The notes under the pieces: generated by a model | Told to the model about the DNA's origin: nothing | What the model saw: only the letters and a program-made list of their open reading frames with translations | Database searches by the model: none | Assembly (NCBI GenBank): GCA_017853205.1 | Contig: JAFMKB010000005.1 | Location: 1 to 64,000, forward strand | Direction: 5' to 3' | DNA: 64,000 bases | Source of the DNA: Gammaproteobacteria bacterium | Lineage (GTDB): Bacteria; Pseudomonadota; Gammaproteobacteria; Pseudomonadales; Pseudohongiellaceae | Position numbers and translations under genes: made by a program | Part shown: in pieces, positions 1 through 64,000 of the stretch | How positions within the stretch are numbered: position 1 is the stretch's first letter | Layout: every line of letters begins with the position of its first letter

Positions 1-36
1 CGCGCCATCGCGCGCGCTTCAAGTTTCTCGTTTCTT

Positions 37-1230
37 ATGACCGCGTTAAAACGGCTTAATGTGAAAGCTGTGTTGATCGCGATGGCCGCACTTGTGCTAA
101 CAAGCTGCGCGACCCATACCGTAAAATCCACAAGCTACACACCGATTCAGCGGGCGAGCGAAAACGTTGCCGAAGAATTTTTACTCGACGTTGGGGTGGC
201 TATCTTCGACCCGGGTTTAGACGGGCTAACTCGACGCGAAGAAGAAACCACCAATGCACAGATCCGCGTCGCGGAATCGCGCTACGTGCCCTATATGCTC
301 GCCGAAACATTACAGCGATCAGGCAACTGGGGCATCGTGCGCGTGCTGCCCAACGATCAGAGCCCGATCGACGTAGTGCTCAATGGCACGGTCCTCCACT
401 CTGACGGTGAAGCGATGACCCTGCGAGTCAATGTTTCCGACTCGAGTGGTCGTGCATGGTATACCAAAGACTACGACGAAGTTGTAAGCCGCTTCAGCTA
501 CGAGCCCAGCGAGCGTCAAAAAAATGATCCTTTTCAGGTCATCTATAACGCAATCGCCAACGACCTTCTCGCGTACTTAGAGCGCAACCTCGAACCTGCT
601 GAAATCACCGAGATTCGAACAATATCGGAGCTGCGTTTTGCGCGCAGTTTCGCGCCTGACGCGTTTAGCGACTACCTCACGCAAAACCGTAACGGACAGT
701 ATGAGATTACCGCGCTGCCGGCAGAAAACGACCCTCTTCTTTACCGCGTGCGCAGCATCCGAGAGCGTGACTTTATGTACATAGACACCGTCCAAGACTA
801 TTACGCGACCTATGCACGAGAAATGCGCATCCCCTACGACTCTTGGCGCGAGCAGAGCTACGACGCCACGATGACGCTGCGTGAGCTACAAGGCTCGGCG
901 CGACGTCGCTTTATCGCCGGCACGGCGGTGCTTCTTGGTGGCATTGCCGCCGCAGCTAATGGTCAGGACTATGTTACACAGACCGGCGGCGCGATTGGCG
1001 CAGGCGCAGGTGCCTATGTGATAAAAAGCGGATTCGATAAACTCGCCGAGGCGAAAATGCATCTCGAATCGCTGCAAGAACTCGGCGAATCGCTCGAGAA
1101 CGAAGTGGCCCCGCGAGTCATCGATCTCGAAGACCGCACGATTACGCTTACGGGTACGGTAGAGGAGCAGTACGCGCAATGGCGTGAGATACTAGCCGAC
1201 ATCTATGCGGCCGAAACCGGTCAGCTTTAA
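37..1230 (+). CDS. Lipoprotein with internal Gly/Ala-rich (glycine-zipper-like) hydrophobic segment
   Basis: Signal peptide plus lipobox LVLTSC; segment RRRFIAGTAVLLGGIAAAANGQ...GGAIGAGAGAYV. Confidence 0.75.
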   Translation: MTALKRLNVKAVLIAMAALVLTSCATHTVKSTSYTPIQRASENVAEEFLLDVGVAIFDPGLDGLTRREEETTNAQIRVAESRYVPYMLAETLQRSGNWGIVRVLPNDQSPIDVVLNGTVLHSDGEAMTLRVNVSDSSGRAWYTKDYDEVVSRFSYEPSERQKNDPFQVIYNAIANDLLAYLERNLEPAEITEIRTISELRFARSFAPDAFSDYLTQNRNGQYEITALPAENDPLLYRVRSIRERDFMYIDTVQDYYATYAREMRIPYDSWREQSYDATMTLRELQGSARRRFIAGTAVLLGGIAAAANGQDYVTQTGGAIGAGAGAYVIKSGFDKLAEAKMHLESLQELGESLENEVAPRVIDLEDRTITLTGTVEEQYAQWREILADIYAAETGQL

Positions 1231-1266
1231 ATAACTCCGTAACGCGACAAGCCAAAGAAGACAGCG

Positions 1267-2940
1267 ATGCCAGATCACAACGACCGCTTCGACGACCCCA
1301 GCGAGAGCGTCGACAACTCGCCTGCAGGTGCAGGACAAAGCCCGACTGCCCCCGAGCAGCAGGCAGCGCCGCAGCTAACTGAAGCGCCTCTGTTAAATAA
1401 AGAATCTCAGCGCGGTAACGAGCCTCAGCTCGATAAAGAGCCGCAGCCCCTCGATCAGTTCTCGGACCAAAAGCAGAGTCAGCCACCGTGGGTGTGGGCA
1501 GGGATGGGTGTACTCGTGCTGCTCGCTCTGTTCGTGATCTTTGTATTACCGGGTATCGTCGAAGACTATGAACTGCCGCTCGAGCGCCGGATCGAAGAAT
1601 CGCTTGCCGTTGCCCCAGTGCCAACTGCACAACGCACCGAGCCCGGCGTATCGCCCTTTTTAGAAGCGCAGCGCGCGCGTGAGCGCAAAGAGGCTCAAGA
1701 CGTGCTTGCTGAGTTGCTGAGCGTTCAATCAGAGCTCGATGAGTTACAAGTTACGCGGTGGGCGCAAACCGACTACGACGCCGCACTCGCGTTAGCACTG
1801 CAGGGTGACGAGAGCTACCGCGTACAGGAATTTGGCAGCGCGCGCGATGCCTACCAACAGGCGCTTGCCCAGCTAACAGAGACAAAGACCTCGGTACCGA
1901 CAGTGCTCGAGCAAATGCTCATTAGCGGCGAACAGGCGCTTATTGCGCGCGAGGCTGATGAAGCGATCGCCGCCTTCGAGCTCGCCGTCGTGCTGGAAGA
2001 CTCATTAGTCGATCTTGTCGACGGTGATTCGAACAAAGAAGCTCAGATCGGACTTACGCGCGCGTTAGCGCTAGAAGAATTGATCGCATTACTCGACTCG
2101 GCAGAACGTGCTGCAGGCAATCCCACGCAGCAGGTCTCACTACTGGAACAAGCGGTCGAATTAGATCCCTATAGCGTAGAGGCGCAGCAAGCGCTCGCAC
2201 AGGCTCGCGCAGACCAGCAGCAAGCACGCTTCGCAGCGATGATGTCCGAAGGCTACGCCCAGCTGCAGGCGGGAAATCCGCAGGAAGCGATCGCACGCTT
2301 CGAGGCGGCGGCAACTCTTGGTGTTAATGAGAACGAAGCCCGCGCAGCCATAGTGCAAACCGAAACCGAGATCGCTAATGCTAAAATAGCGGAACTGCAG
2401 CAGCGTGCACAGACAGCTGAGGCTAACGAGGCATGGCAGGAAGCCGTTGTTGACTACCAAGCGATTGTTGCCATCGACGCGACCTTACCTGCAATTAACC
2501 GAGCGCTAGACTACGCCGAAAAACGTGCGCGACTCGATGCGCTATTAATTGCCGCACTCGATTCACCAGAACGGTTTGCCGAGCAGGCGGTGTTTGAGGA
2601 GACACGCGATATTTATTTTACCGGGCGTACCATTGAAACTCCGGGCCCTCGGCTAATCAGTCAACTGGACGAACTGCAGGTGCTGCTCGAAAACTCACAG
2701 GTGCCGGTGTCAATTCGATTTATCTCCGACGGTCTTACCGAGGTGACGCTGCTGCGGGTTTCTGACCTCGGCACGTTTGAACAAACGCGCGTCGATCTCA
2801 AGCCTGGCACCTATGCTGCAGTAGGCCGTCGCGCAGGCTATCGCGAAGTACGCGAAGAATTTACCGTCGGGTTTGGGTTAACGCCAGCGGTTGTGATTGT
2901 ACGCTGTAGCGAAGCCATAAGCAGTGCGCTGGGACGTTAA
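1267..2940 (+). CDS. Single-TM protein with TPR-like repeats and PEGA-like C-terminus
   Basis: TM WVWAGMGVLVLLALFVIFVLPGIV; Ala/Glu-rich helical repeats; C-terminal LKPGTYAAVGRRAGYREVREEFTV resembles a PEGA unit. Confidence 0.7.
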   Translation: MPDHNDRFDDPSESVDNSPAGAGQSPTAPEQQAAPQLTEAPLLNKESQRGNEPQLDKEPQPLDQFSDQKQSQPPWVWAGMGVLVLLALFVIFVLPGIVEDYELPLERRIEESLAVAPVPTAQRTEPGVSPFLEAQRARERKEAQDVLAELLSVQSELDELQVTRWAQTDYDAALALALQGDESYRVQEFGSARDAYQQALAQLTETKTSVPTVLEQMLISGEQALIAREADEAIAAFELAVVLEDSLVDLVDGDSNKEAQIGLTRALALEELIALLDSAERAAGNPTQQVSLLEQAVELDPYSVEAQQALAQARADQQQARFAAMMSEGYAQLQAGNPQEAIARFEAAATLGVNENEARAAIVQTETEIANAKIAELQQRAQTAEANEAWQEAVVDYQAIVAIDATLPAINRALDYAEKRARLDALLIAALDSPERFAEQAVFEETRDIYFTGRTIETPGPRLISQLDELQVLLENSQVPVSIRFISDGLTEVTLLRVSDLGTFEQTRVDLKPGTYAAVGRRAGYREVREEFTVGFGLTPAVVIVRCSEAISSALGR

Positions 2941-2943
2941 TAG

Positions 2944-4983
2944 ATGAGTGAACGCCACGACGACGAAATCGAAGTCATCGACTTTGAGCCGGTTACCGAA
3001 ACCAAACGCGGTTTCTCTTATCGCTTCAGATGGCTGCACGCGTTTGTTGCCTGCTTTGGTGCAGCTGCGCTTATCTCGGCGTGGTTCGTGCTTACCGCAA
3101 AATCAGTTCTCGTTGAGGTGAACCCGATTACCGCGCAGATCAAAATCGACAACGGCTTTGCGCTGCGCGTTGGGGCACGTTATCTGATGCGTACCGGCGA
3201 TTACACGGTTGCCCTTAGTAACCCTGGCTTTCACGACGAAATTGCACCGCTTGTTATCAATGATGACGCGGCGCAGACACACAGTTATGACATGCGCAAA
3301 CTTCCAGGCATTGTGAGCATTAACGCCTTACCTGACGGCGGACGTGTGCGCATCGATGGCGTCGATGTGGGCGATGCGCCGCTAATCGACATTGATGTCG
3401 AGCCGGGTGCCCACGAAATCAGCGTCACCCGCGAGCGCTACTTACCGGCGACACAAACGATAGACATCGAAGGACGTCGGCAGCAGCAGGCGTTCGAACT
3501 CACGCTTGAGCCGGCGTGGGCTACCGTAAGTTTTACAACGACACCTTCCGGTGCCGAGCTTTTAGTTGACGGCGAAAGCATTGGGACAACTCCCCTTAAT
3601 GCCGAAATTTTGCAGGGACGCCGCGAGGTTACACTTAAACTTTCGGGCTATAAAGCGTGGCAGGAGCGGCTCGAACTTGACGCCGGGACAAGCCTCCTAG
3701 TCCCGCGGGTCGAACTAGAACCTGCCGATGGTCTCGTGTTTATTAACTCGCAGCCGAGCGGTGCGAGCGTCACCATTGGCGGTGAGTTTAAGGGACAAAC
3801 GCCGCTTGAGGTTGCGCTCGCACCTGATGTCAATCATGTGATCACCTTCTTTAAGAATGGCTACAGCTCGCAAGAGACACGGCTCACGACACGCGCAAAC
3901 GAGTCACGTGAGATCGAGATTGAACTTACGCCTGTGCTGTCGGATGTCAGGATTGCAGCAACGCCAAATGACGCCGAACTCTTCATCGATGGGATAAGCC
4001 GCGGCTCTGCTAATCAAACACTCGCGCTTATGGCGATTAGCCAGCGGGTCGAGATTCGCAAAGAAGGCTATGTACCCTACGAAGCGGAGTTCACGCCCCG
4101 TCCGGGTCTGCAGCAGGAGATTCGCGTAAATCTAACTTCGCTCGAAGACGCGCGTATCGCAGCGATCAAGCCGGTTATCACCAACCCCGCCGGTCAGCGC
4201 ATGAAACTCTTCAATCCCGATCGCTTTTCGATGGGGGCATCGCGCCGCGAAGCCGGTCGACGACCGAACGAAACGATCCGCGATATTATTCTGGAGCGAC
4301 CGTTCTATTTATCGCTCACCGAGGTAACCAACGCACAGTATCGTGAGTTCGACTCCGAGCATAATTCTGGTACGACCAATGGCATGACCCTTAACAACGA
4401 AAGCCAACCTGTTGTGCGAATCACGTGGCAACAGGCGACAGATTTTTGTAACTGGTTGAGCGAGCAAGAGGGGTTGACCCCTTTCTACACGGAGTCGGGA
4501 ATCGACGCGACAAGCAGCGGCTATCGACTCCCAACCGAAGCCGAGTGGGCGTGGGCGGCGCGGCGTGACACAGAAGACCCCACCGGCATGCGCAAATACT
4601 CTTGGGACGGGGAATTACCGCCGCCGGACGGTGCGGGAAATTTTGCCGACGTCAGCGCGCGTGCCTTCTTAGGCGATATACTCTTCGAGTATAACGACCG
4701 CTCGCCTGTCACCACCGCGGTGGGAAGCTACAGCGCCGATCATCATGGCCTATTTGATATGGCAGGCAATGTTGCCGAATGGGTCAATGATTATTACGGT
4801 GCGAGCGGCAGCCTCGGCGTCGAGCGAGATCCGCTCGGTCCTGACGCTGGTCAATTTAGAGTTATTCGCGGTTCGAGTTGGGCGCACGGCACGATTACTG
4901 AGCTACGCCTGTCGTTCCGTGATTTTGGTGAAGAAGCGCGCGATGATGTGGGTTTCCGCGTCGCACGTTACCTCGAAGATTAG
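2944..4983 (+). CDS. Membrane-anchored PEGA-repeat protein with C-terminal FGE-sulfatase/SUMF1 domain
   Basis: N-terminal TM; four PEGA-like repeats (PSGAELLVDGESIGTTPL, PSGASVTIGGEFKGQTPL etc.); FGE signatures YRLPTEAEWAWAAR, GLFDMAGNVAEWVNDYY, RVIRGSSW, GFRVAR. Confidence 0.88.
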   Translation: MSERHDDEIEVIDFEPVTETKRGFSYRFRWLHAFVACFGAAALISAWFVLTAKSVLVEVNPITAQIKIDNGFALRVGARYLMRTGDYTVALSNPGFHDEIAPLVINDDAAQTHSYDMRKLPGIVSINALPDGGRVRIDGVDVGDAPLIDIDVEPGAHEISVTRERYLPATQTIDIEGRRQQQAFELTLEPAWATVSFTTTPSGAELLVDGESIGTTPLNAEILQGRREVTLKLSGYKAWQERLELDAGTSLLVPRVELEPADGLVFINSQPSGASVTIGGEFKGQTPLEVALAPDVNHVITFFKNGYSSQETRLTTRANESREIEIELTPVLSDVRIAATPNDAELFIDGISRGSANQTLALMAISQRVEIRKEGYVPYEAEFTPRPGLQQEIRVNLTSLEDARIAAIKPVITNPAGQRMKLFNPDRFSMGASRREAGRRPNETIRDIILERPFYLSLTEVTNAQYREFDSEHNSGTTNGMTLNNESQPVVRITWQQATDFCNWLSEQEGLTPFYTESGIDATSSGYRLPTEAEWAWAARRDTEDPTGMRKYSWDGELPPPDGAGNFADVSARAFLGDILFEYNDRSPVTTAVGSYSADHHGLFDMAGNVAEWVNDYYGASGSLGVERDPLGPDAGQFRVIRGSSWAHGTITELRLSFRDFGEEARDDVGFRVARYLED

Positions 4984-5019
4984 TTGCATCGAGATTTTTT
5001 GAAAATTGGCACTAGAACT

Positions 5020-5067
5020 GACACGAGAATCGACACGAGAGCTGACACAAAAACTGACGCGAAAATT
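5020..5067 (+). repeat. Degenerate 12-nt tandem repeat, 4 copies
   Basis: GACACGAGAATC / GACACGAGAGCT / GACACAAAAACT / GACGCGAAAATT. Confidence 0.8.
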
Positions 5068-5082
5068 GAATTGGGCATTTAA

Positions 5083-5361
5083 ATGGCAGCACTAAGCAAT
5101 CTCAGTCTTGTTACCCGCGCAGCGTTACTGCTTGCGTGTGTGTGGGTGTTTAGCGCCGCCGCGCAAGACGCAGAACAGAACCCGCCACCGGCTGTCGAAA
5201 CAGAGGTGACGCAAGAGCCTGTACAAGAGACCGACTTGGCAGATAGCGGAAACAATGAAAACAACGATGGCGAAGTTGCCGAGGAAGAATCAGGCGCACG
5301 TTTTATTCCGACTGAAGAAATCTCGCAGGACTTTGGCGTGTCGTTTCCAGTTGACATTTAG
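5083..5361 (+). CDS. Small exported acidic protein
   Basis: Signal peptide RAALLLACVWVFSAAAQ; acidic low-complexity region; C-terminus FIPTEEISQDFGVSFPVDI; lies between co-directional genes. Confidence 0.6.
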   Translation: MAALSNLSLVTRAALLLACVWVFSAAAQDAEQNPPPAVETEVTQEPVQETDLADSGNNENNDGEVAEEESGARFIPTEEISQDFGVSFPVDI

Positions 5362-5394
5362 CAGCACGACGAAAAGAAGCAAAAAGGAATCACT

Positions 5395-6222
5395 ATGAGA
5401 CAGGGTTTGTTAAACGGCGCGCTCTTTCAGGTTGCGGCACTGATTACTTCAGTAATCATTGTGCACATGGCCTATGTGGCGGTTATACGTCCCAACGCTG
5501 AGATCGTCTCGCAGCAGCAAGAATACCTGCAGCAAACCGATCCCGAGTACACACCCGAGCGCTCCTTCTATGTTGTGCTTCGCGACTTCGAACAAGAGAC
5601 CTGCATCATTCTGTTTTTGTGGGCCACGGCGATTATCGGGCTAAAAGCAAAGCAGACACTCGGTGATCGTAAACTGCTCGACCGCAATTTACTTCAAGTC
5701 ACTGAGGGCACCAGTATTTTGCCGCAGGACGCACGCAACTTCGCGCGGCCACTGCAGGCGCTTAGTGACGACGAACGTGTCACGCTGTTGCCCCGAGCGC
5801 TTATCGCTGGATTGCATCGTTTTCAGAGCACACAAAGTATTCAAGACGTGTCGACCACGGTAAAAGATGTGTGCGAGTCCGAAGCTGATCGCATGGAAAC
5901 CGAATTGGCGATCGTGCGTTACATCGCGTGGGCGATTCCCTCGATTGGCTTCCTTGGCACCGTACGCGGCATCGGCACAGCGCTCGGTCAAGCCTATCAG
6001 GCGGTGAATGGCGATATCGTCGGCGTTACCGTAAGCCTCGGCGTGGCGTTTAACTCAACCTTCGTTGCGCTTGTGGTGAGCATCATATTGATGTTTGTTC
6101 TGCATCAGCTTCAGCTAGTGCAAGACAGATTAGTGCTCGACTGCCAAACCTATTGCGACGAACGCATGATTCGGCATCTGCGTGTGCCGAGTACAAAAAC
6201 CGACAACGAGTTAATTGCCTAA
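5395..6222 (+). CDS. MotA/TolQ/ExbB proton channel family protein
   Basis: YIAWAIPSIGFLGTVRGIGTALGQA...VTVSLGVAFNSTFVALVVSIILMFVLHQLQ is characteristic of MotA/TolQ/ExbB. Confidence 0.88.
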   Translation: MRQGLLNGALFQVAALITSVIIVHMAYVAVIRPNAEIVSQQQEYLQQTDPEYTPERSFYVVLRDFEQETCIILFLWATAIIGLKAKQTLGDRKLLDRNLLQVTEGTSILPQDARNFARPLQALSDDERVTLLPRALIAGLHRFQSTQSIQDVSTTVKDVCESEADRMETELAIVRYIAWAIPSIGFLGTVRGIGTALGQAYQAVNGDIVGVTVSLGVAFNSTFVALVVSIILMFVLHQLQLVQDRLVLDCQTYCDERMIRHLRVPSTKTDNELIA

Positions 6223-6256
6223 TACTGTGCGGTAAAAAGATCAGTTAAGGAGTGCA

Positions 6257-7546
6257 ATGTCACCGCAAATTTTAGAGCTAAACGATCACGGAATTACTTT
6301 CGGCAATGCCGAAGGCATTCGGCTGATTAGTCCGGGGTTTGCACTCGCTCGGGAAAAATCCCTCGTGCTTGGCGCGCAGGCTCAGGCGCAGTCGCGGCTA
6401 CATCCAAACGAAAGTCATAGCCGTTATTGGCAGGAACTGAGTCTCGACCCGCTGCCTGCAGGTCGCCTGCCCGGCAACCGCTTCCGCCACCTCGCCGATC
6501 TCGCCCATGCGCATCTCAATGGGCTTGCCGTCGACGCTGATGCCAACACCGACAATGTTATTGTAAGCGTGCCCGGGAGTTTTTCGCGGCAGCAGCTCGG
6601 TATTCTTCTTGGCATCGCCAAACAGACGCCGCTTGCCATTACAGGTCTTGTCGATTCGGCGCTTATCTTCGCGGCCGGCGCGCAGTCGATAAACGCGAGC
6701 GACGATACAATCGTCGTTCAGCAACAACTGCATCAGACACTTTTTACGCTAGTGAGTTGGCACGAGGGCATGCTTAAGGTCGACACCTCGGTCGCGCTTC
6801 CCTCAAGCGGTAGTCAGAATGTCATCGACGCGCTCATGCAGCTGAGCACAGAGTTGTTTATCGATCAGTGCCGGTTTAACCCGCAGCATGACGCACCGAC
6901 CGAACAGCTTTTATACAACGCGCTGCCAGCATGGCTCGCCGCCGATGCGTCGAGCGGCAGTCTGATGTTAGAGCTTAGCGCCGACGGTGCGGTCCATAAT
7001 GCTAAGCTGCCTTATGAGAGTTTAGTCTCCTCGCTTGCCCCGATCCGGCAGCGACTTTTAGCGCAGCTAAACGCGATGCTAAGCCGAGCGCCACATGCGC
7101 AGATCGTTCTGTGTTCAACCTTGAGCGAGCTGCCCGGCTTAATGCCGCAGCTCGCACAGTTGGCGCCGGTAACAACACTTAATGCCGAACAACACCTTGC
7201 GAATAGCCTTACGCATAGCGATCAAATTTTGAGTGGCGGCGCGAGCAGTCTGTGTAAGACGCTTTCACTGTCTCGGCCTGCCTCGGCGTCGCCGACAACG
7301 TCAGAGGCCGCGAGCGAGACAGACGGCGCTGCAGGAGACGCGCTCGCGCAGGTCGGTTTAAGTGCTCAGGGTGCGCAGGCAGCTGCGCTGCTTAGTAGTC
7401 TGCGCGTTAATGGCGAGCGTGTCGCAAACGCAGCAGAACTTACTCTCAAACAGGGCGACTCGCTTACGCTGAGCATCGACAGCGAAGCAGACGGACAGAA
7501 CACGCTAACGTTTAATCTAAAAAAGCTAACCAATGGCGCAGACTAA
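6257..7546 (+). CDS. Hsp70/actin-fold-like protein (degenerate)
   Basis: NVIVSVPGSFSRQQLGILLGIAKQTPLAITGLVDSALIFAA resembles the Hsp70/PilM core; SD AAGGAG upstream. Confidence 0.6.
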   Translation: MSPQILELNDHGITFGNAEGIRLISPGFALAREKSLVLGAQAQAQSRLHPNESHSRYWQELSLDPLPAGRLPGNRFRHLADLAHAHLNGLAVDADANTDNVIVSVPGSFSRQQLGILLGIAKQTPLAITGLVDSALIFAAGAQSINASDDTIVVQQQLHQTLFTLVSWHEGMLKVDTSVALPSSGSQNVIDALMQLSTELFIDQCRFNPQHDAPTEQLLYNALPAWLAADASSGSLMLELSADGAVHNAKLPYESLVSSLAPIRQRLLAQLNAMLSRAPHAQIVLCSTLSELPGLMPQLAQLAPVTTLNAEQHLANSLTHSDQILSGGASSLCKTLSLSRPASASPTTSEAASETDGAAGDALAQVGLSAQGAQAAALLSSLRVNGERVANAAELTLKQGDSLTLSIDSEADGQNTLTFNLKKLTNGAD

Positions 7547-8642
7547 ATCACAGAAAAGTCAGAAGAGACAAGTAAGCCCGCTAAGCCTCGCGTTTCTCGA
7601 CGTGATGTTCTGCGGCTTTGGCGCGGTGATTTTACTTTTTCTCATTCTTGATCACGCCGATACCGTGGCCGCGGTCACAGTCGATCCGAGCATCGCCTCG
7701 GAGGTAAGTCTGCTCGAAGAGGAGGTGCTAGAGGGCGCGCTCAATCTTGAGCGAATTCGCAATACCGTCGCCGAGGTAAGCCTCGAGGTAGTAACCGCCG
7801 AAGGACTCGCGCGCGAGATTCAAGAGCAGATACAAACCTTTATGCAAGAGCTCGCCGCGCTCGAAAATTCCAGCACGGCAACCGTCGAAAGTATCGAGAG
7901 GCTGCGCGCCGATGTGCAAGCGCTCGAAGAAGAACTGCTGCGCCTTCAGGCGAGCGCGCTGGATCAGGAAGGCAACAGCGTTCGTCAGTTTTTAGGCGAC
8001 GGCAGTCGGCAGTATCTCACCGGTCTTTTTCTCGGCGGGCAGCGAATCCTCATTTTAGTCGACAGCTCGACCAGCATGCTCGACGAAACGCTGGTGAATA
8101 TTATTCGCACGCGCAATATGAGCGACGAGCGCAAGCGCGAAGCGCCAAAGTGGCAGCGCGTGGTAAGGACGGTGGACTGGGTGAGCACACAGCTGCCGAT
8201 CACGAGTCGGTATCAACTGTGGCAGTTTAGTAATACTACTGACACATTGTTAGACGGCGACAAATTTACGTGGCAAGAAGTCGCCGACCGCGACGGCCTC
8301 AATGTAGGCATTGAGAACATGAAGGCGCTCGTGCCCAATAACGGTACCGACCTCGATCAGGTGTTTCGCGCGATTTCAAACATGGATGAGCCGCCGGACA
8401 ATATTTTTCTTATCACCGACGGGCTTCCGACCCTCGGCGGCCGCGGCAAAACGACAGGGCTCATAACGCCCAAAGATCGCATGGACCTGTTCGAAGACGC
8501 GATAAAAGGTTTGCCTAATAATGTGCCAGTAAACGTTGTACTCATGCCGCTCGAGGGTGACCCGAGCGCGTCGGCAGCCTATTGGCAACTCGCGCAAATT
8601 ACTCGCGGGTCGTTTATCACGCCGTCTAAGGATTGGCCCTGA
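7533..8642 (+). CDS. TM/coiled-coil/VWA protein, TolR/MotB-like anchor (VWA1)
   Basis: N-terminal LAFLDVMFCGFGAVILLFLIL; long coiled coil; MIDAS ILVDSSTSM; 14-nt overlap with upstream CDS. Confidence 0.82.
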   Translation: MAQTKSQKSQKRQVSPLSLAFLDVMFCGFGAVILLFLILDHADTVAAVTVDPSIASEVSLLEEEVLEGALNLERIRNTVAEVSLEVVTAEGLAREIQEQIQTFMQELAALENSSTATVESIERLRADVQALEEELLRLQASALDQEGNSVRQFLGDGSRQYLTGLFLGGQRILILVDSSTSMLDETLVNIIRTRNMSDERKREAPKWQRVVRTVDWVSTQLPITSRYQLWQFSNTTDTLLDGDKFTWQEVADRDGLNVGIENMKALVPNNGTDLDQVFRAISNMDEPPDNIFLITDGLPTLGGRGKTTGLITPKDRMDLFEDAIKGLPNNVPVNVVLMPLEGDPSASAAYWQLAQITRGSFITPSKDWP

Positions 8643-9646
8643 TGCTTAAGCGCAGCCGCGAGACAGAGTCGTTTACCGTATCGTTTCTCGATGTCGCGTC
8701 CTGTGGCTTTGGCGCGATGATTATTTTGTTAATGCTCGCCAAGCCCTCGCAGCCAGCGCCTCTGGAGGACGCCGAGGCCGCGCCGGCGGCGGTTATCTCC
8801 GAACTTCAAGAGCAGCTTTTCGAGATTCGAGGCGAGACGCGCGTGGTTAACCGCGAGCTCAACGCCAAGCAAGAGCAGCTTTCGTCTATAAAAGAACGTG
8901 TGGCGCGCCTTCGTCGTGACCTTAGCGAGGTGCAGGGCGAGTTTCAAAGCTCGAAGCAGCTTTCGGATGAGACCACCGACGAAATTGGTAAACTGTCGCT
9001 CGCACAGCAGTCGCTTACCGAAGAGATGCAGCGCCTTGCCGCTAACAGCCGCGCGCCGGAGAATAATGCGATCGGCGGCATACCTGTCGACAGCGAATAC
9101 ATTATCTTTGTCATCGATACCTCGGGGTCGATGTTCAATAACCCGAGCTGGGGCAAAATGCTCGGGGTGATCGAGGACACCCTGAATGTCTATCCCGACG
9201 TGAAGGGAATACAGATCATGAACGACATGGGCGACTACATGTTCGACTCGTTTCGAGGCCAGTGGATTCCGGACACACCTGCGCGCCGCACACAGATCTT
9301 GTCAACCTTGCGTAACTGGAACCCGTTTAGCAACTCAAGCCCTGTGGAAGGGGTGACCCGAGCGATCAATACGTTCTATGCGCCCGATAAAAAGATCAGC
9401 ATTTACGTTTTGGGCGATGATTTTCAACCCGGCGGCTCGATTCGTGACGTATTACGTACTATAGATAGGATCAATGTCGAAGACGCCGACGGCAATCGTC
9501 TCGTGCGTATTCACGGCATTGGGTTTCCAACAATCTTTGCGGGTCCGGCACGGTTTCAACAAAGCGTCTATCGCTACGCAACGCTTATGCGCGAGATGAC
9601 ACAGCGAAATGGTGGTACATTCGTAGGCCTGAATGATTTTCAATGA
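8642..9646 (+). CDS. TM/coiled-coil/VWA protein, TolR/MotB-like anchor (VWA2)
   Basis: N-terminal VSFLDVASCGFGAMIILLMLA; coiled coil; MIDAS FVIDTSGSM; TGATG overlap with VWA1. Confidence 0.82.
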   Translation: MLKRSRETESFTVSFLDVASCGFGAMIILLMLAKPSQPAPLEDAEAAPAAVISELQEQLFEIRGETRVVNRELNAKQEQLSSIKERVARLRRDLSEVQGEFQSSKQLSDETTDEIGKLSLAQQSLTEEMQRLAANSRAPENNAIGGIPVDSEYIIFVIDTSGSMFNNPSWGKMLGVIEDTLNVYPDVKGIQIMNDMGDYMFDSFRGQWIPDTPARRTQILSTLRNWNPFSNSSPVEGVTRAINTFYAPDKKISIYVLGDDFQPGGSIRDVLRTIDRINVEDADGNRLVRIHGIGFPTIFAGPARFQQSVYRYATLMREMTQRNGGTFVGLNDFQ

Positions 9647-9650
9647 GTGC

Positions 9651-10271
9651 ATGATGAAAAATTCAATTCGATCAATCGCTAAAACGCTGTGCACAGCCTT
9701 CTGCGCGCTCGTGCTTGCCAGCTGCGGCGTAAGCAAAGTCGTTATCGAAGGCAGTTATCCAAGCCCCAATGTGGCAAAGCTGCCGCTGTCTCTGGCCGTG
9801 GTTTACGACGAGCCCCTGCGTAATTTTAGCTACATAGAGTATTCCGAAACCGGCGCCGAAGAATTTAATATCGCCAGTGGCGCATCGCATGTCGCGCTAT
9901 TCGACGCGGTGCTGCCGGCTATGTTTGAGTCGGTGGTCGAGGCGGCAAGTCTTGAGGAAGCCGAGTCGCTCGGCGTCGATGCGATTTTCGTGCCCGCAAT
10001 CGATGAGTTTCAACTCGCACTGCCTAATAAAACCAAGCTTGATGTTTACGAGGTATGGATTCGCTACAACATGCGCTTAGTTAGCGGTGATGGCGCGCCG
10101 ATCGCTGACTGGGTGCTAACCTCGTACGGCAAGACGCCTACCGAAAGTTTGCGTACAGCCGATGCGGCAATCAACGACGCCGCGGTAGTCGCGCTACGTG
10201 ATCTTGCGTCGAGCTTTTCGTTAAGTTTTGCGCAAGTGCCCGAAGTGCGCGATTGGTTAGCGTCGCGCTAA
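9651..10271 (+). CDS. Lipoprotein of unknown function
   Basis: Signal peptide plus lipobox LVLASC; start chosen after the VWA2 stop. Confidence 0.65.
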   Translation: MMKNSIRSIAKTLCTAFCALVLASCGVSKVVIEGSYPSPNVAKLPLSLAVVYDEPLRNFSYIEYSETGAEEFNIASGASHVALFDAVLPAMFESVVEAASLEEAESLGVDAIFVPAIDEFQLALPNKTKLDVYEVWIRYNMRLVSGDGAPIADWVLTSYGKTPTESLRTADAAINDAAVVALRDLASSFSLSFAQVPEVRDWLASR

Positions 10272-10316
10272 TTGAGTTGCTAAATGAGTCGCGAAAGAAG
10301 AGTTAAGGAGGTTATT

Positions 10317-10961
10317 GTGAAAGCATTATTGCCCCTGTTGGTAGTGTTACTAGCCTCGTGTACTAGCACCACGGTTGATGAGTTTCGCCAAGGCGAGACG
10401 GGGATCAACAGCGATGAGTCTATTGTTATCCTCGGACGCAGACATTCGAGCGATTACGAAACACGCGCCGAATTTGTCGACTGTGTAGGCGAGCGCATGA
10501 CAACCGGTAACGACTCGATTTCAGTTATCCCCGAAAAAGAATTTGTCGACGCCATGTTCCCGTGGTTCGAGCCGCGCACCGCGCCGCTCAGAACCCAAGA
10601 CCTCGAGCGGCTGATGGCAGAGCCAGTTGTTGCCGAAAAAATGGCCGAGTTCGGCGTACGGTATATGGTGTGGCTCGATGGTTTCACCGAAACCAGCGGC
10701 CGAACGGGCACAATTTCTTGCACCGTGGGCCCTGGCGGCGCCGGTTGCTTCGGGTTTGGTTCGTGGGAGGACGACTCGACCTTCGACGCGCGCGTGTGGG
10801 ATGTGGCCTCGCTGCAAAACGTAGGTACTATAAGCACCGACGCCTCAGGCCAATCGTATTTGCCCGCGCTCGTTATTCCCATTCCACTGATCGCACGAGT
10901 CGAGGCGAATGCCTGCGTCCGCCTTGCCGATCAGCTCAAACAGTTTGTCAATGGCGAATGA
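10317..10961 (+). CDS. Lipoprotein of unknown function
   Basis: GTG start 6 nt after SD AAGGAGG; lipobox VLLASC. Confidence 0.65.
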   Translation: MKALLPLLVVLLASCTSTTVDEFRQGETGINSDESIVILGRRHSSDYETRAEFVDCVGERMTTGNDSISVIPEKEFVDAMFPWFEPRTAPLRTQDLERLMAEPVVAEKMAEFGVRYMVWLDGFTETSGRTGTISCTVGPGGAGCFGFGSWEDDSTFDARVWDVASLQNVGTISTDASGQSYLPALVIPIPLIARVEANACVRLADQLKQFVNGE

Positions 10962-10977
10962 CTTAGCGGAGAACTCT

Positions 10978-12423
10978 ATGACTCGCCCACTCGCACTTCT
11001 CACTCTTCTCTGCCTTGCGCTCACCACTGCCGGCTGCGCCGTCAACCCTGCCACTGGCGGCGCAAACTTAGTGTTGATGACCGAAAACAAAGAGAAAGAA
11101 ATCGGCCGCGAAGAACATGAGAAAGTGCTCGCCTCGATGCCCATTTATAAAGACGACGTATTGCAGGCCTATGTCGAGCGCGTGGGTAATGACATTGCCG
11201 CGGTAAGCCACCGTCCCGATTTAGACTATACGTTCACTATTATCGATAATCCCGAGATCAATGCCTTCGCGCTACCCGCGGGCTATGTCTACGTTAATCG
11301 CGGTCTGCTCACTTTCATGAACTCTGAGGCAGAACTCGCTGCGGTGCTCGCACACGAAATCGGCCACATCACGGCGCGTCACGCGGTGCAACAGCAAGCG
11401 CGCGGCGGCTTGGCTAAAACCGCCTCGACCGTTGGCGGCATCGTGACGGCTGTCGCCACTGGCAGTGGCTATGTTGGTTCGCAGATAAGCGACATCGCTT
11501 CTATTTGGGCCCAGAGCGGACTGAGCGGTTTTGGCCGCGAAGACGAGCTCGAAGCCGATAGCCTTGGTGCCGAATACATCGTTAACGCAGGTTACGATCC
11601 CGCGGCCATGATCGAGGTGATTACCGTTCTCAAAAACCAAGAAGACTTTAATCGCAAGGTCGCGGGCACGGGAGGGGGCTATCATGGGCTGTTCGCCACT
11701 CACCCGCGCAACGACAAACGGCTTCAGGAAGCGATCGAAGACGTCGCGACTCTGGGCGGCAACGCGATAACCCGTACCGACAACACTGAGTTTAGAACGG
11801 CACTGGACGGCCTCGTTGTTGGCCAGAGCGCGCAGTCGCAGCGCAGCGACGAACGCAATCGCTACTATCAGTCGCTTCTGGGCTATACCCTGGTGTTTCC
11901 GCCCGAGTGGACTGTTGCGGAGACGACCACCACCGCCACAGGCTCGCTCGAGGGTGCCGGCTCGCTGAGAATTGAGGCGCAGCAGCTGCAGGATAATCTG
12001 GACCCCAGACTCTTTATTAAAGAAAAGCTCGGCATCGAAAATTTGCAGCAAAGCGAGCCGCTTGAGCAGTTTAGGCTCGTAGGGCACACGGGCCTCGTGC
12101 AGACAGCTGAGGGCACACGCGAGCGCGTCGCCGTAATCTATCTTGGCCGCCGCGCAATGATTTTTCGCGGGCAGGCCAGTAGCGACGAAGTCGATGCCGA
12201 AATACTCGCCTCGATTCGCTCGTTCCGTGCAATTCAGCGTGGCGAAGGCGCTGGCGTCGAAGCCAAAATTCGTTTCGTTCAGGCAAGCGAGTTTTTCGAC
12301 TTTAAGATAGTTGCCCAGCAGAGCCGCATCGCGAATTATCCCGAGGAGACGCTGCGACTGCTGAACAATTATTATCCCTCCGGCAATCCTGCGCCCGGCA
12401 CGTGGATTAAGCTCGTCGAATAG
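10978..12423 (+). CDS. M48-family zinc metalloprotease, lipoprotein
   Basis: Lipobox TTAGC; HEIGH zinc motif; E-rich third-ligand region EDELEADSLGAEY. Confidence 0.88.
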   Translation: MTRPLALLTLLCLALTTAGCAVNPATGGANLVLMTENKEKEIGREEHEKVLASMPIYKDDVLQAYVERVGNDIAAVSHRPDLDYTFTIIDNPEINAFALPAGYVYVNRGLLTFMNSEAELAAVLAHEIGHITARHAVQQQARGGLAKTASTVGGIVTAVATGSGYVGSQISDIASIWAQSGLSGFGREDELEADSLGAEYIVNAGYDPAAMIEVITVLKNQEDFNRKVAGTGGGYHGLFATHPRNDKRLQEAIEDVATLGGNAITRTDNTEFRTALDGLVVGQSAQSQRSDERNRYYQSLLGYTLVFPPEWTVAETTTTATGSLEGAGSLRIEAQQLQDNLDPRLFIKEKLGIENLQQSEPLEQFRLVGHTGLVQTAEGTRERVAVIYLGRRAMIFRGQASSDEVDAEILASIRSFRAIQRGEGAGVEAKIRFVQASEFFDFKIVAQQSRIANYPEETLRLLNNYYPSGNPAPGTWIKLVE

Positions 12424-12471
12424 CCCTCTCTCATGCTGTCCCTCACCGTCCAGCGAGAGTAAACTGTGGGG

Positions 12472-13689
12472 ATGGCAAGAAACGAAGAAAACCAAGATCA
12501 GGTCTCGGATAGCGTAAACGAGGAAGCCGATTCCGGCGCCCACGAACAAACGCTCGAAGAGCTGATGGATCTGACCTTTGCAGAAGATCGGCGCGAACAA
12601 GAACTCGCCGACTTGGCTGCGCAGTCAGCGGTCACCACCCCGCAAAAGATACTCATTATTGGTGCCTCATGGGTCGGCGACATGATAATGGCGCAGAGCC
12701 TGTTTATCCTGCTCAAGCGCACCCGCCGCGATTGCCACATTACCGTATTAGCCCCTGCGTGGACCGAGCCACTTCTCGCGCGCATGCCCGAGGTCGACGA
12801 AAGCCTGGTGCTGCCATTCGATCACGGCGACCTTAAACTCGGCGAGCGTCGCCGTTTCGGCAAAAGCCTCGCCGACAAAGGGTTTACCCACGCCATCGTG
12901 CTGCCCAATTCTTTCAAGTCTGCACTGATCCCGCGTTTTGCCGGCATTAAAACGCGCATCGGTTGGCGCGGCGAGGCCCGCGGCCTGCTACTTACCGACT
13001 GCCGGCGACTCGACAAGACCAAATACCCACGTATGGTTGAGCGCTTTGCCGCACTAGGCCTTTCGGCGGACGCGCGCCTGCCCGAACGAGTGCCAGACCC
13101 AAATCTGTTGGTTACGCGACCGATGGTCGACAAGGTATTAGCCAAGTTTGGAATAGAGACCGCCGGCGACTGGCCTAGACGTCTGCTCGCCATGTGCCCC
13201 GGCGCCGAGTTTGGCTCTTCAAAGCAGTGGCCTGTTAGCCATTTCGCGACGCTTGGCGCAACACTGATCGCCGATGGGTGGCGTGTTGTAATTATGGGCT
13301 CGGCAGGGGATGCGGCGATAGCACAGGAAATTCACGATGGCATCGCGCAGAAAGTAGGGCATCCGCTGATTAATTGCTGCTTTAATTTGGCAGGCAAGAC
13401 GTCGCTCGCCGAGGCAATTGATTTAATGGCGGCATGTACTATGGCGCTTTCAAACGACTCTGGTCTCATGCACGTTGCAGCGGCGCTAAATTTACCGGTC
13501 GTTGCGCTTTACGGTTCTACCTCGCCGGAGTTTACGCCACCACTCGCGCCGATATCGAGAATCCTAACGACACCAATCGAATGCCGGCCGTGTTTCGATA
13601 GAGAGTGTCGCTTTGGCCACAAACGTTGTATGACCGATATTGACCCGTCGCGAGCACTGACTGCGGTACTCGAATTGTATGCCAAGTAA
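12472..13689 (+). CDS. waaF: ADP-heptose:LPS heptosyltransferase II
   Basis: KILIIGASWVGDMIMAQSLFILLKR; NDSGLMHVAAALNLPVVALYGSTSPEFTPPL. Confidence 0.88.
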   Translation: MARNEENQDQVSDSVNEEADSGAHEQTLEELMDLTFAEDRREQELADLAAQSAVTTPQKILIIGASWVGDMIMAQSLFILLKRTRRDCHITVLAPAWTEPLLARMPEVDESLVLPFDHGDLKLGERRRFGKSLADKGFTHAIVLPNSFKSALIPRFAGIKTRIGWRGEARGLLLTDCRRLDKTKYPRMVERFAALGLSADARLPERVPDPNLLVTRPMVDKVLAKFGIETAGDWPRRLLAMCPGAEFGSSKQWPVSHFATLGATLIADGWRVVIMGSAGDAAIAQEIHDGIAQKVGHPLINCCFNLAGKTSLAEAIDLMAACTMALSNDSGLMHVAAALNLPVVALYGSTSPEFTPPLAPISRILTTPIECRPCFDRECRFGHKRCMTDIDPSRALTAVLELYAK

Positions 13690-13744
13690 CAGAATAGGAT
13701 TAGCCGCCTAGCGCGGGCGAGACAAACATAAAAAGAGAATTGCA

Positions 13745-14869
13745 GTGCGAGTTTTAATCGTTAAAGTTTCGTCGCTCGGCGACATTATTCATACGCTTCC
13801 CGCCGTTACAGACGCCCGACGTGCGCGCCCCGATATAATTTTTGACTGGGTGGTTGAAGAAAATTTTGTTGAGGTGCCGAAATGGCATCCAGCGGTCGAT
13901 CGCGTCATTCCCGTTGCCTTTCGACGCTGGCGAAAAACACCGCTGCGCTCACTAGGCGGTATTGAATTCAAAAAATTTAAGGATGAGATTAACCGCGAAC
14001 ATTACGATCTTGTTATAGACGCACAGGGACTTATTAAAAGCGGGGTAATAAGCCGTATGTCACGCGGCTTAACCGTTGGCTTAAGTGACAGCACAGTGCG
14101 TGAACCTTTGGCGACGCTGTTTTACAACAAAGTGTATTCGGTGCCTAAAACAGAACACGCGGTTGATCGGGTACGTCAGCTTTTCGCGCGGGCGCTGCAG
14201 TATGAATATAACCCTCGCACAATAGACTACGGTGTAAGCCACGAGGCGATTGCAAAACAAAACAGGCATGGCACGGTAGAAAGGCAGAAAAGCAGCGCTA
14301 AGCAAGTTGTTTTCTTACACGGTACAACCTGGGCAACCAAACACTGGCCCGTCGATTATTGGTGCGCCCTTGCGCGACACGCAGCCGAGGCGGGCTTCGA
14401 CGTCTTACTCCCGTGGGGCGACGAGGCCGAACGCGTCCGTGCCGAAAACATCTCGAGCGCTACCGGCGCAACAGTTTTGCCCAAGCTTACGTTGAGCGGA
14501 CTCGCCGCCGAACTTGCAGCCGCCAGCGGGGTCGTTGCAGTGGACACTGGCCTTGGTCATTTAGCGGCCGCACTCGCGCGCCCTACACTGTCGATTTATG
14601 GGCCAACCGATCCCGCGCTTTCGGGTACCTATGGCGTCACGCAAAAGCATCTGCGTTCTACTTTTGCTTGTTCGCCTTGCCTCAAAAAAACCTGCACCTA
14701 CAATGGAGCCGCCGTGCTCGCGAACGACAAAGCCGTGACACCGCCGTGCTTTACGACAAATCCGCCGGCCGAGGTGTGGCAGCAGTTCGAAGCATTACTT
14801 GCAGAGGCTGCGTTGGGTCGACCTAAAAGCTATTACGACACCAGTGACTATGGCGGCGTAGGAAAATGA
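13745..14869 (+). CDS. waaC: LPS heptosyltransferase I
   Basis: MRVLIVKVSSLGDIIHTLPAVTDA; VDTGLGHLAAALARPTLSIYGPTDP; GTG start. Confidence 0.88.
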   Translation: MRVLIVKVSSLGDIIHTLPAVTDARRARPDIIFDWVVEENFVEVPKWHPAVDRVIPVAFRRWRKTPLRSLGGIEFKKFKDEINREHYDLVIDAQGLIKSGVISRMSRGLTVGLSDSTVREPLATLFYNKVYSVPKTEHAVDRVRQLFARALQYEYNPRTIDYGVSHEAIAKQNRHGTVERQKSSAKQVVFLHGTTWATKHWPVDYWCALARHAAEAGFDVLLPWGDEAERVRAENISSATGATVLPKLTLSGLAAELAAASGVVAVDTGLGHLAAALARPTLSIYGPTDPALSGTYGVTQKHLRSTFACSPCLKKTCTYNGAAVLANDKAVTPPCFTTNPPAEVWQQFEALLAEAALGRPKSYYDTSDYGGVGK

Positions 14870-16068
14870 GTGCCGGCATGAACCTCGTATTTATTATTTA
14901 TTCCTACTTTCCCCACGGTGGGCAGCAGCGCGACTTTATGCGCATTTTAAACGAGTGCCGCGCGCGCGGTCATAACATTACCGTGTACACCTTGAAGTGG
15001 ACCGGCGACAAACCCGACGGCGTCACAATTCATCTTGTGCCAGTGAAGGCATTAACGCGCACGCGTCTTTATAAAAAATTTACTCGCTGGGTTGAGTCTA
15101 AAATCGAGAGAATTTCTGAGAGCCCGAATGAAAAACAGAGCGGGGTTCATAATCAGACCATCGTAGGCTTTAATAAGATGCCGGGTCTTGATGTGTACTA
15201 CGCCGCCGACCCCTGTTTTGCCGAGATGGCAGCTACACAGCGTGGTAGCTACTACCAATACAGCAGTCGCTTTAAACACTTTAGCGCCTATGAAGAGGCA
15301 GTATTCGGCGGCGACAGCGCTACCGAGGTTCTGTACCTTTCGCCACAGCAAAGAGCGGCGTTTAAAAGCTATTACCCCGAATGTGAGAGTCGATTGCATG
15401 CACTACCCGCAGGGCTTGCCGAGGACCGCAGACTCGACGATCGATCGCCTGCGGCGCGTGAGGCGCGCAAGAAAGCTGCGCGGGAAAAGCTAAAGAATGA
15501 ATTAAACATCAGCGAAACAGCGACACTCGTCATTCAGATTGGTTCTGGATTTAAAGTGAAAGGCGTCGACCGCGCGCTGCGCGCAATCGCTTCGCTCCCA
15601 CGAGAAACACACAGCACTGTTCATTACCTTTTGGTTGGTTCAGGTAAACCTGCTTCTTATTTGAGACTCGCCAAAAAATTAAATATAGCCAATAAGGTAA
15701 CCATTGTAGAGGGACGCGATGACGTGCCCGAACTGCTCGCCGCCGCCGACCTTATGCTACACCCTGCCTACCGAGAGAGCGCAGGTTATACTTTGCTCGA
15801 GGCGATAGTCGCCGGCTTACCCGTCTTGGCAACCGAAACCTGCGGCTATGCGTACCATATAGTGCAGGCCAATGCGGGCGCCGTCTGCCCTGAGCCTTTC
15901 TCGCAAGCGTCGCTGAATAAGATACTTTTGGACATGCTCGAGCAATTGCCTACGGCAAAGTGGTCGGCAAACGGGCTCGCTTATGGCGCCGAAGAAAGTC
16001 TCTACACCATGCCCCAGGCCGCAGCGGATTTTATAGAGCGTTTTGAAAGCGGAACCCCTCGCGGGTAG
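14866..16068 (+). CDS. waaG: LPS core glucosyltransferase, GT4 family (WaaG-like)
   Basis: MNLVFIIYSYFPHGGQQRDFMRI; LLHPAYRESAGYTLLEAIVAGLPVLAT. Confidence 0.82.
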   Translation: MSAGMNLVFIIYSYFPHGGQQRDFMRILNECRARGHNITVYTLKWTGDKPDGVTIHLVPVKALTRTRLYKKFTRWVESKIERISESPNEKQSGVHNQTIVGFNKMPGLDVYYAADPCFAEMAATQRGSYYQYSSRFKHFSAYEEAVFGGDSATEVLYLSPQQRAAFKSYYPECESRLHALPAGLAEDRRLDDRSPAAREARKKAAREKLKNELNISETATLVIQIGSGFKVKGVDRALRAIASLPRETHSTVHYLLVGSGKPASYLRLAKKLNIANKVTIVEGRDDVPELLAAADLMLHPAYRESAGYTLLEAIVAGLPVLATETCGYAYHIVQANAGAVCPEPFSQASLNKILLDMLEQLPTAKWSANGLAYGAEESLYTMPQAAADFIERFESGTPRG

Positions 16069-16857
16069 ATGGGTATGCGTTACGCGAACAAAGAGTTTAA
16101 AGAATTTTTTGCCAGCGGCGACCCTTTTGAAATACTCGAGGCTATACAGGGCGAGGTGTTTCGCGTCGTTGATGGACGCAAAACCTTTCGCTTTGACTTA
16201 AACGGCAGCCGCTATTTTGCTAAGCTGCATCGCGGTGTCGGTTGGCGTGAGATTGCGAAAAACCTTTTTCATTTTCGCTGGCCTATTGTCGATGCCGAAA
16301 ACGAGTGGCGCGCTGTGCAGCGTTTAAAAAGCCTCGGTGTGTCGACGTTGGAGCCAGTAGCCTATGGCGTAATTGGTCTAAATCCTGCGACGCGCCGCTC
16401 CTACCTTGTGACGCAGGATCTTACCGACACAATTAGCCTCGAAGACCTTGGTAAACAATGGTTAACGCAGCCGCCATCGCCAGCATTAAAGCGCGCGCTG
16501 ATCAAGCGCGTTGCGACTATCGCTCAGACGCTTCACAGTCACGGCATGTGTCACCGCGACTTGTATTTATGCCATTTTTTGCTCCATCAAAACGAACCTG
16601 AGCTGCGCGTCTCGCTTATCGATCTGCACCGAGCGTTTTCGAGCCCGCGTCTGAGAAGGCGCTGGCTTATAAAAGATATTGGTAGCCTTTATTACTCTTG
16701 CCTGCATCTCAACCTATCCCAACGCGATCTTCTGCGGTTCATTCGCTATTACGACCCGCGTGGGCTTCGTTATGCCATTGGCCGAAACGCTGATTTTTGG
16801 CAGGCTGTATCGACAAAAGCTAGGTCACTTTACAGACGTCACGGCGATGCCGCATGA
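16069..16857 (+). CDS. waaP: LPS core heptose(I) kinase
   Basis: FEILEAIQGEVFRVVDGRKTFRF...; HGMCHRDLYLCHFLLH kinase motif. Confidence 0.88.
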   Translation: MGMRYANKEFKEFFASGDPFEILEAIQGEVFRVVDGRKTFRFDLNGSRYFAKLHRGVGWREIAKNLFHFRWPIVDAENEWRAVQRLKSLGVSTLEPVAYGVIGLNPATRRSYLVTQDLTDTISLEDLGKQWLTQPPSPALKRALIKRVATIAQTLHSHGMCHRDLYLCHFLLHQNEPELRVSLIDLHRAFSSPRLRRRWLIKDIGSLYYSCLHLNLSQRDLLRFIRYYDPRGLRYAIGRNADFWQAVSTKARSLYRRHGDAA

Positions 16858-17678
16858 AGGCGCTACTCGATACCAAGGCGCTCACCGCAGCACTGACAGC
16901 ATTTGATGAATCGCTTACTTGTGCGACGGAGCAAAAGCCTAGCGCCGACATTTATAGACAGGCCGAGAAGCGCGCCTATTTTGCAGTAGACCTCGCCGCG
17001 CTCACCGAGCTCGGTGCGCGTGCGCCCGAGCAGAATTTTTCGCAGCGCTTGGCTGGCGCAGTTGCCGACGTTTTGCAGAACCCCGATGCGGCAATTGAGG
17101 CAGGCAAAATACTCAAACACGATCGCACCACCACCGTTGCAAAAATTCAGGTGATGGGACTCTCTCTGGTAATAAAGCGCTACAACCGCAAATCGCTCCT
17201 GCATGGCTTTACCCGTCTGTGGCGCACCACCCGTGCGCGTCGCAGCTTTGATGCTGCTCGCTGGCTGTTGCAACACGGCATTCTCACCGCCCTGCCTCTC
17301 GCCTTTATCGAGAACCGCTCTTTTGGTGCCCTTAATCACGGGGCTTACTATCTCAGTCTTTTTCACCCAGGTGACAACTTGCTTCGTCAACTCAATAGCG
17401 GTGCTATCAAAAATCACGACTTTGACGCGCTTCTTAGTGAGTTTAAACAGCTTTTACGCCTGCTACGCCGCGCGAACGCGGCCCATGGCGATATGAAAAT
17501 CAGCAACTTTATCTTTCACAGCAATCGGTTGTGCGTTCTGGACTTAGACGCCACCCAGCCCTACAAGCGTGCATGGCAGGCGAGACGCGCCTTTCGAAAA
17601 GATTTAGCGCGGTTTGAGCGCAATTGGGTTGGGTCGGATTTTGAGTCAGTAGTGGCCGAGTTTTTAAAAAATTTCTAA
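16854..17678 (+). CDS. InaA/WaaP-like lipopolysaccharide kinase family protein
   Basis: HGDMKISNFIFH and VLDLDATQPYKRAWQARRAFRKDLARF; ATGA overlap with waaP. Confidence 0.75.
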   Translation: MKALLDTKALTAALTAFDESLTCATEQKPSADIYRQAEKRAYFAVDLAALTELGARAPEQNFSQRLAGAVADVLQNPDAAIEAGKILKHDRTTTVAKIQVMGLSLVIKRYNRKSLLHGFTRLWRTTRARRSFDAARWLLQHGILTALPLAFIENRSFGALNHGAYYLSLFHPGDNLLRQLNSGAIKNHDFDALLSEFKQLLRLLRRANAAHGDMKISNFIFHSNRLCVLDLDATQPYKRAWQARRAFRKDLARFERNWVGSDFESVVAEFLKNF

Positions 17679-17813
17679 AAAATAATGCAAAAATTTGGAA
17701 TTTATAAATTATTAAAATTTCGTTAGAGAGTCGAGATTTTGCGAAAATTTTACGCTTCGCTGTGCGAAATATGGCAAAAATTTAAGGTAGAGAGCAGCCC
17801 CACCAAGAATCTA

Positions 17814-17835
17814 TCCCAGGCTACTCAGCCTGGGA
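17814..17835. repeat. Perfect 9-bp inverted repeat, hairpin over 3' end of minus-strand CDS
   Basis: TCCCAGGCT-ACTC-AGCCTGGGA. Confidence 0.7.
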
Positions 17836-18165
17836 TTTAACCAGATACTTACCCAACGTCTCGTAGTACTTAAGCGCTAACGCTGTGGGCACTACATATT
17901 TCACACGCGCGTCGAACTCGTCTGTTTCGACTTTAATCATGCCTTTGTCGGCCAAAATTTTAAGTCGGCTATGCTTTGTGCGCTGAGAAATCTCGGGCAT
18001 TGCTTCGAGGGCTTCCATCGTGGCAAGTTTTCGTCCTTGATACCACGAGATAGAACAGGCGTTGAGAAGACCGCTTTCGACGGCGTCCAACGAGGGGTAT
18101 TTGGGCATTTCTTCGAGTGCTTTCGCCAAATTAAGAAAGCGTAGATAAGGCAGATCTCTTTTCAT
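17821..18165 (-). CDS. Putative winged-helix DNA-binding protein (MarR-like)
   Basis: ISQRTKHSRLKILADKGMIKVETDEFDARVKYVVPT resembles wHTH recognition helix and wing. Confidence 0.5.
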   Translation of the reverse strand: MKRDLPYLRFLNLAKALEEMPKYPSLDAVESGLLNACSISWYQGRKLATMEALEAMPEISQRTKHSRLKILADKGMIKVETDEFDARVKYVVPTALALKYYETLGKYLVKSQAE

Positions 18166-18267
18166 TCAAACCTAGCTCCATGGTATTTCGTGCATCATAC
18201 CAAATCGCCTAAAAATTGCTACGCCGCTATATTTGTGGGATCACACAGGAAAGGTAATTCAGCCGAG

Positions 18268-18834
18268 TTACTTCAGGTATTTGGTCATGGCAGGTGAAAA
18301 TATAGACAATAAGTACAGCATTAGCAGCGCACCTATTGCATCGCCGATCATCATGGGTAGCATCAAACCTGGAGGGGTCGATAACTCGGGTGAGAAAAAA
18401 ATAACCATTGAATTGAGGGATGAGCTGACGATTGCGGTTGATGCCGAAAGCACAAGTATGGTGCGCAATGATAGGCCAGTCATGTCCGCGGTAAGCTCTG
18501 ACCGAAAAGCTGCACTTAACCGCATCAGCGAGAGCACTCCCCACGCAATAACGCCATTAAACATAACAATAATGACAGTAGCGCGGCTTACTGCCTCGAC
18601 CGAGGGGATAGTGAACGCTGCGCCGAGTATCAATCCTAACGCACCAGGAATACCAAAGAGTAAAACCGCGACTGGCCGTAAGGCAGCGGGCAGAAAAATG
18701 AGACTTACAAGAGGAGCAATTTCGGCGGCGTCAAAGAAGTAGCTATTAGCGTAGAAAAGCAGTGTCCAAAGAGCCGCGACAAACAACACATAGCCAGTGT
18801 TAACATACAATCTATTGAGCATAGGCAACTTCAC
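18268..18834 (-). CDS. Polytopic membrane protein, possibly MASE1-like
   Basis: Several hydrophobic segments, e.g. LFGIPGALGLILGAAF and MIGDAIGALLMLYLLSIF. Confidence 0.5.
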   Translation of the reverse strand: MKLPMLNRLYVNTGYVLFVAALWTLLFYANSYFFDAAEIAPLVSLIFLPAALRPVAVLLFGIPGALGLILGAAFTIPSVEAVSRATVIIVMFNGVIAWGVLSLMRLSAAFRSELTADMTGLSLRTILVLSASTAIVSSSLNSMVIFFSPELSTPPGLMLPMMIGDAIGALLMLYLLSIFSPAMTKYLK

Positions 18835-18994
18835 GCGAGCGTTAAATAGTCTCGTCTTATTCGCGAGCCGTTTTTTCTCTGTTTAAGCGATAACATTAGC
18901 CTACTCTTGTGATAAAGACCACTAGGAAAAAGCGCTTAACGCCCGAAAATTACCACTGTGCTAAGTAATGCCTCACTAATCGCCGGTAACCTTA

Positions 18995-20137
18995 ATGAAA
19001 TCAAAACTCCCAGATATAGGCACAACAATTTTTACGGTGATGTCCAAAATGGCGGCCGACTGCGGCGCTATCAACCTGTCGCAAGGGTTCCCAGACTTCG
19101 ATTGCCCAGACCGGCTTCGGGAATTGGTGGCCCAACATCTCAACGATCGAAAGAACCAGTACCCGCCCATGGCCGGTATTTTGCCGCTTCGGGAAGAGAT
19201 TGCGGCGAAGGTAGAGACGCTTTATGGGGCGCAGGTGTGTCCCGAGAGCGAGGTGACGGTCACCTCGGGCGCCACAGAGGCGTTGTTCGATGCGATTCAG
19301 GCAACAGTCGGCAGCGGCGACGAAGTCATTCTTTTCGACCCAGCCTATGACTGCTACGACCCGGCAATTCGGCTTGCCGGTGCGACACCCGTGCGACTCC
19401 CGCTTTCCTTGCCCACCTACGAAATCGACTTCGAGGCGCTAGCGCAAGCCATTACACCGCGCACACGCATGGTGATGATCAACTCGCCGCATAATCCCTG
19501 CGGCAGCGTTTTAACGCGTGAAGCGCTGGATAAGCTTGCCGCGACAATTAGAGGTCACGACATTATGGTGCTCTCGGACGAGGTCTACGAGCACATGGTG
19601 TTCGACGGTCGGGGGCATGCGAGTGTGCTCGGACATGAAGAGCTGCGGGATAAGAGCTTCGCCGTGTTCTCGTTTGGCAAAACCTACCACGCGACCGGCT
19701 GGAAGCTCGCCTATTGCGTTGCGCCGGCGGGCTTCACAACGGAGTTTCGTAAAGTACATCAGTTCGTTACGTTTACCAGTGTGAGCTTTTTGCAGTATGC
19801 GCTGGCTGATTACCTGCGCGAATGCCCGCAGCACGCAACTGAACTTTCAAGTTTCTATCAAGCAAAACGTGACCGCTTCTGCGACTTGCTCGCACCCTCG
19901 CGCTTTCGCTTTACGCCCTCGGCGGGCACGTATTTTCAGCTTGCCGATTACAGCGAGTTAAGCGACGAAGATGACATGAGTTTTGTGACGCGTCTCACGC
20001 GCGAGCACGGCGTCGCGGCGATTCCGCTGTCGCCTTTTTTTCGCGACCCTCAGCCTGATTCACGCATTATCCGCTTCTGCTTCTGTAAAGAAGAGGAAAC
20101 TCTCGCCGCGGCGGCAGAAAGACTATGTGCGCTTTAA
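18995..20137 (+). CDS. PLP-dependent methionine aminotransferase (YbdL-like)
   Basis: INLSQGFPDFDCPDRL; VFSFGKTYHATGWKLAY PLP lysine region. Confidence 0.85.
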   Translation: MKSKLPDIGTTIFTVMSKMAADCGAINLSQGFPDFDCPDRLRELVAQHLNDRKNQYPPMAGILPLREEIAAKVETLYGAQVCPESEVTVTSGATEALFDAIQATVGSGDEVILFDPAYDCYDPAIRLAGATPVRLPLSLPTYEIDFEALAQAITPRTRMVMINSPHNPCGSVLTREALDKLAATIRGHDIMVLSDEVYEHMVFDGRGHASVLGHEELRDKSFAVFSFGKTYHATGWKLAYCVAPAGFTTEFRKVHQFVTFTSVSFLQYALADYLRECPQHATELSSFYQAKRDRFCDLLAPSRFRFTPSAGTYFQLADYSELSDEDDMSFVTRLTREHGVAAIPLSPFFRDPQPDSRIIRFCFCKEEETLAAAAERLCAL

Positions 20138-21222
20138 CAGTCAACCGTCAGTCAACCAAACCGGAGTCGGCGGTGGATTTTGAAGCGCTTGCTCGGGATA
20201 TTAAGGCCTGGGGCGTAGGTCTTGGGTTTCAGGAAGTGGCGATTACTGATGTCGACCTGAGCGCTTATGAAGGGCATTTAGAAGACTGGATCGCGCGCAA
20301 CTTTCACGGCGACATGGCCTATATGGCCAACAATCACGACATGCGTGTGCACCCAGAACGGCTGCATCCCGGCACCATTCGGGTCATCTGCGTCCGCATG
20401 GACTATGCCAAACAGGCGGACAACTCCCTCGCGCCGCTAGACAACCGCGATACCGCGTATATTGCCCGCTACGCGCGCGGCCGTGACTACCACAAAGTGC
20501 TCCGAAAGCGTCTGCAGAAGCTTGCCGATAAAATTCAAGAGAAAGCAGGACCGATTGGGTATCGCGCGTTTGTCGATAGCGCACCTGTGCTAGAGCGCGC
20601 GCTGTCGGAAAAATCCGGGCTAGGGTGGATCGGCAAAAATACGATGCTGATTAATAAAAACGCAGGCTCGTGGTTTTTCCTCGGTGAACTGTTCACCGAC
20701 CTACCGCTGCCCATCGACAAACCTGACCAGCCGCATTGTGGCACCTGCCATGCTTGTTTAGACGTTTGCCCCACCAACGCCTTTGCTGCGCCAAATCAGC
20801 TCGACGCGCGCAAGTGCATTTCGTATCTCACCATTGAGCTACGCACCGCGATTCCGGAGGAGTTTCGGGCGGCGATGGGCAACCGTGTATTCGGTTGCGA
20901 CGACTGTCAGCTAGTGTGCCCGTGGAATAAATTTGCCGAGGTGTCACCAGAGCAAGACTTTTCGCCACGCAACAGGCTCGACGCCGAATCGCTTACCACG
21001 CTGTTCGCCTGGTCCGAAGAGGAATTTCTGGCTAACACCGAAGGCTCACCCATTCGGCGCATCGGCTACGAGTGCTGGCTGCGGAATATCGCAGTGGGTC
21101 TGGGCAATGCGCCAACGAGCGAAGAGACGGTCGCCGCGCTTACTGCGCGTGCTGCGCACCCGTCGGCGCTCGTGAGAGAACACGTAGAGTGGGCGCTTCA
21201 ACGACATAAGGGAGTAAGTTAA
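20125..21222 (+). CDS. queG: Epoxyqueuosine reductase
   Basis: Ferredoxin motif CGTCHACLDVCPTNAF; CDDCQLVCPWN; LSEKSGLGWIGKNTMLI. Confidence 0.92.
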   Translation: MCALTVNRQSTKPESAVDFEALARDIKAWGVGLGFQEVAITDVDLSAYEGHLEDWIARNFHGDMAYMANNHDMRVHPERLHPGTIRVICVRMDYAKQADNSLAPLDNRDTAYIARYARGRDYHKVLRKRLQKLADKIQEKAGPIGYRAFVDSAPVLERALSEKSGLGWIGKNTMLINKNAGSWFFLGELFTDLPLPIDKPDQPHCGTCHACLDVCPTNAFAAPNQLDARKCISYLTIELRTAIPEEFRAAMGNRVFGCDDCQLVCPWNKFAEVSPEQDFSPRNRLDAESLTTLFAWSEEEFLANTEGSPIRRIGYECWLRNIAVGLGNAPTSEETVAALTARAAHPSALVREHVEWALQRHKGVS

Positions 21223-21271
21223 CGCTTACTTTTATTTAATAAGGCTAAAAATTCTAGGACTAGTCTGCTCG

Positions 21272-21814
21272 CTACGGGACAATAAAGTGCTTGCGGTAAT
21301 ACCTGAGCTCTTCGATCGATTCGCGAATATCATCCAGCGCCTGATGCGTCGCTTTCTTAGTCAGCCCTCTCATAATTTCCGGCTTCCAGCGAGCAGCTAG
21401 TTCTTTTAGCGTGCTCACATCGAGGTTGCGGTAATGAAAGAAAGCCTCGAGTTCGGGCATGTAATTGGCCATAAATCGGCGGTCTTGGCAGATGCTGTTG
21501 CCGCACAGTGGCGAGGCATTGGGCTCGGCGTACTCGGCAAGAAAAGCAAGGGTCTGGCGTGTGGCCTCGGCTTCGTCGATCGTGCTTGCCTTCACACGCT
21601 CGATGAGTCCGGAGCGCCCGTGATGGGTTTGGTTCCACTCGTCCATCGCGTCGAGTACCGCATCGCTCTGCTTTATAGCGAGCACAGGGCCCTCGGCGAT
21701 GAGGTTTAGGTTTTCGTCTGTGACGATTGTTGCTATCTCAATGATGCGATCGCTCGCCGGGAGCAATCCCGTCATCTCAAGATCGATCCACACTAAATTT
21801 TTGGCTTTGTTCAT
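21272..21814 (-). CDS. orn: Oligoribonuclease
   Basis: [40 protein letters not shown]. Confidence 0.95.
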
Positions 21815-21929
21815 TAGTTCACCTTTATCAAGCCTCAAGTGTAACAAAGCCTTAAACGGGGGAATATGCAATAATCCACTGCTCTGATTGCGCTGCGGTT
21901 ACCGCACGCAAAGACATCGAGAGCCACAC

Positions 21930-22916
21930 TTGACCAAACGACGACTTAGTAAGCAGCAGCTCGGCCGCATCGCCAAAAATCAGGGGCGTGAGCTTGGCAA
22001 CGCGGCGCAGGATGCCGCGACACTCTCGGATGCCCGAGTCAACGGTGTGGTGATAAGCCACTTCGGCAAGCAGTTAGATATCGAGCCGCTAGACGGCGGC
22101 GACATCGTGCGCTGTCATCAGCGCGCTAATTTGCCCGCGCTCGTTACCGGCGACCGCGTTGTGTGGGAGGCGGGAGACGACGGTGTTGGCGTCGTTCTCG
22201 CGCTCGGCGAGCGCCGTAGTGTGTTCGCGCGTCCGGTTTTTGGCGGCGTGGTAAAACCTATGGCGGCCAATATCGACGTTGTGCTTGTCGTGCTTGCGCC
22301 CACGCCGATGCCGATGGCGAATCTCATCGACCGCTATCTTGTTGCTATCGAGACTCTCGGCCTGCAGCCGATGCTGATCCTTAACAAAAGCGACCTTAAA
22401 AGCCAATGCGAAGACCTCGACCGACTCGAGGCGATGCTCGAGATTTACCGCAGCCTAGATTATCCCGTGCTTGAGGTATCCGCGACGACCGGTGATGGAC
22501 TCTCGGTGCTTGCCGACGCGCTACAGGGCATTACAACGGTGCTCGTTGGACAGTCGGGCGTAGGTAAGTCTTCACTTGTAAATGCGCTCGGTGTCGACAA
22601 GGCGCTCGCGCCGGTAGGCGGGCTGTCGACTGTGCACGACAAGGGCATGCACACCACGACCACCTCGCGACTTTTCCACCTTGCTGGCTTCGATCTGATC
22701 GACTCCCCAGGTATCCGAGAATTCGGGCTCGGGCACATTAGCCCGCAGCAGGTTTTCGATGGCTTTGTCGAACTGCGGGCGCTAGCAGGGCAGTGTAAAT
22801 TTCGCGACTGTGCGCATCAGGGCGAACCAGATTGCGCGCTGCAGGCAGCGGTCGAGGCGGGCACAATTCACGAAGATCGTCTCTCAAGTTACTTTCAGAT
22901 ACTCGACTCGCTTTAG
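21930..22916 (+). CDS. rsgA: Ribosome small-subunit-dependent GTPase A
   Basis: Circularly permuted GTPase motifs LNKSDL, GQSGVGKSSLVNAL, DSPGIREFGL; probable TTG start. Confidence 0.9.
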   Translation: MTKRRLSKQQLGRIAKNQGRELGNAAQDAATLSDARVNGVVISHFGKQLDIEPLDGGDIVRCHQRANLPALVTGDRVVWEAGDDGVGVVLALGERRSVFARPVFGGVVKPMAANIDVVLVVLAPTPMPMANLIDRYLVAIETLGLQPMLILNKSDLKSQCEDLDRLEAMLEIYRSLDYPVLEVSATTGDGLSVLADALQGITTVLVGQSGVGKSSLVNALGVDKALAPVGGLSTVHDKGMHTTTTSRLFHLAGFDLIDSPGIREFGLGHISPQQVFDGFVELRALAGQCKFRDCAHQGEPDCALQAAVEAGTIHEDRLSSYFQILDSL

Positions 22917-22949
22917 CCCTATAACCCGCGAGTTGAACTATAATGCCGC

Positions 22950-23825
22950 ATGCCTAATTTATTCGTCACACTTCAAAAACTTGTCCCACAGCATTTGCTC
23001 TCGCGCGTTGTGGGCAGGGTTGCCGAAAGCGGCCGTCTCAAGAAACCTTTTATACGCTGGTTTGTAAAACGCTACAGCGTCGACATGAGTGACGCGCAAG
23101 AACAAGACCCGCTTGCTTACGAAAATTTTAATGCGTTTTTTACCCGCGCACTCAAAGCAGGTGCGAGACCGTTTGCCGAAGGCATCAATGATGCGTTGCC
23201 GATTTTGTGCCCCGCCGATGGCGCGATTAGCCAGCTCGGCGAGATTAACGAGCACGGGTTACTACAGGCAAAGGGACGTTATTATACCGTCGCTGATCTG
23301 CTTGCGAGCAATCAAGACGCTGCAGACTTCGACGGCGGAAGTTTCGCCACAGTTTATCTGTCGCCCAAAGATTACCACCGGGTGCATATGCCGGTTGCTG
23401 GCAAGCTGACCAAAATGAGCTATATACCAGGCGATTTGTATTCGGTTAACAAGCAGACAGCCGAAGGCGTGCCTAATCTGTTTGCGCGCAACGAGCGCCT
23501 TGTGTGTTTGTTCGACACCGAACTGGGTCCCATGGCGGTAGTGCTTGTGGGTGCAATGATCGTTGCAGGAATCGAGACCGTGTGGGCAGGGCGGGTTTGC
23601 CCCGGTCGAGACAGGCATAAAGTTCAGGTAACACAGTATGAAGCGACTGTGCCCGCGATAGAACTTGCCGCGGGCGCCGAGATTGGCCGTTTCTATTTGG
23701 GCTCTACCGCCATTGTGCTTTTTGGTCACGCAGCGGTTGAGCTAAACGGAAAACTCGCTGCCGACTCACCGGTGCGAATGGGTCAGCTACTGGGCCTCGC
23801 GGGTCCCTCAGCGCTAACCGAATAA
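22950..23825 (+). CDS. psd: Phosphatidylserine decarboxylase proenzyme
   Basis: LSPKDYHRVHMP; LGST cleavage motif in FYLGSTAIVLFG. Confidence 0.93.
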   Translation: MPNLFVTLQKLVPQHLLSRVVGRVAESGRLKKPFIRWFVKRYSVDMSDAQEQDPLAYENFNAFFTRALKAGARPFAEGINDALPILCPADGAISQLGEINEHGLLQAKGRYYTVADLLASNQDAADFDGGSFATVYLSPKDYHRVHMPVAGKLTKMSYIPGDLYSVNKQTAEGVPNLFARNERLVCLFDTELGPMAVVLVGAMIVAGIETVWAGRVCPGRDRHKVQVTQYEATVPAIELAAGAEIGRFYLGSTAIVLFGHAAVELNGKLAADSPVRMGQLLGLAGPSALTE

Positions 23826-23846
23826 CCAAACAACCAGGAAGCCAAC

Positions 23847-24533
23847 ATGAACCAAGACGAATTGAAGGCGGCCGTTGCCAAAGCGGCATTCGATTATGTA
23901 GCACGCATCATCGACGACCACAGCGGCGAATTTATTCTCGGCGTCGGTACAGGTTCGACAGCTAATCTCTTTATTGCCGAGCTCGAAAAAATAAAACACA
24001 GCATTTCGGCGACGGTTGCGAGTTCGGAAGAAAGTGCTAGGCGACTAAACGAGTTGGGCATTCCGGTTATCGATCTAAACGCCGCAGGTGTGCTGCGTGT
24101 TTATGTCGACGGCGCCGACGAGGCGAATGAGTATCTGCAGTTGATCAAAGGCGGTGGTGCGGCACTCACCCGCGAGAAAATTATTGCGGCGGCGTCCGAA
24201 GAGTTTGTGTGCATTGCCGATGAAAGTAAGCTCGTACCCTACCTCGGCACCTTCCCTCTGCCAGTTGAGGTGATTCCCATGGCGCGCAGCCACGTTGCGC
24301 GGCAGCTCGTTAAACTAGGCGGCGATCCCGTTTACCGCGAAGGTGTTATTACCGACAACGGTAACGTAATCCTCGACGTGCATAATCTCAAGATCGACGA
24401 GCCGCGAAAACTCGAGGCCGCGATTAACCAAATTGTCGGCGTTGTTGCCAATGGGTTGTTCGCTGAACGCGCTGCCGATCTCTTGCTTCTGAGTACCCAT
24501 GACGGCGTAAAAACACTTACCGCCAAAGGGTAG
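23847..24533 (+). CDS. rpiA: Ribose-5-phosphate isomerase A
   Basis: [33 protein letters not shown]. Confidence 0.95.
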
Positions 24534-24566
24534 CTGAAGCCAATTTCGTGCCTAATAAGCGAAAAA

Positions 24567-24605
24567 AACCACCTGCCCCATAGCTTACGCTATAAGTAGG
24601 TGGTT
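24567..24605. terminator. Strong hairpin downstream of rpiA
   Basis: AACCACCT-gcccc-ATAGC-ttac-GCTAT-aagt-AGGTGGTT. Confidence 0.65.
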
Positions 24606-24772
24606 CCTTAATTCGAACCTTCAAGCCGAGGGACATGGTGTCGCTTGGCTCTGTAGCCTAGGGACTTTTGCGCTTTTTAATGCGTCCTAGTCTTTAGAAC
24701 TACGTTCTCTCTTCTGTGTCTCTTACTTAGCTGTTTATTACTCAATCGCTTGAACAGGTAAAGTATCAGAGA

Positions 24773-24982
24773 CTAGAGTGGAGTGACGTTTTCCGCCTGA
24801 GGCCCTTTCTGACCTTGGGTAACTTCCATGGTCACTTTTTGGCCTTCTTGGAGAGAGCGTCGACCCGAACCGTTAATGGCGCTGAAATGTACGAAGACAT
24901 CTTTGCCACCTTCTTGCTCGATAAAGCCGAAGCCTTTCTCATCGTTAAACCACTTTACTGTACCCTCAACTGTCTCTGACAT
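24773..24982 (-). CDS. CspA-family cold-shock protein
   Basis: [30 protein letters not shown]. Confidence 0.96.
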
Positions 24983-25372
24983 AATTCTCTCGTGCTTAAA
25001 ATTTAATGTTATCGAATTTGGACAAGCCCAAACTCACCGACCAAAAAATGATCGAATTTGCATACTACGCATTCTGAAGAATAGATGGAAACAATTTCTG
25101 TCGCAAATTGTAGCGAGTTATTGACCCAAATAACTGAAGGGAAATAAGCAAACTTCTTGGTTTACAACCACTGCTGAAACCTTTTATGAATCACCCTTGC
25201 GTTCACTACAATATGTTGTGGACTGCGTTCTAACAAATCGCTACCCGTAGATTTGCGTTTCTACCGCGAAGTCTTCGATCGCAGTGCGTCATTGATGAGT
25301 AATCTATTCACGCATTCTGCATCAGAATAGACCGAGGGGATTACGGTTTTATTACCGCCATTTCTTGCAGCG

Positions 25373-26767
25373 CTAAAAAACTTTACCCGGGTTTAGAATA
25401 TTCGCCGGATCAAATATTGCTTTAATGGAACGCATCGCAGCTATCTCGGCTTTAGAGCGCGAATAGTGCAAATAAGGTTTCTTAATTAAGCCAACGCCAT
25501 GCTCTGCCGAAATGCTGCCGCCATGCCGCTGCACAATCTCGAAAACCCAGTCGGACACCTCGGCGCACTTTTCGAAAAAAGACTCGGGTGCTAGATCACT
25601 TGGCTTGAGAATATTTAAATGCACATTGCCGTCGCCAATATGACCGAACCAGATAATTTCGAAATCTGGGTATGCCTTGCCAATTAAATCATCCACCTCG
25701 GCCAAAAACTCTGGCACTTTTGATACGCGCACAGAGATGTCATTTTTGTAGGGCGTAAACTGCGAGATAGTTTCGGAAATGTCTTCGCGCAGGCGCCATA
25801 AATTTTTAGCCTGAGTTAGATTTTGACTAACTGTTCCGTCAATCACCCAGCCCGATTCGAGACAGTGTTCGAAGACTTCCATTGCAGTGTCGAGATCGGC
25901 GTCGGACTGATTCTCAAACTCAACCAGCGCATAAAAATTTGTGGCACTGTCAAAAGGACGCTGCAGCCCTTTCTCTGCCATTACATGCTTAAGCGCTTTT
26001 TCGGAGAAAAATTCGAACGCGGTAAGTGGTAATTTCGCCTGACAGGCCTGCAATACAGGCATAGTTGCCGCCATATTTTCGACGCCTAGCAGCATCACCG
26101 TAGGATCTTTTGGCGGGCTGGTGAGGCTCATCGTTAGCTCAACAATAAAGCCGAGTGTTCCCTCTGAGCCGATAAACAGATGTCTAAAATCGTAGCCGGT
26201 ATTGTTTTTCGCCAGTCCCTGATTAAAGCTCAGCAGCTCGCCGTTGCCGGTTACGACTTTCATACCAGCGACCCAGCTACGGGTCATGCCATAGCGAATC
26301 ACCTTAATGCCGCCGGCGTTAGTGGCGACATTTCCGCCGATCTGGCTAGAGCCCGATGACGCGAAATCAACTGGATAAAATAAGCCTTCGTTTTCGGCGA
26401 ACTGCTGCAATTGCTCGGTTACTACCCCTGGCTCACACACAACCAGACGATCAGACGGATCGAATTCAAGAATTTTGTTCATGCGATCAAACGCAACAAC
26501 AAGCTCGCCCGAGGGCGCAACCGCGCCGCCGCTAAGTCCCGTGCGGCCGCCAGATGGCACCAGTGGGACCTCCATACGCTTGGCAAATTTAACCAGCGCG
26601 ATTACCTCGTCGGTATTGGCAGGCAGTACAATCGCAACAGGCGCGGGCTTGTAGACCTTGGTCCAATCTTTGCCATAGTTGTCGAGGTCGGCCGGCGCCG
26701 TTTTGAGACCGGCCTCGCCGACGAGGTCGTGAAGAGCTTCGAGAAGCTCCGCTTTAGTGCATTTCAT
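25373..26767 (-). CDS. FAD-binding oxidoreductase, GlcD/D-2-hydroxyglutarate dehydrogenase-like
   Basis: VPSGGRTGLSGGAVAP; GHIGDGNVHLNIL; SAEHGVGLIKKPYL; divergent from serA. Confidence 0.88.
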   Translation of the reverse strand: MKCTKAELLEALHDLVGEAGLKTAPADLDNYGKDWTKVYKPAPVAIVLPANTDEVIALVKFAKRMEVPLVPSGGRTGLSGGAVAPSGELVVAFDRMNKILEFDPSDRLVVCEPGVVTEQLQQFAENEGLFYPVDFASSGSSQIGGNVATNAGGIKVIRYGMTRSWVAGMKVVTGNGELLSFNQGLAKNNTGYDFRHLFIGSEGTLGFIVELTMSLTSPPKDPTVMLLGVENMAATMPVLQACQAKLPLTAFEFFSEKALKHVMAEKGLQRPFDSATNFYALVEFENQSDADLDTAMEVFEHCLESGWVIDGTVSQNLTQAKNLWRLREDISETISQFTPYKNDISVRVSKVPEFLAEVDDLIGKAYPDFEIIWFGHIGDGNVHLNILKPSDLAPESFFEKCAEVSDWVFEIVQRHGGSISAEHGVGLIKKPYLHYSRSKAEIAAMRSIKAIFDPANILNPGKVF

Positions 26768-26964
26768 GATAGTTTCCTGAAGGCCAAGCCGCGTAGTGAT
26801 GCCGCCGCGCCCGCGTGGTGGCTAAATTCACTTTACTTCCACCTCGTATTGACGCCAATTGGTAATCGAGTGAAAGTACTGCAACGCCTATTATGGTACC
26901 ATGCGTCCGCGTTTTGAGCATCGCCTCAAGTACGCCGGCACCGAGACACGGGAACTCAAACCTT

Positions 26965-28194
26965 ATGCAATCAACTTCGCTCGATAAGCGCAAAATCAAA
27001 TTCCTCCTCCTCGAGGCTGTTCATGAAAGTGCTGTAGAAGCGCTGAAAAATGAAGGCTACGAGAACATCGAGTACCTCAAAACCTCACTAAGCGAAGACG
27101 AGTTAGTCGAAAAAATCAAAGACGTCCATTTTGTCGGTCTGCGCTCACGGACTCAGCTGACCGAGCGCGTATTTGCTGCAGCCAAAAAACTGCAGGCTGT
27201 GGGTTGCTTTTGCATCGGCACTAATCAGGTCAACCTCGACGCAGCCCTAGTGCGTGGCATCCCTGTGTTCAATGCCCCTTACTCCAATACCCGCAGCGTC
27301 GCCGAGCTTGTCATTGGCCAGACAATTTTACTACTGCGCCGCGTGCCCGAAAAAAGCGCGCTGCTGCACCGCGGTGTCTGGCAGAAAACCGCTACCGGGT
27401 CATTCGAGACACGCGGCAAAAAGCTCGGCATTGTAGGCTACGGCAATATCGGTTCGCAGCTTAGCGTTCTCGCCGAGTCTATGGGCATGAAAGTCTATTT
27501 ATACGACGTCGTGACCAAGCTGCCCCTAGGTAACGCAACACAGGTAAACTCGCTGCAGGAGCTCATGAGCACCTGCGACATTGTTACCCTTCACGTGCCT
27601 GAGACGCCCGACACTAAGAACATGATCGGCGCTAAAGAGCTCGGCTGGATGCAGCCTAGCGCGATATTCATCAACGCCTCGCGCGGCACCGTTGTAGATA
27701 TCGACGCACTTGCCGCCGCGCTGCGTGAGAACCGTCTCGCCGGTGCCGCGATTGATGTGTTCCCTGTTGAACCAAAATCCAACGACGAAGAGTTTATCTC
27801 GCCTCTTAGAGAGTTCGACAACTGCATCCTTACACCTCACGTTGGCGGCAGCACGATGGAAGCACAGCGCAATATTGGTATCGAGGTGAGCGAGAAACTT
27901 GTTCGTTACAGCGACAATGGCTCCAGCTTTGCGTCAGTAAACTTCCCTGAAGTGTCGCTCCCTGCGCACCCTGGCAAACATCGCCTGTTGCACATTCACA
28001 AAAACGTGCCCGGTGTGCTGAGCCAGATCAACAGCATTTTCTCTGAAAATGGAATCAATATCAGTTCGCAGTATCTGCAAACCAATGACAAAGTAGGCTA
28101 TGTAGTCATGGACGTAGACGTAGACGCGAGCGAGCTCGCGCTCGCGCGACTGAACGAGGTGAATGGGACGATAAAGTCTCGAGTGCTATTTTAA
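26965..28194 (+). CDS. serA: D-3-phosphoglycerate dehydrogenase
   Basis: Extensive match to remembered E. coli SerA: KIKFLLLEAVHESAVEAL, GCFCIGTNQVNLDAALVRGIPVFNAPYSNTRSVAELVIG; C-terminal ACT domain. Confidence 0.96.
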   Translation: MQSTSLDKRKIKFLLLEAVHESAVEALKNEGYENIEYLKTSLSEDELVEKIKDVHFVGLRSRTQLTERVFAAAKKLQAVGCFCIGTNQVNLDAALVRGIPVFNAPYSNTRSVAELVIGQTILLLRRVPEKSALLHRGVWQKTATGSFETRGKKLGIVGYGNIGSQLSVLAESMGMKVYLYDVVTKLPLGNATQVNSLQELMSTCDIVTLHVPETPDTKNMIGAKELGWMQPSAIFINASRGTVVDIDALAAALRENRLAGAAIDVFPVEPKSNDEEFISPLREFDNCILTPHVGGSTMEAQRNIGIEVSEKLVRYSDNGSSFASVNFPEVSLPAHPGKHRLLHIHKNVPGVLSQINSIFSENGINISSQYLQTNDKVGYVVMDVDVDASELALARLNEVNGTIKSRVLF

Positions 28195-28207
28195 GGGAGC
28201 AACACCC

Positions 28208-28579
28208 ATGACCATGACGCAGCTAATTATCGCCACTCTGGCGCTCACGCTTATCCATATTTGGTTCGTTCCCGCGTTCTTTAACCGCGTGCATTTGAAG
28301 TATCTGATGGGATCCAGAGACGAGGGCCTCGAACTGAGCGTTGGTGCGGGCAGGGCTAGTCGTGCGGCAACCAACTTCCAAGAAAGTCTCGTTCCGTTTT
28401 TGGCGATGTGTTTGCTTGCAATGATTAACGGTGTCGACCTACTTGTGCATGCGCAAGTTTGGTTAGGCCTTCGCGTGGTGTATCTGGTGTGTTACGTGGG
28501 GGGGATCAACCCAGCGCGATCTTACGTCTGGGTTGCTTCGCTTGTGGTGCTTATATTGATGGCAATAAAGCTTCTTTAG
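28208..28579 (+). CDS. MAPEG family membrane protein
   Basis: Four hydrophobic segments; RASRAATNFQESLVPFLA motif. Confidence 0.75.
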   Translation: MTMTQLIIATLALTLIHIWFVPAFFNRVHLKYLMGSRDEGLELSVGAGRASRAATNFQESLVPFLAMCLLAMINGVDLLVHAQVWLGLRVVYLVCYVGGINPARSYVWVASLVVLILMAIKLL

Positions 28580-28630
28580 ATCATAAGAACACTGCGGACG
28601 ATTCAAACCGCCCGCAGTTAGAGAGCGAGC

Positions 28631-29674
28631 CTACAACCCATATTTGCTCGCCATCTCTTCAAGGCTGTAAACCTTGCCAATATTCGATACCTGACCCGCG
28701 CAGCCGAACGCCTCGAGGCGGTCTTTTACAATGCCCTTCATTGCAGTGATGGTAGGAATGAGGAATTTACGCGGGTCGAACTCGCTTGGGTTTTCGGCGA
28801 GAAACTTGCGTGCAGCGCCGGTCGACGCTAAACGCAAATCGGTGTCGATGTTTACTTTGCGTACGCCATGACGAATCCCTTCTTGAATTTCCGATACAGG
28901 TACGCCGTAGGTTTCGGGTATCTCTCCGCCAAACTCATTAATAATCGCGAGCCATTCTTGCGGCACCGACGATGAGCCATGCATGACGAGATGGGTATTT
29001 GGGATTTTTGCATGAATCTCTTTGATGCGGCTAATGGCAAGAATGTCACCAGTCGGCGGGCGGCTAAACTTGTAAGCGCCGTGGCTTGTGCCCACTGCGA
29101 TGGCAAGTGCGTCGACGCCGGTGGCGTTAACGAAGTCTTCGGCCTCTTGCGGGTCGGTGAGCATCTGCGCCATCGACAAAACGCCTTCAGCACCAATGCC
29201 ATCCTCTTCGCCTGCCATACCGGTTTCAAGCGAACCTAAGCAGCCGATCTCGCCTTCGACTGAGACGCCGCAGGCGTGAGCCATAGCAACCGCTGTTTTA
29301 GTGACGGCGACGTTGTAGTCGAAGTCCATCGGCGTTTTGCCGTCTTCGCCGAGTGAGCCGTCCATCATGACAGACGAAAACCCAAGCTGAATAGAGCGTT
29401 GGCAAACCGCAGGAGACACACCGTGATCTTGGTGCATCACAATAGGGATGTGGGGGAATTCTTCGATCGCGGCTTGAATCAAATGCTTGAGAAAGTTTGC
29501 GCCGGCATATTTGCGTGCGCCCGCCGAGGCTTGAAGAATAACCGGGCTGTTTGCTTCGTCGGCCGCCTCCATAATCGCGCGAACTTGCTCGAGGTTGTTT
29601 ACATTAAACGCCGGCACGCCGTAGCCATTCTCGGCTGCGTGATCGAGTAGTTGTCGTAAGCTAATAAGTGCCAT
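28631..29674 (-). CDS. fba: Class II fructose-bisphosphate aldolase
   Basis: [35 protein letters not shown]. Confidence 0.95.
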
Positions 29675-29708
29675 GCTTCTGTCCTCTGCTGTCTAAACTC
29701 GTAGATTA

Positions 29709-30896
29709 TTAGTCTTCACTGGCCGCGCGTTGCAGCAAAATGTCTACCGCGGGTAATACCTCACCCTGTACATATTCTAAGAAAGCGCCGCCGCCTGTCG
29801 AAATGTAGGAAATCGCGTCGGTCACGCCAAAGGCGTCGATCGCAGCAATTGTCTCGCCGCCGCCGGCAATAGAAAAGCCGGTATTTGCGGCGACGGCGTT
29901 CGCGATTGCCTCGGTGCCTTGGGCAAATTGTGAAATCTCGAAAACGCCGACTGGCCCGTTCCAGATAACTGTTTTCATCGCGGCTATCGTGTCAGCAAAC
30001 ATTGCTGCTGTTTGCGGACCAATGTCTAAAATCATATCGTCGTTGCTAATCTCTGCAACTAGCTTGGTTGTTGCCGCCGCGTCTGCGCTAAATTCTTTTG
30101 CAACAACGACATCAATAGGTAAAGGTATCGATGTTTGCGCCATTAATTCTTTGGCAAGTGGAATAAGGTCTTCCTCATACAGGCTGTTACCTACATTAAC
30201 GCCGCTGGCCGCAAGAAAAGTATTAGCGATGCCGCCACCGACAATCAGGTGATCGACTTTAGTTGCAAGGCTTTTTAATACCTCGAGTTTGCTCGACACC
30301 TTCGCTCCTCCGACAATTGCCAGCATCGGGCGTTCGGGTGCATGTAGCGATTTCTGTAGCGCATCGAGCTCACCGGCGAGCAGTGGGCCTGCGCAGGCAA
30401 TCGGAGCAAATTTTGCTACGCCGTGAGTGCTCGCCTGCGCGCGGTGGGCTGTGCCGAAGGCGTCCATAACAAACACGTCACACAGCGCTGCGTAGCGCTT
30501 GGCTAGTGCGTCGTCGTTTTTGCCCTCACCACTGTTCATGCGCACGTTTTCGAGCAGTGTCACGACGCCTACTTTATGCTGAACGGGCGTATCATTCTCA
30601 AGCGCGCTGTTATCAAGAACAACGGGTGAGCCGAGCAGGGTGCTTAAGTGCGTCGCTACCGGCGCAAGAGAAAATTCTTGCTGATCTGATGCGGCGAGGC
30701 CTTCTTGCGGGCGACCAAGATGCGACATAACGATTACGTGTGCGCCGCGCGCAAGAGCAAGTTTTAATGTCGGCAATGCTGCGCGAATGCGTGTGTCGTT
30801 GCCTACAACGCCGTCTTTCACCGGCACATTAAGGTCTTCGCGAATGAGTACGCGCTTGCCGGCGAGTGAGAGAGTCTCCATGCGATGGAATTTCAT
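29709..30896 (-). CDS. pgk: Phosphoglycerate kinase
   Basis: [39 protein letters not shown]. Confidence 0.96.
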
Positions 30897-30931
30897 GTTT
30901 TGTGTCTTCCTTCTTTACTCTGTTTCGTCTT

Positions 30932-31954
30932 TTAGACTTTCTCGCGGCGGTGAATAAACTGTGCCACGTCGAGCATGCGATTCGCATAGGCCCACTCGTT
31001 GTCGAACCAGACTAAAAGCTTTATTAACCGAGGGCCGGCGACAAGCGTTTGATTAAGGTCGACCACGGCAGAGCGCGGATCGTGATTAAAATCAGTCGAG
31101 GCGAGTGGTTCTAACGTGTAACCCAAAACATTTGGCGGCAGGGTTTCGCTTGCGGCGATCAATGCAGCGTTTACCGATTCAACTGTCGCATCCGAGTTTA
31201 GTGTGAGTGTTAGATCCATTGCCGAAACATTGACTGTCGGGACGCGAATCGCCTGCGCCTGTAGTTTGCCAGTTAAACTAGGCAAGATACGTTCAATGCC
31301 CTTGGCGAGCGCGGTATCCACCGGAATAATCGACTGCATGGCGCTGCGAGTTTTGCGCAGGTCTTTATGGTGGTAGCTGTCGATTACCGGCTGATCATTC
31401 ATCGCGGAGTGAATGGTGGTGATAACACCATGATCGATGCCAAACGCGTCATCGATCGCCTTTAATACAGGCACGATGCAATTTGTTGTGCACGAGGCGT
31501 TAGAAATAATTGTCGCATCAACGGCGAGAGTCTCGTGATTAACGCCGTACACTAGCGTTGCATCGACATCGCTGTCGGCGGGCTGTGAAAATAAAACCCG
31601 TTTCGCACCGTTGCTTATGTGCTTTTGCGCAGTGCTGCGATCGGTAAACGCGCCGCTGCATTCCATTACCAGATCGATGCCGAGGTCTGCCCATGCCAAC
31701 GCAGTGACGTCCGCCTGTTGCGAGACGCGAATTGCGTCGCCGCTAACGAGGAGTTCGCCGTCGCCTTGTTCGACCTCGCCCAAAAACCGTCCGTGGGTGC
31801 TGTCGTAGCGCGTAAGATGTGCAAGATTACCGATGTCGGCGAGATCATTGATCGCAACGATGCGCAGGTCGGCATAGTTTGTCGACTCGTAGAAAGCGCG
31901 CAGCACGCAGCGGCCGATACGGCCGTAGCCATTGATTGCGATCTTATAGCTCAT
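30932..31954 (-). CDS. epd: Erythrose-4-phosphate dehydrogenase (GapA/Epd family)
   Basis: INGYGRIGRCVLRA; SNASCTTNCIVPV; TTIHSAMNDQPVIDSYH as in Epd. Confidence 0.85.
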   Translation of the reverse strand: MSYKIAINGYGRIGRCVLRAFYESTNYADLRIVAINDLADIGNLAHLTRYDSTHGRFLGEVEQGDGELLVSGDAIRVSQQADVTALAWADLGIDLVMECSGAFTDRSTAQKHISNGAKRVLFSQPADSDVDATLVYGVNHETLAVDATIISNASCTTNCIVPVLKAIDDAFGIDHGVITTIHSAMNDQPVIDSYHHKDLRKTRSAMQSIIPVDTALAKGIERILPSLTGKLQAQAIRVPTVNVSAMDLTLTLNSDATVESVNAALIAASETLPPNVLGYTLEPLASTDFNHDPRSAVVDLNQTLVAGPRLIKLLVWFDNEWAYANRMLDVAQFIHRREKV

Positions 31955-31978
31955 TTGGGTTCCTAACGGACGTAAAAC

Positions 31979-33979
31979 CTAAAGCAGCGATACGACAGTA
32001 TTGGCGACGTTTTCGGCGGTAAAACCAAAATGCGCCATGAGCTCGCCGCCGGGAGCCGACTCGCCAAAAGTGTGCATGCCAATCACTTTGCCGTCGAGAC
32101 CAACAAATTTTGCCCAATACTCAGAGCCGGCGGCTTCGACGGCGAGACGCTTGCGCACCGCGTTGGGAATAACGCTTTCTTGGTAGGCCGGGTCTTGCGA
32201 TTCGAATACATCAACACTCGGCATCGAAACCAAACGCACTTTTTCGCCGTCGGCGTTAAGAGCGGTCACAGCGTTGACGCAAATGCTCACTTCGGACCCC
32301 GTTGCAATAACAATCACCTCAGGCGTGCCTTCGCAGTCGAGCAGCACGTAGCCGCCGCGAGCGATGTTGGCGACTTGCTCATCGGTGCGCGCTTGATGTG
32401 GGAGTCCTTGGCGAGAGAACACGAGCGAGGTAGGTCCGACACTGCGCTCGATTGCAGCTTTCCACGCAACTGCAGACTCGACGCTGTCACAGGGGCGCCA
32501 CACTGACATATTAGGGGTGGTACGCAAATTCGCGAGCTGCTCGATTGGCTGATGCGTCGGACCGTCTTCGCCTTGGCCGATCGAGTCGTGTGTGTAAACG
32601 AAAATGCTTTGCTGCTGCATGAGTGCAGCCATGCGTACCGCATTGCGCGCGTATTCCATAAAAATGAGGAACGTTGCGGTATAGGGTACGAAGCCGCCGT
32701 GCAATGCGATGCCCGAGGCAATTGCCGTCATGCCAAACTCACGTACGCCGTAATAAATATAGTTGCCGTCGGCTTTTTCTGAGATAGGCGTACTTCCTGA
32801 CCAATTGGTCAAGTTAGAGCCGGTGAGGTCAGCAGAGCCCCCGATCAGTTCGGGTAACAGAGAGCCAAAGGCCTCGAGGCAGTTCTGCGACGCTTTTCGG
32901 CTCGCAATGTTCTCAGGATTAGCCTGCAGGTGACGAATATAGTCGTCGGCCTTTTCTTTAAAGTAGCCGGGCAGCTGGCCTTTTAGGCGGCGGATGAGTT
33001 CCATCGCAAGCTCGGGGTATTCTTCCTCATAGCCTACGAGCAATTCTTTCCATGCAGTCTCGGCACTAAAGCCTTTTTCAGTGCAGTCCCAGGCATTCTT
33101 GATGTCCTCGGGGATAATGAACTCACTGTGTGGCCAGTCGAGGGCAGCGCGTGTGGCTGCGATCTCTTCGGCGCCCAAAGGCGCGCCGTGAGTGGCTGCC
33201 GTGCCCTGCTTGTTTGGCGAGCCGAAGCCGATAATCGTTTTGCATTTAATCAGCGTGGGACGGGTAGTTTCGGCTTTCGCTTCGACTATCGCTGCGTTGA
33301 TTGCGTCTGCGTCATGACCGTCTACCGCGAGCACCTGCCAATCGTAGGCCGCAAAGCGCTTCGCTGTGTCGTCGCTAAACCAGTCTTCGACCTCGCCATC
33401 GATTGAGATGCCGTTGTCGTCATAGAACACGATAAGTTTTCCGAGCTTGAGGGTGCCCGCGAGCGAGCAGACCTCGTGCGAGATGCCTTCCATGAGACAG
33501 CCGTCGCCGGCGAATACATACGTATTGTGGTCGACAACGTCGAAACCTGGGCGGTTGAACTGCGCTCCGAGGGTTTTTTCGGCGATCGCCATGCCGACGG
33601 CATTAGCTAGACCTTGGCCGAGTGGGCCGGTTGTAGTTTCGACACCAGGCGTATAGCCATACTCGGGGTGGCCGGGGGTCTTCGAATCCATCTGTCGGAA
33701 CTGTTTGATGTCCTCGATCGACACGTCGTAACCGGTGAGGTGAAGAAGCGAATAGATAAGCATCGAGCCATGGCCGTTGGAGAGGATAAAACGATCTCTA
33801 TTCAACCACTTAGGGTTGCTTGGGCTGTGGCTTAGATGGTCTTTCCAGAGCACCTCAGCGATGTCTGCCATGCCCATTGGGGCCCCGGGGTGGCCTGAAT
33901 TTGCCTTTTGGACGGCATCCATACTCAGCGCGCGGATTGCATTAGCGCATTGCTTGCGGGTTACAGCGGATTCCGCCAT
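31979..33979 (-). CDS. tkt: Transketolase
   Basis: [54 protein letters not shown]. Confidence 0.97.
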
Positions 33980-34061
33980 GGGTGAGGCTCCTTAGGTGCT
34001 CTACAGAAATGAAGACGCGCATTTTCTCGCACCTGCCTCCAATATGCTACTCGCTATATCG

Positions 34062-34093
34062 AAATCTATATCAAATTATTTTGATATAGATTT
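34062..34093. promoter_or_regulatory. Perfect 14-bp inverted repeat, probable operator
   Basis: AAATCTATATCAAA-TTAT-TTTGATATAGATTT between divergent tkt and ArsR-MTase genes; partial copy CTATATCGA at 34054-34062. Confidence 0.7.
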
Positions 34094-34160
34094 GTAATAG
34101 CCCTCGATTGTTGTTACATTGCGCGCATTCGAGAAGGGGTAGGCCCTTTTAAGCGAGGAA

Positions 34161-35183
34161 ATGCGTGTGCAAGCCGCAGTAGCAACCCAATCTCAGCCCT
34201 TTTTAATCGCCGACGAGCAAGTAACGCCCGCTCAGCAGCTTGCCCAGCTGCACAAGGCGCTCGCCGATGCGCTGAGGCTGCAGATACTCCGTCTGCTCAA
34301 AAACGAGTCATTCGGGGTGTTGGAGCTCTGCCGCTTAGTCGCAATTCGACAGTCGGCGCTCAGTCACCACTTAAAGGTGCTGGCAAAGGCGGAGCTAGTG
34401 GCAACTCGGCGTGAGGGCAATTCCATTTTCTATCGCCGTGCTTTTATCACTGATGACGATCCGCTTGCGGATCTCAAGCGGGCCGCCTTCGATGCGGTAG
34501 ATACATTGGACATACCGCGCGAACAGGCAGAGCAGCTCAACCAGCTACAGCAGGAGCGCTCCGAGTTGTCGCTGAGTTTCTTTCAGAAAAACGCAGAGCG
34601 TTTTTCGGAGAACCAAGGATTAATAGTCGAGCGAGAGCATTACGACAGTAGCCTAATGGATGTGGTCGATGGTCTCGGCTTATCGTCCGCCGCCTGTGTG
34701 CTCGAAATCGGTCCCGGCGAAGGGAGGCTGCTTGTCGAGCTCGCGCGGCGCTTTGCATCGGTTACTGCGGTCGACAATTCGAAAGACATGTTAGACCTGT
34801 CGCGTGCGGCCATCGCAGCCGACGGCTTGAGTAATGTCGAGTTTTTATTGGGAGAGACGGCCAACGCGCGCGAAACCCTGAGTGGTGCTGCCGACCTCGT
34901 CGTATTCGACATGGTTCTTCACCATATTGCGACACCGGCCTCGACGTTTCGGGACGTCGCGGCACTGTTAAAAGAAGACGGGCTCTTACTCGTTATCGAA
35001 CTCTGTAGCCATGACCAAGATTGGGTGCGCAATTCCTGCGGGGATCTATGGCTTGGGTTCGACGAAAGCGAGTTAGACCAATGGGCGGCAATGAGTGGAT
35101 TGCGATTCGAGCAGGGATCGAATCTCGCGCTGCGTAATGGATTTCAGATTCAAATGCGCGTGTTTAGAAAACACGCGAATTAA
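34161..35183 (+). CDS. ArsR-type HTH fused to SAM-dependent methyltransferase domain (SahR-like)
   Basis: wHTH ALSHHLKVLAKAELVATRREGNSIFYR; MTase VLEIGPGEGRLLVELA and LVVFDMVLHHIATP; next to metK and ahcY. Confidence 0.85.
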   Translation: MRVQAAVATQSQPFLIADEQVTPAQQLAQLHKALADALRLQILRLLKNESFGVLELCRLVAIRQSALSHHLKVLAKAELVATRREGNSIFYRRAFITDDDPLADLKRAAFDAVDTLDIPREQAEQLNQLQQERSELSLSFFQKNAERFSENQGLIVEREHYDSSLMDVVDGLGLSSAACVLEIGPGEGRLLVELARRFASVTAVDNSKDMLDLSRAAIAADGLSNVEFLLGETANARETLSGAADLVVFDMVLHHIATPASTFRDVAALLKEDGLLLVIELCSHDQDWVRNSCGDLWLGFDESELDQWAAMSGLRFEQGSNLALRNGFQIQMRVFRKHAN

Positions 35184-35198
35184 CACTAAGGAGTTAGC

Positions 35199-36359
35199 AT
35201 GAGCGAGATCAATTTATTCACGTCCGAATCGGTATCCGAAGGACATCCCGACAAGATGGCTGATCAGATCTCCGACGCCATTCTTGACGCATTGCTCAAA
35301 GAGGATCCGCGTTCGCGTGTCGCCTGCGAAACGCTCATCAAAACTGGCATGGTGCTCGTCGCCGGCGAAATCACTACCGAGGCCTATGTCGATATCGAAG
35401 ACATCGTGCGCGGTGTTGTAAACGATATTGGTTATAACAACGCCGACAGCGGTTTCGACGGCCACACCTGTGCTGTTATCAATGCGATTGGTAAACAGTC
35501 GCCGGACATCTCACAGGGCGTTGACGATTCTGACGATCACGAGCAAGGCGCGGGTGACCAGGGATTGATGTTTGGCTACGCAAGCAATGAAACCGACGTT
35601 CTCATGCCAGCCCCAATCACTTACTCGCACCGACTAGTAAAACGGCAGTCCGAGGTGCGTAAAAACGGCACATTACCTTGGCTTGAACCAGACGCGAAAA
35701 GCCAGCTGACTTTCCGTTATATCGATAACAAGCCTGTGTCTATCGATGCGGTTGTGCTGTCTACTCAACACAAAGACTCGGTATCTAACGAAGAGTTGCG
35801 AGAAGGCGTTTTCGAAGAAATTATCAAACCCGTGCTGCCCGAAGAATGGATAACCAAAGAGACCAAAATCTTCATCAATCCAACCGGCCGCTTTGTGATA
35901 GGCGGACCTGTAGGTGACTGCGGTCTTACTGGACGCAAAATAATCGTCGACACTTATGGTGGTATGGCACGACATGGCGGCGGAGCGTTCTCGGGCAAAG
36001 ATCCTTCTAAAGTCGATCGTTCTGCAGCCTATGTCGCGCGTTATGTCGCAAAAAATATTGTTGCCGCGGGAATCGCAGAGCGCTGCGAGATTCAGCTCTC
36101 TTATGCGATTGGCGTTGCTGAACCAACCTCTATCAGCGTCGAGACGTTTGGCACAGGAAAAATAGCGAACAGCGAAATAGTAAAAATTATTCGCGAGCAC
36201 TTTGAGTTACGGCCTAAAGGTTTGATCAAAATGCTAGACCTGATCCAGCCAATTTATCGAAACACCGCTGCCTATGGGCACTTTGGTCGCGAAGATCTCG
36301 AGCTTAGCTGGGAGAAAACGGACAAAGCTGCCGCATTAAAAGTAGCGGCAGGCGTCTAA
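35199..36359 (+). CDS. metK: S-adenosylmethionine synthetase
   Basis: [55 protein letters not shown]. Confidence 0.98.
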
Positions 36360-36456
36360 ATAAACATCGAATCATCGCGCTAGCGCGTAATGTACAACCA
36401 GGGTTAAACACCACGTTTTAAACGAATCAAAACGAATCGCCATTACGGAGTAAGAC

Positions 36457-37866
36457 ATGAGCACAGCAGCAGCAACGCCACTAAACGATGTAGCAAAAAA
36501 TGACTACAAAGTAGCCGACATTTCACTTGCCGATTTCGGTCGTCGTGAAATCACACTCGCCGAAGCAGAGATGCCTGCGCTTATGACACTGCGTAAGAAA
36601 TACGCCGCAGAACGTCCGCTTGCCGGCGCCAAGATCATTGGCTGTATCCACATGACAGTTCAGACCGCCGTGCTGATCGAAACACTCGTCGAGCTCGGCG
36701 CCGAAGTGCGCTGGTCATCGTGCAATATTTTCTCGACACAAGACCACGCCGCTGCGTGCATCGCTGCGTCTGGCATTGCGGTTTACGCCTGGAAAGGCCA
36801 AACAAACGAAGAGGGTGAGTGGTGTATCGAGCAGACTATTCTCAAAGACGGTAAGCCTTGGGATTGCAACATGATCCTAGACGACGGCGGTGACCTCACG
36901 GGTATGATTCATACTAAATACCCTGAGATGCTTGATAAGATTCACGGCATTACCGAGGAGACAACAACAGGTGTTCACCGCCTTCTCGAAATGCTAGAAG
37001 CGGGAGAATTAAAAGTTCCGGCTATTAACGTAAATGACTCGGTCACTAAGTCTAAAAATGATAACAAGTACGGCTGTCGTCACAGCCTCAACGATGGCAT
37101 TAAGCGCGGTACGGACATGTTGCTTTCAGGTAAGAAAGCACTCGTTATCGGCTACGGCGATGTCGGCAAAGGCTCGGTTCAAAGCCTAAGCCAAGAAGGT
37201 ATGATCGTGAAGGTTGCTGAGATCGACCCTATCTGTGCGATGCAGGCATGCATGGATGGCTACGAGGTTGTGTCGCCCTATATCGATGGCATCAATACGC
37301 GCAGCGCCGAGGGCATCAATACTGAATTACTGTCGAAGATGGACTTAATAGTCACTACGACTGGCAACGTCAACGTGTGCGATAAATTCATGCTCGCTGC
37401 AGCAAAAGCGGGCTCCGTTATCTGCAACATTGGCCATTTTGATAACGAAATCGACACGCAGTTCATGCGCGACAACTGGCACTGGGAAGAAGTGAAACCT
37501 CAGGTTCACAAAATCTTCCGCAACGGACCCGAGAATCAAGACGACTACTTAATTCTACTGTCAGAAGGCCGATTGATTAACCTTGGTAACGCCACTGGTC
37601 ATCCTTCACGAATTATGGATGGATCGTTCGCTAACCAAGTGCTCGCGCAGATGCGTATGTTCTCAGAAAAATTTGCCGATCAGTCTGAAGAGTTTAAGAA
37701 GAACAATATCACCGTAACAGTGTTACCAAAAGAGCTCGATGAAGAAGTTGCGGCGCTTATGGTGAAGGGCTTTGGCGGTGTCTTAACTAAGCTTACAGAT
37801 GATCAGGCGAAATACATCAACGTAAAAGTGGCTGGCCCTTATAAGCCAGAAAGCTATAAGTACTAA
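36457..37866 (+). CDS. ahcY: Adenosylhomocysteinase
   Basis: [38 protein letters not shown]-terminus. Confidence 0.98.
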
Positions 37867-37911
37867 TAAAGAGTACCAAGCTTGAAAAAAATAAGCTTGC
37901 GAAAGCAAAGA

Positions 37912-37937
37912 AGAGGGCGCCGAATTCGGCGCCTTCT
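37912..37937. repeat. Hairpin with perfect 18-nt palindrome between ahcY and metF
   Basis: GGCGCCGAATTCGGCGCC extended by 4 further pairs; not followed by a clear T tract. Confidence 0.6.
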
Positions 37938-37955
37938 CGTTAGAATGGATGCATT

Positions 37956-38795
37956 ATGAGCACAGACACCAGTCACTTTAGTATTGAGTTTTTTCCGCCG
38001 CGTACACCTGCAGGTGAAGAAAAGCTCGATATTGTTCATGCCGAATTAAGCAAGCTAGGCCCCGAATTTTTTTCGGTTACTTATGGCGCCGGCGGCTCGA
38101 CGCGAGACGGGACGAAGCGTGCGGTCACTCGTTTCCGCGAGGCAGGATCGCGCGTTGCACCTCATCTGTCATTTGGCGGTAGCGACGAAGGCGATATTCT
38201 AAAACTCCTGCATGAGTACAAAGAGGCTGGAATCGACCGGCTCGTTTGCCTGCGCGGCGACGCGCCCTCTGGCATGGGCTCGGCCTCGCTTTATCGCTAT
38301 GCCAACGAACTCGTGGAGTTTGTACGCAAAGAAACCGGTGATCATTTTACCATCGACGTGGCTTGTTACCCCGAAGTGCACCCGCAGTCGCGCTCGGTCG
38401 AAAGTGACCTCGAGTTTTTTAAAGCAAAGGTCGATGCTGGAGCCAACTCGGCTATTACGCAATATTTCTACAATGCCGATGCCTACTTTGGCTTTGTCGA
38501 CGACTGTGCGCGCGCAGGAATTAACATCCCCATCGTGCCGGGCATTATGCCGATTACTAACTACGCAAACCTTGCGCGGTTCAGTGCAGCGTGCGGTGCC
38601 GAAATTCCTCGCTGGTTGACCAAACGGTTAGAGTTCTTAGAACACGACGATCAAGCGCTGCGCGATTTTGGCCTCGAGGTTGTTACCGATCTGTGTGAAC
38701 AGTTGCTTGCCGGGGGGGCACCGGGATTGCATTTCTATTCGATGAACCAAGCCGAGAGCGTTACGCGCCTGTGGCAAAACTTACTCGAAGACTAA
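37956..38795 (+). CDS. metF: 5,10-methylenetetrahydrofolate reductase
   Basis: SIEFFPPRTPAGEEKL; FFSVTYGAGGSTRDGT; GIMPITNYANLARF. Confidence 0.95.
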   Translation: MSTDTSHFSIEFFPPRTPAGEEKLDIVHAELSKLGPEFFSVTYGAGGSTRDGTKRAVTRFREAGSRVAPHLSFGGSDEGDILKLLHEYKEAGIDRLVCLRGDAPSGMGSASLYRYANELVEFVRKETGDHFTIDVACYPEVHPQSRSVESDLEFFKAKVDAGANSAITQYFYNADAYFGFVDDCARAGINIPIVPGIMPITNYANLARFSAACGAEIPRWLTKRLEFLEHDDQALRDFGLEVVTDLCEQLLAGGAPGLHFYSMNQAESVTRLWQNLLED

Positions 38796-38799
38796 CGCG

Positions 38800-39531
38800 A
38801 TGAGAGTCTCGCGGTTATATATTGCTCACGCGCTCGTTGCAGGCGCGGAGTTATCTCTTCCTGCCGAGAGTGCGCACTATCTAGGTACGGTGCTGCGTGC
38901 GCGAGAAGGTGATCCGGTAAGAGTGTTCAATGCAGTCGACGGTGAATTCGACGCGGTTGTGACTCGAAGCAAGAAAGGGAATGTCGACCTTACGCTAGGC
39001 GCCTGTGTGAGAACACCTGAGCTCACTTCACCGCTTCACCTACACCTTGCGCTTGGCCTATCGCGCGGTGACCGAATGGACTATGCGATTCAGAAAGCCA
39101 CAGAATTGGGTGTGGCTGAGATTACGCCCCTTTTTACCGAACATGGCGAAGTGCGACTCAAGCCAGATAGGGTAGAGAACAAGCTGCGTCATTTTGAAAA
39201 GATAGCGATAAACGCTGCCGAACAATGCGGTCGTCTTGATGTGCCCACAGTGCACATGCCGCTGGCGCTGGACGCATTTCTGGTGCGAGAAACAAAGGCA
39301 ACTCGTTTGTTGTTAGAGCCAAGTGGTGAACAGCGATTAACGGCGTCGCAAGCACTAACAGATATCGAATTAGTGATCGGCCCCGAAGGCGGTTTCAGCG
39401 AGCGGGAAATTGTACTGGCACGCGAGTCACATTGTGCCGTCATGCAATTAGGCCCACGCGTGCTTCGTACAGAAACCGCCCCCGTCGCCGCGCTCGCGGT
39501 CTTGCAGTTTGTTTTTGGCGATCTGTCTTAG
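38800..39531 (+). CDS. rsmE: 16S rRNA m3U1498 methyltransferase
   Basis: KATELGVAEITPLFTE; IGPEGGFSEREI; LGPRVLRTETAPVAAL. Confidence 0.95.
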   Translation: MRVSRLYIAHALVAGAELSLPAESAHYLGTVLRAREGDPVRVFNAVDGEFDAVVTRSKKGNVDLTLGACVRTPELTSPLHLHLALGLSRGDRMDYAIQKATELGVAEITPLFTEHGEVRLKPDRVENKLRHFEKIAINAAEQCGRLDVPTVHMPLALDAFLVRETKATRLLLEPSGEQRLTASQALTDIELVIGPEGGFSEREIVLARESHCAVMQLGPRVLRTETAPVAALAVLQFVFGDLS

Positions 39532-39551
39532 TTTTCGAAACGTCACACATA

Positions 39552-39579
39552 AAAAAGGCCCCTATAAAGGGGCCTTTTT
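39552..39579. terminator. Bidirectional rho-independent terminator (rsmE/amtB)
   Basis: AAAAAGGCCCCT-ATAA-AGGGGCCTTTTT between convergent genes. Confidence 0.93.
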
Positions 39580-39610
39580 CACAAGAGGGTATTGCCCGCT
39601 TGTTACTGTG

Positions 39611-40879
39611 TTACTTTGTGAACTCAGGGTAGGCTTCCATTCCGCATTCGGATTGATCTACGCCTTGTTCTTCTTCTTCTTCGCTAACCCGGATTCCCAT
39701 TACCGCTTTGACAGCAAACCACACTATAAGGCTCGTTGCGAATACCCAGCCGAAGATAACAAGCGTGCCGACGAGCTGACCCATAAACGTTGCATCCGGA
39801 TCGGACAGAAGCACGGCGAAGATACCAAAGATACCGACTGTACCGTGTACTGAAATCGCACCGACGGGATCGTCTATCTTAAGCTTGTCGAGGCCGATGA
39901 TGCTGAACACAACTAATGCGCCACCCATCGCGCCAATGATTGTGGCGAGTAGTGGGCTAGGATCAGCGGGTTCTGCTGTAATTGCGACCAATCCGGCAAG
40001 CGCGCCATTGAGCGCCATTGTTAAATCTGCTTTGCCGAAAAGGATGCGAGCAACAAACAAGGCTGCGATTAAACCGCCTGCTGCGGCCGCATTCGTGTTT
40101 AGGAAGACGTTGGCCACTTCGTTCGCTACGCCTACGCCGCCTAGTTTGAGCGTTGAGCCACCGTTAAAGCCGAACCAGCCCATCCATAGAATAAACGTTC
40201 CCAAAGTTGCCATAGGCAGATTCGCGCCTGGGATGGCCTGCGCTGCACCAGTTTTGGCGTTGTATTTGCCCTTGCGAGCGCCGAGTAGCAATACACCTGC
40301 GAGTGCGGCTGATGCGCCTGCGAGGTGAACGATGCCTGATCCGGCGTAGTCGCTATAGCTCAGCGCGCCGATGAAGGGCACGTCTTTGCCGCCCCAAGTC
40401 CAGCCGCCTTCGATAGGGTAAATGAAGCCTGTCATGACAACGGCAAAAGCCAAGAATGCCCAGAGCTTCATACGTTCAGCGACAGCACCCGACACGATCG
40501 ACATCGCAGTAGCAACAAACACTACTTGGAAGAAGAAGTCTGACGCGCCCGAATACACTGCGCCACCGTCGAAGCCTTCCTCGGCAGAATCGAGCAGCAC
40601 CTGCGCGATCGCTGCGTCATCCATTTGCGCAACGGTTGTTACGCCCGATAAGAAATAGCCGCCGTCATACATAAACTGATAGCCGCAGACGAGATACATC
40701 GTACAGGCGATTGCGAACAGTGCGACATTCTTAGTAAGAATTTCTGTCGTATTTTTAGACCGCACGAGTCCCGCCTCGAGCATGGCAAAACCCGCCGCCA
40801 TCCACATGACGAGCGCGCCGCACACGAGAAAATAGAATGTATCCATTGCATACTGCAATTCAAAAATTTGGTTTTCCAC
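39611..40879 (-). CDS. amtB: Ammonium transporter
   Basis: FAMLEAGLVRSKN; GSGIVHLAGASAALAG; VHGTVGIFGIFAV. Confidence 0.95.
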   Translation of the reverse strand: MENQIFELQYAMDTFYFLVCGALVMWMAAGFAMLEAGLVRSKNTTEILTKNVALFAIACTMYLVCGYQFMYDGGYFLSGVTTVAQMDDAAIAQVLLDSAEEGFDGGAVYSGASDFFFQVVFVATAMSIVSGAVAERMKLWAFLAFAVVMTGFIYPIEGGWTWGGKDVPFIGALSYSDYAGSGIVHLAGASAALAGVLLLGARKGKYNAKTGAAQAIPGANLPMATLGTFILWMGWFGFNGGSTLKLGGVGVANEVANVFLNTNAAAAGGLIAALFVARILFGKADLTMALNGALAGLVAITAEPADPSPLLATIIGAMGGALVVFSIIGLDKLKIDDPVGAISVHGTVGIFGIFAVLLSDPDATFMGQLVGTLVIFGWVFATSLIVWFAVKAVMGIRVSEEEEEQGVDQSECGMEAYPEFTK

Positions 40880-40963
40880 CTTGCTTCCTCCCAGCGGGCT
40901 TAAGAAGCGCCGCCCTAATTAATTCGATTTAGTGCTGCTCAACATGCAAACGATGCAAGCTAC

Positions 40964-41374
<411 letters not shown>

Positions 41375-41424
41375 TCAAATGGCTGAACTGATGGGAAAAC
41401 GCGTAGTTACCACCCATTCGGATA

Positions 41425-41440
41425 GCAGGGGTCGTGCCAG
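41425..41440 (-). promoter_or_regulatory. Sigma54 promoter for glnK-amtB
   Basis: Minus strand TGGCAC-GACCC-CTGCT vs TGGCAC-N5-TTGCW. Confidence 0.75.
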
Positions 41441-41576
41441 TTTTGTAAATGACATAAAATACAGATAGTTAGCACGGAATAGATACTAATCACCCCTAAC
41501 CAGCTTGACCGACTACCGGCGTAGTGCTGTGGTTTTGTTCCAACTCGGTGCGCTCGAACCAAGATAAGGCGTGCTA

Positions 41577-41593
41577 TGCACTAAAATAGTGCC
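41577..41593. promoter_or_regulatory. NtrC-like binding site
   Basis: TGCACTAAAATAGTGCC, dyad close to TGCACCAAAATGGTGCA, ~140 nt upstream of the sigma54 element. Confidence 0.6.
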
Positions 41594-41676
41594 TGCGTCA
41601 CAAAAATCAGAAAAGCGCGGGACGTAAGGGGTTTCGGGTGATAGGATTTAAACGACCGTCCTACTGGGTATTTAGA

Positions 41677-41931
41677 ATGGCTAATAAAAATCTTTTAGAC
41701 GAAATCAGTGACAAAGTGGCCAGTCTACTTCCTAAAGCTGAGGCGCTCGGCAGTGAAATGAAAGACGAGCTCAACGCCAAGATACAGAATGCAATAAAGA
41801 GCAGCCTTGAGTCTCTGGATATAGTAACCCGTGAGGAGTTCAACGCTCAGGCGGCTATGCTCGCGCGCGCTGAGGCGAGGGTTGCTGATTTGGAGGCGAG
41901 AGTTACGGAGCTAACGTCAAAAGAGACTTGA
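41677..41931 (+). CDS. ubiK: Ubiquinone biosynthesis accessory factor UbiK (YqiC/BMFP)
   Basis: DEISDKVASLLPKAEALGSEMKDELNAKIQNAIKSSLESLDIVTREEFNAQ. Confidence 0.9.
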   Translation: MANKNLLDEISDKVASLLPKAEALGSEMKDELNAKIQNAIKSSLESLDIVTREEFNAQAAMLARAEARVADLEARVTELTSKET

Positions 41932-42077
41932 GGTCTGGTGCTCAACGGTCGTCTATAAAATGAAGTCTGGCAATTGACGGCGAAGTCGACTATTACGCGT
42001 ATTACCCCAACGGCGACCGCCAGATTATTTTCATCGTACCCAGATAAACGAAGAAGGAAAACCGCTTCTCTCTTTTT

Positions 42078-43682
42078 CTAGAGCAGCCCCTCTAGAGCGG
42101 CGCAGCGGCGGTAGCTTGCAGCTTCTAAAAACTGAGCCTCGCCTACCTCGGTGACGCCGTCGTAGTCTGCAATCGTGCGTGCCATGCGCAATAGTCTATG
42201 AGCTCCACGCGCAGAGACGTTGAGGCTTTCAAGGAGCGTCACTAAATTGGTTTTTTTTAGATCGGTAAGCTGGCAGGCATCTTCGAGAACTGATGCCTTG
42301 AGATCGCTGTTAAGCGCTCCTTGTCTCTGGATTTGATGAGCGCGACAGTCGGCGATCATGCGTCGCCTGCGTCCCCAGAGTTGGTTTTCTTTTTGCGCGC
42401 GCTGCTCGGCCGCCGGCTGACTTGTTTGTGTGCTGAGCAGTTCGGCGTGCGATAGCGATGGCACTTCAATAATAAGATCGAAGCGGTCGATCAATGGACC
42501 AGATACTTTACCGATATAGGCGCGCACTCGCTCTTTCGAACAGCGGCAACGACGCCTTGTATCGCTAGCATAGCCACAGGGGCAGGGATTCATTGCAGCG
42601 ACCAATTGAAAATTGGCAGGAAAGACCACGCGGTACTTCGCACGACTTAGGGTGATTCTGCCGGCTTCAAGAGGCTCTCTTAGCGCGTTCAGCACTTCGG
42701 GCTTGAATTCGGTGAGTTCATCGAGAAACAGCACACCGCGATGCGCAAGGGTGATATCGCCGGGAACTGCGTTAGCACCTCCGCCTACAAGCGAGGGCAT
42801 TGTCGCCGAGTGATGCGGCGCGCGCAGGGGGCGAATGGCTGCGCTGCCGAGCGCGAGGTGTCCGCGCACAGCGGAGCGAATCGATGCAACCTCAAGCATT
42901 TCGTCGCGCGTCATTGGCGGCAAGAGTTTACTCAGCGTTGTTGCGAGCAGCGTCTTTCCCGACCCGGGAGGGCCAAGCATCAAAAGATTATGCCCACCGG
43001 CTGCAGCAATCTCGAGCGCACGCAATGCCCGCGCTTGGCCTCTTATCGGATTGAATGGCACACTGGCTTCGGTGTTAACACTCCTGCGCGAACCTTGTTG
43101 ATCTCTCTTGCGCCTCTTTGCACGTGCTGCATCAAATACGCTAAGAATCGTTGAGTCGTCTGCATTGAGTTCTATCGACAGCGCTATAAGTTCAGAGAGA
43201 GAACCGAGTCCGAGGGCGAGCGTGTAGTCAACGATATCGAGAGCCTCACGGTTAGCTGCAGGTACGACAATTGCACGTCCTTCTTTCCGGGCAGCGAGAA
43301 GCGCCTGGACTACACCGGGCACTGGACGCAAGCTTCCGTCGAGCGCGAGCTCACCAAGCATCTCGATACCGCGAATACTCTCTGAAAATCCTGCGATTTG
43401 CTCCGATGCTACGAGTGTCGCCACAGCAATTGCGAGGTCGTATCGCCCTCCTGCCTTTGGCAGATCGGCGGGCGCAAGGTTTACCGTGACCCGTTGATCT
43501 GGAAACTCAAGAGCCGAATTGATGATTGCGCTCCGCACGCGCTCCCGACTTTCTTTAACCGCTGTCTCCGGAAGCCCTACGAGTGTAAATCCCGGCAATC
43601 CCGCCGAAAGATGCGCCTCGACCATCACCTCTACTGCGTCGATGCCGAGCAACGCGCGCGAGGGTATGCTGGCGATGGTCAT
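42078..43682 (-). CDS. comM: YifB/ComM family Mg-chelatase-like AAA ATPase
   Basis: GIDAVEVMVEAHLSAGLPGFTLVGLPETAVKESRERVRSA; MLGPPGSGKTLLA; MNPCPCGY. Confidence 0.93.
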   Translation of the reverse strand: MTIASIPSRALLGIDAVEVMVEAHLSAGLPGFTLVGLPETAVKESRERVRSAIINSALEFPDQRVTVNLAPADLPKAGGRYDLAIAVATLVASEQIAGFSESIRGIEMLGELALDGSLRPVPGVVQALLAARKEGRAIVVPAANREALDIVDYTLALGLGSLSELIALSIELNADDSTILSVFDAARAKRRKRDQQGSRRSVNTEASVPFNPIRGQARALRALEIAAAGGHNLLMLGPPGSGKTLLATTLSKLLPPMTRDEMLEVASIRSAVRGHLALGSAAIRPLRAPHHSATMPSLVGGGANAVPGDITLAHRGVLFLDELTEFKPEVLNALREPLEAGRITLSRAKYRVVFPANFQLVAAMNPCPCGYASDTRRRCRCSKERVRAYIGKVSGPLIDRFDLIIEVPSLSHAELLSTQTSQPAAEQRAQKENQLWGRRRRMIADCRAHQIQRQGALNSDLKASVLEDACQLTDLKKTNLVTLLESLNVSARGAHRLLRMARTIADYDGVTEVGEAQFLEAASYRRCAALEGLL

Positions 43683-43759
43683 TTTGATTCTCCGACTGCG
43701 TATTCTCAGTACTAGTAATAGGCCGTGATTTAAAAAATCACAAAAAAAAGCGCAAAAAA

Positions 43760-43779
43760 AATGAGCCCGAAGGCTCATT
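43760..43779 (-). terminator. Rho-independent terminator upstream of comM
   Basis: Minus strand AATGAGCC-TTCG-GGCTCATT followed by T tract, downstream of cytochrome c5 gene. Confidence 0.9.
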
Positions 43780-43805
43780 CTTTATAACGCGTACTTAACT
43801 TACGC

Positions 43806-44156
43806 TTATTTGCTGCTGTCGATCATGTACTGGACCAATGCTTTGATGTCATCGTCGTTACAAGTAAAGCAAAGACCTTTAGGGGGCATGTTGTTGATGC
43901 CGGCAATGGCATTTGTGACTACTTGATCCATTCCCTTCTCGAGTCGCGCTGTCCATGCGTCGGCATTGCCTGGTCCAACTTTTGGCGCGCCTGCAGCACC
44001 ACTGCTGTGGCATGCGAAGCAGGATGCCATGTAAGTCGTTTCGGCATTGAAGCCGTCGCTTACTTGGGCAAGTTCAGTTGATTGCTGCGCATCGGCGAAG
44101 CTAGTTGACGCGAAAAGCGCCGCTGAGAGGAACAGTCCAGTTTTTAGATTTAACAC
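43806..44156 (-). CDS. c5-type cytochrome
   Basis: Signal peptide; CFACH heme motif; MPPKGLCFTCNDDDIKALVQYM. Confidence 0.9.
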   Translation of the reverse strand: MLNLKTGLFLSAALFASTSFADAQQSTELAQVSDGFNAETTYMASCFACHSSGAAGAPKVGPGNADAWTARLEKGMDQVVTNAIAGINNMPPKGLCFTCNDDDIKALVQYMIDSSK

Positions 44157-44228
44157 GTCGAACTCCTTACCTAGGTTGGTACTTGCTGTGTTTGAACTTA
44201 ATTTACGGTGTTTGATAAAACGTGGTTT

Positions 44229-44708
44229 CTACTTGGCGACCATGTAGTTCACGATCGCTTGGAGATCGTCGGCGCTGCACGTCATACAGAGACCTTTCGC
44301 AGGCATGGCGTTAATGCCGTTCATGACATTGACCATGACCGCATCCATCCCTTTCTCCATGCGCGCGTCCCAAGCGGCTTTGTCGCCGAGCTTAGGTGCA
44401 TTAGCGACACCCGCCGCATGACAGGCGTTGCAGTTAGCCCTATAGGTTGCCTCGGCGTCGAAACCTGACGCTGCAACCTCAACAACCTCTGCGGCATCTT
44501 CGATAGGTGAAGCAGCCATCGGGGCGGCTGTAACCGGCGCCGTGGCAGCTGGCTGAGCAGTCATGCCTACCTTGTTGCCTACACAGGGCTGGCCGGCGAG
44601 ACAAACCTGCCGTGCGGGGCGAATATTGTCTGCTGCGGTCTGTGCGTAGGCGCCACCGGCAGCGACTAAACAGCTCAGTGCTGCTGCTGCGAACAGTTTT
44701 TGAATCAT
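44229..44708 (-). CDS. c5-type cytochrome
   Basis: Signal peptide; CNACH heme motif; MPAKGLCMTCSADDLQAIVNYMV. Confidence 0.9.
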   Translation of the reverse strand: MIQKLFAAAALSCLVAAGGAYAQTAADNIRPARQVCLAGQPCVGNKVGMTAQPAATAPVTAAPMAASPIEDAAEVVEVAASGFDAEATYRANCNACHAAGVANAPKLGDKAAWDARMEKGMDAVMVNVMNGINAMPAKGLCMTCSADDLQAIVNYMVAK

Positions 44709-44810
44709 TTAAGGTGCTCCATTGGCATTTTTCTGGCGCGAATTATAGCCGTTTTCGCCACCTCTGGCGAATAACCTTCTATTTTTTACTGATATAACGA
44801 CAAGAAGCTG

Positions 44811-46265
44811 TCAGGGACTTGCTGGTTCGATGACCATTTTGATCGGAGTCGAGTTATAAAAAACAGTACCGGGGTCGCTGTCGAGGCCGTAGCCAAGTAG
44901 AAAATCGACGTCCAGCGACGTAATACCAAGGGTTGTCGGTACCACCGCGTCGAGCATGATGACCTCTTCGTTAGCGCTGAGTGCGCCTTGTCGATGCTTA
45001 GGAAAGGGGCGCGAATTGTCCACACGTTCGACGAAAACGCCGGCAGAATTGAGAGCGAAAATCTGATCACCGGTTATCGCAGCGGCTACCACGAAGCCCG
45101 CCTTGCCAATATCCTGCTCAGCGACAGCAATCTGGCCTATGACTTTAATCGATTCGTCGGCGCCAAAGCGTGATTGATAGAAGACCCCGTTGCTGTTGGA
45201 CGCAGCACCAGTAATCGTCCCGCGAGCTGGCGTATCGCTCGTGCTAATCACGGGGCCGAGTGGCAATGGATAACCGCTTTGATAGTGCGCGGTAAGCGAG
45301 TAGTCGCCTTCGGTGACACACCCGGGGTCGACCTGTTTGTCGAAGGTATTTGCAAGCACAAGGTAGCTGCCCGGGTTGAGCTGACGGGTGAGCGTCGAGC
45401 TGCAGCCTTCGGCTGATTTGTCATCGTAGTCAATGACAGTAAGGTTTAAATCAGAAATGAGCAGCACCGAATCGAGCGAGCTGGAGGTCATGGTTAAGGA
45501 GAGCGTTGCCGCCTTTTCTAAATCGATGCGGTAGAGGTCGATGTAGCTGAAGTCCGTGCCGCCGGCGGTAATCTGAGCAACAGTGCAGTCTCCTTCAGAG
45601 AGGCTGTTGGTTTTCTCTCCGAGCACGAGCGCATTCTGCGTGCAGCTCGAAAGCGCGGTGTAGAGCGCCTCGACGCCGGCGAGGTCGTCTTCGGTTGGTC
45701 GATCGATATCGCCAATACTCGGTGCCATGATCGCAAGCTCTTGGGATTCGTGCTCGAGCCCAATGACATGACCAAGCTCGTGAATCGCGACGCGGCGGAA
45801 GTCGATTCGACGGTTGCTGCCAGGATAGAGCGCGCCATCATAAATGTCATACCGAACGTCGCTGTTAATCACGATGTCGGCCTCAAAAATATTTGGTTCA
45901 CCGAGTAGCGTAGTTGACAGGCGGCGCAGGGTAACCGCGAGGGTATTGGCGCCGTATTCGGAGCCGCAGACCTCGTTAGTAAAGTCGACGCTGTTTAGTC
46001 CATCCTCAAGGCAGGGGTCGATAGGTTGTTCGATCACAGCAAAATCGAAGACGGTCTTGTCGTCCCAATCTGCAATCGCGGCGAGAAACGAATCGTGCCA
46101 CGCAATGCCTGAGGGAGATTCGCCAATAAGGCTCACATAGAAGTCAGTCGTGCCGCCTTTCCATTTAGAACCGGAAATCTCGAACGCAGCACTCTGCGCG
46201 CTAGCAAAAAAAAGCGCGAGTGAAGCCGCAATGGGAGCAAAAATCTTACTGCCTGTAGCTGCCAT
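44811..46265 (-). CDS. Secreted matrixin-like zinc metalloprotease with C-terminal extension
   Basis: Signal peptide; HELGHVIGLEHES (HExxHxxGxxH); start uncertain (46265 or 46292). Confidence 0.8.
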   Translation of the reverse strand: MAATGSKIFAPIAASLALFFASAQSAAFEISGSKWKGGTTDFYVSLIGESPSGIAWHDSFLAAIADWDDKTVFDFAVIEQPIDPCLEDGLNSVDFTNEVCGSEYGANTLAVTLRRLSTTLLGEPNIFEADIVINSDVRYDIYDGALYPGSNRRIDFRRVAIHELGHVIGLEHESQELAIMAPSIGDIDRPTEDDLAGVEALYTALSSCTQNALVLGEKTNSLSEGDCTVAQITAGGTDFSYIDLYRIDLEKAATLSLTMTSSSLDSVLLISDLNLTVIDYDDKSAEGCSSTLTRQLNPGSYLVLANTFDKQVDPGCVTEGDYSLTAHYQSGYPLPLGPVISTSDTPARGTITGAASNSNGVFYQSRFGADESIKVIGQIAVAEQDIGKAGFVVAAAITGDQIFALNSAGVFVERVDNSRPFPKHRQGALSANEEVIMLDAVVPTTLGITSLDVDFLLGYGLDSDPGTVFYNSTPIKMVIEPASP

Positions 46266-47322
46266 CGAGAATTGCCTTCCACCACTCTTCATTATGTAAA
46301 TACCAATCGACCGTTTTTGCGAGACCGCTATCGAAGGTTTCTGCGGGAACAAAGCCAAGCTCTTCACCGATCTTTGAGGCGTCTATCGCGTAGCGGGTGT
46401 CATGGCCAGGGCGATCGGTGACAAAGGTAATAAGTGACTTTGCGCTCTGACCGACAGCGCAGGGTGAGTCTGGGAAACGCGCTGCGAGCGTTGGGTCAGC
46501 GGCAAACCGCGCATCGAATAACTCGCATAGGAGGGTTACCACATCGAGATTGCGCCACTCGTTGTGGCCACCAATGTTATACGTCTCGCCGACGCGACCG
46601 GCTTTGATCACGCGCTCGATGCCGCGATTATGGTCGTCTACAAACAGCCAGTCGCGAATCTGAGAGCCGTCACCATAAATCGGCAGCGCCTTACCGCCAA
46701 GAATATTTAGCATACACAGCGGCAATAGTTTTTCCGGAAACTGGAAAGGGCCGTAGTTATTCGAGCAGTTGCTGGTCGTGACCCTCAAGCCAAACGTATG
46801 GTGATAAGCGCGCACTAGATGATCGCTTGCGGCCTTGCTTGCCGCATAGGGTGAATTAGGCGCGTAGGGCGTGGTTTCGCTAAACGCAGGATCGGTTGCG
46901 AGCAGGGTGCCATAAACTTCGTCGGTCGAGACGTGATGAAAATGATTGTTGCGCGTGGCGTCGCTCTGGAGCCAGCAATTCTTAACCGCTTTCAGCAGCG
47001 TATGCGTGCCAACGATATTAGTTTCAATAAACGCGTCCGGACCGGTAATCGAGCGGTCGACATGACTCTCTGCGGCAAAGTGAACCAGCGTGTCAATTGC
47101 GTGATCGTGAAGTACTGTTTCGACCAGCGCCTGATCGGTAATGGATCCTTCGACAAAGGTGAACCAGGGAGCGCCCAACGCGCCTTGTAAGTTGTTGAGG
47201 TTGCCCGCGTAGGTCAGACAGTCGAGTGCAACCAGCGTGTCGTCGGGATTTGCATTGTGCCAATAATGGATAAAGTTGGCGCCGATAAAACCGGCGGCGC
47301 CGGTGACGAGAAGCTTGCTCAT
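46246..47322 (-). CDS. rfbB: dTDP-glucose 4,6-dehydratase
   Basis: VTGAAGFIGANFIHYW; HVSTDEVYG; YAASKAASDHLVRAYHHTFGL. Confidence 0.95.
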   Translation of the reverse strand: MSKLLVTGAAGFIGANFIHYWHNANPDDTLVALDCLTYAGNLNNLQGALGAPWFTFVEGSITDQALVETVLHDHAIDTLVHFAAESHVDRSITGPDAFIETNIVGTHTLLKAVKNCWLQSDATRNNHFHHVSTDEVYGTLLATDPAFSETTPYAPNSPYAASKAASDHLVRAYHHTFGLRVTTSNCSNNYGPFQFPEKLLPLCMLNILGGKALPIYGDGSQIRDWLFVDDHNRGIERVIKAGRVGETYNIGGHNEWRNLDVVTLLCELFDARFAADPTLAARFPDSPCAVGQSAKSLITFVTDRPGHDTRYAIDASKIGEELGFVPAETFDSGLAKTVDWYLHNEEWWKAILDGSYRQ

Positions 47323-47369
47323 AGTGACCTACTGCATACTTTTTAATGGGCTTCGCATTGTAGCGGTTT

Positions 47370-48272
47370 TTATGGTCGAGTACGTAATGACAAACAGCGC
47401 GTCAATTCGGCCTGCCAGGAAGTGGCTGGACAATCGAGTTCGGCAAACGCGCGACGACGGCTCATTACACTGTAAGCTGGCCGTCGAGCAGGTGTCGGAT
47501 AGTCGCTCGTGGGAATAGGAATGAGTTCACAGCGCGAGGTTAACTGTCCTGCCGCGAGCGCCTGTTTCTGAATTTCGCAGGCAAAATCGAACCACGTGAT
47601 CACCGCGCCATCGCTCCAGTGAAAAATGCCGGTGGGTAGTCCCTGACCATCGTTTAGGTGTTTGCTCGCCGCCGAGACTATTACCGAGGCGAGGCTGCGG
47701 GTTGAAGTCGGCGACCCAGTCTGATCATCTACAATCGACAGTGTGTCGCGTTCGCTCATGAGTCTAAGCATCGTGTTGACAAAATTTGCGCCGTGCTCGC
47801 TGTAAAGCCACGAAGTGCGAATAATCATAGCGTCCGATTTGCGCGCTAATAAGGCTTTTTCACCCGCAAGCTTGCTTGCGCCATAGACTCCCAAAGGCCT
47901 TGTCGCTGCGTCTTCCGAATAGGGCGTGCCCGCCATCCCATCGAAGACGAAGTCGGTCGAAATATGCAGCAAAGGACACTCGCTTGATTCGGCGAGAGTG
48001 GCAACGCCGCGCTCGTTTATTGCGAAGGCTGCGCTCTTTTCAGATTCTGCTCTATCGACTGCGGTATAGGCTGCGGCATTGATGATCAGATCAGGTTTCA
48101 GCGCAGCGAGAGATGACTGCACAGCAGTGGCGTCAGCGATATCGAGATCGGAGCGAGTCATTGCAACTAACTCGTGCCGCGAAAGTGAGGATTCTGGCCA
48201 CAGTGTCACGAGGGTTTGCCCAAGCTGACCGCCCGCACCCGTCAAAATAACTCGGCCAGAGGACTTACTCAT
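47370..48272 (-). CDS. rfbD: dTDP-4-dehydrorhamnose reductase
   Basis: LTGAGGQLGQTL; NAAAYTAVDRAESE; STDFVFDG; YGASKLAGE. Confidence 0.92.
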   Translation of the reverse strand: MSKSSGRVILTGAGGQLGQTLVTLWPESSLSRHELVAMTRSDLDIADATAVQSSLAALKPDLIINAAAYTAVDRAESEKSAAFAINERGVATLAESSECPLLHISTDFVFDGMAGTPYSEDAATRPLGVYGASKLAGEKALLARKSDAMIIRTSWLYSEHGANFVNTMLRLMSERDTLSIVDDQTGSPTSTRSLASVIVSAASKHLNDGQGLPTGIFHWSDGAVITWFDFACEIQKQALAAGQLTSRCELIPIPTSDYPTPARRPAYSVMSRRRAFAELDCPATSWQAELTRCLSLRTRP

Positions 48273-48810
48273 AAGTGGGGGCGTCTTCGAAACGTTTGCC
48301 CGCTTCGTCTTTCGCTGAGAGCAGTGGCGATGAACCGACTAAGGGCCAGTCGATACCGATTGTTTCGTCGTTCCACAAAAGTGATTGATCATCGCTCGCA
48401 TCGTAATAGTCGGTGCATTTGTAAATAAGCTCGGCGCTTTGGCTGGTAACATAAAATCCATGGGCGAAACCCGGCGGTACCCAGAGCTGCCGTTTGTTCT
48501 CGGCTGACAGTTCAACGCCAACCCAACGTCCGAATGTAGGCGAACTTCGGCGCATATCGACGGCAACATCGAAGAGACTGCCGCTGCCCACGCGCACAAG
48601 TTTCCCCTGTGGGTGTTTAAGCTGGTAATGAAGACCTCGAAGTGTGCCCTGACTCGAGAGACTCTGATTGTCCTGCACAAAATCGAGCGTGATGCCGCGA
48701 TCGGTAAAATGCGTTTTGCGAAATGTTTCCATGAAGTAGCCGCGCGAATCGCCATGCACGGTTGGCTCAAACAGCAGCACATCGGGGATAGCGGTTGCGG
48801 TGATTTTCAT
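48265..48810 (-). CDS. rfbC: dTDP-4-dehydrorhamnose 3,5-epimerase
   Basis: [41 protein letters not shown]. Confidence 0.95.
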
Positions 48811-49688
48811 GCGCGATTCTCTTCTTCAAGCAGCTGTTGAAGATAAGCGCCGTAGCCACTTTTTTCGAGCGTTTTAGCAAGCCCGGCGAGCTGCGCGCGG
48901 TCGATAAAGCCTTGCCGGTAAGCGATTTCTTCGGGACAACCGATCTTTAGGCCTTGGCGCTCTTCGAGCACGCGTATAAACACGGCGGCATCGAGTAGCG
49001 ACTGCACGGTACCGGTATCGAGCCAAGCCGTGCCGCGCTCGAATAGCTCGACTTTAAGGGACTTTCGTTCCAAATAAACTTTGTTAACGTCGGTAATTTC
49101 AAGTTCTCCGCGCGCCGAAGGCTTTATATTTTTTGCAATATCGATAACGTCGTTGTCGTACATATACAGACCGGTGACGGCATAGTGCGACTTCGGTTTA
49201 GCCGGCTTTTCCTCAAGATCTATCGCATTGTTGTCTGCGTCCAATTGCACCACACCGTAGCGCTCGGGGTCTGTGACATAGTAGGCAAAAACGCTTGCGC
49301 CGCTTTCTTGATTGACAGCACTTCGCAAGGTCTCTTCAATTTGATGGCCGTAAAAAATATTGTCGCCAAGAATTAGGCACACGCGGCTATCGCCGATAAA
49401 GTCTTCGCCGATGAGAAACGCCTGCGCGAGTCCTTCGGGTTTTGGCTGCTGCGCATAGCTCAGCCGTATTCCCCACGACGAGCCGTCGCCGAGAAGTTTT
49501 TCAAACATCGGCGCATCTTCGGGCGTGGTGATGATGAGTATGTCGCGAATGCCCGCTTGCATGAGTGTCGCCAGCGGATAATAAATCATCGGCTTGTCGT
49601 AAACGGGCATAAGCTGTTTAGACGCCGCGAGCGTCATGGGGTGTAGCCGGCTTCCGCTGCCCCCCGCGAGGATAATTCCTTTGGTCAT
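48807..49688 (-). CDS. rfbA: Glucose-1-phosphate thymidylyltransferase
   Basis: [37 protein letters not shown]. Confidence 0.97.
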
Positions 49689-49703
49689 AATTCTCTCTGG
49701 TGC

Positions 49704-50657
49704 CTAAATTTTAGTGCTTTGGCGCACAAGCGTGTCGAGCTGCGCAAAAAAAGTAGTCGTCGGCTCGAAGCCCAATTCGGTTCTTGCCGACTGGTTGTCG
49801 AAAAGATTGTCGCGTGTCAGGTTTCGGTAGGTTCGCAGCCCGATACCGCTGCGAAAAATTCGCAGTTTTTCAAAGAGTTCTGCTAACCCCGAAGCTGCAA
49901 ATAATACCATAGCGGGGAGACGCCAATGTGACGGGCGCCTCTCGGCGGCCGTGTAAATCGCCTCCTCAATCGCATTGATCCGGTAGTCGCAGCCATCGGT
50001 GAGTATTACCGTAAGTGCAAGTTTTGTAGGCGAGTCGGCGGGACTTAAGTGAGTCGCCGCGAGGAGCAGCGCACTCACCACATCCTCGACGCCGACAAGC
50101 GAGAGTCTGTTGCTAAGCGCGGGTAAGCGCGGCAGAACACCGGAGGAGATGAGCCGAATCATTGTTGCAATATTGCCGCGCATCCCGACACCATAGATAT
50201 TTACCGCGCGCAAAATGACCACCTCAATCGAACCCGCCGCTGCGGCGGCGATCAGCGCCTCCTCGACGCGGCGCTTGTCGCGCCCATAGTGAAGTGAGTC
50301 ATCTAAACTGAGTGTGCTGCTCAAGAAAACGAAGCGCCTCACGCCAGCGTCAATTGCGGCGTGCAGCAATGCCAGCGAACCGTCGAGATTAATCGCGCGC
50401 GCCTCGGCACTGGCAGCGTTGCCGACGTGGGCGATTCCCGCGAGGTGAATTACGGTGTCGACTCCTTCGCAGGCGCGCTGTAAGGAATGGGGGTCGCGGA
50501 GATCGCCAACGCAAGACTCAAAGTGTAAAGGCGCATCACTTGGCTGCCGCACCAGCACACGCAGGATAGATGGGCGCTGATGACTTGTTGAGAGCCGTGT
50601 GAGCAACGCGTTACCGACGAAGCCGCTGCCACCGGTAATAAGCCAAGCCTCACTCAA
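49704..50657 (-). CDS. NAD-dependent epimerase/dehydratase family protein
   Basis: WLITGGSGFVGNALL; HLAGIAHV; FLSSTLSLDDSLHYGRDKRRVEEALI. Confidence 0.85.
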   Translation of the reverse strand: MSEAWLITGGSGFVGNALLTRLSTSHQRPSILRVLVRQPSDAPLHFESCVGDLRDPHSLQRACEGVDTVIHLAGIAHVGNAASAEARAINLDGSLALLHAAIDAGVRRFVFLSSTLSLDDSLHYGRDKRRVEEALIAAAAAGSIEVVILRAVNIYGVGMRGNIATMIRLISSGVLPRLPALSNRLSLVGVEDVVSALLLAATHLSPADSPTKLALTVILTDGCDYRINAIEEAIYTAAERRPSHWRLPAMVLFAASGLAELFEKLRIFRSGIGLRTYRNLTRDNLFDNQSARTELGFEPTTTFFAQLDTLVRQSTKI

Positions 50658-51514
50658 AACAGCTTCCAGCCATTTTTGTTGAAAAACCGCAGAGCCGAGC
50701 GCATAAAATAGCGCTGATGATCGCTGCCCTTCTTAGACGCATTGCCGCCACCGTGACGCACGCGCATAGTCGGTAAATAGACAACGTCGCCTAGCTTGCC
50801 CAGTCTGAGAGACAGGTCGAAGTCTTCAAAATAGAGAAAGAAATCCGCATCGAAACCCTTCACCTGTTGCAAAGCGCGAGTGGAGCACAGCATGCAACAA
50901 CCGCTGACGATTTTGACCGGAGAGGCGGTGGCGGGTTTTGCGCTGGGTCGCGTCTCGAGGTCGCGACGTTCGTAGGCTGCCATTTGCTTGGCAAAGGTGC
51001 GCCGAATAAATGGCGGCGCGAAACCGCGCAGCCAAAAAATAAAAATACTTGGGTAGGATTTACACAGATGCTGCTTGTTGCCGAGAAAGTCGGTTGCGGC
51101 AGGGCTTATCAGGACTGTGTCGGGTGCAGACTCCAGGTAGTCGATCGCGTTGAGCAAGCTATCGGGAGCGATCTCGACATCGGTGTTTAGCATAAGATGA
51201 AAATCTGACTCGAGCAGCGGCAGCACGCGATTATGACCGCGGCCGTAGCCGACATTTCCCCAGCCTTGATGCAGCACCAGTGTTATTCCAGCGAGGGTGA
51301 ATCGCGTCTTATCGACACCCAGACGGCGCACGTCGAGTTCCGGAATTTCGGCATTGTCGATGAGATGTACGACGAGAGTGGCGACACCGCGACCACGCAC
51401 CTCGCTGTTGCGCACAGCCTCCATTGCCACACAGATCGATTCGAGCAGGCGCAGCAATTCAGCCGGCGGGCTGAGATAGGTCACGATCGAGGCCGAGAGG
51501 CGCGGTGTGGTCAT
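50654..51514 (-). CDS. Glycosyltransferase family 2 (rhamnosyltransferase-like)
   Basis: ASIVTYLSPPAELLRLLESI; LMLNTDVEIAPDSL; VSGCCMLCSTRALQQVKGFDADFFLYFEDFDLSLRL. Confidence 0.88.
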   Translation of the reverse strand: MTTPRLSASIVTYLSPPAELLRLLESICVAMEAVRNSEVRGRGVATLVVHLIDNAEIPELDVRRLGVDKTRFTLAGITLVLHQGWGNVGYGRGHNRVLPLLESDFHLMLNTDVEIAPDSLLNAIDYLESAPDTVLISPAATDFLGNKQHLCKSYPSIFIFWLRGFAPPFIRRTFAKQMAAYERRDLETRPSAKPATASPVKIVSGCCMLCSTRALQQVKGFDADFFLYFEDFDLSLRLGKLGDVVYLPTMRVRHGGGNASKKGSDHQRYFMRSALRFFNKNGWKLF

Positions 51515-51521
51515 GCAGGTC

Positions 51522-52298
51522 TCAAATATCGACTAGGCGATCGCCGAAGGGTGTCGATACTACGCGCATACCGTCGGGTACTTGGTCGGGGTTAATACGC
51601 CGAGGGCGAAAGCGGCGCTGGTCCTCTGGGCTCACGACAGCGTTAGCCTGTCCGTTCGCGGCGCGCTGCCTTAGCGCTTCAAAGGGATTAAGTGGTGGCT
51701 CAGTTTCTCTCTCGGCGTCGTCATTAACGCCCTCGACCGACTCCTCGGTCGCGCGTGGGGGTAGGGGATCGGCAGCAGCGAGCGCAAGAATCGCTCGATT
51801 GCTCGTCTTGCAGCTTACGCCGTGGGTCTCTGACGCACGACAGGGCCGCGAGTTGGGGTACTGCACCACCACCTCTCCTTCCGGCGAACTTAGAAGTGTA
51901 TAGCTTTCGTGATTAGGAATAGGCGTCCCTTTACCCCGAGTCAGAGGAAGAGAGATCGGCGTCCCCGATTTATGCAGCAACAGTACCGAGCGCCTAGCGC
52001 CGATGCGAGTGCTGCCCAGCAAGCTGAATTCGGGTGCTTCATCGCCGACGCCGGCACCGGGGAGTTCACGGCGGTTGTTTGTATTGCGCGCATCCTCGTC
52101 GGCGTCGATTGCGGCAAACAGGGTTAGTGGTCCGCGAGTTTCGCTGTCGCTTTGCTGTGCCAGACTCACCGGCGACCCTAAAAGAGAAATCGCGTAGGCG
52201 CCCAGTAGAAGAAAGGTAGAAACTCGGTGAATTTTCTGTAACCAGCCACCGCACTGGCCGCGCACCGAAGTGCTCGTAACCTGCTGTTTAAGTTTCAT
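51522..52298 (-). CDS. Hypothetical exported protein
   Basis: Signal peptide STFLLLGAYAISLLGSPVSLAQQ; no family recognised. Confidence 0.6.
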   Translation of the reverse strand: MKLKQQVTSTSVRGQCGGWLQKIHRVSTFLLLGAYAISLLGSPVSLAQQSDSETRGPLTLFAAIDADEDARNTNNRRELPGAGVGDEAPEFSLLGSTRIGARRSVLLLHKSGTPISLPLTRGKGTPIPNHESYTLLSSPEGEVVVQYPNSRPCRASETHGVSCKTSNRAILALAAADPLPPRATEESVEGVNDDAERETEPPLNPFEALRQRAANGQANAVVSPEDQRRFRPRRINPDQVPDGMRVVSTPFGDRLVDI

Positions 52299-52469
52299 TT
52301 TTTTACCTTTGATGAGTAGTTATGCACGAAAATCGCTGAACAGCTTCTCACAATTGCTGTCACGCTAACCGTAAACAGGGGCGGTTTTGTGACCTCATTA
52401 TTCTCGCGGACTAAAAGTCTGGTTTGGTCTTTTACTGGCTAACTTAAAACGTCTCTTTACGCTTATCTT

Positions 52470-52504
52470 TAAGCCTAACTCAAAGCCTAACTCAAAGCCT
52501 CACC
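52470..52504 (+). repeat. 12-nt tandem repeat, ~3 copies
   Basis: TAAGCCTAACTC / AAAGCCTAACTC / AAAGCCTCACC. Confidence 0.65.
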
Positions 52505-52591
52505 AGGGAGTAGGACGCAAGCCTTCGTCAGTTAGTTTCATTCGCGACAGCGCTTACGGCAAGTGTAGCTAATTTTCGCAAGACCACAAAA

Positions 52592-52622
52592 AACGGCTGC
52601 GAGGAGAAACCTAGCAGCCGTT
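52592..52622 (-). terminator. Rho-independent terminator downstream of DUF6447-like gene
   Basis: Minus strand AACGGCTGC...GCAGCCGTT followed by TTTT. Confidence 0.85.
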
Positions 52623-52660
52623 ATGCTTCGTGCTCAAAAAGAGACCGAGAGCGTGTATGC

Positions 52661-52912
52661 CTACTTGTCGAACTGAATCGTATCGCCCAGTCCTTCAACG
52701 GCTACTTCTTCTTGCTTAGGCGCAGAACCATTTTCCAGCGTCTCTTTAAGTGCGCGGCCATAGGCAATACGAGCAGTCTGAAGGGCAGCGGCCTGGGCCT
52801 GGAGGCGAGCAAGCTCGGAGTCCACATATTGTAGGCTGCCTAACTGCGCTTTGGTTTCGTCTGAGAGCTTATCTGTATCGTATTCTTTGCCGTCTATCGT
52901 AATTGTAGCCAT
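52661..52912 (-). CDS. DUF6447-like small protein
   Basis: MATITIDGKEYDTDKLSDETKAQLGSLQYVDSELARLQAQAAALQTARIAY. Confidence 0.7.
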   Translation of the reverse strand: MATITIDGKEYDTDKLSDETKAQLGSLQYVDSELARLQAQAAALQTARIAYGRALKETLENGSAPKQEEVAVEGLGDTIQFDK

Positions 52913-53115
52913 TGAGTTGGTCCCTAATCTAAGTCTGGTATTCAATTTCTTGCCGGAGGTATCTGGCAGTTGGCGCAGATTGTAGCCGACAGGAGGCTAA
53001 AATGCGATTCCTCTGCGTAGCGCTTCGGCGCGGGCTATCATTTCGAGCTCGTGCGGGCAGGCTTTGCGTTTTGACTCTCTACTCGTCCAGCTAACCTGCC
53101 GTGCTTAGTGTGCCC

Positions 53116-54513
53116 CTAGTTCTCGTTTAGCCATTCGTTCAATTCGATGACATCCTGTGGCGTGAGGATGCCCGCAGTTTGCTTTAAGAAAAGACTATCG
53201 AGAATGTAGGTGTAGCGGGCGTCGGCATAGCTTCTGAGCGCACGGTAGAGATTTTCGCGTGCACGTAATACCTCGACGATGTTTCGGGTTCCGACTTCGG
53301 CGCCCAGCTCGGTCGCTTCGAGCGCGGTTTGGGCTGAGAGAATTGATTGATTGCGCTGCTCGACCACCTTCACATCGGTGTTCACTCGGCGGTAGGCGTT
53401 ACGAATGTTCTGAGTAAGCTGACGTTCGGTAAACTCGAGCGACTCTTTCGCTGCGATCACATTGTACTCAGCTGCGCGTCTGCGTGAGTTCACTGCACCG
53501 CCGTTGTAAAGCGGAATAGTGAGGTTCAGGGCGAGCGAGGTGCGATCGAACGCACCGCCACCTACTGCGAAGCCAATGCCGGGCTGGAATAGCGGATCAG
53601 ATACGCTGTGGGTAAAGTTGCCGGCGAGGGCGATAGTCGGCAGATGGTCTGACTTTCGTGCCTTAAGATTCTTTTCCTGCGAGTCTAAGGTAAATTTGGC
53701 CGCCGCAATCGCGAGGCTGCTGTCCTTGGCCTGATTCTCCCACTCGATCAGTGCGCCATCGGCGTTTACGATCGGAAACTCTGCGTCGAGAGGCTTTATC
53801 TCGGGATGGGGCTGACCGGTGATCGCTTCCAACGCTTCGTAACTCGAGCGCAGCTGGTCCTGTTGGATAATGGTCGTGTTGCGAGCCAGGTCATAGGCGG
53901 CCTGCGCATCGTAGACATCGGTGATTGCAACGAGTCCCACTTCCTCCCGCTGACGAGTTTGGTCAAGCGAACGCAGTGCAGCCTCTTCTTCTTGAATGTT
54001 GGTGTCGAGGAGGTCTCTGGCGCGCAATACATCGAAATACGCCATCGACACGCGCATGATCAGGTCTTGCTCCTGAGCGGCGAGGTTAACTGCCGCGGCC
54101 TTGTCGGCGGCACGTGCACTTTGAAAACCATACCATTGGGCAAGATCGACAATGCTTTGCCCTAAGTTGAGGCCCCAACCGTGGTTGTTTACGCCCGGCT
54201 TAAAGCTGTGCGCCGGCTGAACTTGGAGTTGGCCAGTAAACTGATTTATCCCGCGAACCTCATTGGAGGGACCAAACGTTGAGCGAGTCGTATTGCCGGT
54301 GGCGTTAAGGCTGGGCAATAGGGATGCTCGACTCTGAATCATGTTTTCGCGATTCGCGCGGTAGGTTGCTTCGGCTTGCCGCAGCGTTGGATCGTTTTCG
54401 AGCGCTAGCGCTAAAACGTCGTAGAGATCGTCTGCGGCGTGGCTGAGCTGACTTAGTGATGCGGTCATCGCAGTAAGAGCTACTGCGCCGGCGAGTTGAG
54501 CTATTCGTCCCAT
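53116..54513 (-). CDS. tolC: TolC-family outer membrane efflux protein
   Basis: DLYDVLALALENDPTLRQAEATYRANRENMIQSRASLLPSL; LNLTIPLYNGGAVNSRRRAAEYNV. Confidence 0.92.
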   Translation of the reverse strand: MGRIAQLAGAVALTAMTASLSQLSHAADDLYDVLALALENDPTLRQAEATYRANRENMIQSRASLLPSLNATGNTTRSTFGPSNEVRGINQFTGQLQVQPAHSFKPGVNNHGWGLNLGQSIVDLAQWYGFQSARAADKAAAVNLAAQEQDLIMRVSMAYFDVLRARDLLDTNIQEEEAALRSLDQTRQREEVGLVAITDVYDAQAAYDLARNTTIIQQDQLRSSYEALEAITGQPHPEIKPLDAEFPIVNADGALIEWENQAKDSSLAIAAAKFTLDSQEKNLKARKSDHLPTIALAGNFTHSVSDPLFQPGIGFAVGGGAFDRTSLALNLTIPLYNGGAVNSRRRAAEYNVIAAKESLEFTERQLTQNIRNAYRRVNTDVKVVEQRNQSILSAQTALEATELGAEVGTRNIVEVLRARENLYRALRSYADARYTYILDSLFLKQTAGILTPQDVIELNEWLNEN

Positions 54514-54633
54514 AATCTATTGCCTTGAGTAGGATCGATAATCGAAGCGGCATTCTACACAGTGTTACCAAAAGCTACAATTTAACAGTGAGGTAATCAT
54601 CGCTATCTCTAAAACGGCTGCCCCAGCGAAAGG

Positions 54634-55770
54634 TTACTCACTCACCACGCTGTCGAAATAGTCTCCAATGGCGAGCAAGCAGGAGTGCGCGAGCGTTTTG
54701 CTGCGCGGCCCGTTCCAGCCGACGCTCTCGTCGGGCGTCGCGGTTGTGTCTTTAAAGGGCATTTCGAGTGTCATCGACAGGCAGCCGTAGCGCTCGCCGA
54801 CGTGACCACCCGCCATGGTGAGATTGGCCTCACCGGGTGCTTTAGGCGGATAGCCCACGACGGTCTGGAAATCGGGATTGAGCGCGGCTAGCCTGTTCTT
54901 GTAAAAATCTAACTGCGCCTGCGACTGCTCATTCCATTTGGCGAGTCCTTCCACGCCTGCGATAAAACAATACGGCAATGATTCGTCGCCGTGTACGTCG
55001 AGGAAGAAGTCGACGCCCTTTCGCGCCATCGCCTCACGTACTACAAAGACTTCGGGCGCCGAGTCCGGCGACGGGTCTGCCCACTCTCGGTTCAGATTGC
55101 GGCCCGCGGCGTTGGTGCGCAGATGCCCGCGGCGACTCCCGTCGGGGTTCATATTGGGCACAACATAGAATGTGCAGCGCTCGAGTAGCGCGCGGCTGTG
55201 CTCGTTCTCGGCGTCGAGCAGCCATTCCAGCGCGCCCTCCATCCACCACTGCGCCATCGTCTCGCCGGGGTGCTGGCGCGCGATTAGCCAGCACTGCTTG
55301 GTTGGTTCGCTGCCGCCGCCGCTAATCGTAAGTAGGTCGATGTCTTGGTCATCGAGGCTCTGCCCGAGTACCTCGAGGCTGCACCGCGGCGACTGCAGGC
55401 TGCGGGCGATAAGATCTGCATGGCGCTCCATGGAATACGGCGTAAAGTAGGCGAAATAAAGTGAATCTTGTTCAGGTGTAATCTTGATAGTCAGCTCACC
55501 GTCGATCAACGCCGTTGGCCAGCGATGCCAGTGTTGTCGGTCATAGGAATAGGCAACACGATAGTCCTCGAAGCCCTTTGGGTAGGCGGCGCCGGCGGCG
55601 TTAAGGATCTTGAGGGTGCAGGCCACGCCGCGCGCGCCGCTGAGCCTAAAATAGAACCACTGATAGAACTCTGAGTCTTTGTCGTGCCGAATGTTGAGCC
55701 GAATGTCGGAGGCGGATTCGGCGCTGACGACTTCAATGTTGCCGCCATCGAAGGTTTGACTAATATGCAC
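54634..55770 (-). CDS. M14-family zinc carboxypeptidase (cytosolic carboxypeptidase-like)
   Basis: RQHPGETMAQWWMEG; VVPNMNPDGSRRGHLRTNAAGRNLNREW; FLDVHGDE. Confidence 0.9.
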   Translation of the reverse strand: MHISQTFDGGNIEVVSAESASDIRLNIRHDKDSEFYQWFYFRLSGARGVACTLKILNAAGAAYPKGFEDYRVAYSYDRQHWHRWPTALIDGELTIKITPEQDSLYFAYFTPYSMERHADLIARSLQSPRCSLEVLGQSLDDQDIDLLTISGGGSEPTKQCWLIARQHPGETMAQWWMEGALEWLLDAENEHSRALLERCTFYVVPNMNPDGSRRGHLRTNAAGRNLNREWADPSPDSAPEVFVVREAMARKGVDFFLDVHGDESLPYCFIAGVEGLAKWNEQSQAQLDFYKNRLAALNPDFQTVVGYPPKAPGEANLTMAGGHVGERYGCLSMTLEMPFKDTTATPDESVGWNGPRSKTLAHSCLLAIGDYFDSVVSE

Positions 55771-55899
55771 TGAGACTACTCCGGAATAATGACGTGGTTG
55801 CTAGGTTTTCGGTCACCACAGCTAAAACTCGACCAAATAAAAGGCATTGCTAGTCGGCACCTATTTGCTATTATTGCCGACCTTCTCAAAGTGAATACC

Positions 55900-56964
55900 A
55901 TGCAAAGCGATAATCTGAATATTGCCTCTAACGAGGCGCTCATCACCCCAGAGCAGCTCAAGTCCGAGTTGCCACTCGAAGGGGAAACACTCGATGCAGT
56001 CGTTGCCGCACGGCAGACGATCTTCGATATTCTCGATCGTAAAGACCCTCGCCTATTTGTAGTAGTAGGCCCTTGCTCGATCCACGATACCGAGGCCGCG
56101 CTCGACTATGCCCGCAGGCTCAAGGGCCTGGCCGACAAAGTCGCCGATACACTCTATATCGTTATGCGCGTTTATTTCGAAAAACCGCGCACCTCGATCG
56201 GTTGGAAAGGCCTTATCAACGATCCTTATCTAGACGATTCATTTAAGATAGAAGAGGGACTCCGCAAAGGACGAGAGTTGCTGCTCAACATCGTCGACAT
56301 CGGTCTGCCCACTTCTACCGAAGCGCTCGACCCGATTTCACCGCAGTATATGCAAGATATTATTTCGTGGTCAGCCATCGGCGCGCGCACAACCGAATCG
56401 CAGACGCACCGCGAAATGTCGTCTGGCTTGTCCTCGGCTGTCGGATTTAAAAATGGCACCGACGGCGGCTTGACCGTCGCAGTAAACGCGATGCAGTCAG
56501 TGTCTAACCCGCATCGATTCCTCGGCATAAACAGCAAAGGGCAGGTCTCGGTTGTTGAGACTAAGGGCAACCCGTACGGGCACGTCGTGCTGCGAGGTGG
56601 TAGCAACGGCCCTAATTACGATAGCGTGCATGTTGCTCAGTGCGAGCATGCGCTGCTAGAGGGTGGTGTTAACAACAATATTATGATCGACTGCAGCCAC
56701 GCGAATTCAAATAAAGACCCGAATGTGCAGCCGCTGGTTTTGAAAGATGTTACCCATCAGATCATGGAGGGTAATCAGTCGATTATCGGCGTGATGATCG
56801 AAAGCAACATCAATGCGGGTAATCAGAGCATTCCGAAAGACCTGAGTGAGCTCAAATATGGGGTCTCGGTGACCGATGCTTGTATTGATTGGACAACGAC
56901 CGAGACCGCTATCCTCGAAATGGCAGACAAATTGCGGGACGTGTTGCCTGCACGGACGAGTTAG
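55900..56964 (+). CDS. 3-deoxy-7-phosphoheptulonate synthase, class I (AroF/G/H family)
   Basis: VVGPCSIHDTEAALDYARRL; RVYFEKPRTSIGWKGLINDP; GARTTESQTHREMSSGLSSAVGFKNGT. Confidence 0.96.
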   Translation: MQSDNLNIASNEALITPEQLKSELPLEGETLDAVVAARQTIFDILDRKDPRLFVVVGPCSIHDTEAALDYARRLKGLADKVADTLYIVMRVYFEKPRTSIGWKGLINDPYLDDSFKIEEGLRKGRELLLNIVDIGLPTSTEALDPISPQYMQDIISWSAIGARTTESQTHREMSSGLSSAVGFKNGTDGGLTVAVNAMQSVSNPHRFLGINSKGQVSVVETKGNPYGHVVLRGGSNGPNYDSVHVAQCEHALLEGGVNNNIMIDCSHANSNKDPNVQPLVLKDVTHQIMEGNQSIIGVMIESNINAGNQSIPKDLSELKYGVSVTDACIDWTTTETAILEMADKLRDVLPARTS

Positions 56965-56967
56965 TCC

Positions 56968-57636
56968 TTAGCCGACGCTGGTGAGCTTGATTCGCTCACC
57001 TTGCGCTTCGCGTTCTTCTTGCTGACCTGCAAGTATCCATTTTTGCACGAATGGATTATCCAGTAGCGTTTCTTTATAAGCATTAGCCTCGGCGCTGAGT
57101 TCGGCGCCGTAGCTTTCGAAAACGATTGCAACCGATGCCATATAGCAATCGGCAATCGAGAAGCGACCAAAAAGGTAGTGGCCATTTTCGCCGTAACGGC
57201 GACGACAGCAGCTCCATATAGCATCGATGCGGGCGATTTCATCGCGCAGGGCGTCCGACGGCTTCATCGCTACCTTTGCAGAGCAGTTCATCGGCCAGTC
57301 TCGTTTCAGGTTAGGGAACTCTGAGTGCATTTCGGCGCTTACTGACCGCGCCGTCGCACGACGCTTGGCACCTGCAGGCCAACCCGCGCCGAGCAGCACT
57401 TCTTCGGACAGGTATTCACAGATCGACAGCGAATCCCACACAGTCACGTCGTGATGCTGCACAACGGGCACCTTGAGCGACGGAGAATAAGGACCCAGCT
57501 TCTCGGCGGTGTTATCTTGATACAACGCGACCTGGATCTCTTCGAATTCGACATCGTGCATGTTGAGAAGCAGCCACGGGGCGAGTGACCACGATGAGTA
57601 GTTTTTATTACCTATAACGAGTCGCAGGTCATTCAT
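56968..57636 (-). CDS. Glutathione S-transferase family protein
   Basis: RLVIGNKNYSSWSLAPWLLLNM; VPVVQHHDVTVWDSLSICEYLSE. Confidence 0.9.
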   Translation of the reverse strand: MNDLRLVIGNKNYSSWSLAPWLLLNMHDVEFEEIQVALYQDNTAEKLGPYSPSLKVPVVQHHDVTVWDSLSICEYLSEEVLLGAGWPAGAKRRATARSVSAEMHSEFPNLKRDWPMNCSAKVAMKPSDALRDEIARIDAIWSCCRRRYGENGHYLFGRFSIADCYMASVAIVFESYGAELSAEANAYKETLLDNPFVQKWILAGQQEEREAQGERIKLTSVG

Positions 57637-57839
57637 AGCATCTCCGTCAAACTTTCCTTTTTCGATGGGAGCATTAAACCTGCACTTTGTAACCAAACAC
57701 GCTGCTTCGGGGGGTTTGTTGCTGATTAAATATGGCAAAATAGTGGCAATTGCTACAAGCCGTAGGAATGCGCTGCGCGCCGGTCGTGGATTCGGGTATA
57801 GTCGCGGCCATCCTAGAAAATAACTAACGAGAGTGCGAA

Positions 57840-58544
57840 ATGAGTAGACGTATCGCGATCGTCGAAGACGAAGCCGCAATCCGAGAAAACTACGCAGATG
57901 TGCTGCGTAAGCAAGGTTACGAAGTGCAGACCTACGCCAATCGTAAAGACGCGATGGCGGCGTTCGATATGCGCCTGCCCAATCTCGCCATTATCGACAT
58001 CGGTCTAGAGAATGAAATCGATGGCGGATTTACCCTCTGTCAGGCGCTGCGGTCGATGTCGGAAACCCTGCCCATTATCTTTCTCACCGCGCGCGACAAC
58101 GATTTCGATACGGTGAGCGGCTTACGCATGGGCGCCGATGACTACCTCACTAAAGATATCAGTCTGCCACATCTCACCGCCCGCATCGCTGCGCTTTTCC
58201 GCCGTCAAGATGTTATCGATCAACCGCCTTCGCCTGAGAGCTTACTCCACCGCGGTAAACTGGTTCTCGACATCGGTCGCTTAACCGTGACCTACGATGG
58301 GCATCCGATTGGCCTCACCGTTACAGAATTTTGGATGGTGCATGCACTCGCGAAATTCCCAGGCCATGTGAAAAGCCGTCAGGTGCTCATGCAAGAATCA
58401 AAAATATTCGTCGACGGCAGCACGATCACCTCGCACGTCAAACGCATTCGCAAAAAGTTTTTGCTCATAAACGAAGACTTCGATTGCATAGAAACCGTTT
58501 ACGGCATGGGATATCGTTGGAACATAACCGACGAGGCCGCCTAG
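57840..58544 (+). CDS. pdsR: Response regulator resembling the proteobacterial dedicated sortase system RR
   Basis: IAIVEDEAAIRENYADVLRKQGYEVQTYANRKDAMAAFDMRLPNLAIIDIGLENEIDGGF; winged-helix output; remembered family TIGR03787. Confidence 0.82.
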   Translation: MSRRIAIVEDEAAIRENYADVLRKQGYEVQTYANRKDAMAAFDMRLPNLAIIDIGLENEIDGGFTLCQALRSMSETLPIIFLTARDNDFDTVSGLRMGADDYLTKDISLPHLTARIAALFRRQDVIDQPPSPESLLHRGKLVLDIGRLTVTYDGHPIGLTVTEFWMVHALAKFPGHVKSRQVLMQESKIFVDGSTITSHVKRIRKKFLLINEDFDCIETVYGMGYRWNITDEAA

Positions 58545-58545
58545 C

Positions 58546-60732
58546 GTGAGTGTGCAAGTCAGCAGGAACCCTTTTGGCATTCGCTCCAAACTCGTTTTTA
58601 TGTCCGCGTTTCTGCTTGTTATTCCGTGGTTAGGGTATCAATACATTCTTGAAATGGAAGAGTATCTGCGACGCGGCCAAGAGCAAACCGTGTTGGGCAC
58701 CGCGCAGGCACTCGCCACTGCACTGAACGAGCGACCCGAACTATTCGACGAAGGGAGTTACGAGCCTGCGCGGCGCACCGAAGACCTCTATGTTTACCCG
58801 ATCTTTTCCGCGCTGTCGTTAAACGACGGCTCGCTGGTCGATTGGGGCGAATACCAACGTTACGAAGTTGCCTACGATGACAGCGCTTACTTGCGCACAA
58901 CGGTTAATCCTTCGCGCTATTACGGGCGAGAGGACACGCTTAGCTATCGCACCATGGTGGGTTCACACAACGGCTCGCTCTACGCCTATTTTAAGGTGCG
59001 CGACGACGCAATCGTTTACCGCAGTCGCGATAGCCTGCGTGTCAATCGTTCTGATTTTTTACGTATTTCAATGCTAAACCGCGAGGGCAACGAAGTTAAA
59101 AACTACATCGTCGCGCCCCACGAGCCCGAATTCTTATACCCATTTTCGGTTGATGAAAATTTTAGTAACCCGGTTCACGAAGAGCGCATAAGCGGCCAGT
59201 GGTATGAAACGGATGAGGGTTATGAGATCGAGTTGCAGATTCCCTTCGACATGCTCGGCTCGAGGTTGGGCTTTGCCTTGTTCGACGTGGATGATCCGGA
59301 AACCCGCGCCGTGACTACCGCGATCGCAACCTATGACACCGCGACCATAAGCGACCTCGGTTCGCTAAGACTCCCCACGCCCGAAATCGATCGTATCGTC
59401 GCCGGTATGGGGCATGTGAACGCGCGCATTCAAGTAGTCGATCGCAATGGGCGAGTCTTGCTGACCGTGGGCGATATTCAAACCGCAACGGGCATCACTC
59501 TCATGCCGCCCAGTGGGCTGCAGTCGAGCAACCCTGTTTTTGCGTTTATTCAGGAGAAAATTCTCAATCCTGTTTACTACCAGATACTGACAAAACCCAG
59601 CAATGATTTCATTGATGAACTCTACTCTGGCGTTACACGCGAGGGCGCACACATCGATGCCGCGTTGCAAGGTGAGGCTGTTACTCAGTTTCGGTCGCTT
59701 GCGAACACCCAGACTCGGCTGCTAGAGGCAGCTCACCCTATTCTCGCCGATGGCGAAATTCTCGGCGCGGTGGTCGTCGACCAAAACATGAACGGACTGC
59801 GCACCTTCCGCAATCAAGCGCTCGAGACCCTGTTTAATACCATTCTCGCCGTAATGATCGTAGTTGTGCTTGGGCTCTTCTTATTCGCTTCAAGAATTTC
59901 GACGCGAATTCGCTCACTTCGCAACCAAGCCGAGCGTATAATCGACGATTCGGGCAGGGTAAAAAATACCATGATCCCGTCAAGAAACTCTGATGAGATC
60001 GGCGATCTTTCACGAAGTTTTGCAAGCATTGTAGAACGCTTGTCACAATATACGAGCTATCTCGAGAATATGTCTTCTCGCTTATCGCATGAGCTACGTA
60101 CACCAGTCACTGTTGTTCGTAGTTCGATCGAGAATCTGTCCATGAACAGCAACGATTCCGAAACCGCCGTTTATGTTGCTCGTGCAGAAGAGGGAATAAA
60201 TCGACTCAACTTGATTCTCACGAGCATGAGCGAGGCGACGCGCCTAGAGCAGATGTTAGAGACATCCGACAAAGAAAAGATGGATGTTAACGCCGTAGTT
60301 TACGGCTGTGTCGAAGGCTATAAGCTTGCCTACCCAGAGTCAAAATTTGAGCTCGCAACCGCGGACGAAAAGATGTACATCAACGGTGTTCCTGAGTACA
60401 TCGCCCAACTTCTCGATAAGCTTGCGGCTAATGCCGTTGAATTCTCCTACCCAGATCAGCCAATCGTGTTTCACTGTCGAACCCTTCGCGATCACATTCT
60501 CGTGCGCGTCTCCAACGCAGGGCCATACCTACCCGAGGAGATGAAAGACCGCGTCTTCGAGTCGATGATCTCGGTGCGTCCGCAAGAAAAGCAGAAAGAG
60601 CCGCATCTGGGCATGGGACTTCATATTGCACGGCTGATCGCCGAGTATCACGGTGGCTCGATCCGAGCTGAGAATCGTATCGATGTCGAAGGCGTTGCTA
60701 TCGGCGTGGTTTTTCCTAAGTTTTATAAGTAG
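58546..60732 (+). CDS. pdsS: Sensor histidine kinase of the dedicated sortase system type, with CBM9/DOMON-like sensor domain
   Basis: N-terminal TM; second TM, HAMP, SSRLSHELRTPVTVVRSSIENL H-box; HATPase region MGLHIARLIAEYHGGSI; GTG start; remembered family TIGR03785. Confidence 0.82.
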   Translation: MSVQVSRNPFGIRSKLVFMSAFLLVIPWLGYQYILEMEEYLRRGQEQTVLGTAQALATALNERPELFDEGSYEPARRTEDLYVYPIFSALSLNDGSLVDWGEYQRYEVAYDDSAYLRTTVNPSRYYGREDTLSYRTMVGSHNGSLYAYFKVRDDAIVYRSRDSLRVNRSDFLRISMLNREGNEVKNYIVAPHEPEFLYPFSVDENFSNPVHEERISGQWYETDEGYEIELQIPFDMLGSRLGFALFDVDDPETRAVTTAIATYDTATISDLGSLRLPTPEIDRIVAGMGHVNARIQVVDRNGRVLLTVGDIQTATGITLMPPSGLQSSNPVFAFIQEKILNPVYYQILTKPSNDFIDELYSGVTREGAHIDAALQGEAVTQFRSLANTQTRLLEAAHPILADGEILGAVVVDQNMNGLRTFRNQALETLFNTILAVMIVVVLGLFLFASRISTRIRSLRNQAERIIDDSGRVKNTMIPSRNSDEIGDLSRSFASIVERLSQYTSYLENMSSRLSHELRTPVTVVRSSIENLSMNSNDSETAVYVARAEEGINRLNLILTSMSEATRLEQMLETSDKEKMDVNAVVYGCVEGYKLAYPESKFELATADEKMYINGVPEYIAQLLDKLAANAVEFSYPDQPIVFHCRTLRDHILVRVSNAGPYLPEEMKDRVFESMISVRPQEKQKEPHLGMGLHIARLIAEYHGGSIRAENRIDVEGVAIGVVFPKFYK

Positions 60733-60747
60733 CGATAAACCACTAAA

Positions 60748-60779
60748 AAAGGCGCATTCGGCAATCCGAATGCGCCTTT
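60748..60779. terminator. Rho-independent terminator after pdsS
   Basis: AAAGGCGCATTCGG-CAAT-CCGAATGCGCCTTT perfect 14-bp stem. Confidence 0.92.
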
Positions 60780-60821
60780 ATCCTCAAGAAGAATTCAGTA
60801 ATTAGTGCTCATCGAGCGCCG

Positions 60822-61029
60822 TCACACGCTCGAAGGCGGAGCGCCTTCTGCCACTTTCACCTCGGTAGACAAACTCTTCACATGATTGAGTGAGTGCACA
60901 GTGGCCGCGACAATCCAGGGAAGACCGAACAATGACGCGACAACGACGAGGATACCGGCAACGCCAATGGCCGCAAGGGACGCGGCGCGCGGTTTTTTGT
61001 TCTGTTTTAGAGAGCAGTCGCCGTCTCAC
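60822..61029 (-). pseudogene. Possible frameshifted small membrane protein gene
   Basis: Frame 1 VRRRLLSKTEQK...; shifted frame gives KKPRAASLAAIGVAGILVVVASLFGLPWIVAATVHSLNHVKSLSTEVKVAEGAPPSSV*; A6 run at 60993-60998. Confidence 0.35.
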
Positions 61030-61175
61030 TAAGCCTTTTAACGTGAAGACAACACGAGCTCCTTCCAGAGTGTGAATAGCCTCATTTTGTCATTGTCTGT
61101 TAGATGAACCCCTCGATGAACTACCCTACCGCGAAGGAGGTAAACCGTGAGCTCTGTTAGGTCTACAGCGCTCCT

Positions 61176-61739
61176 CTACTCACCCGTGTAAAACTTCGGC
61201 GCGTTCATCTTCACCACCGGCGAATCAGCCGCCCACGCGTGACAGGTATCGATAACGCCGGGGCGTTTGTCCGATGGCTCGATATGCGAGTCGGCTTTGT
61301 TCTGACGATGTTTCATTAGCGGCCAGATGGTTTGCATGGCGGCGGTGGCCATCGGGTAGAGAAGTTCGGTGAGGTGTGTGCAGCCGTTGGTGCCGCCAAC
61401 CTGCATGCGCACCTTTTGGCGCCAGCCGCGGCCCATCTGAATACCTATCACTTTTTTGTAGTTGGGCGTAATGCTGGGGCACATCTCAAAGGGGCTGTGT
61501 TCGGTTGCGGCCTCAATGTCTTTTATCGTGAAACTGTCGTCTATAGTGACGCGTAACAACATCTCGTGTAACGGCTCGCCTACTTTAACTTCGCCGCGCC
61601 AATCGTTTCGAAACTGATACGTTTTTGTATCTGTCATGTGCGCCTCGATATCCCATAAGCCATCGTCGCGTTCGTAGCCGCGGTAGTGAATTGCTCGGGT
61701 GTGCACGTGCCTGCGAGGCGCGGGGTCTGAAAAAGCCAT
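61176..61739 (-). CDS. DUF2889-like protein
   Basis: HTRAIHYRGYERDDGLWDIEAHMTDTKTY; CTHLTELLYPMATAAMQTIWP. Confidence 0.8.
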   Translation of the reverse strand: MAFSDPAPRRHVHTRAIHYRGYERDDGLWDIEAHMTDTKTYQFRNDWRGEVKVGEPLHEMLLRVTIDDSFTIKDIEAATEHSPFEMCPSITPNYKKVIGIQMGRGWRQKVRMQVGGTNGCTHLTELLYPMATAAMQTIWPLMKHRQNKADSHIEPSDKRPGVIDTCHAWAADSPVVKMNAPKFYTGE

Positions 61740-61877
61740 GGGTGATCCTGCGGAGATAATTCGCAAATTATAGCTTAGATTGCGGCGCTTGTGTGCCTGT
61801 ACATCCTTCCGAGCCGTCCCTACAATGGCTGCTCGAAAATAAAGACGTCGAACACGAATTAACGAAAGGACAACACT

Positions 61878-62156
61878 ATGACAACTGCAAGCGCTCGCCA
61901 CATTCTCGTTCAGACAGAGCAAGAATGCTTAGATCTTAAAACACGCATCGACGGCGGCGAAGATTTTGCCGAAATCGCTAAGGCGCATTCTTCATGCCCC
62001 TCGAAAGCGCAGGGCGGCGATTTAGGCTCTTTCGGTCCTGGCATGATGGTTAAGGAGTTCGACGAAGTGGTGTTTAGCGCTCCCGTCGGCTCGCTACAGG
62101 GACCGGTTAAGACGCAGTTTGGTTTTCATCTTTTAGAAGTGACTGCGCGCGATTAA
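61878..62156 (+). CDS. Parvulin-type peptidylprolyl isomerase (PpiC-like)
   Basis: ASARHILVQTEQECLDLKTRIDGGEDFAEIAKAHSSCPSKAQGGDLGSFGPGMMVKEFDEVVF. Confidence 0.94.
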   Translation: MTTASARHILVQTEQECLDLKTRIDGGEDFAEIAKAHSSCPSKAQGGDLGSFGPGMMVKEFDEVVFSAPVGSLQGPVKTQFGFHLLEVTARD

Positions 62157-62766
62157 CGTTATTACTCAGTCTAATTATCAGATCGAAGTCGAGCAGCGTG
62201 AGACGCTGTTCGACAGTTTCCTGCGGGTCGACCGATTAAGGTTGCGACACTCGCTGTTCGCGGGTGGCTTGAGCGACGTGATGACTCGCGAACTGCTGCT
62301 CAGACCTCGAGCCGTCGGCGTACTGTTATTCGATCCCCTGCAGCAGAAGGTTGTGCTGGTGCGGCAAATTCGCATCGGTATGCTCGATGAAGGTCAAGAC
62401 CCGTGGCTGCTCGAGTTAGTTGCCGGCATGGTTGAGCCCGGCGAGGCGCCTATCGAAGTAGCTGCACGCGAAAGTCGCGAAGAAGCGAACATGACGCCGC
62501 AGAATCTCGTGCAGATCTGCGAGTATTACAACAGCCCGGGCATTAGCAATGAGCGTATTACGCTGTTCTGCGGGCGTGTAGACGCGTCGCAAGCGGGTGG
62601 GATATTTGGGCTCGCTACCGAGCACGAAGACATCGAAGTGGTTGTGCTTAGCCTCGCCGATGCTCTTGCAAAAGTCGCCTCGGGCGAGATTAATAACGCA
62701 ATGTCGATTATCGCGCTGCAGTGGTTACAGATTAATCAGCCGCAGCTCGAAGATTCCTGGAAGTGA
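62152..62766 (+). CDS. nudF: ADP-ribose pyrophosphatase (start codon uncertain)
   Basis: Nudix box GMVEPGEAPIEVAARESREEANM; family-typical N-terminal YQIEVEQRETLFDSFLRVDRLRLRH lies upstream of the tracked TTG at 62242. Confidence 0.8.
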   Translation: MNVITQSNYQIEVEQRETLFDSFLRVDRLRLRHSLFAGGLSDVMTRELLLRPRAVGVLLFDPLQQKVVLVRQIRIGMLDEGQDPWLLELVAGMVEPGEAPIEVAARESREEANMTPQNLVQICEYYNSPGISNERITLFCGRVDASQAGGIFGLATEHEDIEVVVLSLADALAKVASGEINNAMSIIALQWLQINQPQLEDSWK

Positions 62767-62767
62767 A

Positions 62768-63298
62768 ATGCCGAAAAATCGTTATAGCATAGACCTAATC
62801 AAGCAGATGGCGGAGTGTGATGCTAATTACATTCGTCTGCTGCGGCTTATGCCTGTGCTCGCGGCGCATCGGCAGCGTGATTTCGCGAGTCTTGGGCGAG
62901 ACATGCCGGTCCAATCCGAAAAGGCGCTCGAGGGCATGCGCTCTGTGTTCACGCTCGCCGACCTTGCCACAGAGCCGGTGACCGTCGAGATCACGGTGCT
63001 TGAGGCCTTCAAATACACTACCACGCTCGAAATCGTGCAGCGGCCGGTGCTGCGCAAGTGGATGACAAATCCTTCGATGCTCATCCGCGTGTATCACGAT
63101 GCGAGCACGGCCGAAGTTGTGTCCTATCAAGGACATAAAAATCTGCAGGTACGCTATCCCCAGCCCAATGCCAAGATGTATCAGCCCGATGAAAAGGGAC
63201 AAGTTAATCAGTTTTTGGGCGAATGGCTTTCTCACTGTCTTACTGTTGGCCAAAGCGCCGAGACCGTCTGGGTTGGCGACACAACGACACCAGCCTAA
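62768..63298 (+). CDS. DUF1249 family protein
   Basis: MPKNRYSIDLIKQMAECDANYIRLLRLMPVL; sits between nudF and cpdA. Confidence 0.9.
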   Translation: MPKNRYSIDLIKQMAECDANYIRLLRLMPVLAAHRQRDFASLGRDMPVQSEKALEGMRSVFTLADLATEPVTVEITVLEAFKYTTTLEIVQRPVLRKWMTNPSMLIRVYHDASTAEVVSYQGHKNLQVRYPQPNAKMYQPDEKGQVNQFLGEWLSHCLTVGQSAETVWVGDTTTPA

Positions 63299-64000
63299 TG
63301 GCCGCGCCACGCACCTACACCGTTTTCCAGTTTACTGACTCGCATCTTAGTGCCGATCCCGCCGCGTGCATGAGGGGAATTAACACGACCGATTCTCTGA
63401 AGGCCGTCGCAGCGCTCGCGCAATCATTCGAGGCGCCGGACGCGGTCGTCGCTACCGGCGATCTTTCGCAAGATGGCAGCAAGGCGTCGTACCAACGGTT
63501 TCGTGAAATAGTGTCGCAGCCACACATTCCCTTACGCTGGCTTCCCGGCAACCATGACGATGCAGCGATGATGCAGCACTGTGCGGACGACGAAGCGCAG
63601 CCCCTCAGGCTGGGCAAGTGGCACGTTATTCTGCTCGACTCGCAGGTGCTAGGGGCAGAGCAGGGCGCGATTGATAACGAAAGCCTTCAGCGGCTAGAGG
63701 CTAAGCTAGCCGCAGCAGACGCCGTCAGTGAGTATGCACTCATCTGTGTTCACCACAATCCGCTGCGTACCGGCGCGAGGTGGATGGACACGATTAACCT
63801 CACCAATGGGTGCGAGCTACTCAGTAGGCTCAACAAATACTCGAGTGCGCGTGCGCTGATTCACGGACATATTCACCATGACTTCGCCTGTGTGGCTGGA
63901 AGGGTGCAAGTATTCGGGACGCCTTCGACCTCTGCGCAGTTTGCCCCGCAGGCCGAGGACTTCGCCATCGATACGCAGTTCGTAACCTCTCAGCCGGGGT
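63298..64000 (+). CDS. cpdA: 3',5'-cAMP phosphodiesterase CpdA (partial, runs off window)
   Basis: FQFTDSHL; ATGDLSQDGS; LPGNHDD; HGHIHHDF; TAATG overlap with DUF1249; absent from the ORF track because no stop lies in the window. Confidence 0.9.
   Translation, partial: MAAPRTYTVFQFTDSHLSADPAACMRGINTTDSLKAVAALAQSFEAPDAVVATGDLSQDGSKASYQRFREIVSQPHIPLRWLPGNHDDAAMMQHCADDEAQPLRLGKWHVILLDSQVLGAEQGAIDNESLQRLEAKLAAADAVSEYALICVHHNPLRTGARWMDTINLTNGCELLSRLNKYSSARALIHGHIHHDFACVAGRVQVFGTPSTSAQFAPQAEDFAIDTQFVTSQPG

Follow-up and report, generated by a model that had tools for sequence, protein, structure and literature searches.

A row of 8 to 12 genes, carried in a fixed order by many marine bacteria, probably builds a motor that is driven by membrane energy and has integrin-like heads at the tips of its moving parts, directed towards the outer membrane. 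The machine would most likely be a force transducer of the Tol type that works on lipoproteins of the outer membrane, a cellular role that we infer.

Organization and distribution of the gene cluster

Ten open reading frames (g1 to g10) were confirmed on a single strand of the window, the stretch of 64,000 nucleotides that was analysed, neighbours being separated by no more than 99 nt or overlapping slightly, in agreement with an earlier note on this DNA that had described ten consecutive same-strand genes. All coordinates given here refer to the forward strand. The window starts at a contig edge, by which the first gene of the cluster, the lipoprotein gene g0, was cut off; the g0 of this genome was found on another contig (C98), and its product has a long disordered linker and a conserved helical C-tail. 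The cluster therefore starts one gene before g1, and it runs past g10 into g11 (10978..12423, in a reading frame that opens at 10909), which encodes an M48 metallopeptidase (PF01435, E 2e-38) that is likely a lipoprotein and follows g10 in most loci. Thus, the composition proposed earlier was right for its ten genes and had overlooked g0, g11 and the universal C-terminal motif of g4.

The gene order g1-g11 was repeated in nearly all of the approximately 120 loci examined; all 20 of the relatives that were fetched, some as distant as 30-50% identity, share this order, as do almost all of another 80 loci. The core g0-g1-g2-g3-g4-g5-g7-g8 is kept in another class of Pseudomonadota at approximately 30% identity, and g6, g9, g10 and g11 are accessory. 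The genes g7 and g8, encoding the two VWA proteins VWA1 and VWA2, occur as a pair. The cluster is present in hundreds of genomes of Gammaproteobacteria, of which many are marine and several belong to cultured strains. A suspected loss of g1-g3 in two loci (L101 and L103) was disproved for g1 and g3, which lie together elsewhere in those genomes. With such split clusters taken into account, the cluster genes co-occur almost without exception in the neighbourhood survey, and the lack of co-occurrence that had been named as grounds for rejecting the machine was not seen.

The cluster is chromosomal, its families group in the tree, and the inheritance pattern is mostly vertical with a gene order fixed over the long term. 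No carriage of VWA2 by plasmids or phages was found, and one weak ExbB match lies on a Rhizobium plasmid. Genes flanking the minimal systems were unrelated metabolic, transport or nuclease genes with no common functional clue, and no adhesin or polysaccharide genes adjoined the cluster among the flanking genes surveyed.

Probable motor core and VWA heads

The product of g5 (5395..6222) is a core A subunit of the ExbB/TolQ/MotA type, which scored 53.5 bits against MotA_ExbB (PF01618; curated cut-off 22.9, E 3e-14); a search of its profile against PDB by sequence returned nothing relevant. The pore threonines, with codons from Thr189 to Thr222 (5959..6060), are each invariant (115/115) and align with the threonines of the genome's own TolQ/ExbB. 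The proposed B subunits, both core, are VWA1 (g7, 7533..8642), consisting of a transmembrane helix, a coiled coil and a VWA head, and VWA2 (g8, 8633..9646, with a TTG start, an ATG at 8642 being possible), in which a coiled coil was also recognized in the sequence. Each has one invariant transmembrane aspartate, Asp23 in VWA1 (7599..7601; 114 of the 114 sequences covering it) and Asp20 in VWA2 (8690..8692; 122/122), which align with the aspartate of the genome's own ExbD/TolR, and the pore threonines and these aspartates are unchanged across two classes. No ExbD gene is present within the cluster, the four ExbD genes of the genome being located elsewhere, and neither g7 nor g8 matched the ExbD profile PF02472. 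Because the pore threonines and one transmembrane aspartate per VWA protein are invariant and the cluster has no ExbD, the motor reading of the cluster is well supported at the level of sequence. The proposed role of the VWA proteins as B-type partners is supported by the same residues, by the missing cluster ExbD and by the pairing of the two VWA genes.

The VWA_2 profile matched VWA1 just under the cut-off (E 3e-5) and VWA2 very weakly, and the Pfam VWA cut-off was passed by a distant VWA1 homologue. The DxSxS motif, the Thr/Ser and the Asp of a MIDAS metal site are present, and sequence conservation indicates that metal sites of the integrin type are intact in both heads: D177, S179, S181, T272 and D296 in VWA1 (8061..8420), and D162, S164, S166 and D262 in VWA2 (9116..9418; invariant in 122/122). 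The full-length VWA1 profile matched only coiled-coil and helical proteins in PDB and was set aside, and head-only profiles gave weak matches there. Since these PDB searches were unhelpful or weak, the heads are identified as VWA from the Pfam matches of homologues and the conservation of the metal site. The domain calls made earlier were upheld in differing ways, PEGA, FGE and MotA_ExbB by profile, TPR and VWA_2 weakly, and the Hsp70-like protein by fold.

The system had been considered undescribed, which holds only in part: its motor/vWA core was published in 2025 in an Idiomarina-seeded study (Williams-Jones et al. 2025, PMC12204202), which, in the part available, describes 'TPH-vWA' pairs with TolQ-like proteins modelled by AF3 as 5:2 motors. 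Common to these pairs are a TolQ-like gene adjoining a heterologous TM-VWA pair, a transmembrane Asp, a threonine ring and no tolR/exbD. The cluster likewise has a TolQ-like gene by a VWA pair, the transmembrane Asp and Thr, and no tolR/exbD, and the published AF3 models very probably concern the same family, a comparison made by description. The available text and legend are silent on g0-g4, g6, g9-g11, the metal sites and the FPxDI tail. In the literature searched for the full gene composition, this paper, which covers the core, was the only one found; the whole machine and its role were absent. Nor did that literature describe integrin-type metal sites kept in both VWA heads, the invariant end of the g4 peptide, the TolB-N-like domain of the g1 lipoprotein, the loop-less Hsp70 fold of g6 or its FHA-like exchange with g3, or this FGE domain without catalytic cysteines.

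Lipoproteins, proposed scaffold and cytosolic components

The core lipoprotein g1 (37..1230) combines a domain resembling TolB-N with a long helical hairpin, and its Cys24 is invariant in 71 sequences. Its AF2 model (pLDDT 86.5) had TolB as the best Foldseek matches (E 2.7e-4, prob 1.0), a likeness that covers one domain only and lies at the level of fold, invisible by sequence; the TolB_N profile left g1 unmatched and had its sole match in this genome in the true TolB on contig C14. The lipoproteins g9 (9633..10271) and g10 (10284..10961) are accessory, so the lipoproteins are not the equivalent parts that had been supposed. A common ancestry of g1, g9 and g10 was rejected by hhalign, as the matches were weak or confined to signal peptides.

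The core protein g2 (1267..2940) has a single transmembrane helix and a TPR-like periplasmic part (PF13428, E 8e-4, below cut-off). The protein g3 (2944..4983), also core, comprises a cytosolic tail with a motif, a transmembrane helix, four PEGA repeats (E 3e-50) and an FGE-sulfatase fold (E 3e-38), and is anchored in the inner membrane and not a lipoprotein. The FGE domain appears to be catalytically dead, because both active-site cysteines are missing; the active-site segment contained no Cys in 75 of 75 sequences. The N-tail motif of g3 was set only once the sequences had been inspected, and the cases in which it is missing come from few lineages. A similar motif in the tail of g2 was too loose to claim.

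The accessory protein g6 (6257..7546) was recognized as Hsp70-like by fold, not by sequence: its AF2 model (pLDDT 90.5) matched Hsp70 ATPase domains in Foldseek (E ~1e-15), and its profile retrieved nothing relevant from PDB by sequence. It shares the ATPase fold with Hsp70/DnaK but differs in lacking the glycine loops, with QLHQ at the position of a glycine loop and no Gly-rich phosphate loops, and in lacking the substrate-binding domain; its C-terminal part is FHA-like. Where g6 is missing, the gammaproteobacterial g3 bears a cytosolic FHA-like domain instead.

The core gene g4 (5083..5361) encodes a small peptide, exported or membrane-anchored, which ends here in FPVDI (5344..5358). All homologues found (109/109) end in -F/Y-P-x-D-I-COOH, and this tail is a candidate ligand of the VWA heads.

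Proposed mechanism and alternative explanations

ExbB-family motors drive flagella, Tol-Pal, TonB, gliding and Zorya. Our favoured reading, which we hold to be somewhat better than an even chance, is a PMF-driven trans-envelope force transducer working like Tol-Pal. A pentamer of the ExbB-like g5 would encircle the transmembrane helices of the VWA1/VWA2 pair, which would replace ExbD/TolR, and the invariant residues suggest that ions passing through the Thr/Asp path turn or swing this pair. The coiled coils may place the VWA heads towards peptidoglycan and the outer membrane, where their metal site would bind an acidic ligand, the best candidate being the invariant C-terminal Asp of g4. The load would be borne by the lipoproteins g0 and g1, the latter with a predicted fold, and the inner-membrane proteins g2 and g3, of which g3 has a recognized PEGA and dead FGE fold, may serve as a scaffold through putative contacts. 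In many species, the pseudo-Hsp70 g6 might clamp the N-tail of g3 in the cytosol, by analogy with PilM, which binds a short N-tail motif of its inner-membrane partner PilN. The task, which is the weakest step, would most likely be an energized organization of the outer membrane or of lipoproteins within it, assisted by the accessory lipoproteins and the M48 protease.

The likeness to Tol-Pal lies in an ExbB-family motor that would act on outer-membrane lipoproteins and in the TolB-N-like domain of g1; the cluster differs in having no TolR, TolA or Pal homologues and no TolB propeller. Counted against the force-transducer reading were the standard Tol-Pal system that the genome has at another place, the failure of the ExbD profile to detect the VWA proteins, the restriction of the TolB-N likeness to a single domain of g1, the late definition of the g3 motif and the lack of a shared functional hint in the flanking genes. 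The cluster might, with roughly half the likelihood given to force transduction, encode a machine of its own kind, in which a PMF motor moves two rotor arms whose MIDAS heads grip and release the -FPxDI-COOH end of g4, possibly through a catch bond like that of the Mdn1 MIDAS, and pulls the TolB-like and disordered-linker lipoproteins while a dead Hsp70 gates it from the cytosol. Mdn1, a eukaryotic AAA motor, holds an acidic ligand with the MIDAS domain at its end (PMC8837202); a motor with a MIDAS end is common to both, as an analogy only.

The remaining explanations are all improbable to differing degrees. In Myxococcus, AglRQS and the VWA adhesin CglB drive surface adhesins, and a surface gliding or adhesion motor, with VWA heads or pulled partners driving such adhesins, would agree with an ExbB-type motor whose VWA heads keep their metal sites and with the lipoproteins of the cluster. 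A gliding-like role was also proposed for vWA transducers in the available part of PMC12204202. We consider such a motor unlikely, since the VWA heads are anchored to the inner membrane and not on the outer surface, and no adhesin or polysaccharide genes were seen in the flanks surveyed. A type IX-like secretion machine, in which the motor and a PEGA-FGE ring carry proteins across the outer membrane, is less likely still. The FGE part of g3 resembles PorK/GldK (GldK E 5.5e-33; PorK in PDB E 6e-27). In T9SS, PorK/GldK builds a ring together with a 5:2 motor, and the cluster would share with GldLM and PorK/GldK the combination of such a motor and an FGE-fold protein; however, g3 reached 114.9 bits against the NCBIfam GldK cut-off of 350, it has PEGA repeats and an inner-membrane anchor in place of a lipoprotein anchor, and the cluster has no other T9SS protein, no outer-membrane channel and no known cargo tag.

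Scarcely different in weight from secretion is the view that the proteins form no motor but a signalling or static assembly, where g5 does no more than anchor the VWA pair. Ion flow is deduced from sequence, and the FHA-like domain and missing glycine loops of g6 are adaptor features, but a static assembly would not need proton-path Thr and Asp residues that are invariant across two classes. Least probable of all is a Zorya-like anti-phage defence system. ZorAB, a 5:2 motor with an altered B subunit, comes from the superfamily to which the g5 motor belongs, and g5 matched ZorA weakly (E 3e-4); against this, the cluster has no relatives of ZorB, ZorC, ZorD or ZorE and no nuclease or helicase effector, PADLOC families fit its other proteins only as coiled-coil noise, and neither the absence from plasmids and phages nor the mostly vertical pattern with long-fixed gene order suits a defence system.

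If the force-transducer reading is true, the cluster would represent a further branch of the ExbB family, with B subunits that bear integrin-like heads and with outer-membrane, periplasmic and cytosolic parts of its own. Because hundreds of gammaproteobacteria carry it, several of them cultured, its role is directly testable, and the invariant C-terminal Asp of g4 offers a sharp biochemical test of the motor's grip on its load.

Extent and distribution of the cluster

The ten open reading frames that the earlier note had claimed are genuine and all lie on the plus strand as stated, from the lipoprotein gene g1 (37-1230, +) to the lipoprotein gene g10 (10284-10961, +). Since the window comprises bases 1-64000 of contig C76 of a draft genome of 2.54 Mb, it begins at the first base of that contig, and the contig break falls within the operon (window 1-36). 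In a close relative (locus L037 of genome G024, VWA1 99% identical), an extra gene, g0, is located upstream of g1; the window genome's own g0 (91% identity) was found on contig C98 at 25424-26599. It encodes a lipoprotein in which a long Ser-rich disordered stretch precedes a conserved C-terminal part, DDDVVARQLREAAMxEPDPELREALWxEYRxYTG. Located 3' of g10 and usually belonging to the cluster is g11, encoding an M48 peptidase that is likely a lipoprotein. The genes 3' of g11 encode two heptosyltransferases, a group-1 glycosyltransferase and two Kdo/WaaP-type kinases (window 12466-17678) and look like an LPS core synthesis locus adjoining the machine; it is only in closer relatives of the window that a homologue of the first LPS-type gene adjoins the cluster.

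All 20 loci that were fetched share the order g1 to g8, and nearly all continue with g9-g11. Among 80 additional loci, drawn from Pseudohongiellaceae, Halieaceae, Microbulbiferaceae, Cellvibrionaceae and unclassified Gammaproteobacteria, practically every one shows this order; at least 571 loci matched. Of 60 genomes from the same genus, at least 54 contain VWA1 (g7), as do 4 of 37 that belong to other families of the order, and VWA2 (g8) adjoins it in nearly every such genome. An even sample of the class yielded VWA2 matches in 35 of 370 genomes, about 27 of them judged convincing, and a single genus outside the class has a minimal version of the cluster, g0-g1-g2-g3-g4-g5-g7-g8, its g1 being 28-29% identical. 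Loci L101 and L103 have a split cluster, with g4-g11 in one place and g1 and g3 retained together elsewhere in the same genomes, and thus co-occurrence does not need adjacency. At L181 the ExbB-like gene g5 has moved from its place ahead of g6 to a position behind VWA2, a rearrangement seen nowhere else.

No VWA2 was found on plasmid or phage records. In a tree of g5, g7 and g8, the named families cluster together, which is consistent with mainly vertical descent, the deep long-branch parts being unsure. Two records that carry the cluster, L094 (CAMCRC010000006.1, titled 'Klebsiella pneumoniae') and L106 (NVVJ01000017.1, titled 'SAR86 cluster bacterium'), group with Pseudohongiellaceae-like MAGs and are probably mislabelled.

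Proposed motor core

The g5 product scored above the MotA_ExbB profile cut-off, and its Thr189 and Thr222, invariant in 115 of 115 sequences, aligned with Thr of TolQ and ExbB from the same genome. The transmembrane Asp of the VWA proteins is likewise invariant (114/114 in VWA1 and 122/122 in VWA2) and aligned with the Asp of the same genome's TolR and ExbD, while all four ExbD genes of this genome lie elsewhere, none within the cluster. The central inference of the earlier note, that the VWA proteins are the B-type partners of g5, is therefore right but not new, because the motor core is already published: the text of PMC12204202 describes a second family of vWA proteins that pairs with TolQ-like genes, without TolR, and whose helices were modelled inside the pore, and the g5-VWA pair matches this family. 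Von Willebrand domains are absent from a 2026 review of these motors (PMC12905483). In the literature searched, mainly open-access and, for PMC12204202, the text outside its figures and supplement, neither the full cluster composition with g0, nor the FPxDI tail of g4, nor the TolB-like g1, the dead FGE of g3 or the g6/FHA exchange was found.

VWA heads and cytosolic parts

The metal sites of VWA1 (D177, S179, S181, T272, D296) and VWA2 (D162, S164, S166, D262) are kept almost without exception. Sites of this type bind an acidic residue of the ligand, as is established for integrins. The exported peptide g4 is variable in length and sequence, yet all 109 tails found end in [F/Y]-P-x-D-I-COOH (the search pattern prescribed an acidic residue at -2 without restricting that residue to Asp or the last one to Ile); only five of 114 loci yielded no tail, three being cut by a contig end and one being L181 with its displaced g5. 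The short single-helix g4 peptides of minimal systems have the same ending. The tail may thus be a docking peptide, for which the VWA metal site is the most attractive candidate receptor. Mdn1, another MIDAS-bearing motor, holds its ligands by catch bonds, which force strengthens (PMC8837202); this is an analogy to the VWA heads and not evidence. Beside that of g4, the cluster has a second conserved C-terminal tail, that of VWA1 (window 8558-8642), with Trp-Pro invariant in 116 of 116 and usually ending -DWP-COOH.

The g6 protein has an Hsp70 ATPase fold (AF2 pLDDT 90.5; Foldseek E about 1e-15), lacks the glycine loops of Hsp70, and ends in a small FHA-like domain. Of 96 cases with g6 present, 92 have the motif [ILV]x[PAV]x(1,2)[FY]x[PAR] in the cytosolic tail of g3, where shuffles gave 3.6 on average and 11 at most. 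The motif is missing from seven g6-less g3 proteins, effectively six because truncation of the L187 gene hides its tail; since it was defined after inspection, the motif is to be treated as a hypothesis. Where gammaproteobacterial lineages lack g6, their g3 bears an FHA-like domain at its N-terminus instead, and the profile of this domain matches that of the g6 C-terminal domain (hhalign prob 80), all Pfam FHA matches being under cut-off. Genome-wide searches of 12 genomes taken as having g6-less clusters (one of which, G188, does not in fact carry the cluster) found no g6 in 11, and the twelfth showed only partial matches elsewhere. We infer that g6 docks on the g3 cytosolic tail, which would be an arrangement like that of PilM and PilN.

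Outer parts and proposed function

The AF2 model of g1 has a good fold (pLDDT 86.5), in which one domain resembles TolB (Foldseek best E 2.7e-4, prob 1.0) and the remainder forms a long helical hairpin. Most of the best 18 Foldseek matches were TolB structures and most others LptE; no sequence profile detected the TolB likeness. Judged by how large the match is and where it lies, the domain may be read as the TolB N-terminal domain. By sequence g3 is nearest to FGE and PorK, but the active-site segment, located in 75 homologues, contains no cysteine in any of them, so that g3 is structural.

The best-supported reading of the cluster is a PMF-driven device acting on outer-membrane lipoproteins, the same in principle as Tol-Pal, a normal copy of which coexists with it in this genome. 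A role in gliding or adhesion and a role in secretion both rank behind outer-membrane organisation, and defence is unlikely. Outer-membrane organisation is our first choice for the task of the machine.

Follow-up and report, generated by a model that had tools for sequence, protein, structure and literature searches.

Gene organization

The window (the whole stretch of 64,000 nucleotides that was analysed) contains a compact cluster of 11 genes on the + strand, which runs from the lipoprotein gene LP0 through an M48-like open reading frame. The genes are:

37-1230, + strand: LP0, a predicted lipoprotein (lipobox LVLTSC); first gene of the cluster, conserved
1267-2940, + strand: TPR protein with a single N-terminal membrane segment; weak TPR match, conserved in the operon
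2944-4983, + strand: membrane-anchored protein with PEGA repeats and an FGE-like domain; top NCBIfam match GldK/PorK, below the model cut-off
5083-5361, + strand: SML, a small exported protein with a conserved C-terminal FPVDI tail
5395-6222, + strand: A subunit, MotA_ExbB family; T189 (5959-5961) and T222 (6058-6060) align with the TolQ/ExbB pore threonines
6257-7546, + strand: Hsp70-like cytoplasmic protein; weak Hsp70-like N-terminal part and weak FHA-like C-terminus (PDB profile matches of low significance)
7533-8642, + strand: VWA1, 369 aa; helix at ~17-44 with Asp23 (7599-7601), coiled coil at ~52-145, VWA domain with MIDAS at 177-181
8642-9646, + strand: VWA2, 334 aa; helix with Asp17 (8690-8692), coiled coil at ~48-134, VWA domain with MIDAS at 159-163
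9633-10271, + strand: LP1, a predicted lipoprotein (lipobox LVLASC)
10284-10961, + strand: LP2, a predicted lipoprotein (lipobox VLLASC)
10909-12423, + strand: M48-type metalloprotease-like open reading frame (HEIGH motif), which usually closes the cluster

The VWA genes are closely interlocked with their neighbours. The first codons of VWA1 lie within the 3' end of the Hsp70-like gene, and VWA2 in turn runs into LP1; the start of VWA2 is most likely the ATG at 8642, in a TGATG overlap with the VWA1 stop, rather than the TTG at 8633 given in the list of open reading frames. These overlaps suggest that the genes are probably coupled in translation. Several products gave little in homology searches. 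LP0 had no convincing match in Pfam and PDB profile searches, the profiles of A, LP0 and LP1 had no matches among PDB sequences, and the Hsp70-like protein had none in Pfam. The C-terminus of the latter weakly resembles the FHA domains of KIF13B, EssC, Ki-67 and Rad53 (E 0.006-0.07). The FPVDI tail at the extreme C-terminal end of SML resembles a docking peptide.

The A subunit

A matches the Pfam family MotA_ExbB. All 58 homologues keep its T189 and T222, which align, free of gaps, with the Thr pair of the TolQ and ExbB proteins of the same genome. There are six MotA_ExbB matches in this genome, and elsewhere they are found in the company of the usual partners: TolQ with TolR, ExbB with ExbD, a tandem ExbB pair followed by ExbD, and MotA with MotB. 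A is the only one that has no TolR, ExbD or MotB in its locus; in their place is the VWA pair, and the cluster holds no other candidate B gene. The Zorya system, whose ZorAB also has a MotA-like A, was considered and set aside: A matches ZorA only weakly (E 3e-4), no ZorB, ZorC or ZorD match occurs in the operon, and the B proteins here are of the VWA type.

VWA1 and VWA2 are homologous proteins with a membrane Asp

An earlier note on this DNA, made from the letters alone, had proposed that VWA1 and VWA2 are paralogues that share a membrane motif, FLDVxxCGFGA, each followed by a coiled coil and a MIDAS-bearing VWA domain. This description holds. Both are genuine open reading frames, VWA1 carrying LAFLDVMFCGFGAVILLFLIL with Asp23 and VWA2 carrying VSFLDVASCGFGAMIILLMLA with Asp17; each has a single clear N-terminal hydrophobic segment, and the membrane helix opens with the motif. 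The families are homologous in an hhalign comparison (probability 99.5, E 2e-22) with an alignment that spans FLDxxxCGFGA, and the common motif is therefore not due to chance. The predicted structures of both combine a helix with a long coiled coil and a VWA fold (mean pLDDT 70 and 76), with low confidence in the membrane helix of the single-chain models. Foldseek matched both to VWA domains at a best E of ~1e-6 to 1e-7 and a probability of 1.0. The MIDAS reads DSSTS in VWA1 and DTSGS in VWA2; DxSxS is kept in nearly all homologues of both, and TDGLPT (VWA1) and GDD (VWA2) are candidates for further metal ligands. In Pfam, VWA1 falls just under the VWA_2 cut-off and VWA2 proteins mostly under it. 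Assignment to the ExbD/TolR or MotB/OmpA families was rejected, as there is no Pfam or NCBIfam match and the C-terminus is a VWA fold. VWA1 and VWA2 profiles run against PDB sequences produced only chance matches to coiled coils.

The Asp is strictly conserved. Among homologues found by protein search of genomes, F, L and D of the FLD are invariant (56/56 VWA1, 55/55 VWA2). A second set of 80 loci, which overlaps the first in some genomes, has Asp in 80/80 VWA1 and 79/79 VWA2, of which only the VWA2 count is independent, since the VWA1 scan pattern itself contained FLD. The prospect that the Asp might not be conserved in homologues, which the earlier note had raised against its own proposal, was thus checked, and the residue is invariant in both paralogues. 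Other helix positions vary. Position Asp+2 is Met in nearly all VWA1 and Ile, Ala or Val in VWA2. At Asp+4, 128 of 135 loci have Cys in both proteins and 7 have Ser in both, with 0 mixed pairs; as Ser replaces Cys in these 7, in both proteins together, the Cys is not essential. Rare changes at Asp+1 are also concerted (C/C, A/A). The joint loss of Cys goes back to one evolutionary event, and no more than three lie behind the Asp+1 changes, too few for independent-pair statistics; these joint changes may point toward pairing of the two helices.

Distribution and phylogeny of the pair

With an orthologue threshold of E < 1e-50 for A, the 20 genomes with A, out of 274 of the class, are also the 20 with VWA1, one copy of each per genome, and 18 of them have one VWA2; in the remaining two the locus ends at a contig edge. 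In total 59 loci from genomes and 80 from named records were compared, the two sets partly overlapping. The recurrent order is LP0-TPR-FGE-SML-A-(HSP)-VWA1-VWA2-LP1-LP2-(M48), complete in 49 of the 80 named-record loci. VWA1 and VWA2 are both present in 79/80 of the latter, they lie side by side wherever the locus is not truncated at a contig end, and all two-VWA loci (56/56) have one VWA1 and one VWA2 in the same order. One A gene with two B paralogues, as the earlier note had read the locus, is thus an obligate arrangement across ~135 loci. Four loci with a single VWA (L042, L051, L113, L115) were considered as true losses and rejected, as all end at contig ends. Likewise, L047 is not a pair without A: the A orthologue was found on another contig. 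It belongs to a family in which A has been relocated, to a position after VWA2 (L048) or to another contig (L047), and the VWA pair has stayed together.

Many marine Gammaproteobacteria, cultured strains among them, have kept the operon, with records from Microbulbifer, Pseudoalteromonas denitrificans, Thalassomonas, Pseudohaliea and many Gammaproteobacteria metagenome bins. Three metagenome bins titled Klebsiella pneumoniae also carry it (L138, L149, L168); these labels are probably wrong. In one family (L102-L113), VWA1 genes have no ATG, GTG or TTG upstream of the helix; a conserved Leu codon is found there, and another start codon is possible. In the incomplete genome of L115 (G658:C34), the downstream end occurs a second time, as a partial copy at a contig end.

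In a phylogenetic tree VWA1 and VWA2 form two separate clades (SH-aLRT 100), ~3 substitutions per site apart, which broadly follow the same species grouping. Such clean, old clades with parallel species grouping imply that the split between VWA1 and VWA2 is old and that neither copy is dispensable.

How did the pair originate? Four genomes have a distant A (E ~1e-20). At the cousin loci of sufficient length (L208:7078-13443 and L211:4125-7883) the distant A lies near FHA and PP2C genes, named by reading the sequences, and one protein has the helix REINIFxxSALDLFASAxGAF, with the Asp in the same position as in VWA1 and VWA2, and a C-terminal VWA domain. In two other genomes (L213, L215) the helix SALDLFASAxGAF is followed by a different periplasmic domain in place of VWA. 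A like helix joined to VWA or to another domain indicates that constraint lies on the helix and that the periplasmic head can be exchanged. The single B gene beside the distant A suggests that the VWA1/VWA2 pair arose from duplication of one B.

A probable hetero-dimeric axle

Do VWA1 and VWA2 share one motor? The Asp-to-MIDAS distance, which ranges from 134 to 156 in VWA1 and from 132 to 146 in VWA2, offers a clue. The stalk lengths of the two proteins co-vary (Pearson 0.95 raw), and independent contrasts give r = 0.61 (permutation p < 1e-4; control contrasts ~0), a correlation carried by a few large events (sign test p = 0.06). A pair of stalks held in register would behave in this way. Because of the ancient separation of the paralogues, their perfect co-occurrence and the co-varying stalk lengths, a hetero-dimeric B is favoured; one VWA1-VWA2 axle per motor appears quite probable from these sequence data.

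In the proposed mechanism A would form an ExbB/TolQ-type pentamer in the inner membrane, and the axle would be made of one VWA1 helix and one VWA2 helix, each with an ion-binding Asp near its cytoplasmic end. Ions that pass the two Asp and the Thr ring of A would make the axle rotate against the pentamer. On the paired coiled-coil stalks, two different metal-binding VWA heads would project into the periplasm, where they may push or grip partners from the same operon, i.e. the PEGA/FGE-fold protein and LP0, LP1 and LP2; for these lipoproteins, an extension to the outer membrane is predicted. The pairing as hetero- and not homodimer, the rotation and the identity of the partners are what we infer here, and the explanation as a whole, from A pentamer to heads acting on operon partners, is fairly likely.

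An alternative is that A is a common pentamer protein of two motors, A5:VWA1x2 and A5:VWA2x2. Retention of the Asp in both VWAs is equally expected with homodimers in separate A pentamers, and the full helix motif and the MIDAS are likewise kept in both; cousin loci with a single VWA of like helix suggest that a homodimeric axle is workable. However, over the deep tree no locus retains just one VWA. The co-variation of stalk lengths and the consistent helix differences, e.g. at Asp+2, also argue against two homodimeric motors, which are therefore unlikely. Could one VWA be the axle and the other a side-bound force transducer like TonB or TolA? A separate vWA family with an SHLS helix has been proposed to bind the sides of motors (PMC12204202), but VWA1 and VWA2 both have the invariant Asp and FLDxxxCGxGA, and the SHLS motif is absent from their aligned helices; such a division of labour is most improbable. 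Nor need a VWA protein belong to a motor, as these domains are common in non-motor proteins, and the Pfam scores just below (VWA1) or mostly below (VWA2) the VWA_2 cut-off could be taken in this sense. VWA1 and VWA2 would then be membrane-anchored chaperone or metal-sensing proteins, with an Asp that serves for helix pairing only. That the two are strictly tied to an A in which both pore threonines are present, that the cluster holds no alternative B gene, and that cousin loci retain the helix while the periplasmic domain swaps, all speak against this, and it is very unlikely. The reading that is preferred is the VWA1-VWA2 axle.

Operon partners and possible task

What might the motor drive? 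A literature search for a function of the operon found no published one. The best clue comes from the PEGA/FGE protein. Its top NCBIfam match, GldK/PorK, has an E of 5e-33 and lies far below the cut-off of that model. It has one conserved Cys column (Cys 502) and lacks the catalytic FGE Cys pair; the fold is thus probably structural and non-catalytic. In PorK, an inactive FGE fold serves as the docking hub of the ring on which the PorLM motor engages (PMC12421860). The analogy suggests that the FGE protein may be a target of the VWA heads, and that the lipoproteins may be another, reached either by way of the FGE protein or without it. The Hsp70-like protein, with its weak FHA-like C-terminus, recalls the FHA and PP2C genes near the distant A, a hint of regulation by phosphorylation. 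A more elaborate model can be drawn: an obligately asymmetric 5:1:1 motor in which two non-equivalent Asp helices and two metal-gated VWA heads alternate on an FGE scaffold. It would be the equivalent, in Gammaproteobacteria, of the T9SS/gliding drive and would have an Hsp70/FHA-like regulator in the cytoplasm. Taken as a whole, this model is distinctly unlikely.

Relation to known systems

The VWA pair with A appears to be a member of a kind already described. A 2025 computational study (PMC12204202, Mol Biol Evol, msaf138) reports a TolQ-linked vWA family with a TolR-like helix and a conserved Asp, 'predominantly found in heterologous pairs'; in its AF3 models of such pairs the two Asp lie within the Thr ring of the pentamer (Fig. 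4c-d). The features in common are a vWA pair beside a tolQ-like gene, the absence of tolR/exbD, the Asp helix and Thr in A. The section on this family, whose reference sequence is from Idiomarina, shows no tree of the paralogues and mentions no FGE/PEGA, Hsp70-like or lipoprotein genes. Orthologues of the present VWA pair were found in Pseudoalteromonas and Thalassomonas. The earlier note had suggested a 5:1:1 asymmetric unit as unusual. The pairing is favoured by co-occurrence, old split and stalk co-variation, but the novelty was overstated, given these published heterologous pairs.

One A with two B genes is an older theme still. The Myxococcus xanthus gliding motor AglRQS likewise has one MotA/TolQ-like gene and two Asp-bearing B paralogues, and whether AglQ/AglS are hetero- or homodimers is stated as unknown (PMC9389320). 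AglQ/S have TolR-like peptidoglycan-binding domains, not VWA, and the gene set differs. TolQR, ExbBD and MotAB share with the operon the A-subunit family, the pore Thr and an N-terminal helix Asp near the cytoplasmic side; they differ in having one B gene per A, with a TolR/ExbD or OmpA-like end in contrast to the coiled coil and VWA found here. GldLM (PorLM) with GldK (PorK) is comparable as an ion-driven 5:2 motor that acts on a non-catalytic FGE-fold partner (PMC12421860). Unlike the VWA pair, GldM/PorM is one gene with Ig-like domains at the end, and unlike GldK/PorK, the FGE protein of the operon bears PEGA and is anchored in the inner membrane.

What is new is the evidence for an ancient obligate pair, the 11-gene operon with a probably non-catalytic FGE-fold partner, and the single-B cousins. 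Must a motor axle be two identical chains? If the hetero-dimeric axle is true, its two ion sites could be mutated separately. VWA1 and VWA2 also have only one Cys each, both at Asp+4, and masses of ~41 and ~37 kDa, so that hetero and homo dimers could be distinguished by size.
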